IMG/VR virus record: IMGVR_UViG_3300017749_000097 | Location: 1-27,852 of that record | Length of the DNA: 27,852 nucleotides | DNA from: a virus | Direction: 5' to 3' (one strand) | Shown: piece after piece, positions 1 through 27,852 of the stretch | Position numbering within the stretch: the stretch's first letter is position 1 | Layout of the letters: the number at the start of each line of letters is the position of its first letter | Notes under the pieces: generated by a model | Database searches by the model: none | Seen by the model: the letters and a program-made list of their open reading frames with translations, nothing else | Told to the model about the DNA's origin: nothing | Made by a program: the position numbers and the translations under genes

Positions 1-82
1 CAACAAAACCAAGCATAGCAGCGCGGCCATTGACAACTTCAGCGATGCGTAGCTGTTGCTTAACTTTCTTGTTTTCATCCAT
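1..82 (-). CDS. hli: High-light-inducible protein (HLIP), partial, runs off left edge
   Basis: Reading leftwards from the ATG at 82-80, 27 codons are visible before the window ends. They start MDENKKVKQQLRIAE and continue to NGRAAMLGFV. E-x-x-NGR-x-AMLGF is the chlorophyll-binding signature of the single-helix high-light-inducible proteins, in which the E and N/R residues ligate chlorophyll and form the helix salt bridge. HLIPs are small thylakoid proteins that protect photosystem II under light stress, and phage copies are auxiliary metabolic genes thought to sustain photosynthesis during infection. The charged N-terminus before the helix matches short phage HLIPs, which are usually around 35-70 residues. 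The gene lies downstream of the capsid gene on the same strand, separated by a terminator. No Shine-Dalgarno or convincing promoter is visible in the 34 nt between terminator and ATG, so it may rely on read-through or on a promoter overlapping the terminator. Confidence 0.9.
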   Translation of the reverse strand, partial: MDENKKVKQQLRIAEVVNGRAAMLGFV

Positions 83-116
83 GGTAGCAAGTAATACAGA
101 AGCTATAGTATGCCAT

Positions 117-139
117 AAAAAAAGCCCCCCGAAGGAGGC
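117..139 (-). terminator. Rho-independent terminator after the capsid gene
   Basis: On the minus strand a 6-bp stem (GCCTCC pairing with GGGGGC, one G-T pair) closes a TTCG tetraloop and is followed directly by a run of seven T. It begins 30 nt after the capsid stop codon. The same stem, loop and T-run occur at 1222-1245, after the scaffold gene, so the pair looks like a duplicated or shared element. Confidence 0.93.
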
Positions 140-169
140 TTGAATTACTTGATCAGTAGATCAGGAAGA

Positions 170-1054
170 TCAGGCGGTTGCGTCGATGCCGGACAAGCGG
201 GCAGCTGCACGACCGTTGATCAGAGCAAGGCCACAATACCATTCGCAACGTGTGATCAGCTGAGGCTGGTCGAAGCTTTCGCCCAGTTCGCGAACCGCAA
301 CGCCACCGTTCTGGATGCCAGTCAGGAGGTCGTTACCGAAGGAAACCACGTAGAGGTCCTGAGCAGCGGGGTCGCTGTCAAGGATAGCAACGTTCTTGTG
401 GTCACGATCCAGCTCAAGCAAAGGCAGGCCCATGTAGGTGGTCTGCTGATAGCCGAACTCGCTACGAGCGATTTCGATTTGGCCGTTGCTGCGAGCCTGC
501 TTCGTCAAAGCGCGACGAGCGGACTTCGAACAGACGATGTACTTGCGACCGCCCTGAGCGTCAACGTTGTCAATGACTTCGTCAAGCTTGGAAAGGTCAA
601 GAGCACCACCGCCGTTGGCGAAGTACTGTGAAGAACCAGCAGCGATACGAGCGGCGAGGCCGTCGAACTCAGAAGGGGACTGGTTGGAGTCGCCGTTAAT
701 GAACAGTGATTCCCAAGCCATACGCATTGCGCGGACGCGGGACTGGATCTGATAAGACTTGGCTTCAGCTCCCTCAAGGTTTACGATAGCTGAATCAACT
801 TTGATGTCGCCACCGAAGAGCTTAAGGCTTTCGGACTGCTGACTAACTTCAGCGTAGCTCTCAGCCAGGGCGCCGTTGTAGTTACGGAATCCAACGTCGG
901 GAAGGCTTTCTTCGCGCTTCCAGAACAGGCCGTTGCCTTCGATGTTGCGGAAAGGTAGGACGGACATCAACTGACCAGCTCCTAACTCAGTTACCACGGC
1001 CAGCTCCTGAGGAGTCTTAGCGTGCTTTTGTGCTTCGAGCAGAGTAAGTGCCAT
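170..1054 (-). CDS. Major capsid protein
   Basis: This 294-residue protein forms the icosahedral shell. The call rests on a recognisable major-capsid pattern: an N-terminal stretch LPFRNIEGNGLFWKREE (33-49) leading into LPDVGFRNYN (51-60), GGD-KVDS (81-88), a helical segment with RAMRMAWESLFINGDS (108-123), then PSEFDGLAARI (127-137). Capsid proteins of several phage groups share this 'NG-L-RE...FR-N...FI-GD...EFDGL' arrangement, probably on an HK97-type fold (inference). The length suits a coat protein without a large insertion domain. No cleaved N-terminal delta domain is obvious, which agrees with a separate scaffold gene just upstream. Start: ATG at 1054, with AGG eight bases before it inside TTTTAGGTATTTAAAATG. 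Terminators on both sides (1222-1245 and 117-139) imply a transcription unit of its own, as expected for the most abundant virion protein. Confidence 0.88.
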   Translation of the reverse strand: MALTLLEAQKHAKTPQELAVVTELGAGQLMSVLPFRNIEGNGLFWKREESLPDVGFRNYNGALAESYAEVSQQSESLKLFGGDIKVDSAIVNLEGAEAKSYQIQSRVRAMRMAWESLFINGDSNQSPSEFDGLAARIAAGSSQYFANGGGALDLSKLDEVIDNVDAQGGRKYIVCSKSARRALTKQARSNGQIEIARSEFGYQQTTYMGLPLLELDRDHKNVAILDSDPAAQDLYVVSFGNDLLTGIQNGGVAVRELGESFDQPQLITRCEWYCGLALINGRAAARLSGIDATA

Positions 1055-1105
1055 TTTAAATACCTAAAAGATGAAAAGGTGAAAAGGTTTGGGTGATTGA
1101 GTAGC

Positions 1106-1197
1106 TGAGCATCGCGCTCATTTTCTCAGGACACCCTGTCCAGTTCGCCTCGTCACGAAACGACCCGTAAGGGTATCATCTAAAGTAAGGTTACCTA
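1106..1197 (-). promoter_or_regulatory. Inverted-repeat-rich leader of the capsid gene
   Basis: The 214-nt gap between scaffold and capsid genes begins with a terminator and then holds four short inverted repeats: TAGGTAACCTTA (1186-1197, core AGGTAACCT a perfect palindrome), ACCC-TTAC-GGGT (1163-1174), GGACA-GGG-TGTCC (1129-1141) and TGAGC-GCGAT-GCTCA (1106-1120). The first fits the 12-bp junction element found between other genes here. A related AAACTAGC stretch lies just before it (1202-1209). Because the terminator separates the capsid gene from upstream transcription, a promoter should lie between 1221 and 1055. I could not pick out a convincing sigma-70 box. Confidence 0.45.
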
Positions 1198-1221
1198 AAT
1201 AGCTAGTTTTGAACTTTCCAT

Positions 1222-1245
1222 AAAAAAAAGCCCCCCGAAGGAGGC
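1222..1245 (-). terminator. Rho-independent terminator after the scaffold gene
   Basis: Minus strand: GCCTCC, loop TTCG, GGGGGC, then eight T. It starts 23 nt after the scaffold stop codon. It matches the terminator at 117-139 except for one extra T, and the identity extends three bases (TGG after the A following the T-run) into the flank. It ends the long tail-fibre-scaffold unit. Confidence 0.93.
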
Positions 1246-1268
1246 AATAAGACTGTTGAAAGCCTTGG

Positions 1269-1988
1269 TCAGCTGAAAGCACGTCGGAAAATTTCCTCAG
1301 TGGACAGTCCCGAAAGATCCTCGACCGGCATGCCGTTAGAGTCTGTACCACCGTAGCCAATACCAGCACCGCTTCCCTTGGCTCCCTTGAAGAAAGTGCC
1401 AAAAACTGGATGATGCTTGTAGCTGCCCAGGTAGTCCTCGGGAGTGATACGCTTCCCGGAATCTTTGTCCAGGAGGGGATCGCCAGCACTGTCGACTACA
1501 GTCAGAGATCCGTCAGGCTCATGACGGAAGTTCTCACCAAGCTGTCCAGCCATCAAGTCGAAGAATGAAATACCGTCGACAGAATCAGTACGACCTCCGG
1601 CAGAGTTGAACACTTTCTCCAGAGCATACTGCTTCCGATACGCGGCCAGAGCATGCGTTGCGACTTCAGCCTCCTTGCGAGCTTCTTGAGCCTGCTGAGA
1701 GTACTTGCTCTCAATTGCGTCACGAGTCTCGCCCCACTGGGACTGCATCCGAGCGGCTTCCGCTGCTTCCTCTTGGAGCTTATTGTACTCCTCAGGGTTG
1801 ATGTCAGCAAATCGCTCGAGGTGGGCCTTTGTCTCCTTGACTTCACGCTCGTATTGCTTACGGGCTTCACGTTCAGACTTAAGAGCCTTTAAAAGGTTCT
1901 CAGCCTCCGACCGAGGCATCATGTCATCAGTGACTGAAGCGGCTGGAGCGGCGACTTCCGTCTCGGGAGTCATGTTCTCTTCGTTCAT
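1269..1988 (-). CDS. Capsid scaffolding protein
   Basis: A 239-residue, highly charged protein immediately upstream of the capsid gene, the usual place for the assembly scaffold. Residues 1-25 are acidic and low in complexity. Residues about 26-125 are almost entirely helical with heptad-like spacing (KALKSEREARKQYEREV, then further E/K/A-rich helix), consistent with a coiled coil. Residues 130-200 form a more compact part (GISFFDLMAG, EDYLGSYKHHPVFGTFFKG). A glycine-rich linker (201-217) leads to a C-terminal amphipathic helix (LSTEEIFRRAFS); scaffold C-termini of this type commonly bind the coat protein. No protease motif is seen, so it is called scaffold rather than prohead protease. The start at 1988 lacks a Shine-Dalgarno; an inverted repeat lies nine bases upstream. 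The identification comes from position and composition, not a family motif. Confidence 0.75.
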   Translation of the reverse strand: MNEENMTPETEVAAPAASVTDDMMPRSEAENLLKALKSEREARKQYEREVKETKAHLERFADINPEEYNKLQEEAAEAARMQSQWGETRDAIESKYSQQAQEARKEAEVATHALAAYRKQYALEKVFNSAGGRTDSVDGISFFDLMAGQLGENFRHEPDGSLTVVDSAGDPLLDKDSGKRITPEDYLGSYKHHPVFGTFFKGAKGSGAGIGYGGTDSNGMPVEDLSGLSTEEIFRRAFS

Positions 1989-1997
1989 GTTGCGGAT

Positions 1998-2012
1998 CAG
2001 GGATCACCCCTG
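1998..2012 (-). promoter_or_regulatory. Inverted repeat upstream of the scaffold gene
   Basis: CAGGG-GTGAT-CCCTG (minus strand) is a 5-bp inverted repeat with a five-base centre, ending nine bases before the scaffold ATG. It occupies the same relative position as the TAGGTATCCTAG element before the 118-aa gene, so it may be a longer-centred variant of that junction element. It could also act as an operator or small hairpin. Confidence 0.35.
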
Positions 2013-2042
2013 AAAGAATGTTACGACGTATTATTCCAAACG

Positions 2043-2399
2043 CTATTTTATCCACTTTTTGAGAGGACAAAGCAAATCAGGATCCTCGTTGATCCACGCC
2101 TTGGCCTTCATAAAACAGCCGCACTCCGAACATCTCTTGCTTTGCTTGATGAAAGAAGGGCACGCCTCGCACGTACCGTAACGAGAATCGTAAACCTCTT
2201 TGCTGACTTTTCCTCCTTTGATAAAAGCGCTAGCATTTTTTGCCAGCCCTTTCGCCATCTGAGCAGGAGTTGCCTTGACTTTCTTTGGCGCCATAGCCTC
2301 GAGAAGTCGGTTATTCCTTTCCTCAGGCCATGCAGATACCGGTCCAGTAGGATAAGTACCTGCAGATTTTAACTCTTCCTGTAAGTCCATGCCCGACAT
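2043..2399 (-). CDS. Small zinc-ribbon protein, function unknown
   Basis: A 118-residue protein. The N-terminal two thirds is unremarkable and basic (APKKVKATPAQMAKGL, 37-52). The C-terminus carries six cysteines: C77-x2-C80, C90-x2-C93-x-C95 and C111 in a CPLKKW context. Two CxxC knuckles about ten residues apart predict one structural zinc site. Small proteins ending in C-x-C-FMKAK...CP-KKW occur in many phages, generally next to structural or DNA-metabolism genes; their job is not known to me. The gene sits between the last fibre gene and the scaffold, 18 nt after the fibre stop codon, with TAGGTATCCTAG in the gap. Its timing and abundance would therefore match virion genes, but nothing shows that it is a virion component. 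Confidence 0.7.
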   Translation of the reverse strand: MSGMDLQEELKSAGTYPTGPVSAWPEERNNRLLEAMAPKKVKATPAQMAKGLAKNASAFIKGGKVSKEVYDSRYGTCEACPSFIKQSKRCSECGCFMKAKAWINEDPDLLCPLKKWIK

Positions 2400-2408
2400 T
2401 AAGCTGGG

Positions 2409-2420
2409 CTAGGATACCTA
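2409..2420 (-). promoter_or_regulatory. 12-bp junction element, copy 1 (TAGGTATCCTAG)
   Basis: The first three bases are the TAG stop codon of the 2072-aa fibre gene. Only nine bases separate it from the next ATG at 2399, against 18-20 at the other sites. No Shine-Dalgarno is present between element and ATG. Confidence 0.55.
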
Positions 2421-5400
2421 CAAGGCCGCGATCCTTGCCTGGAAGTCAGCGAAGTCAGCAGAAGCGGCGACCTCTGCTTGAAGCTTCGCCTTGTTGATCA
2501 CTTCAGGTAACTGAACAGGCTTGAACTTCTGGTCTGGGTTGTTCCATTGCAGGATGTCGCCTTCGGCCAGAGGTATGTCGGTCGGGCCGGTAGTGACCCG
2601 ACCGAATTCGACGAAGAGATCACCTGCAGGGCTGCCGCCTGGGAAGTCGTTGGAGTCCCAGTAAACCGCCCTTCCGGCCTGCTCCTGATTTATTCCCAGG
2701 ATCTGGTAAGGGCCATTTGTTGTTCCGTTCGCGTCGGTGTAACTAAGGCTCCAGGGCGAAGGGTCCGAAGCAATCTCGGCCCACTGGGTCGCAAAACTGT
2801 TGCCGTCCTTGTCCAGGTCGTTTAGATACAGGATTGAGCGAACTGCACCACCAGTAATTCCTACCTGGGTTCTCCATTCGCCCTGCTCATCAGGCAAGGT
2901 ATTCATCAACCTTATATCCCAAGTACCTGTGTAAATAGGAGTCGGTCCCGCTGGCATCTGATACAGCTCAAAATCATCCATGTCCTGGACTCCCAGGGAC
3001 ACCACTCCGGTCTCGCCGTTGACGCTGTCGACTGGGGCTGCAGGCGGCTGAGCAGGCGTGAACTTCTGATCGACCTCGTTCCACTGGAGAACCGATCCGG
3101 CTACTGGGGGCTGGATTGGCAAGGAGGGCAAAGGTGCTGCAGTAACCACCAGAGGCGTTCCGTCTGGCGCGTCGATGTACTCCTGAGGCCACTCGTCCTG
3201 GAGTTCCACGTAGCGCGAGTTCGAGTCGTTGTCCTTGGGGTCTCCGACGACCGTCGTCGAGTGATCGGACAGACCTGGAGAGGAGAACGTGATGGCGGTT
3301 CCATCGACCAGTGTGTCCATCGCAGCGCTCTGAGAGTTCTGCCATGAGAAATAACTGAATCCAGGACTCGAGCCCATGTTCCATTCGCCCGGAGTGGTCG
3401 TGAAGCCACCACTCTTCTTGTCAGTGTTTCCCGAGTAGAAACCGACCTCCCTGTCATAGGCAAAGTCATCCATATCTTGGATGCCAACAGTGCCCGGTAC
3501 CCACTCGCTTGACGAATTGTCATAGGTCAGCAGGTCGCCGTCACTAGGCAGAGCCAAGCTCACATCCGAGAGGTTTCCTAGAGGTAGGCCACCGGAAAGA
3601 GAGACCACTGAATCGGCGGATGCCGTCGGAGGAGTGAAGCTGGCGCCCGTGTAGCGGACAATTCCAGGAGTGATACGCAGATCGTCGATCTGACCCAGCA
3701 GCTGGCGACTGAGGGAAACGTCCCAGTTACCGACGCGCAGGACTTCGCCTGTCGTGAAATTGGTGGTGCAGTTCGCTGTGACATCAAGCACGCCATCCGT
3801 GTACGTCGAGACCTGCGTCCCTGACCTTACTACAGCGAGGTGATGCCATTGGCCCACTGTGAGGATCGTGCCGGCAAAGACGGTGATACTTTGCAGGTCT
3901 TGGAACGACCAACCGGTGGGGCCTGTGATGATCCCCCAGGTCCCGGAACCCGCTCCGACTTGGTTGCGCTTGGCGACTAGGCCGTATTCGCCTGTTCCGT
4001 CAACCTTGACCCAGAAGTCGATGGTAAAATCAGAAGGCATGTCAACGGCTGAGAATGAGCCGTACTGGAGGTGCGAGCTGCCATCGAACGTGGCCGCGTT
4101 GCCGAACTTGCCAGCGGTAGTAGTCACCGTGCCGGCGATGGCTGGAGTCACTCCGCCGACGGTGAGGGTCGTGTCGTAGGTACCTAAGAATGTGACAGAC
4201 GCACCGTATGGATCACCCTCGGTAACGTCCCAGTCGATCAGGCTCTGAGTCCCTAGCCATTCACCGGTAGAGGCACTGTAGGCGATCATCTGACCATCAC
4301 CTGGGTTGGACACCGTGACGTCACTGAGGCCGTCCAGGTCAGTAGCACCACCACCGCCACTCGGAGCAGACACCCAGTCAGCGTCTTGCCTTACATAAGG
4401 CGTGCCATCTTCAGGGGCTTCTTCGACTCCTAGGCCGACTTCAGTTAACCGAGCAGGCCTGAACTTCTGGCCAGCGTCGTCCCACTGCAGGATGTCACCT
4501 TCAGCGAGGGAGTAAAATCCAGAATTGAGGCGAGTGGAAGAGACGGTGATTGAGACTGCACCCAGGGGGATGTTTACAAACTCCTGAGGGAACACCCCAG
4601 TAACCCTGAGGAAATCGCCAGCCACATTCTCTTCGATAACAGTCGTTGCGAAATCATTTAATCCTGGAGACGAAAAGGTAATGTCGTCGCCTACCTGCAT
4701 TAGGTCCAAGGTCTCCAAAGAGGAATGCCATTGGAAGAAGTTGTCGCCGGAGTTCTGAGAAGCAACATTGTTAAAGACACAGTCACCAGGCCCCGAAAGG
4801 TCGCCAGCATTATCGACCCTGTTTGTGAAACTGACAGAGCCGAGAAGGGGCTTCAATTCAAAATCATCCATGTCCTGGATGCGCTTGGTGTCGTTATCAG
4901 CTAAGGCGGCAGGCTTAAACTTCTGGTCGGCGTCGACCCATTGCAGGACATCACCGTCGGCGAGCTGTACGTCAGTGGCGGAGTCGGTGCCGTCGGAGAT
5001 CTCGATCAGATCACCCGCGGTCGCATTGGTTAGGACAGTTTTTAGGACAGTTGACTCAAGATTGAAGCTGTCGAGATTGGCCACGCAGCCAGTGCTACTA
5101 GCAGCGTCGAGGATGAGCTGTTGCCATGAGCCACTGTTGACGCGGACGTAAAGGGTTGATCCGTTGGCGATACCTGTGACGGTTGCCTCTAAATCGTTGC
5201 CGTCAATGTCCACCCTGGACATGATCCCGCCATTGCTTTCCCGCCCGATAAATGTATCCGCCTGACAATTGTTGTCGGCTGTGGCGCTGTACTCCCACTT
5301 ACCGATCCAAGTGGTTGTAGCCGGTGGATTAACTACCAGCTCGAAGTCATTCATCTCCTGAATACCCAGGGACACGACTCCGGTCTCGCCGTTGACACTG

Positions 5401-8400
5401 TTGACAGGTGCTGCAGTTAGCTGGGCAGGCTTGAACTTCTGGACGGTGCTATTCCATTGCAGGATGTCGCCTTCAGCCAAGGGGGAGCCTGTGATTCCTA
5501 AGTAAGAATTGAACTCCACAATATCCAAAACTTGGCCGACGAACTTATCCCCAGAAAAGGGGTCAGAAGCGAAGCCGAAACTTATGCGAGGCCTATAAGC
5601 CCCTGTATCACTGGATTGATCGCTTGTACCTGTAACAGTTGCTGGGTATTCAATACCGTCAAACTTAAACGTGATAATGGTTGGCAGACTGAGAGTCGCT
5701 ATCCAAGTAATTAGATTGTTGGCTCTGTCTGTACCTAATGCGTCTATTGGCGAAACATTTACACCTCCGTTCCCGGATACATACCCCTCTCCAGGGGGCA
5801 TGCCAGAGACGTGGCTTCCACTGTTTTCGATCAACCAAGTTATATTGTTGGGAAAATTCGGCTCGTAGTCATCCATCTCTTGGATACCCAGGGACACAAC
5901 CCCTGTCTCACCATTGATGCTTTCGACCGCACCAGGTAGCTGAGCAGGTTTGAACGTCTGATCGGCGTCTACCCACTGCAAGATGTCGCCTTCAGTCAGG
6001 GGTATCGACTGCACGCCGTTGGTAGGGTCTACAAAGGTGACATAGATTTGTGCATTGCCCAGGCTGCAGTTATCGAAGACCTGATCATTCTCTAAATACA
6101 TTTGACAATAGCTGGAACCCCTGTCGACGATTCTGGTCGTCGAGGCGAACCAGTTTTGTCCATCCCCACTAAACCAAATCAAATACGGATCAGTCGGACC
6201 GGCGTCTTCCAAGGCCTGCACCTCGGCTCCAAAGTCATAACCTTGACTGTCAGTATTGCAAAAAGCCCAGCGACCTCCGCGGGGACTGTGGTCGCTATTG
6301 CAGCTGCATTCCCCAGGGTCATCAGTGGCGGAGGAGGATGCCGAACAACTAGGCGTGTCGTATCTGTAGATGAGAGCATTGGGATCGGGCTTGAGTCTGA
6401 AGTCATCCATGTCCTGGATGCGCTTGGTGTCGGCGTCAGCAGGTAACTGAGCAGGTTTGAACTTCTGGTAACTGTCACTCCACTGAAGGATGTCGCCTTC
6501 GGCCAGGGGAGAGTAGGAGACACCGACAGCGGTGAGCGAGATGTAGAGGGGGTCGGTAAGGCTCTGCGCGGCGACCTGGGCCTGGAAGGGTCCCCAGTTA
6601 GTGGCATCGATACCGAAGGCCCCGTTGTTCGTGTAGTTTTTCGTCGTACCCGTTATTTGAGTCCAGGTGTCCCCGTCGGTCGACACGTAGACCCCTTGGG
6701 AGTAGTCGTGGGCGGCAAAGGCGCCGGTCAGGTCCTGGCCGTCTCTGTCGGGGAACTTGATGTAGATCGTGCTGCCATTCGCCGTCCACTTGCCTGGGTT
6801 CGCGTTAGCGTCTTCGTTGTAATTGCCGGCAGTGAAGACAGCGGTGCTAGGAGCCGAGTCGTTCAGCTTAAAATCATCCATGTCCTGGATGCCAAGGGAG
6901 ACAACTCCCGTCTCACCATTGACGCTGTCGACTGCGCCACTGCCTGCAGGTAGCTGAGCAGGCTTGAACTTTTGGTCAGTGTTATCCCACTGCAGGATGT
7001 CGCCTTCGTAGAGAGGCAGGTAGGTCGCTTCAGACAAAGCATCGGCCTGAATAGCGATTACGTCTCCGACAACCAAAGAGGTGGCCCAGGATTGATCTCC
7101 AAATTTGAAGACCAGTCTCTTTTCTGTGCTGTTTTGGTAGTTGAAGTTTCCCCAGGTCCCGTCGTAAGTCAGGGTCCCATTGACGTAAACCTTGACCGGC
7201 GAACTGACCAGCGCAAAAAGCTCTGTCTCTAAGTCCCGGCCATCGCTAGAGATGGTGGAGATCGACCAGTCGGTACTTGTTGCAGTTCTGTCACTGATCT
7301 CGCCAGACTCTGGATTCAACACGTCGTCTCCCACGTAAGTCCAGGGAACGGCTGACTCGGCTGACTCAGCTAGCTCGAAGTCGCCAGCCTCCTGGATGTT
7401 GCTGATACCCGTGGCGGGGAAGGCAGGCTTGAAGGTGTTGCCGGACTCGTCGTAGGTTAAGACCTGGCCATCAGTGGCTCCAGGTCCGGGGATGGTGGTG
7501 AGGCGAATCCCGTCGGGGAAGTTGACGTTGTCGAAGACCTCAGTGCTGTCGGTGGACTTGATCGACCAATACGTGACCGGGGCGGATGTGTCGATCTGCA
7601 AGAAGGTCGCGGTCTTGATCACGCCGTCCTTCTCGTACGGGATCTCGTCCCCAGCCTGCAGCGTCTGGACGAAGGCGGTGAGGTCGATGCCGCTGTGGCT
7701 GATCAGGCTCAGGAAGGCCTCGTCCTTGCGATCTTCTTCAGAGCCGCGCACCCATGAACCATCGGGGCTGTCCGCCTCAGGGGCGCCGCTGATCCCCAGG
7801 TAGTTCTCCCATGTGTCCCCTGTCAGGGAGGCGCTGACGTTGCTCAGGTCGTACAAGCTGAGGGACACCGCGCCCGTCTTGCCGTTGACGCTGTCAACCG
7901 CGGGCTGAGGGATGACCGGCAGGTCTACCAGGTCGTTGTACGAGCCGGTGGTCGCCACCGTGGAGTAGGTCGGGAGGGGTTGGTTCTTGTAGACGCCCTC
8001 GCTCTCCACGTACTGGATGACGTCACCGTCCCGTGTCACTGGCTGGTCCCCTGCCCCAGTTGCGACCTGGATACTGCTGACGTTACCGAAGTCGAACCCA
8101 GTCGCCTGGATCGCGAAGTACGGAGGGTTGTTCTCTGGCCGATTTCTGTAGAGGAGGGCGGCCTGGAAGATGGCCCCGCCGTCGACGCTGAACTGGACGG
8201 TGTCGGGTGCGCCCTCATCTTCTGGTGTCAAGCCATCAAGGAACGGCTCGTAGGAGTCGCCGTTGTCGTCGCTGATGTGGAAGTACGCCAGCTCGGGGTC
8301 GTTGGTGCCTCGAATCCACTCACCAGCAACCTGAGCCAGGCCTTCAACCCCGCCGTAGTTGCTCCACACGAGCGCATCCCCTTGGTTCGTCTGCTCGACG

Positions 8401-8636
8401 TCGCTGAGGTCTGTGATGCCCAGGGTCACGGCGCCAGCCTGACCATTAACTGAAGAGACACCTGTCGATCCTATGCCACTGCTCAGGTCGATGACGGACC
8501 CGTCTGAGTGCTTGGTGTAGAGCTTCCCGTCGGCAGTGTTTATAGCTATCTCGCCCGTAACAAGCTCGCTTTGTAAAGGGACTTCACCAGAGACCGTACT
8601 TCTTTTTGGTTGCAGAGGGCCTGAAAGTGAAGTCAT
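2418..8636 (-). CDS. Giant modular tail fibre / adhesin protein (2072 aa)
   Basis: A very large, beta-rich, cysteine-poor virion protein, probably a trimeric or filamentous host-recognition fibre. The N-terminus (about 1-60) has the cyanophage fibre pattern GEIAINTADGKLYTKHSDG, shared with the next gene upstream, and likely anchors the protein. About ten modules of 110-130 residues follow. The best-preserved ones are bounded by a linker reading VDSVNGETGVVSL then GIQDMDDFEL before the module, and LAEGDILQW plus DQKFKPAQLP after it. Modules differ strongly but share a D-x-x-G-x-DL core and an 'S-DG--W' strand. A LamG-like (concanavalin-fold) domain lies at about nt 3620-4190 (GNAATFDGSSHLQYG, FTIDFWVKVDG, QWHHLAVVRSG, IDDLRIT), a fold that commonly binds glycans. 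The C-terminus (ASADFADFQARIAAL) resembles endings of other cyanophage virion proteins. Whether it is a fibre, a fibril or a capsid decoration is not decided by sequence alone. Confidence 0.82.
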   Translation of the reverse strand: MTSLSGPLQPKRSTVSGEVPLQSELVTGEIAINTADGKLYTKHSDGSVIDLSSGIGSTGVSSVNGQAGAVTLGITDLSDVEQTNQGDALVWSNYGGVEGLAQVAGEWIRGTNDPELAYFHISDDNGDSYEPFLDGLTPEDEGAPDTVQFSVDGGAIFQAALLYRNRPENNPPYFAIQATGFDFGNVSSIQVATGAGDQPVTRDGDVIQYVESEGVYKNQPLPTYSTVATTGSYNDLVDLPVIPQPAVDSVNGKTGAVSLSLYDLSNVSASLTGDTWENYLGISGAPEADSPDGSWVRGSEEDRKDEAFLSLISHSGIDLTAFVQTLQAGDEIPYEKDGVIKTATFLQIDTSAPVTYWSIKSTDSTEVFDNVNFPDGIRLTTIPGPGATDGQVLTYDESGNTFKPAFPATGISNIQEAGDFELAESAESAVPWTYVGDDVLNPESGEISDRTATSTDWSISTISSDGRDLETELFALVSSPVKVYVNGTLTYDGTWGNFNYQNSTEKRLVFKFGDQSWATSLVVGDVIAIQADALSEATYLPLYEGDILQWDNTDQKFKPAQLPAGSGAVDSVNGETGVVSLGIQDMDDFKLNDSAPSTAVFTAGNYNEDANANPGKWTANGSTIYIKFPDRDGQDLTGAFAAHDYSQGVYVSTDGDTWTQITGTTKNYTNNGAFGIDATNWGPFQAQVAAQSLTDPLYISLTAVGVSYSPLAEGDILQWSDSYQKFKPAQLPADADTKRIQDMDDFRLKPDPNALIYRYDTPSCSASSSATDDPGECSCNSDHSPRGGRWAFCNTDSQGYDFGAEVQALEDAGPTDPYLIWFSGDGQNWFASTTRIVDRGSSYCQMYLENDQVFDNCSLGNAQIYVTFVDPTNGVQSIPLTEGDILQWVDADQTFKPAQLPGAVESINGETGVVSLGIQEMDDYEPNFPNNITWLIENSGSHVSGMPPGEGYVSGNGGVNVSPIDALGTDRANNLITWIATLSLPTIITFKFDGIEYPATVTGTSDQSSDTGAYRPRISFGFASDPFSGDKFVGQVLDIVEFNSYLGITGSPLAEGDILQWNSTVQKFKPAQLTAAPVNSVNGETGVVSLGIQEMNDFELVVNPPATTTWIGKWEYSATADNNCQADTFIGRESNGGIMSRVDIDGNDLEATVTGIANGSTLYVRVNSGSWQQLILDAASSTGCVANLDSFNLESTVLKTVLTNATAGDLIEISDGTDSATDVQLADGDVLQWVDADQKFKPAALADNDTKRIQDMDDFELKPLLGSVSFTNRVDNAGDLSGPGDCVFNNVASQNSGDNFFQWHSSLETLDLMQVGDDITFSSPGLNDFATTVIEENVAGDFLRVTGVFPQEFVNIPLGAVSITVSSTRLNSGFYSLAEGDILQWDDAGQKFRPARLTEVGLGVEEAPEDGTPYVRQDADWVSAPSGGGGATDLDGLSDVTVSNPGDGQMIAYSASTGEWLGTQSLIDWDVTEGDPYGASVTFLGTYDTTLTVGGVTPAIAGTVTTTAGKFGNAATFDGSSHLQYGSFSAVDMPSDFTIDFWVKVDGTGEYGLVAKRNQVGAGSGTWGIITGPTGWSFQDLQSITVFAGTILTVGQWHHLAVVRSGTQVSTYTDGVLDVTANCTTNFTTGEVLRVGNWDVSLSRQLLGQIDDLRITPGIVRYTGASFTPPTASADSVVSLSGGLPLGNLSDVSLALPSDGDLLTYDNSSSEWVPGTVGIQDMDDFAYDREVGFYSGNTDKKSGGFTTTPGEWNMGSSPGFSYFSWQNSQSAAMDTLVDGTAITFSSPGLSDHSTTVVGDPKDNDSNSRYVELQDEWPQEYIDAPDGTPLVVTAAPLPSLPIQPPVAGSVLQWNEVDQKFTPAQPPAAPVDSVNGETGVVSLGVQDMDDFELYQMPAGPTPIYTGTWDIRLMNTLPDEQGEWRTQVGITGGAVRSILYLNDLDKDGNSFATQWAEIASDPSPWSLSYTDANGTTNGPYQILGINQEQAGRAVYWDSNDFPGGSPAGDLFVEFGRVTTGPTDIPLAEGDILQWNNPDQKFKPVQLPEVINKAKLQAEVAASADFADFQARIAAL
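2505..7476 (-). repeat. Array of near-identical linkers separating diverged modules (2072-aa gene)
   Basis: Conserved linkers lie at about 2505-2572 (half), 2969-3098, 3463-3545 (diverged), 4447-4510 (half), 4859-4963, 5341-5482, 5866-6000, 6400-6508, 6869-7013 and 7377-7470 (diverged). Each full copy encodes end-of-module EGDILQW...DQKFKPAQLP and start-of-next-module VNGETGVVSL...QDMDDF. Between them lie unlike inserts of about 350-400 bp at 2573-2968, 3099-3462, 4511-4858, 4964-5340, 5483-5865, 6001-6399, 6509-6868 and 7014-7376. Two more diverged modules lie at about 7480-7850 and 7980-8340. Linkers at 4859 and 6400 share a shortened form with DTKRIQDMDDF in place of the VNG half. Confidence 0.88.
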
Positions 8637-8655
8637 TACTTACGTTAACACTGGG

Positions 8656-8667
8656 CTAGGATTCCTA
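8656..8667 (-). promoter_or_regulatory. 12-bp junction element, copy 2 (TAGGAATCCTAG)
   Basis: It follows the TGA stop of the 1429-aa gene with no gap and lies 19 nt before the ATG at 8636. TAGGA-A-TCCTA is a perfect palindrome around one base. The 19-nt spacer has no Shine-Dalgarno. Confidence 0.6.
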
Positions 8668-11600
8668 TCACCCAGATCCAAAAGTCCCTCCATCTATGCC
8701 GTTGAGCTGTACAGGGTAGAACTTCTGGGCCCCTTCATCCCATTGAATAATATCACCCTCAGCAAGCTGAATCTGAGCAGTGGTGGGATCAATAGGTGAT
8801 ATGTAAGCAGCCGTTGGCCAATAGGTTTCAGGATCAGGTACTGCTGCTACGCCAACAGCAAATAAGGTTGTGTTGCTAGAACTAAAGGTGGTGTAATAGT
8901 CGACAGTAGATTCAGTCCAAATAACACCGTCTTGACTCACCCAAACAGGAGAGCCGATTTGCAAAGACTCAAACCCACTTTGATAGCTATTACCGTATGA
9001 GTCTGTTGAATCAACTCTGATGTGTGTTAATTGCTCAGACCACTGACCTGCACTCGGCACACCGCATCCGCCACACTCTGTTAGCCACGTAGGGCCGGGA
9101 GCACTTAATAGAGTGAAGTCATCCATGTCCTGGATACCCAGGGACACAACCCCTGTCTCACCATTAACACTGTCAACAGCACCGTCAACGCCTGCGGGTA
9201 GCTGAGCAGGTTTGAACTTCTGCTCGCTGTCGTCCCACTGCAGGATGTCGCCTGCGGTTAAGGGGACAGGAGTCCCCCCAAATGAGCCAGCCACTGTCGA
9301 ACCCGAGACCGTCAGCTCTGAGCCGCTCGTGGCATCATCTAGTTCAGTGTCAACGGCTTCGACGAACAAGAGCCTCGTCGTTGCCGAGCCGTTATGGTTG
9401 GGAATAACTTGTTCGACCGTGTAGGCGAACAGGCCGGTTCCACCGACGAGCTGGAGGTTCAAGGTGTCCCCAGCTTGGATGTTGCTCATCCATGGAGCGG
9501 GGAAGACGTAGAGGCTCGTGCCGCTCATGAACCACTTGTCGGCAGACGTGACCAGACCAGAGCCGGCCACCAAGTCGGTGAGGGTCTCGGAGGTGTTGTT
9601 TATCGAGTTCAGCCCAAAATCATCCATGTCCTGGACTCCCAGGGACACCACTCCGGTCTCGCCGTTGACGCTATCAACAGCTCCGCCGCCACCTGAGGGC
9701 AATTGAGAAGGCTTGAACTTTTGGTCAGCATCGTTCCACTGCAGGATGTCGCCTTCTGCTAAGGGCATGTCCACGCTTGAGCCTGGCGCAGCGAAGGACA
9801 GGTAGATCAAGGATCCATTGGTAGGCCTCGTTCCGCTCGTGATGTCGATGTAGTAGCTGTCGGCGAAGACACCTTGAACCGCTCCAGTGAAAAAGACCTC
9901 AACCCACGAAGCCCCGTCAGTGCTCCAGAAGATCGAGCCGGATGCCGCTGTTATCGCTGCTGTTTGATCGACACCGTTATCGTCAACACCACCAAAGGAC
10001 AGGCGGGTTGAGTTCACAAACCAAAGACCGTTACCCGGGAAGCTCTCAGTCCCAGCCTCGTATGGAGCCCCGGAAGGGAGTTGCAGCGGTTTAAAGTCAT
10101 CCATGTCCTGGATGCCCAGGCTGACGACTCCTGTTTCACCATTGACGCTTTCGACCGCACCGCCATCGAAATCTGCGGGCCTGAATGCCGAGGCCGTGGA
10201 GTCATAAACCAGGACCTGTCCCTGTACTGGCTCTACCTCAGTTTTGTCAGTGCCCACGACAATGGCAGCTGCGTTTATCAACTCAGAATTTGGCGCCTCG
10301 TTGAACTGGTACCTTGTAGAGACGCCGCCGCCCCAATCCGAGACAATTGCTTGAATCGTGAACGTGTAAATGGTAGGGAGGTCTGCCGGTTTAATAGTGA
10401 TTGTCGAGCCGACGGTTATGGTGTCGCTCCAACCCCCAGGGAGCGCATAAAGACTCGTTGGAGAGATGACAAAATCATCTGCAGAGTTAATAGAGATATG
10501 GCCGGGCACTTTGTTGGTGAGTCCTGAGTAGTCGCCAGTGCTGGGCTCCTTCTCGACGTCTGTTAGGTCGAAGATGCTGCCTGAACTGCCACCACTGACC
10601 GTGCCGGGCTGCCATTTTTGATCAGCTTCAACCCATACCAACGCTTGGCCGTCTGTCGGTGGAGTCGTCTCGGTGTCAACGTCATCTAGATCGCTGATCG
10701 TTGCCAGGTCGATGATCGTGCGGTCGTCCAGGACAATCGTGCGACCTGCTGGTGTTGTTGGAGGCGTAAAACCGAGGTTATCGTACAGCTCGACGCCAAC
10801 GATCAACTCAGTTGCGTCCAGGTGTCCCTGATAGAACAAGGTGCCAGTCAAGTCACCGCGACCACCCAGGATGAAGCCATTTCCGTTGTCGAAGGGGATC
10901 GGCTGTGCGAGTGCGGCGGAACCATCAATAGCCCCGTCGAGAAATATCCGATAGGTACCAAACCCGTCGTGTTGGATAGCCAGGTGGTGCCATTCTTGAT
11001 CACCGACATAGGTCTGACCAGAGACGATCGAAGCATCGTGGTGCAGTTCCCAGGCGCCCTGGGATGGGCCAGCTTCGCCGTTCCTCCGGATCTGGAACTG
11101 GTTGGCCAGGTTGGCGCCATCGCGACCGGCGATCATCCGCGAGTAGACGGTTGGGTCTGTCCCGAGGTCCTTGAACCAGGTCTGGAAGGTGAAAGGCTTG
11201 GTCCACAGATAGCCAGGATCACCGAAGGGACTCGTCGGGTAGTTGCCCAGCAAATATTCAGCGTCAGCGATGTCGGCGTTGAACAGGATCGACTGGTTGC
11301 CAACCACTGAGTCGGTCGACATGCTCGCCGGAGGATTGCCGCCAAAGGTCGGGCTGTCCGTGCCGTCTCCCTCGTAGTTGAAGGAGATACCAGAAGTGAC
11401 CGCGAAGGCGGGACTCCCAAGGTCGATCGAGGCGCCTGACAGATCCCAAGTCAAGTTCCCATCTGTGTCAGTCCTCAATCGTCCACCATTGACCGGAGCA
11501 GGCGGGAACGTGTAGGTAGTGTTGACGGACAGGCCTGCGGGCAGCTTGAGTCCGATGTATTCACCAGTTGAATCAACTGGGTTGCCAGAAGTCCAGCGCA

Positions 11601-12957
11601 GCTCGGGGGTGTTGTCGGTATAACTGGAGAGTGCGCCGTTTAACCAAAGCGGCTTATCGCCCAGGTTGTGGATGACCCCCTTGTCGGAGTAATAGGTGCG
11701 TCGGGCTTCGTTGGCCCTTTCTCGCGAATTAGCGATGGTGCCACCGTTTGTCGTGTCCAGGTGGTACCTGCCGATCACCAGGCCGTATTGAGCGTTGGTA
11801 TAAACCGCCCAAACCTCATCGTCTTTGGTGGGGTAGGCCGAGAACCCGATCTCCCCCAGGGATGTGGGATTGAAGTAGGCGTAGGGCTTAGTGTCATCCC
11901 CGCCGACATCCTGCAGTGTGTAGCCAGCCTGTGGCACGTTCTCGAGACTATGCTCGATTGACTTCCATTTTTTCTCGACGCTGTCGTAACGAAGGATACT
12001 CTTGTCAGGTGTTGAAGGGGTGCCCGCAGCGAAGAAGGAAACAACGTCGTTAGAATCGAGGGTCGGGTCACTCAATCCCCAAGAAAGTGTGTCCACCGAT
12101 TTGACGCTTAACTTGTCAACGTACCTGAGGCCGGCGGCGGGGTTGACTGAACTTGTGCTGAAATAGAAGCGAGTGTCGTCTGGAGCTGTTGGCGCCACAT
12201 AGCTGACGCCGTTATCGCCAGGGCTCGACGAGTCGACCGCGATTGTGCCATCAACCCACAAAGACCACCTGGCCGGAACAGTACTGCGTCCGTTTGCCCA
12301 GTCAATGACATAGAGGATCTCGTACCAGGTGTCAGCTACCATAGCCGGCTTAGTGCCAGCCTCGAAGAAGGCTCCGTCAGCATAGAGGGCGAAGCCTGTA
12401 TCGCGTGTGTAGACCGTCCAGCCACTACCGGCCGCTAGTTCTTGCTTGTTGCCGCCAAGGCTCTGGCGGTTTGTTGTCGTAAAGGCTTGGTTGGAGCGGA
12501 TATACAGCTGGACGACATCATAGCGAAGGGTGCTGTCGTTGCCGGGAAATATGTCTTTGAGGTGGCTGCCGTCGCCGTACTGGTTCACGGCAGTATCGAA
12601 GCGGACCGAGCGTGTGCCTTCATAGAAGATCGTCAGATCAGCAGGAGGAATCGGATCTTGTGGATAAGGGGCCCCTTCCTCGAAGCTGGTCCCGTAGGCG
12701 CTGGCAGTAACCAGGGAATCGACATCCTCGATGTCATCCATACTGATAACGACGACGCCGGTTTGACCGTTGACGCTATCAACAGCTCCACCGCCGCCGC
12801 CCGATATTTCCTTGATCGTGCCGTCGGTATGCTTTGTGAAGAACTTTCCGTCAGCCGTGTTGACAGCAATTTCGGCGACTTCTAGGTCCGCTGACTGAGG
12901 GGACTCGCCAGAAGTTCCAGAAGCTTTTGCTATTAGTCGGGCGTTAAGCTCTGTCAT
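8668..12957 (-). CDS. Modular tail fibre protein with LamG domain (1429 aa)
   Basis: The second giant fibre. Its N-terminus (EIAVNTADGKFFTKHTDG) is paralogous to that of the 2072-aa protein, followed by a VDSVNGQTGVV linker. A jelly-roll-like region at about nt 12100-12700 (SVRFDTAVNQYGDGSHL, DTWYEILYVIDW, WSLWVDGTI) suggests a first concanavalin-type domain. A 'PELRWTSGN...GEYIGLKLPAGL' block follows at about 11440-11620, paralogous to one in the 1591-aa protein. A clear LamG domain lies at about 10745-11310 (SILFNADIADAEYLLG, PFTFQTWFKD, QEWHHLAIQHDG, RIFLDGAIDG). The C-terminal 600 residues hold four linker-bounded modules of the type seen in the 2072-aa protein. The protein ends GGTFGSG, the same tail as the 1591-aa protein. 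It probably contributes to the same adhesion apparatus as its two neighbours. Confidence 0.82.
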   Translation of the reverse strand: MTELNARLIAKASGTSGESPQSADLEVAEIAVNTADGKFFTKHTDGTIKEISGGGGGAVDSVNGQTGVVVISMDDIEDVDSLVTASAYGTSFEEGAPYPQDPIPPADLTIFYEGTRSVRFDTAVNQYGDGSHLKDIFPGNDSTLRYDVVQLYIRSNQAFTTTNRQSLGGNKQELAAGSGWTVYTRDTGFALYADGAFFEAGTKPAMVADTWYEILYVIDWANGRSTVPARWSLWVDGTIAVDSSSPGDNGVSYVAPTAPDDTRFYFSTSSVNPAAGLRYVDKLSVKSVDTLSWGLSDPTLDSNDVVSFFAAGTPSTPDKSILRYDSVEKKWKSIEHSLENVPQAGYTLQDVGGDDTKPYAYFNPTSLGEIGFSAYPTKDDEVWAVYTNAQYGLVIGRYHLDTTNGGTIANSRERANEARRTYYSDKGVIHNLGDKPLWLNGALSSYTDNTPELRWTSGNPVDSTGEYIGLKLPAGLSVNTTYTFPPAPVNGGRLRTDTDGNLTWDLSGASIDLGSPAFAVTSGISFNYEGDGTDSPTFGGNPPASMSTDSVVGNQSILFNADIADAEYLLGNYPTSPFGDPGYLWTKPFTFQTWFKDLGTDPTVYSRMIAGRDGANLANQFQIRRNGEAGPSQGAWELHHDASIVSGQTYVGDQEWHHLAIQHDGFGTYRIFLDGAIDGSAALAQPIPFDNGNGFILGGRGDLTGTLFYQGHLDATELIVGVELYDNLGFTPPTTPAGRTIVLDDRTIIDLATISDLDDVDTETTPPTDGQALVWVEADQKWQPGTVSGGSSGSIFDLTDVEKEPSTGDYSGLTNKVPGHISINSADDFVISPTSLYALPGGWSDTITVGSTITIKPADLPTIYTFTIQAIVSDWGGGVSTRYQFNEAPNSELINAAAIVVGTDKTEVEPVQGQVLVYDSTASAFRPADFDGGAVESVNGETGVVSLGIQDMDDFKPLQLPSGAPYEAGTESFPGNGLWFVNSTRLSFGGVDDNGVDQTAAITAASGSIFWSTDGASWVEVFFTGAVQGVFADSYYIDITSGTRPTNGSLIYLSFAAPGSSVDMPLAEGDILQWNDADQKFKPSQLPSGGGGAVDSVNGETGVVSLGVQDMDDFGLNSINNTSETLTDLVAGSGLVTSADKWFMSGTSLYVFPAPWMSNIQAGDTLNLQLVGGTGLFAYTVEQVIPNHNGSATTRLLFVEAVDTELDDATSGSELTVSGSTVAGSFGGTPVPLTAGDILQWDDSEQKFKPAQLPAGVDGAVDSVNGETGVVSLGIQDMDDFTLLSAPGPTWLTECGGCGVPSAGQWSEQLTHIRVDSTDSYGNSYQSGFESLQIGSPVWVSQDGVIWTESTVDYYTTFSSSNTTLFAVGVAAVPDPETYWPTAAYISPIDPTTAQIQLAEGDIIQWDEGAQKFYPVQLNGIDGGTFGSG
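8683..10226 (-). repeat. Linker array in the 1429-aa fibre gene
   Basis: Linkers lie at about 8683-8764 (C-terminal half copy), 9115-9265, 9615-9766 and 10092-10226 (second half diverged). The inserts are 8765-9114, 9266-9614, 9767-10091 and about 10227-10560, each 325-350 bp. Bases 9615-9672 are identical over 58 nt to 2969-3026 in the neighbouring fibre gene, and 35 nt starting at about 9131 match the linker starting at about 5881, so the two genes' arrays have exchanged sequence or share a recent origin. Confidence 0.87.
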
Positions 12958-12977
12958 TTAATGGCGGTCAGTCTCCG

Positions 12978-12989
12978 CTAGGATTCCTA
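12978..12989 (-). promoter_or_regulatory. 12-bp junction element, copy 3 (TAGGAATCCTAG)
   Basis: The first three bases are the TAG stop of the 1591-aa gene. The spacer to the ATG at 12957 is 20 nt. A GGAG occurs in it, but 15-18 nt before the ATG, too far for a normal ribosome site. Confidence 0.6.
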
Positions 12990-15900
12990 CAGGCCTGAAC
13001 CAAATGTTCCTCCGGAGATAGAGGTGATGACTTGATTACCATAAGCGATGATGGTAACGTCGCAGCTCAGATCGTTGCCTTCGGAATCTCTTACAGCTAC
13101 ATACATAGCTTCTGTCATAGTGACGTCGTTGTTGAAGTAGGTCGTCCCAGGGGTTGCCAATGCCACCTGATCAGCCTCGACATAGAACTCCGCAAATACT
13201 CCAGAGCCTAGAGCTGGATCCGTATCGAATGCACGCGACGAGTCTGCAGTCCGATCAGCCTCTGATCCGTAGACAACGATCCAGGCTGGGGCTGTAGCAG
13301 CCACTGAAACAATCGCTCCGGAATGCCCTAATCCAGTAAAGGACGCCTCGCCGTCGACGGCAGACTGGGTCTCGTTTAAACGGGTTCCTGTCGATCCACC
13401 ACCACCACCACCGGAAGGCACCCCTGTGACGCTTGGATAGGCCTTGACATCAATAATGGCAGAGTCTATCAGTGTCCCATCAGTTCCTCTCACGAGAGCA
13501 TAGACAGCGCTCGTAGCTGGAGTATCATTATTGAAGTAAACTGTTCCCGGAGTTGCTAGAACGCTTGTCCCGGCCAAGACATAGGCTTCTGAAAGGATTC
13601 CGGAACCTGGCTGAGGATCTTCCCCGAAGGCTCTACCGGTGTCAGCCGTTCTGAGGGCAGCTGTAGGATACAGCGTAATCCAGGCGTCTACGTCACACCC
13701 GAATTCTACAAGGATGCCGCTTAGTCCTATCTCTTCGAACGTTACCAACCCAGCCGCGGTGGTAGCAGTTTCCGAAACCAGGTCAGCCGCTGCACCGCCA
13801 CCGCCCCCGCTACCCCCACCGGTCGCCTCGAATTTAATCTCTTTTACGAGGGTGTCTGGATTTGTGGTGATAGAAATACCAGAGCCTGCAATAAACTTGA
13901 TAGGTTCTTCGCCAGCAGGAGCCAGGGTAGCCTGTCCGTCTACATACCAAGGAGCGAACGAACTTCCGAGTTCAATAAAAGCTTCCCCACTTCCTAGGTC
14001 GGTTACGCTGAAGCCATTACCGGTATTGAAAGAGAGAGTGGAAACGTTGCTGGTTATTCCCAAGGGAGCCCCATTAGCTCCGTTCTTTGCTTGAACTGTT
14101 AGTGGAGAGCCTTCTCCTCCTCCGGAACCACCATCAGTCCAGGACATCACACCAGAGCCGTCAGTAGACAGCACTTGTCCTGCTGAGCCGTCTAACGCAG
14201 GCAGGATATAAGTCTGATCAATCGTGACACCTGCAGGCATCTTCAGGCCGATGTAATTGCCTGTTGGACTGGCACCTGTTGCGTTGCCGGACACCCAGCG
14301 CAACTCTGGCTGATTGGTCGCACCCGCCGCCGCGCCGGACAGGCGGATGATTTGAGAGCCTTCAGACCTTAGTTCAATGCCCTTCGCGGGGTGAGCGTAA
14401 ACGAACGAACCTTCAGTATTAGAGGTGTTGTAGGCGCCCATCGCCAGCCCGTAAGCTGAGTTGGCGTAGATCTTCCACGTCTCGAGAGCGGGTACGTCGG
14501 CGCTGCTGAATACAACCTGATCGAGTGCGTCGATCTCAAGCGAGCCACTCGAGTAGCTGACGTCTGTAAGGTCATCCAGTGCCAGCTCTACACCTCCGAG
14601 ACCGCCAGTAACAATAATCTGACCAAACATTGAAGCATGGGCAGTGCACTGGTAGTACAGGACGTCAGGAGCGTCCATAGGTACCACCCATTCGATGGTT
14701 CCTGCGGCTAAAGGCTGAGTTCCTGTAACCCCTTCTTCGTAAGCAGTCCGGCCAGTCCCAGGCAAGGATTGCAGTTGAAACGGGTGAGGCGTGACTAACT
14801 TTTCGAAAATGTAAGTCTGCCCACGCATAACATAAAGAGTCGGATCGGCCGTGGGGCCGGCAAAGCCAGGACCACTAAAGAGGTAGTCCGAAGACCCCGA
14901 GTTAGAGATGGTCCATCGAATTTCAAAATCTCCTAGCGAAACAGGACCCCATGAAGATCCCTGCCAAACGAGCGCTTGTCCGTTCGAGGGAGCGGTTGAC
15001 TCTACGTCGATGAGATCGCCCAGCGTAAGAATGACATCCCCTGTCTCTCCGTTGACGGAGCTAACGCCTGCCGAAATCTGAGGACTCGCGGGCTTCCATA
15101 GGTTGTCCTTGAAGTCATACTGTAGGATAGAATCCGACGAGAGTGTGTACCCTTCTTGAGGACTTATTTCAAATTTAACAAAAAACGCTTGATTTAACCC
15201 AGACTGCAAGAGAAGCTCTGAAGCCTCTGACGAAATATCAAAATAGCTATACACACCTGTGCTGTCAACCCGAGGAGAGACCTGTAGGGGAATCCAAGTC
15301 TCTTCTTCGGCTTTTCTAATATAAGCGTTATTCTGATTGGCTGCCAACTCTCTCCTGTTTACGCCTGCCGCATCAATATTGTTGAAGAACAAGCGGTACT
15401 CGCCCGTCCCATCAGGCAGAGTCGTAAATTGCAGCTCTACACCTCCGGCCAGACCCGAAGTCTTTTTCACGTAAGGGAAACCAACCTCTAAGTCGGTAAC
15501 GCTTTCAGTGAAGACATCATTAATATCCGCAACATCAAGAACGACTTCACCTGTCTGACCATTAACAGAATCGACCGGAATCTCTAGAAGCCGCCTCTGG
15601 ATCAGGCTAACAGCGATGGAGACAGGGTTAGGGGCAACATAGTCTGAATAGAAGCTAAGAGTATAGGTACTTGTGCCAGTTCTTTCCAGCAAATTTGAGA
15701 CACTCAGACCTGTCGCCCTAGTACCTCCGCCGGAGTAGAAATAAGTAACGTTTACCCAGACGTCGTCCCCTTCTGCAATGATAGAGTCGAAAACACTGGC
15801 GGCGGAAACGTTGTTTGCGGTAAACTCGTTCAATACCAGCGTATGCTCGTAAGTAGCTTGCTGACCGTTAAAAGCAACAAGCGTCGAAAAGAAGCCCGCC

Positions 15901-17762
15901 GCGCTCGCCTCAGGCTCGGTAAGCACTCTTGTGTTCCAGGGGGCTCCTTGCAGGTATATAGAACCCACCTCGCTGTAGACCGGAGTCGGTATCCAGTTCG
16001 AGCCGTCCCAGACTAGCGCCTGGTTAAAGTTTGGAGGAACAGTGGTAACATCTACGTCATAAACATCGCCAATACTGTTTCGGCTCAGAGGTACTGTCTC
16101 CGCGTAGATCGCCAAAGGTGTTCTGGAACTACTGCTGACACTGTCCGACCGTCCAATCGTAAGCCCTTCAGAAGGAGCGTTCGGTGGTACTGTCCACGCC
16201 AGAGGTGCGCCGACAACTCCGACACCAGACATCCCTCCGTCGACATACGTGCCCTGGCTCGACCTGACACTGATGCCTACCGTATCGTCTAAGGAAGTAA
16301 ACCGGTACGAGAGACCAGGCACCAATACCAGTAGGTCGGGCTGGGAATACCCGTCTGTAATACCCTCTCCAGAGATTGTTGGCGGACTTGCGTTGACGTC
16401 AATGGTGTACTCTATAAGGCCGTTGCCTACAGGGGGATAGGTGTCGTACCATCCAAGATTTCCCGTGCCGTCAGTACCAAGGACCTGGCCACTTCCACCA
16501 GTCGCGGCAGGAAGAACTAGCTCGTAGTCTTGAGTATCCGTATCCGTAGACAGCGTTACAGCGTTCGAGATGTTGACAGTATTTATATTAGTGCCATTTG
16601 TCTTACCTAGGCGCAATATTCCTTTTTGAGTGTTACCGACGGAAAAGGGCGTTCCGGCTTCGGTTATAACACCATCGTAACCGTAGAACCTGCTACTCCC
16701 AAGAGTAAGTCTCTTTTGTTGGGCTGTAGAGAATGATATACTAGCTGCATAGGTACTGTTAAGCAGCTCGACACTGTTATCGAATGCGTCCGAGACGCTC
16801 TCGTCGTTAACAACCAAGCCCGCATGATCGACATATACAGTATTGCTAGAAACTCTTACGTCACTCAATCCATCAAGATCTCCCGTGAAGCCGGCCACGG
16901 CGAGCCAACTAGAACTGTCCTCGTCCCATCGTATGTAGTCGCCGTCCTCAAGGCCTGTTAAGTCGACGTCGCCGATAGAGCCGAGAGAAGAACTGCTCAG
17001 GTCTGGTGCCGGACCCACGCTCCAGTACCATCCGCCGGACCCGTCGGAAGTTAGAACCCTGCCCGACTCCCCTATTTCATCAGGCAGAGTCCAGACAATG
17101 TTAGAGCTTAAGCTTGAAGATGAACGGAATCCAGAATATTGCGTATTACCTTGCAGGTATAGGCGGATCTCAGCATCTCCCGTATTGTCTTGCGGTCCCG
17201 CAAAGTTCGTGATTCCACTTGCCGAATAGAGGCTCATGGGAGTCCCGGGGCTACTGCCAACCCTTACGCCACGAACTAAATTGTTGGTATACCTGACACC
17301 CATGAAGAGATCTCCTGATCCCGCCTGCTGGGAGATGTGACCAGTCGCTCCGATTCTATAACCATCAGCTATAGCAGAAGTGTCAATCAAAGTCTGAGCA
17401 GTGCCGGGAAATGGGGTCCCTATACCGAGAATATAAGTGCTAATGCCGTCAAGGTCCGTGACGTTGTAATTAGCTGGCTTCCACAGGCTTTCTGACTCGT
17501 CCCATCGTATAACCTGCCCATCAACCAGTCCGCCCAGGTCTACGTCTTCGAGACCGCCCAGAAAGGCCGCGTCACTGCCTCCAAATTGTACAACGTTTCC
17601 CTGGTTGTCAACAGTAAACAGCCGCGCAGATCCAGCGCTAAGACCAAGAACAAGCTCTCCGCGAAGAATCTCGTCAGAACCTCCAGGAGCAATGGCTGCA
17701 GTGATGTCAGCTCCCGACTCCTCAGAATTTTTTAAAACAATTCTGTCGGGATAAACTGCCAT
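12987..17762 (-). CDS. Modular tail fibre protein with cupredoxin-like domain (1591 aa)
   Basis: The third giant fibre, first of the three in transcription order. The ATG at 17762 (MAVYPDRIVLKN) is preferred over an in-frame TTG two codons upstream because it lies exactly 18 nt from the junction element. In order it contains: short 'LxGLEDVDLGGLVDGQVIRWDE' type blocks; two 'WTLP...GRVLTSDGSGGWYW' type blocks; a ligand-free cupredoxin-like region (about nt 16090-16410); two divergent copies of the 110-130-residue module (about 15600-15960 and 15130-15500); a cupredoxin-like domain with HPF and YYQCTAHASMFGQ (14601-14928); a 'PELRWVSGN...YIGLKMPAGV' block; and two tandem copies of a roughly 110-residue domain (about 13440-13795 and 13020-13392: R-TADT-RAF...DP-GSG...E-YV...ATPGT-YFNND). 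It ends GGTFGSGL. It is probably a virion fibre; the exact location is unknown. Confidence 0.8.
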   Translation of the reverse strand: MAVYPDRIVLKNSEESGADITAAIAPGGSDEILRGELVLGLSAGSARLFTVDNQGNVVQFGGSDAAFLGGLEDVDLGGLVDGQVIRWDESESLWKPANYNVTDLDGISTYILGIGTPFPGTAQTLIDTSAIADGYRIGATGHISQQAGSGDLFMGVRYTNNLVRGVRVGSSPGTPMSLYSASGITNFAGPQDNTGDAEIRLYLQGNTQYSGFRSSSSLSSNIVWTLPDEIGESGRVLTSDGSGGWYWSVGPAPDLSSSSLGSIGDVDLTGLEDGDYIRWDEDSSSWLAVAGFTGDLDGLSDVRVSSNTVYVDHAGLVVNDESVSDAFDNSVELLNSTYAASISFSTAQQKRLTLGSSRFYGYDGVITEAGTPFSVGNTQKGILRLGKTNGTNINTVNISNAVTLSTDTDTQDYELVLPAATGGSGQVLGTDGTGNLGWYDTYPPVGNGLIEYTIDVNASPPTISGEGITDGYSQPDLLVLVPGLSYRFTSLDDTVGISVRSSQGTYVDGGMSGVGVVGAPLAWTVPPNAPSEGLTIGRSDSVSSSSRTPLAIYAETVPLSRNSIGDVYDVDVTTVPPNFNQALVWDGSNWIPTPVYSEVGSIYLQGAPWNTRVLTEPEASAAGFFSTLVAFNGQQATYEHTLVLNEFTANNVSAASVFDSIIAEGDDVWVNVTYFYSGGGTRATGLSVSNLLERTGTSTYTLSFYSDYVAPNPVSIAVSLIQRRLLEIPVDSVNGQTGEVVLDVADINDVFTESVTDLEVGFPYVKKTSGLAGGVELQFTTLPDGTGEYRLFFNNIDAAGVNRRELAANQNNAYIRKAEEETWIPLQVSPRVDSTGVYSYFDISSEASELLLQSGLNQAFFVKFEISPQEGYTLSSDSILQYDFKDNLWKPASPQISAGVSSVNGETGDVILTLGDLIDVESTAPSNGQALVWQGSSWGPVSLGDFEIRWTISNSGSSDYLFSGPGFAGPTADPTLYVMRGQTYIFEKLVTPHPFQLQSLPGTGRTAYEEGVTGTQPLAAGTIEWVVPMDAPDVLYYQCTAHASMFGQIIVTGGLGGVELALDDLTDVSYSSGSLEIDALDQVVFSSADVPALETWKIYANSAYGLAMGAYNTSNTEGSFVYAHPAKGIELRSEGSQIIRLSGAAAGATNQPELRWVSGNATGASPTGNYIGLKMPAGVTIDQTYILPALDGSAGQVLSTDGSGVMSWTDGGSGGGEGSPLTVQAKNGANGAPLGITSNVSTLSFNTGNGFSVTDLGSGEAFIELGSSFAPWYVDGQATLAPAGEEPIKFIAGSGISITTNPDTLVKEIKFEATGGGSGGGGGAAADLVSETATTAAGLVTFEEIGLSGILVEFGCDVDAWITLYPTAALRTADTGRAFGEDPQPGSGILSEAYVLAGTSVLATPGTVYFNNDTPATSAVYALVRGTDGTLIDSAIIDVKAYPSVTGVPSGGGGGGSTGTRLNETQSAVDGEASFTGLGHSGAIVSVAATAPAWIVVYGSEADRTADSSRAFDTDPALGSGVFAEFYVEADQVALATPGTTYFNNDVTMTEAMYVAVRDSEGNDLSCDVTIIAYGNQVITSISGGTFGSGL

Positions 17763-17780
17763 TTTCAAGATTAAGCTAGA

Positions 17781-17792
17781 CTAGGATTCCTA
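17781..17792 (-). promoter_or_regulatory. 12-bp junction element, copy 4 (TAGGAATCCTAG)
   Basis: It lies 18 nt before the ATG at 17762 and 16 nt after the stop of the 502-aa gene, so here it is free of the stop codon yet keeps its distance to the next start. That suggests the start-side spacing is the constrained one. Confidence 0.6.
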
Positions 17793-17808
17793 CCCTCCCT
17801 AGCCCGCA

Positions 17809-19317
17809 CTATCTCCCGACATGAGGACCAATCCAATTCTCGCTGGCATTGGTGGTATAGCCGAAAGCGACACCATTTGCAGCACAATACGAGGAAAACT
17901 GACTAAGACTTCCTTGAACGTCGCCAATCGTCATAGACCCCGAGTTGTCGATAAACGCATAACAGGAAGAAGCGTTTGCGAGAGGGCCTTGCAAGATAGA
18001 GGACCAGTCGGCAGTTAAGCTGACAGTATAGCGAGACCCGTCAAAGCCAGGAGGAGAACCCACGGTACCATTTCCTTTATTAGGAACAAGAACAACAAAT
18101 ATTCCGTCAGGCGACGCCGCTCGATAGTTTCTCCAATCATTGGCCTTCGTAGCCTCATCATAGCTATCGTCTTCGTCAATAACAGACAGGGCTATATGCC
18201 GCCGAGCAACCGGAGTGTCTTCACAGTATGCCGGCCTCTGGGAAGGGTCGCAGTTCTTGTAGATGTACTCCGTATTTGCCCCTACAGTAATTTGCCCGAC
18301 TAGCTTGCACACCTGATTCACAGGACAGCTGTAATTAGTGCTCGACGTGGTAAAATTGTAGCACACCCCGTCACACTCGGAAGGATCTCGACCATTCTCA
18401 CAGGCGCTGGCACATTTATTTGCAATCTGATTATTCAGGGAACTGCCTGTAACCAAACCGTCTTCGCAAAGCCCCTTGCAGTACTGTTGCGGTGGAATTG
18501 ACACGCCACAGGGACAAGTAACAGCACCGACTGAAGAGCATATAGAGCAACCGCAGTCCGTTACCTGATTCCCATCGGGACCGCACTTAACGCACTTAGG
18601 AAGCTCGCCTCTTTTCTCTTTGCATTCACAGCTATTACTTGCGCTACAACTGCCAGTGGAACTGCCAAAGAAAGAAGGACTGCACCCATCACAATCACCG
18701 CAGGTAAGTTCACGGCACCCGTCATCTACTCGGCCATTTTCCTCGAAGTAGGATTGACAATAGATGCTGCACTTTTGACCATCTGTTCCGTAATTAGGCT
18801 GCTCAACGTTAGAGTCCGGTTCGCAAACCCCGCCACCACAAGTGGACCCATAAGGGCAGTCAATATTTGAAGAACAACCGTTGTCGCCTGGCGTCGAACT
18901 GCATTGGCCATTGACGCAAAAATAGCCGTTCGCACACGGCTTGGAACTGTTACAGTTAGACTTCTGGCAAGTGCCTTTGGAACAAGTGTACCCGCTGGGG
19001 CAGGGGCTCGAGTTGCTGCATGAATTAGGAACGCATATTTTATTCCCGTCAAAGTCAATGGTGACAATTCCATTAGAACACTCGTAATCGTTGCCTCCGC
19101 ACCCAGCGCACCCGCTAGTATTGTTTTCTGTAGGGCACCACTGATCACCCGTATTCCCTGTCGATTTCTCGCACTGCCCATAAAGGCAGACGTATCCAGC
19201 TCCACAATCTCTCTCTGTATTCGTACAGCCGTTCAAGGCTTTCTTCCTCTTCAGCTCCTTCTCAGCCGCTTTGTCGCCTTTTTTCGAACCTGTCCAATAT
19301 TCTTTGAAAGATGACAT
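17809..19317 (-). CDS. Cysteine-rich repeat protein with C-terminal MIDAS-like motif (502 aa)
   Basis: About 49 of 502 residues are cysteine, nearly all between 31 and 365. Repeats of the form C-x4/5-C-x2-G-x2-C-x2-G-x-C are visible at 31-49, 100-117, 122-139 and 148-165 (for example PCPSGYTCSKGTC). They resemble small disulfide-stabilised extracellular modules. The rest of the Cys-rich part is less regular (CGDCDGC, CGCSIC, CPC). The last 130 residues are different: a beta-rich stretch leading to SCYAFIDNSGSMTIGDV, where D457-x-S459-x-S461 matches the metal-ion-dependent adhesion site of von Willebrand A domains. Only about 40 residues follow, so a full vWA domain is absent. There is no signal peptide; the N-terminus is basic (KKGDKAAEKELKRKK). 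The position before the fibre genes suggests a virion surface or adhesin protein (inference). How disulfides would form in a cytosol-assembled virion is unclear; metal binding is an alternative. Confidence 0.72.
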   Translation of the reverse strand: MSSFKEYWTGSKKGDKAAEKELKRKKALNGCTNTERDCGAGYVCLYGQCEKSTGNTGDQWCPTENNTSGCAGCGGNDYECSNGIVTIDFDGNKICVPNSCSNSSPCPSGYTCSKGTCQKSNCNSSKPCANGYFCVNGQCSSTPGDNGCSSNIDCPYGSTCGGGVCEPDSNVEQPNYGTDGQKCSIYCQSYFEENGRVDDGCRELTCGDCDGCSPSFFGSSTGSCSASNSCECKEKRGELPKCVKCGPDGNQVTDCGCSICSSVGAVTCPCGVSIPPQQYCKGLCEDGLVTGSSLNNQIANKCASACENGRDPSECDGVCYNFTTSSTNYSCPVNQVCKLVGQITVGANTEYIYKNCDPSQRPAYCEDTPVARRHIALSVIDEDDSYDEATKANDWRNYRAASPDGIFVVLVPNKGNGTVGSPPGFDGSRYTVSLTADWSSILQGPLANASSCYAFIDNSGSMTIGDVQGSLSQFSSYCAANGVAFGYTTNASENWIGPHVGR

Positions 19318-19335
19318 GCTCTCTTCGGGGCTGTG

Positions 19336-19347
19336 CTAGTTTGCCTA
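19336..19347 (-). promoter_or_regulatory. 12-bp junction element, copy 5 (TAGGCAAACTAG)
   Basis: The first three bases are the TAG stop of the 89-aa gene. Spacing to the ATG at 19317 is 18 nt. The centre (CAAA) differs from the AATC type but keeps TAGG at one end and CTAG at the other. The spacer contains GAAGAGAG, a weak purine-rich possible ribosome site. Confidence 0.5.
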
Positions 19348-19614
19348 TGCGTAAAAAGGAAGCCCGTCAGGAGGAACCACTCCACTATCGGCCATTACAG
19401 TAGCCTTCCAGACAAGTTCTCCATCGATGTCAACAGCTACAACCAGGTTTGCGCTGTAAGCGCTATCGAGCCCTCTAACTCGCACCTCTCCCGCCACAAG
19501 AGGTTCGTCGCCGTAACCTACATATTCTCGGGGGTACGCCATTCCAGCATTCTCTTCAAGCCTTAGATCTTTAGTGTCAATGGTCTTGACGACCAGTCTT
19601 CCAGGGTTGATCAT
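19345..19614 (-). CDS. Small virion-region protein, function unknown (89 aa)
   Basis: The start codon overlaps the stop of the 71-aa gene by four bases (ATGA), which indicates translational coupling. The protein is acidic and predicted beta-rich (GRLVVKTID, EVRVRGLDSAY, NLVVAVDIDGELVWKATV), without cysteines or membrane segments. I do not recognise a family. It is the last of four tightly packed small genes between the hub-like gene and the cysteine-rich protein gene, so a minor tail or fibre-attachment role is plausible but unproven. Confidence 0.7.
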   Translation of the reverse strand: MINPGRLVVKTIDTKDLRLEENAGMAYPREYVGYGDEPLVAGEVRVRGLDSAYSANLVVAVDIDGELVWKATVMADSGVVPPDGLPFYA

Positions 19615-19826
19615 GAGCCGATGTTAAGAAATTGGTTTCCGTTTGAGTTGACTATATACAATTCAACGCGATCAAGAACGGGATTGTAATATCCGACTAG
19701 CTGAGCAGGGGTCCTGTTCGGACTGAAAAAATTGCCAATTTCCGGACGTTCCGCTAAAAGCTCGATAATCATTTCAGGACTGTCCTGAATAGGATTACTG
19801 CCAATGGAGGGAGAATTGATAGTCAT
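19611..19826 (-). CDS. Small protein of unknown function (71 aa)
   Basis: The frame stays open up to 20006, but the part above 19828 overlaps the 87-aa gene and is its shadow. The credible start is the ATG at 19826 (MTINSPSIGSNPIQDS), one base after the TAA of the preceding gene (TAAAATG). The sequence has an N-terminal polar part, a helix (PEMIIELLAERPEI, 18-30) and a C-terminal beta hairpin-like part (LVGYYNPVLDRVELYIVN). The motif G-Y-Y-x-P-V-x-D-R-V-E-L-Y-I-V looks like a small beta sheet. No family recognised. The tight spacing on both sides supports a real, co-translated gene. Confidence 0.65.
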   Translation of the reverse strand: MTINSPSIGSNPIQDSPEMIIELLAERPEIGNFFSPNRTPAQLVGYYNPVLDRVELYIVNSNGNQFLNIGS

Positions 19827-19827
19827 T

Positions 19828-20091
19828 TTACCAGGAGCTGTAGTAAACGCCGTCAACATAAGTGAGTTGAACTTTTGCGTTCTTAAACAATGAAGTGAAA
19901 CCCTGCCTTTTTGTTGTATATTCCTTGCCTTTGTATTCAACAATACCGGCCCCTGAGCTGTCCACCCTTTTCCAGACACCCAAGACAGAGCCCTCAAAAT
20001 CGCCAACCTTCATGGCGGCCTTACTTCTATCCTCAAGAGCTAGAACTCTCGCGGATCTAGCAAGGTCTCTGAGATTCTGCATCAAGTCCAT
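19828..20091 (-). CDS. Small basic protein of unknown function (87 aa)
   Basis: The ATG shares one base with the TGA stop of the 240-aa gene (TGATG), a classic coupled start. Residues 1-30 form a helix rich in R, L and A (MQNLRDLARSARVLALEDRSKAAM). The rest is beta-rich and reads like a small barrel or SH3-type domain (VLGVWKRVDSSGAGIVEYKGKEY, then QLTYVDGVYYSSW at the C-terminus). That fold assignment is only an impression from strand pattern. Its position after the hub-like and 240-aa genes suggests a minor tail component. Confidence 0.68.
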   Translation of the reverse strand: MDLMQNLRDLARSARVLALEDRSKAAMKVGDFEGSVLGVWKRVDSSGAGIVEYKGKEYTTKRQGFTSLFKNAKVQLTYVDGVYYSSW

Positions 20092-20813
20092 CAGTTGTAA
20101 CCAAATTGCTTTAAGTTAAAGTAAAATACAGCCTCATTTCCGTCACTCATTACTACGTTGTTTGTCGAAGGAGCAACAGAAACAAACTCGCCCTGGCCAT
20201 CGCTGACCGTAGCGACAGCAAAGCTGATCTGACCAGCTCCTTGAACAATTGCACCCGCCGCAGACAGGACGGCATCAGTGATCGCCATACCGTCGCCCGG
20301 GGCATAGCCGTATCCAGGATCTTCAATAGTGACCAACCAGTCTGTCAAGGCGACACCGCTATTGGCGACAGTAAGGTTAACAGTTAGGCCAATCCCGCTG
20401 CCAGTGGTTACCACGGGAAGACTGGTATAACTACCGTCAATGCCTCCTGAAGGCTTGCTCGAGACTAGGGCATCAAGGCTCTCCACGTTTCCGTCCCCCC
20501 TAGCCAGGACTACGTGAGAGAACGTATAAGTACTTCCTCCTCCGTCGTGAGCGAATACGGCAGCCTTGGTAGCAAGGGCTACTCCGCCATCCGAGTAGGA
20601 GGTAATATCTGCTTCAGAGAACGTCAAAGTCTGTCGACGATAACCGCCGACCTGGGCCACCTCGTTGGCAGCAAAGGTTGCGTCGTCAGTAAAACCCGGC
20701 TGGTAAGACGTTCCAGGGGAATTGATAAGAAGCACCTCAAAGGTTTCGCCGACATAGCTGCTGGTGACTTGCCTCGTCAGCTCGCCTGCAGAGATTTTTG
20801 CTCTAATTGCCAT
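20091..20813 (-). CDS. Virion structural protein, beta-rich (240 aa)
   Basis: A cysteine-free, beta-rich protein. Residues 1-35 (MAIRAKISAGELTRQVTSSYVGETFEVLL) look like a compact attachment domain. Around 120-180 a GSGIGLTVNLTVANSG strand pair is followed by DPGYGYAPGDGMAI, one copy of the 'G-GY--GD' module that is repeated in the adjacent 1150-aa protein and common in marine cyanophage virion proteins. The C-terminal part (190-240) ends in FYFNLKQFGYN. The shared module and adjacency suggest that it assembles with the hub-like protein at the tail tip; this is inference. The start is ATG at 20813, 18 nt after a junction element, without a Shine-Dalgarno. The stop overlaps the next start by one base. 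Confidence 0.72.
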   Translation of the reverse strand: MAIRAKISAGELTRQVTSSYVGETFEVLLINSPGTSYQPGFTDDATFAANEVAQVGGYRRQTLTFSEADITSYSDGGVALATKAAVFAHDGGGSTYTFSHVVLARGDGNVESLDALVSSKPSGGIDGSYTSLPVVTTGSGIGLTVNLTVANSGVALTDWLVTIEDPGYGYAPGDGMAITDAVLSAAGAIVQGAGQISFAVATVSDGQGEFVSVAPSTNNVVMSDGNEAVFYFNLKQFGYN

Positions 20814-20831
20814 GTTCGACTTGCATTCGCA

Positions 20832-20843
20832 GTAGGATTCCTA
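20832..20843 (-). promoter_or_regulatory. 12-bp junction element, copy 6 (TAGGAATCCTAC)
   Basis: It lies 18 nt before the ATG at 20813 and nine bases after the TGA of the hub-like gene. It differs from the consensus type only in the last base, and the 11-bp palindrome TAGGA-A-TCCTA is intact. Confidence 0.6.
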
Positions 20844-20852
20844 TACGCTTGA

Positions 20853-23800
20853 TCAGGCAAATAAATCCTGAGTAACAATGACTGCCTCACTTGTCAAAAG
20901 GCTGCCTTGGTAGGAATAAGGGATTCCGCCACCGGAAGTAGTCTCTAAGGTACTGCCGGCGGTTACCAGTGACCCCTCAAGATAAATCCCAACAGTAACA
21001 CTGCTGTCAACGGTCTGAGGAGAGGGCGGCAGAAGCTCGGAACTTCTTTCCTCGAACACGATTTCGACATCAGTCCCAATAAAGACCTCTACGGTCATAG
21101 TATAGTCACCTTGATTGACCGTGCCGTCTTCGCCGTCAATCACTGGAGGGGGTACGATGATGTCAGGAGGAGTTACGGGGGACTCTGGAGGAGCTTCCGG
21201 AACTGGTAAGATATTGCCGACCAGGTTGTCAGGAATGACCAAGGTGCCTCGGCTCTTTCCTAGGAAGATGCCGTTTATAGAAACACCAGCCTCTTCTGGA
21301 GACAGTCCCCACGTACATCCATCGGCCCGCATAGCCAAGATATTGTCACTAAAAGGATCGGCGTATCGGAAAGAAACTCCGGGGTACCAACCCTCCACGA
21401 TCCCGTCTGTAAGATTCTCGACGATCTGAAGGCCTAAGGCGTCTCCCAACGTAAAGTTCCGCAAATAGATAGAATACTCTTCAACGGCGGCCAACACCTC
21501 CGACTGACTGGGTAAAAGCAATGGGATCGGCATAGAAGCTTCTTCAATATAATCGGCAGCTTCTGGGGGTGTAGTCAAGAACTTCTGGTTACGCATGTTG
21601 ACCACAGTACTCTCTTCGACCGTGTCCGTCGTTGGAGAGTTAAGACTGTCAGGAGACAGCGGGAGGGTCGTAATGCTAACGCTTTTAGTTCTTGTCGTAG
21701 TCACTTTACCGGCCAAAGCATTGATCGACAGTAGCGATTGACCGGAACCCTCTAGGACACTCGTTACTTTTAACGTCAGGTCTGGCTGATTGTCGCTCTT
21801 TGCCGCACCAAGACGCACCAGGTCATCGATGTCAACCTTCACGACATCGTTTACCTCGTATCCTCTGCCAGCGTTGACCGGATAAACCTCGGCAAACTTC
21901 CCGGTAACCTTGGTGACCTCTACTTTCAAGTCATCACCTTCCGGGTCTATCCAGAAGAATAACTTCGCAATGTCCTCCGCTTTGACCCTCAGCTCATCTC
22001 CTTCTCGGTACCCGCTTCCGGGATTACCAATGCCGGTAAACTTGAACCCGTCAAAAACCGGCTTATTCGCAAGCTCTACGTCGTTGTATCGAAATTTCAA
22101 GGTAGCGCCAACCCCGGATCCTCCTATAGCCGGGAGTTCTTGTTCCCAGCCAATCTGTGAAGGGTTGTACAAGTCGTCCGGTGTCTTGGTCTTAATACCG
22201 TCCGTGACGCCTCCGGATTCACTGACATAGACGTCTACTGTCGCAGAAGTGCCGTTACTACTTACGTTGTCTACGGAGAGGCCTCGATAAACCCCGTTAA
22301 TCAATGTGGGGGAGGGGTTTTTGATCTGCAGGGCCGAGATCCCTGGAGCGCTATCTCCCGCGTTTTGATTGCTGTCTGTGGCTTGGACCTCGAAGACCAT
22401 GTTCCCCTGACCCTCAGCCTCTGCCGCACCAGCCTGGACAAGGGTTGAAGCAGTAACCCATACCTTGTCACCTTCACTGTAACCAGATCCCGACTGCTTG
22501 ATAGTCGCCGAAACCCTTGCGTCTGTCACTCTCAGGATCTCAATAGCCATCTCTCCTTGCAATAGATTCAGTCCAGGCTGAACACTCCATACAATATCGC
22601 CTACTTGGTACCCGATACCTCTCGACGTTACCTCGTACTCTCGAACGTCTGGGCCGTTACTGTTTCGACCGATAAAGTAATTGATCGCCATTCCTGTACC
22701 ACTACCGCCGTAGACAGGAATATTTGTTCCCCTGAGGTTGTAGCTCCCTTCGACGTTATTGACGACATCGTCAATTTGGGACTTCCTATGCGCTCCAGCT
22801 TCTCCGCTAATGACGTCAAGAAGCATTCCGGAGCCTCCGCCGTCTGTCGAGGTTGCAAGGTTAGAGAACTGTCCGTTAATGGTGGGAGTCCTGATAGCGG
22901 GGCCTAGAGAAATCCCGGCTCCTTCAAACTCAGACTCAGTAATGCCCAGTCCGGAACCATCTGCGGCGTTAGAGGTGAAAGTCGTAACCGTCTGAACGTT
23001 GCCACCACTCTCTTTTTCGTACGACTCTACCGTTCTCTGAGAAAGGTACATGTCGGTGTATTGCAGAGCAGTGAACCCTTGCGGCGCTCCATTCACTGTG
23101 CCACTTCTCCAGTTGAACTCTCTGGCCGCTGATAAGACGTTTGAGTAGGTGTCAGAGACTTTAGAAACCAGTTCTCCGTCAGCCCCGTAGTTGTACACCT
23201 CTTCCGTATAAGACTGTAAAACGTTTTCGGATCCAACCATGGGGCAGTCACCGCCAGGGTTGCATTTTGTTGCGTAAGTATAGCGACAGGATGCGTAGGC
23301 ATCTGCAAAGTACTGGCCGTTAAGCTCTAGAGCTGGACCGCGAACCTCTTGATAAGTGTAACTTACCTGAGCACCGATAGCACCGTAATGAGTCTCAGAA
23401 CGCTCTTTCCTCTTGGCTGGAAGCGTGATCACGCTTTCGACAGTCGTAAATCCACCGGAACAAGTTCCTGGCTGCGAGTTACCTGGTGGTGGTGGTGGAG
23501 AATTTCCGCAAGGGTTTTGATAGCCGGGGTTAGGCTCTTCCGTATTGATGCTGTCGGGAACTGATCCGTCATTCTGTCTAATGTAGACGACGCCAGGGTA
23601 TTGCACAAAATACTCTGAGGTCGTTTCCGTGAGGTCGATCTTGCCGGTATTGTCGCCCGCGACAGTGCTTTCTGGATACTGATAAGAAAGGTTGACCTTG
23701 TCAGGAATCGCTCCGCTACCCTGCAAGGGGCTGACGGAATTTGTGGTCGTACCAAGAATAGACACCCAAACGCCTTCGGTCATCTCCCCGTATCGATTCC

Positions 23801-24305
23801 CCTCAAAAAAATCGCCTTCAACGAGGTTCCCTTGATTGTCCTGGTACAAATACTTGCCAGCCGCGGCAAAGGATGCTGAGATGCTAGAAAAATCATTCTG
23901 AGCAGCGTCTAGGGGCAGGGGGACCCGTCCGATCAAGTCGTCAGTGTTGTCGGTCAAAGCCGCCAAGGCAAGTCGACAGCCTACCTCGATCTCTAGCTCA
24001 ACATTTTCCGGGTCGTAAGAAGTTCCGACAACATAAAGAAGTCCTCGAGGATGCCTAACGACACGGCCGTCTATCAAGGAGACCTCGATCACGACCTCCG
24101 TACCTCTAGGATAATCAGACCTCTTGTAATCAACCAGTGACTGAACCGGTCCCGTACGGGCCAGTCGCAGAGTGCCAATTGTCGTCATCAGCCCTTCATT
24201 AAAAAGGCTGCTATCATTGACGGCCCAATCGATCACGCTGGAGGTGACGTCCTCGCCACCGATAGAGATTGAAGCTAGCTGACTGGAGTTAACGTAGTAA
24301 GACAT
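20853..24305 (-). CDS. Tail hub / tip-like protein with inserted GxGYxxGD repeats (1150 aa)
   Basis: The first 130 residues (ISIGGEDVTSSVIDWAVNDSS, GTEVVIEVSLIDGRVVRHP, RGLLYVVGTSYDP) read like the beta-rich N-terminus of phage tail-tip or hub proteins, in which an 'IGG-DVT..V' strand opens a barrel. A low-complexity proline stretch (NSPPPPPGNSQPG, 268-280) follows. Residues about 475-855 hold at least three repeats of 'GGSG-G' (490, 533, 728) each leading to 'G-GY--GD' (563-570, 606-613, 764-770, a weaker one at 813-820). The remaining C-terminus resumes hub-like sequence (YSIYLRNFTLGDALGLQIVENL) and then a second proline-rich linker (VPEAPPESPVTPPDIIVPPP) before a terminal beta domain. The repeats therefore look inserted into an ancestral tail protein. 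It lies two bases after the stop of the 131-aa gene, so translation is probably coupled. Hub function is inferred from position and N-terminal pattern. Confidence 0.65.
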   Translation of the reverse strand: MSYYVNSSQLASISIGGEDVTSSVIDWAVNDSSLFNEGLMTTIGTLRLARTGPVQSLVDYKRSDYPRGTEVVIEVSLIDGRVVRHPRGLLYVVGTSYDPENVELEIEVGCRLALAALTDNTDDLIGRVPLPLDAAQNDFSSISASFAAAGKYLYQDNQGNLVEGDFFEGNRYGEMTEGVWVSILGTTTNSVSPLQGSGAIPDKVNLSYQYPESTVAGDNTGKIDLTETTSEYFVQYPGVVYIRQNDGSVPDSINTEEPNPGYQNPCGNSPPPPPGNSQPGTCSGGFTTVESVITLPAKRKERSETHYGAIGAQVSYTYQEVRGPALELNGQYFADAYASCRYTYATKCNPGGDCPMVGSENVLQSYTEEVYNYGADGELVSKVSDTYSNVLSAAREFNWRSGTVNGAPQGFTALQYTDMYLSQRTVESYEKESGGNVQTVTTFTSNAADGSGLGITESEFEGAGISLGPAIRTPTINGQFSNLATSTDGGGSGMLLDVISGEAGAHRKSQIDDVVNNVEGSYNLRGTNIPVYGGSGTGMAINYFIGRNSNGPDVREYEVTSRGIGYQVGDIVWSVQPGLNLLQGEMAIEILRVTDARVSATIKQSGSGYSEGDKVWVTASTLVQAGAAEAEGQGNMVFEVQATDSNQNAGDSAPGISALQIKNPSPTLINGVYRGLSVDNVSSNGTSATVDVYVSESGGVTDGIKTKTPDDLYNPSQIGWEQELPAIGGSGVGATLKFRYNDVELANKPVFDGFKFTGIGNPGSGYREGDELRVKAEDIAKLFFWIDPEGDDLKVEVTKVTGKFAEVYPVNAGRGYEVNDVVKVDIDDLVRLGAAKSDNQPDLTLKVTSVLEGSGQSLLSINALAGKVTTTRTKSVSITTLPLSPDSLNSPTTDTVEESTVVNMRNQKFLTTPPEAADYIEEASMPIPLLLPSQSEVLAAVEEYSIYLRNFTLGDALGLQIVENLTDGIVEGWYPGVSFRYADPFSDNILAMRADGCTWGLSPEEAGVSINGIFLGKSRGTLVIPDNLVGNILPVPEAPPESPVTPPDIIVPPPVIDGEDGTVNQGDYTMTVEVFIGTDVEIVFEERSSELLPPSPQTVDSSVTVGIYLEGSLVTAGSTLETTSGGGIPYSYQGSLLTSEAVIVTQDLFA

Positions 24306-24307
24306 GA

Positions 24308-24703
24308 CTATACTTCAATTAAGCCTAGGGTTACAGAGATGAAAGACTCGGAATAGTACGCAAAAGTTGGAGGGGTTGAAATCACGGCAGACCCGTTAAT
24401 ATCTGGGCCAAAGTTCTGATCCAGTACCCCGACAGCAGCCGCGAGACCTGTAGACCTGTCCAAATCCCAGGCCCTGAAAAGTTCGTCAACGATAAGAGCT
24501 TTTTCTTTTGTTATATAGGCACTGATTGTCCAAATGTACTTAGCCCTTGTAGGAGGTCCCGAGAGAATCTGAGTACCTGTCAATGAGCGATCGAACGACG
24601 CAGTTGACTGATAGCTTCGCGCGATCTCCCTCCCGTCGAACTCCTTGAACGTTATATTATAAGCCACCCCTGCTTGAGAGCTATATGCGATCGTCAGTGC
24701 CAT
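24308..24703 (-). CDS. Small beta-rich tail protein (131 aa)
   Basis: The ATG at 24703 (MALTIAYSSQ) is preferred over the in-frame TTG just before it; it lies 18 nt from a junction element, like four other starts here. The N-terminal half is beta-rich (YNITFKEFDGREIARSY). The middle has IWTISAYITKEKALIVDELFRAWDLDRSTGL (about 56-86 in separate helices and strands), followed by DQNFGP and a C-terminal strand SVTLGLIEV. The arrangement of strands around one helix, the conserved-looking WDLDRS and the position between tape measure and hub suit a distal-tail or minor tail protein. No named family is claimed. Confidence 0.62.
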   Translation of the reverse strand: MALTIAYSSQAGVAYNITFKEFDGREIARSYQSTASFDRSLTGTQILSGPPTRAKYIWTISAYITKEKALIVDELFRAWDLDRSTGLAAAVGVLDQNFGPDINGSAVISTPPTFAYYSESFISVTLGLIEV

Positions 24704-24721
24704 CAACGGAAAGCTGCTGAG

Positions 24722-24733
24722 TTAGTTTGCCGA
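24722..24733 (-). promoter_or_regulatory. 12-bp junction element, copy 7 (TCGGCAAACTAA)
   Basis: The element encodes the last three residues of the 108-aa protein and its TAA stop, so it lies inside the gene end. Spacing to the ATG at 24703 is 18 nt. It shares GGCAAACTA with copy 5. Confidence 0.45.
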
Positions 24734-25048
24734 GAGGGCTATCTGGAAGTATTCAGGGCTTCTTTCGACCCTGGATCCATTCATTACAAATTGACGAAAC
24801 TGAAAGGACTGCTGGCACAGCAAGGTAAACACTTCCTTGTAAGGTTCCTCTAGCACCTCTATAAGCTGCTCTGAGGCGCCATCAGCCTCGGCTTGCTTGA
24901 GAGAGTAGGAAAGGCACGTCAAAGCTCTTCGGAGCTGATTCTCGTCCATCTCGTCATAATGGATGTCGAGCATCCGTCCTCCTGCCAGCTTCCTGCCCAG
25001 TGAAAAATAATGGTCCACTGCAACAGAATTATCGCCAAAAAAGAACAT
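24722..25048 (-). CDS. Small helical protein of unknown function, downstream of tape measure (108 aa)
   Basis: A 108-residue, mostly helical acidic protein. After a hydrophobic start (MFFFGDNSVAVDHYF) come helices ENQLRRALTCLSYSLKQAEA (35-54) and QLIEVLEEPYKEVFTLLCQQS (61-81). There is no transmembrane segment or known motif. Genes placed directly after a tape measure gene usually encode distal tail or tail-completion proteins, but the helical content gives no specific hint. The start ATG at 25048 has no Shine-Dalgarno and lies 18 nt from a junction element. The gap to the tape measure stop is 30 nt. Confidence 0.65.
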   Translation of the reverse strand: MFFFGDNSVAVDHYFSLGRKLAGGRMLDIHYDEMDENQLRRALTCLSYSLKQAEADGASEQLIEVLEEPYKEVFTLLCQQSFQFRQFVMNGSRVERSPEYFQIALSAN

Positions 25049-25066
25049 AGCCAGAACTTAGTTAAA

Positions 25067-25078
25067 CAAGTTTGCCGA
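25067..25078 (-). promoter_or_regulatory. 12-bp junction element, copy 8 (TCGGCAAACTTG)
   Basis: It follows the TGA stop of the tape measure gene with no gap and lies 18 nt before the ATG at 25048. It shares GGCAAACT with copies 5 and 7. The stop-element-18 nt-ATG arrangement mirrors copy 2. Confidence 0.45.
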
Positions 25079-27829
25079 TCAACGGTATTTACGCCGTCTC
25101 ATCTTAGCCATTTCGACCATCATGTCGCTGGCCGCCTGTACAGGAGTGCTGGATTGCACTGTGACGTTCTGGTTGAAGACATTACCCTTGTCTCCTCCCT
25201 GCAGGGCTTTGACCATCGAGCTTATCCCGCCACGAGAAGCACCAACTGCATTCCCCTTGGCTGCCGAGTTGACGTTAACCCCACCTGTGGGGATGTTCAT
25301 CTGACTGGTTAGATGGGCAGGAATAACAGTACCGCTAGAAGGCGCTTTCCACTGGCCCCAGGCAGGAGCGTTGATCATGCTAAGTTTACCGCTAGCTGAC
25401 AGGAACGCTTCCTTTCCAAGCTCGTTAACAGTAGCGACTGTTCCTCCACTGATCGGGCCACCAGCAAAGTAATTATTCCCCATAGCTCCTGACGGCTTCT
25501 GTGCCTTTGCTGCATTCAATGCCCTCTGATTGGCCGCAGCACGTTTCAGTTCATCCGCCAGAGCGCTTACCTGACGAGCGGAATCCGAGTACTCTGCAGA
25601 AAGCTTGTTAACAAGGCCCACCTGTGTTTCTACGTCCCTGTTCTGCAGCTGAATACCTTTCTGCATGTCGTTGACACCTTTAATAGTGTCGTCAATGACC
25701 CTGAGTTCTGACTCGCGATTGCTTTTAGCCTCTTTTATTTCATCATTCGCACGAGTAAGGTTAGCCCAGACCTCATCCTGCTGTTCCTTTTGCCTGGATA
25801 TTTGAGCGGTGATTTCTTTTTCTTGATCATTTTTGAGCTTAGCCTTCTCTAGCAGCTTAGCATCGATAGCCTCTCGCTGATTCATCTGCTCCAGCCTGAC
25901 CTTCAACTCGAGAAGTTCTTTGCTACCCTCCTTTCCGTTTGCGATCTTAAGCTTAAGCTCTTTCTTGTTCAGCTCATATAACTTCTGCTCCAGGGGTCCT
26001 TTCTTCCTCAGAATCCCTAGCTCCGCCTCGATAGCTCTCATAGCCTCGCTGTGGCGAGTCTTTGTATCCTCTAATGCATCCTTGTTCTGTCGCTTCAGCT
26101 CGTCGAAACGATCCTTCTCCTGTTGCTTGGTTTGCTCAAGGAGCGAGATCTCTTCGTCGTATCTAGCCTTAACTTGTTCCTTGAGGGCCTTAAGGACATC
26201 GATCTCCCTCTTCAGGGCTGCGTCTTTTTCCGCAAGCATCTTCTTCTCCTCCTTGTAGTACTCCATCAAGTTTTTGAAGTACGTCCCTGCCTGCTCAGCT
26301 CGCTTTGCTTCATTCTCAGAGACTTCAAGCACAGAAGAGTTGGTCTCATCTAAAGCGTCCTGCAGCCTCATCTCTTCTTCAGTAGCCCCTTCCATGGCTT
26401 TGCTAAGTCCAGCGTATGCAACACCACCTGCAATCACCGCCGCAGCAATGGCGCCCCAGTTACCCGTCAGGGCGTTAAAAACTGTAGCCGCTACGTTTGC
26501 GATGTTCTGCCAGGTGATTATAGCTTGCAGTGCCAATCCAAATGCTTTTATCCCAGTGACGATAGCCCCCCAGTTTTGTATTGCGAAAAACGCGGCAGAC
26601 GCAACAGTTGCTACCCCAAAAACAACAGCGATGGTATCCATGTTTTCAGCTAGAGATTTTATCCCGTCAGCAAACAGCTTCATGGATCCGCTAACGATGC
26701 CTCCAAGAGCTTGGTCCATCTTGTTAAAAGTCTGAACAAAAGCTAGGGCTAGCTCGTTAACAGAACTCTCGATCCTCGCCATACGTCCGGCAAAGGTCTC
26801 CTGCATTCGTTCCGCAATCTGCGCGAAGGCAGATCCTTCAGTGGTAAGATTCGTCAAAGCCTCCGACACGATGCCAAAACTAATCTTGCCCTCGGCTGCC
26901 ATGGCCTTCAGCTCGTCGACCGTGTTTCCTGTAACCTTGGACATTTCAGCCCAGATAGGAATACCTTGAATAGCAAATTGCGTTAAGTCACGAGTATAAG
27001 CTTGTCCCTGGGCTGCGATTTGACCCATGTTCCGGGCAAGGAGATTAATATCGCCACCAGTGGCCGCAGCTGCTACTGACAACTGCTCTGTTGCTATGAC
27101 AGCCTGATCAGTTTCAACGCCGAAGGCCATCATGATCTTACCAGCTCTGGCGACCTCTTCTAAGTTGAAGGGTGTATTGGCGGCGATTGCAGCAAACTGA
27201 TCAAAGGCCTGAGCTGCTTGATCGGCCCCGCCTGTGAAAGCCTCTAACTGAAGACTTAGTGTCTCCATCCTGCCGGCCATTCCAGCAAAGTCGCCGAGGG
27301 CCCGTCCCATCCCCATGATGGCAGCAGTAGCAGTGTTGGCGATAGTCTGAACTAACGCAAACTTGCCGACCACTCCATTCATCATCTGACCCAATCCGGA
27401 AAGCCCCGATCCAGAGGTCATCGTCCTTAAGGCCTTGGAAGCTTGATTGATTCGAGTGGTTACGAGCTTCCAATCTTCACTTGTCTTTTTCGTCTGAGTG
27501 TTGTATCTTTGGGTGTTGCCCTGTAGCTGTTTAAGAATAGCTATTTGACGCTTTAGAGCATTAGGAGTTTTGCCCCACTCCCCATTAATCGCCTTCGTCG
27601 CATCTGTAAGTCGTTTCGATTCTTGGTTTATATTTTGAATCTTCTTGGCTACTAGCTCACCATTCTTAAGATTGATTTCTACGTTTGTCTGAAGCGTTTG
27701 ACCAAAAGCCTGATTTAACTGACTCTTTGCCTTGGTAGCGTTTTGATCAACGGCCCCAAAAAACTGATTAATAGACTGAACTGCCGAGTTGGTATCGACG
27801 GCAAGATTAAAAGTGAGGTTTTGAGCCAC
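25079..27829 (-). CDS. Tail tape measure protein
   Basis: This protein sets tail length and is threaded through the tail tube. Residues 1-140 are helical and repetitive. Residues about 185-370 match the conserved tape-measure N-terminal domain (METLSLQLEAFTGG, ANTPFNLEEVARAGKIMMAFG, GQAYTRDLTQFAIQGIPIW, GKISFGIVSEAL, AGRMARIESSVNELA). Residues 398-475 are strongly hydrophobic with several possible membrane-spanning segments, as expected for a protein that helps DNA cross the membrane. Residues about 480-775 form a long charged coiled coil. The C-terminus (GGPISGGTVATVNELGKEAF, then SSGTVIPAHLTSQ) is a familiar tape-measure ending. At about 1.5 angstrom per residue, 916 residues predict a tail near 135-140 nm. 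The start is taken as GTG at 27829. The frame stays open to the window edge, so an upstream start cannot be excluded. Confidence 0.9.
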   Translation of the reverse strand: MAQNLTFNLAVDTNSAVQSINQFFGAVDQNATKAKSQLNQAFGQTLQTNVEINLKNGELVAKKIQNINQESKRLTDATKAINGEWGKTPNALKRQIAILKQLQGNTQRYNTQTKKTSEDWKLVTTRINQASKALRTMTSGSGLSGLGQMMNGVVGKFALVQTIANTATAAIMGMGRALGDFAGMAGRMETLSLQLEAFTGGADQAAQAFDQFAAIAANTPFNLEEVARAGKIMMAFGVETDQAVIATEQLSVAAAATGGDINLLARNMGQIAAQGQAYTRDLTQFAIQGIPIWAEMSKVTGNTVDELKAMAAEGKISFGIVSEALTNLTTEGSAFAQIAERMQETFAGRMARIESSVNELALAFVQTFNKMDQALGGIVSGSMKLFADGIKSLAENMDTIAVVFGVATVASAAFFAIQNWGAIVTGIKAFGLALQAIITWQNIANVAATVFNALTGNWGAIAAAVIAGGVAYAGLSKAMEGATEEEMRLQDALDETNSSVLEVSENEAKRAEQAGTYFKNLMEYYKEEKKMLAEKDAALKREIDVLKALKEQVKARYDEEISLLEQTKQQEKDRFDELKRQNKDALEDTKTRHSEAMRAIEAELGILRKKGPLEQKLYELNKKELKLKIANGKEGSKELLELKVRLEQMNQREAIDAKLLEKAKLKNDQEKEITAQISRQKEQQDEVWANLTRANDEIKEAKSNRESELRVIDDTIKGVNDMQKGIQLQNRDVETQVGLVNKLSAEYSDSARQVSALADELKRAAANQRALNAAKAQKPSGAMGNNYFAGGPISGGTVATVNELGKEAFLSASGKLSMINAPAWGQWKAPSSGTVIPAHLTSQMNIPTGGVNVNSAAKGNAVGASRGGISSMVKALQGGDKGNVFNQNVTVQSSTPVQAASDMMVEMAKMRRRKYR

Positions 27830-27852
27830 GTCCAGACCAAAGCTGCCAATAG

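What the first reader, a model, noticed from the sequence alone, without database searches (positions are those of the whole stretch)
2505..10560. Cassette-like array of diverged modules between near-identical linkers across two fibre genes
At least twelve inserts of about 325-400 bp, unlike one another at DNA level, sit between linkers of about 100-150 bp that are nearly the same in DNA as well as protein. Each insert still shows a common core (D-x-x-G-x-DL, then an 'S-DG--W' strand), so they look like one domain family diversified far beyond its linkers. Identical linkers give homologous recombination places to swap, gain or lose modules in frame. This would be a mechanism for changing host-recognition modules without a reverse transcriptase or an invertase. 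I know VNG-ETG-like fibre repeats from marine phages; an organised cassette interpretation is my inference.
Basis: partly seen in the sequence, partly recalled or inferred. Interest (0 to 1): 0.72.

Follow-up and report, generated by a model that had tools for sequence, protein, structure and literature searches.

The report
Mosaic module array in cyanophage tail fibres
Two giant tail-fibre genes of an uncultured virus of marine Synechococcus are strings of a dozen very different small domains set between one repeated spacer, and related viruses carry the same domains in other genes and other orders, so the domains appear to have been swapped over evolutionary time through the spacers, a variant of the known mixing of phage host-recognition parts.

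Summary
The array is real. The window is a fragment of a cyanosiphophage related to Synechococcus phages S-CRES1-3 and S-CBS2. Fibre genes F1 (2418-8636) and F2 (8668-12957) hold 12 inserts of 108-131 aa between spacers 'LAEGDILQW..KFKPAQL' and 'SVNGETGVVSLGIQDMDDF'; weaker copies lie at the F1 N-terminus and in F3. The spacers are not nearly identical in DNA: mean pairwise identity is about 75%, and 84% among the closest. They share more synonymous codons than codon usage predicts. One F1/F2 pair is identical over 58 nt; codon-shuffled nulls never exceed 31. So some exchange was recent, but most spacers are old. The inserts are largely one beta-rich family.

Relatives do not keep modules in order. 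F2_m1 has homologues in three other phages, in differently built genes. L093 holds homologues of an F2 and an F1 module in one gene. L014 has a different module in the last F1 slot, between spacers 83% identical. Module hits run from 0 to about 14. No reverse transcriptase, invertase or integrase was found in relatives, but five of eleven encode a Rad52-like Sak annealase. The best reading is mosaic evolution by homologous recombination at spacers. There is no evidence of fast, programmed shuffling, and receptor binding is inferred.

The parts
2418..8636 (-). F1: giant tail-fibre gene, 2072 aa, with 8 modules plus a LamG domain
   Evidence: N-terminus matches long-tail-fibre PHROGs; LamG at aa 1519-1655
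8668..12957 (-). F2: second giant fibre gene, 1429 aa, with 4 modules plus a LamG domain
12987..17768 (-). F3: third fibre gene, 1593 aa; one weak module copy (about 15087-15578) and compact spacers
2571..2963 (-). insert F1_m8
   Evidence: also in L013 at 100%
3108..3455 (-). insert F1_m7 (related to m6)
3582..4229 (-). LamG (concanavalin-like) domain of F1; 56% identical homologue in L094
4509..4853 (-). insert F1_m6
4965..5336 (-). insert F1_m5; homologue in L093 (33%)
5481..5858 (-). insert F1_m4
6000..6392 (-). insert F1_m3
6507..6857 (-). insert F1_m2
7014..7376 (-). insert F1_m1; homologue in L099 (36%)
7413..8396 (-). two weaker, diverged modules at the F1 N-terminus (N2 7413-7835, N1 7911-8396)
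   Evidence: module HMM 51.5 and 39.9 bits; coordinates
8767..9108 (-). insert F2_m3
9262..9609 (-). insert F2_m2 (related to m0)
9763..10086 (-). insert F2_m1; 56% identical homologue in S-CBS2 gp031, others in L093 and L096
   Evidence: predicted structure
10231..10554 (-). insert F2_m0
2969..3026 (-). 58-nt spacer tract identical to 9615-9672
9615..9672 (-). 58-nt spacer tract identical to 2969-3026
5881..5915 (-). 35-nt spacer tract identical to 9131-9165 in F2
6403..6432 (-). 30-nt tract of the variant 'DTKRIQDMDD' spacer, identical to 4864-4893
9709..9762 (-). representative A half of the spacer (LAEGDILQWNDADQKFKP); other copies at 2517, 4455, 4911, 5427, 5946, 6453, 6960, 8713, 9208
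9118..9171 (-). representative B half of the spacer (SVNGETGVVSLGIQDMDD); other close copies at 2973, 5346, 5868, 6873, 9619, 10096

Best explanation
F1 and F2 are tail fibres of an S-CBS2/S-CRES-like Synechococcus siphophage. Each is built from a compact fibre spacer whose two halves (B: VNGETGVVSLGIQDMDD; A: GDILQW..KFKPAQL) flank a small beta-rich domain of about 110-130 aa. In other phages the same spacer is closed, with only a short loop between the halves. The domains are mostly members of one family plus related subfamilies. They have been gained, lost and exchanged between fibre genes and between phages of the group, most likely by homologous recombination or annealing at the spacers, which are the only stretches alike in DNA. 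This is probably driven by phage-encoded single-strand annealing proteins of the Rad52-like Sak type. The likely use is to vary the surface that the fibre presents to cyanobacterial envelopes. Shown: the architecture, the DNA similarity confined to spacers, the non-collinear module homologues, the copy-number variation, and one recent F1/F2 exchange tract. Inferred: the use of Sak, the receptor-binding role, and selection for diversity.
For: Array and spacers. Excess synonymous identity. 58-, 35- and 30-nt identical tracts against codon-shuffled nulls. Module homologues in different genes and contexts (F2_m1 in S-CBS2 gp031 at 56%, L093 and L096; F1_m5 in L093; F1_m1 in L099; F1 LamG in L094 at 56%). 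Different N- and C-terminal partners of the same modules and caps. L093 carries homologues of F2_m1 and F1_m5 in one gene. L014 (MCP 94% identical) has spacers 83% identical to the window's around a non-alignable last module, while the neighbouring scaffold/MCP stretch is 76%; its upstream tract matches 4363-4415 at 91%. Module hits: window 14, S-CBS2 5, S-CRES3 2, S-CRES1/2 none. In several contigs of one sample, similarity within fibre genes is confined to short, many-to-many spacer-like stretches (81-93%). The closed spacer is seen in L098. Sak in 5 of 11 relatives, including S-CRES2 and S-CRES3. Rad52-like recombinases act on short, diverged homology: PMC3945230.
Against: Most spacers are only about 75% identical. 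Synonymous agreement is at or below that of capsid genes compared between phages. The identical-tract signal is strong here (58 nt) and above the null in L093 and L024, but absent or within the null in L025, L094, L096, L099 and L102 (the S-CBS2 test there was spoiled by a frame error and is not used). Two module pairs (m6/m7 and F2_m0/m2) look like old in-array duplicates. No within-population module change was observed. The insert model has no convincing match among solved structures, so binding is untested. Sak was not found in S-CBS2, and the window fragment does not reach the recombination genes.
Confidence: 0.68

Rival explanations
1. Tandem duplication in place followed by divergence: the array grew within this lineage, inserts diverged under relaxed or positive selection, and spacers stayed alike because they fold the fibre shaft.
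For: m6/m7 and F2_m0/F2_m2 are each other's best detectable relatives. Spacer protein is highly conserved, and average spacer codon divergence is old.
Against: Other modules with detectable relatives find them in other phages, in differently built genes (F2_m1 at 56% to S-CBS2, with no window module found at E 1e-3). L014 has another module at the F1 end. Codon-shuffled nulls do not give a 58-nt identical tract.
Confidence: 0.2
2. A dedicated, fast cassette-shuffling system: spacers act as recombination sites that rearrange modules within the phage population during growth, like phase variation.
For: Identical 58-, 35- and 30-nt tracts between spacers. The overlapping contig L013 stops 24 nt inside insert m7, next to a spacer.
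Against: Spacers are mostly diverged. The overlap with L013 shows no variant. Phage pairs at 96% identity or more show no module change, though few of them carry modules. No invertase, integrase or reverse transcriptase was found in relatives.
Confidence: 0.06
3. Assembly artefact: repeats caused mis-joined modules in this metagenomic contig.
For: The record is an uncultured fragment, and repeated spacers can mislead assemblers.
Against: Both frames are open over 2072 and 1429 codons. L013, a separate IMG/VR record, agrees at 100% over 3132 nt. The isolate S-CBS2 has the same kind of modules. The repeats are short and diverged.
Confidence: 0.04

Closest known systems
[quoted passage not shown] 1998, cited in PMC3797505)
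   Same: Variable recognition segments lie between conserved motifs that serve as recombination points; no special recombinase is needed.
   Different: There the variability lies in the distal fibre tip and its adhesin. Here up to 12 whole domains are strung along the fibres, set inside the two halves of a shaft spacer. Binding is shown for T-even phages and not here. The 1998 paper itself was not readable with these tools.
Domain mosaicism of phage receptor-binding proteins (Smug et al. 2023, PMC10684548)
   Same: Unrelated fibre proteins share homologous domains in different combinations; ongoing shuffling is a general property of tail fibres.
   Different: That survey describes shared domains generally; the word 'linker' does not occur in its main text. 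This case shows a repeated spacer as a plausible exchange point in a long array.
Fibre proteins gp031 and gp032 of Synechococcus phage S-CBS2
   Same: Same module family and spacer type; direct homologue of F2_m1; same locus between tail and head genes.
   Different: 5 module hits instead of about 14; different N- and C-terminal partners and spacer variants.
Diversity-generating retroelements and invertible fibre genes
   Same: Outcome: variable fibre surface.
   Different: No reverse transcriptase, serine or tyrosine recombinase in the relatives searched; variation is of whole domains.
FtbO fibre protein in PDB 9j1l
   Same: Contains the VNG-TG-V-L motif of the B half (E 1.1e-5).
   Different: Only about 32 residues of the spacer match; no insert domain.

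Membership tests
Phage tail-fibre mosaicism by recombination between conserved motifs (T-even gp37/gp38 type) | Conserved motifs flank variable segments | tested here: met
   Spacers alike at DNA level, inserts not
Phage tail-fibre mosaicism by recombination between conserved motifs (T-even gp37/gp38 type) | Related phages carry different variable segments at the same place or the same segment at different places | tested here: met
   L014 against the window; F2_m1 in S-CBS2, L093 and L096
Phage tail-fibre mosaicism by recombination between conserved motifs (T-even gp37/gp38 type) | Swapping changes receptor specificity | not testable with these tools
   No binding or host-range data; no convincing fold match in the PDB
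Diversity-generating retroelement | Reverse transcriptase in the genome | tested here: not met
   RVT_1 absent from 10 relatives; no such gene among the window ORFs that were annotated; the rest of the window's genome is not held
Invertible or site-specifically recombined fibre cassette | Serine or tyrosine recombinase encoded by the phage | tested here: not met
   Resolvase and Phage_integrase absent from 8 relatives
S-CBS2/S-CRES-like cyanosiphophages | Homologous major capsid protein and tail-fibre-scaffold-capsid gene order | tested here: met
   MCP 81-87% identical; same order in S-CRES2 and S-CBS2
Single insert-domain family | All inserts homologous | tested here: inconclusive
   7 of 12 clearly one family; m1, m6, m7 marginal; F2_m0/m2 a separate pair; the second structure model is too poor to decide (pLDDT 57)

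The most novel reading that the evidence does not exclude
A general, recombinase-free cassette system of marine cyanosiphophages: a shared fibre spacer acts as a community-wide 'open slot' that accepts interchangeable binding domains in frame, so that fibres of co-occurring phages draw on a common pool of modules at rates fast enough to track host surface changes.
Probability: 0.15. Interest if true: 0.75.

Novelty: new variant of a known kind. Interest (0 to 1): 0.47.

Why it matters
Fibre mosaicism is well known, but how in-frame exchange happens inside a gene is rarely visible. Here the exchange points, the exchanged domains and a plausible phage enzyme (Sak) can all be named, and spacer-like stretches are shared between different phage contigs in one sample. 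If the domains bind host surfaces, this gives a testable picture of how cyanophages could keep up with the variable envelopes of Synechococcus without a retroelement or invertase.

Tried and rejected
Searching IMG/VR for close relatives carrying the same inserts found only L014 for F1, and no relative for F2, so breakpoints could not be mapped in a near-identical pair. Fold search of the insert against the PDB gave only V-/F-ATPase barrel matches at E above 0.02 and TM about 0.3, which I reject as chance. The viral library finds two proteins of the lengths of S-CBS2 gp031/gp032 first, then domains in marine phage proteins named 'collagen triple helix repeat', with TM about 0.45 and poor superposition; suggestive only. 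The second subfamily model (A3) is too poor to use. One script used wrong frames for S-CBS2, so its S-CBS2 row is discarded. I considered that codon bias alone explains spacer identity; rejected for the 58-nt pair, but it accounts for a large share elsewhere.
Full report
WHAT THE WINDOW IS. The window is one virus record of 27,852 bases. Its major capsid protein (170-1054, minus) is 87, 86, 83 and 81% identical to those of Synechococcus phages S-CRES2, S-CRES1, S-CRES3 and S-CBS2. The gene order tail tape measure - tail genes - fibres - scaffold - capsid is the same there. The three genes F1 (2418-8636), F2 (8668-12957) and F3 (12987-17768) are fibres: their N-terminal or tail-region parts match tail-fibre or baseplate-connector PHROGs, and F1 and F2 each have a LamG domain.

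CHECK OF THE OBSERVATION. F1 contains eight and F2 four inserts of 108-131 aa between two conserved half-spacers. The A half is 'LAEGDILQWNDADQKFKP' and the B half 'SVNGETGVVSLGIQDMDD'. A profile of the modules finds further, weaker copies at the F1 N-terminus (two) and in F3 (one). Spacer DNA is alike but not nearly identical: mean pairwise identity is 0.757 for the A half and 0.746 for the B half, 0.835 among the seven closest B copies. At amino acids shared by two spacers the same codon is used 0.62 (A) and 0.53-0.55 (B) of the time, against 0.43 and 0.34-0.35 expected from codon usage. So there is common DNA ancestry beyond protein constraint. Capsid genes of different phages in the clade nevertheless agree at 0.62-0.71, so the average spacer looks as old as, or older than, the split between these phages.

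RECENT EXCHANGE. The longest identical tract in the fibre genes is 58 nt, between the B spacers in front of F1_m8 (2969-3026) and F2_m2 (9615-9672). The next are 35 nt (F1 5881-5915 = F2 9131-9165) and 30 nt (variant spacer in front of m3 and m6). In 200 randomisations keeping every protein and each gene's codons, the longest tract averaged 21.5 and never exceeded 31 nt. All 27 tracts of 18 nt or more lie in spacers. At least one exchange between the two genes was therefore recent and ended at, or very near, the insert boundary. Other phages vary: L024 has a 46-nt and L093 a 33-nt identical spacer tract, above their nulls (maxima 23 and 26); L025, L094, L096, L099 and L102 have none above theirs (the S-CBS2 row of that call is unusable because of a frame error).

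MODULES MOVE. Inserts with detectable relatives often find them in other phages, in genes built differently. F2_m1 is 56% identical to the first module of S-CBS2 gp031 and also has homologues in L093 and L096. F1_m5 matches L093, F1_m1 matches L099, and the F1 LamG matches L094 at 56%, whose capsid protein is only 59% identical to the window's. The genes that hold F2_m1 relatives have different N-terminal attachment domains (F2: MTELNARL; S-CBS2 gp031: PSNRVPVRVARG; L093: the F3-type VFPDRIVLKN). L093, L037 and L014 share the F1-type C-terminal cap (window FADFQARIAAL; L093 FADFQSRIAAL; L037 FSDFQTRMAAL; L014 FADFQARIAAL). L093 holds homologues of an F2 and an F1 module in one gene. Only m6/m7 and F2_m0/F2_m2 look like in-array duplicates.

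A SYNTENIC TEST. L014 (MCP 94% identical) covers the 3' end of its F1 gene. Compared with the window, the spacers on either side of the last module are each about 83% identical, and the scaffold-capsid stretch beside it is 76%, while the module between the spacers does not align. Upstream, the tract matching window 4363-4415 (91%) is followed directly by a module in L014, but by LamG, m7 and m8 in the window. This is what gain, loss or replacement between spacers predicts. In L025, L093, L098 and L102, contigs of one sample, shared DNA in fibre genes is confined to short many-to-many spacer-like stretches of 81-93% identity. Module hits per phage run from none (S-CRES1/2) through 2 (S-CRES3) and 5 (S-CBS2) to 14 (window). 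L047 and L052, 92-97% identical around the capsid gene, have fibres with different N-terminal and middle parts but the same C-terminal part.

THE SLOT. In L098 the same B half (SVNGETGVVSLGIQDMDD) is followed by only a short loop and then the A half (DGQVLTWVDANNQWEP). The module is therefore an insertion between the two halves of a common compact fibre spacer, which occurs both closed and filled. AlphaFold2 predicts the F2_m1 insert as a compact, mainly beta domain (pLDDT above 90 over much of the core). No solved structure matches convincingly. The best viral matches are two proteins of the lengths of S-CBS2 gp031/gp032, then proteins annotated as collagen-repeat proteins of marine phages.

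MECHANISM. No reverse transcriptase, serine recombinase or tyrosine recombinase was found in 8-10 relatives. A Sak-type single-strand annealing protein was found in 5 of 11, including S-CRES2, S-CRES3 and the two 66-kb contigs behind L015 and L024. Rad52-like phage recombinases recombine short and diverged sequences with relaxed fidelity (PMC3945230; the passages read there concern Red-beta, Erf and RecT types tested in vivo, while Sak is discussed from biochemical work by others). Spacers of roughly 60-130 nt at 75-90% identity are plausible substrates. That Sak does this here is inference.

LIMITS. There is no evidence of fast or programmed shuffling. The one contig of the same phage (L013) is 100% identical over 3132 nt. 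Phage pairs at 96% identity or more are collinear through their fibres, though most of them carry few modules. The window lacks the rest of its genome, and no reads were available. The receptor-binding role rests on location in fibres and variability alone.

COMPARISON. [quoted passage not shown] 1998, cited in PMC3797505), and it is a case of the domain shuffling of receptor-binding proteins surveyed in PMC10684548. What differs is the anatomy: a long in-line array, a module set inside a splittable spacer, and exchange between neighbouring fibre genes of one genome. I file it as a new variant of a known kind.

Noticed in passing
window 17809-19317 (-): A 502-aa protein (weak DUF7107 hit below cut-off) sits just upstream of the fibres; at a similar place L047 and L052 have Cys-rich 433- and 359-aa ORFs that look strongly diverged although the phages are 92-97% identical around the capsid gene.
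   Followed up: no
L028/L032 versus L060: These contigs are 100% identical over about 6.5 kb including the fibre region, but only about 85-88% identical across the capsid gene: a recombination breakpoint beside the fibres, or a chimeric assembly.
   Followed up: no
L047 and L052, fibre ORFs: Close relatives (92-97% around the capsid gene) have fibres with entirely different N-terminal and middle parts but a nearly identical C-terminal domain ending in SSDYRLKS.
   Followed up: partly
L013 position 1 = window 3132: A separate contig identical to the window stops 24 nt inside insert m7, close to a spacer; this could mark a branching point in the assembly (population variants) or simply low coverage.
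   Followed up: no
window 20853-24305 (-): A 1150-aa tail protein with no PHROG match; the proteins at the same place in S-CRES1/2 and S-CBS2 are annotated as pyocin R2, tail protein or unknown structural protein.
   Followed up: no
L096, ORF at 8143: The C-terminal 400 residues or so of this fibre are a long run of GGDF-type Gly-rich repeats, unlike the other fibres; a short related end (GGTFGSG) closes F2, F3 and S-CBS2 gp031.
   Followed up: no
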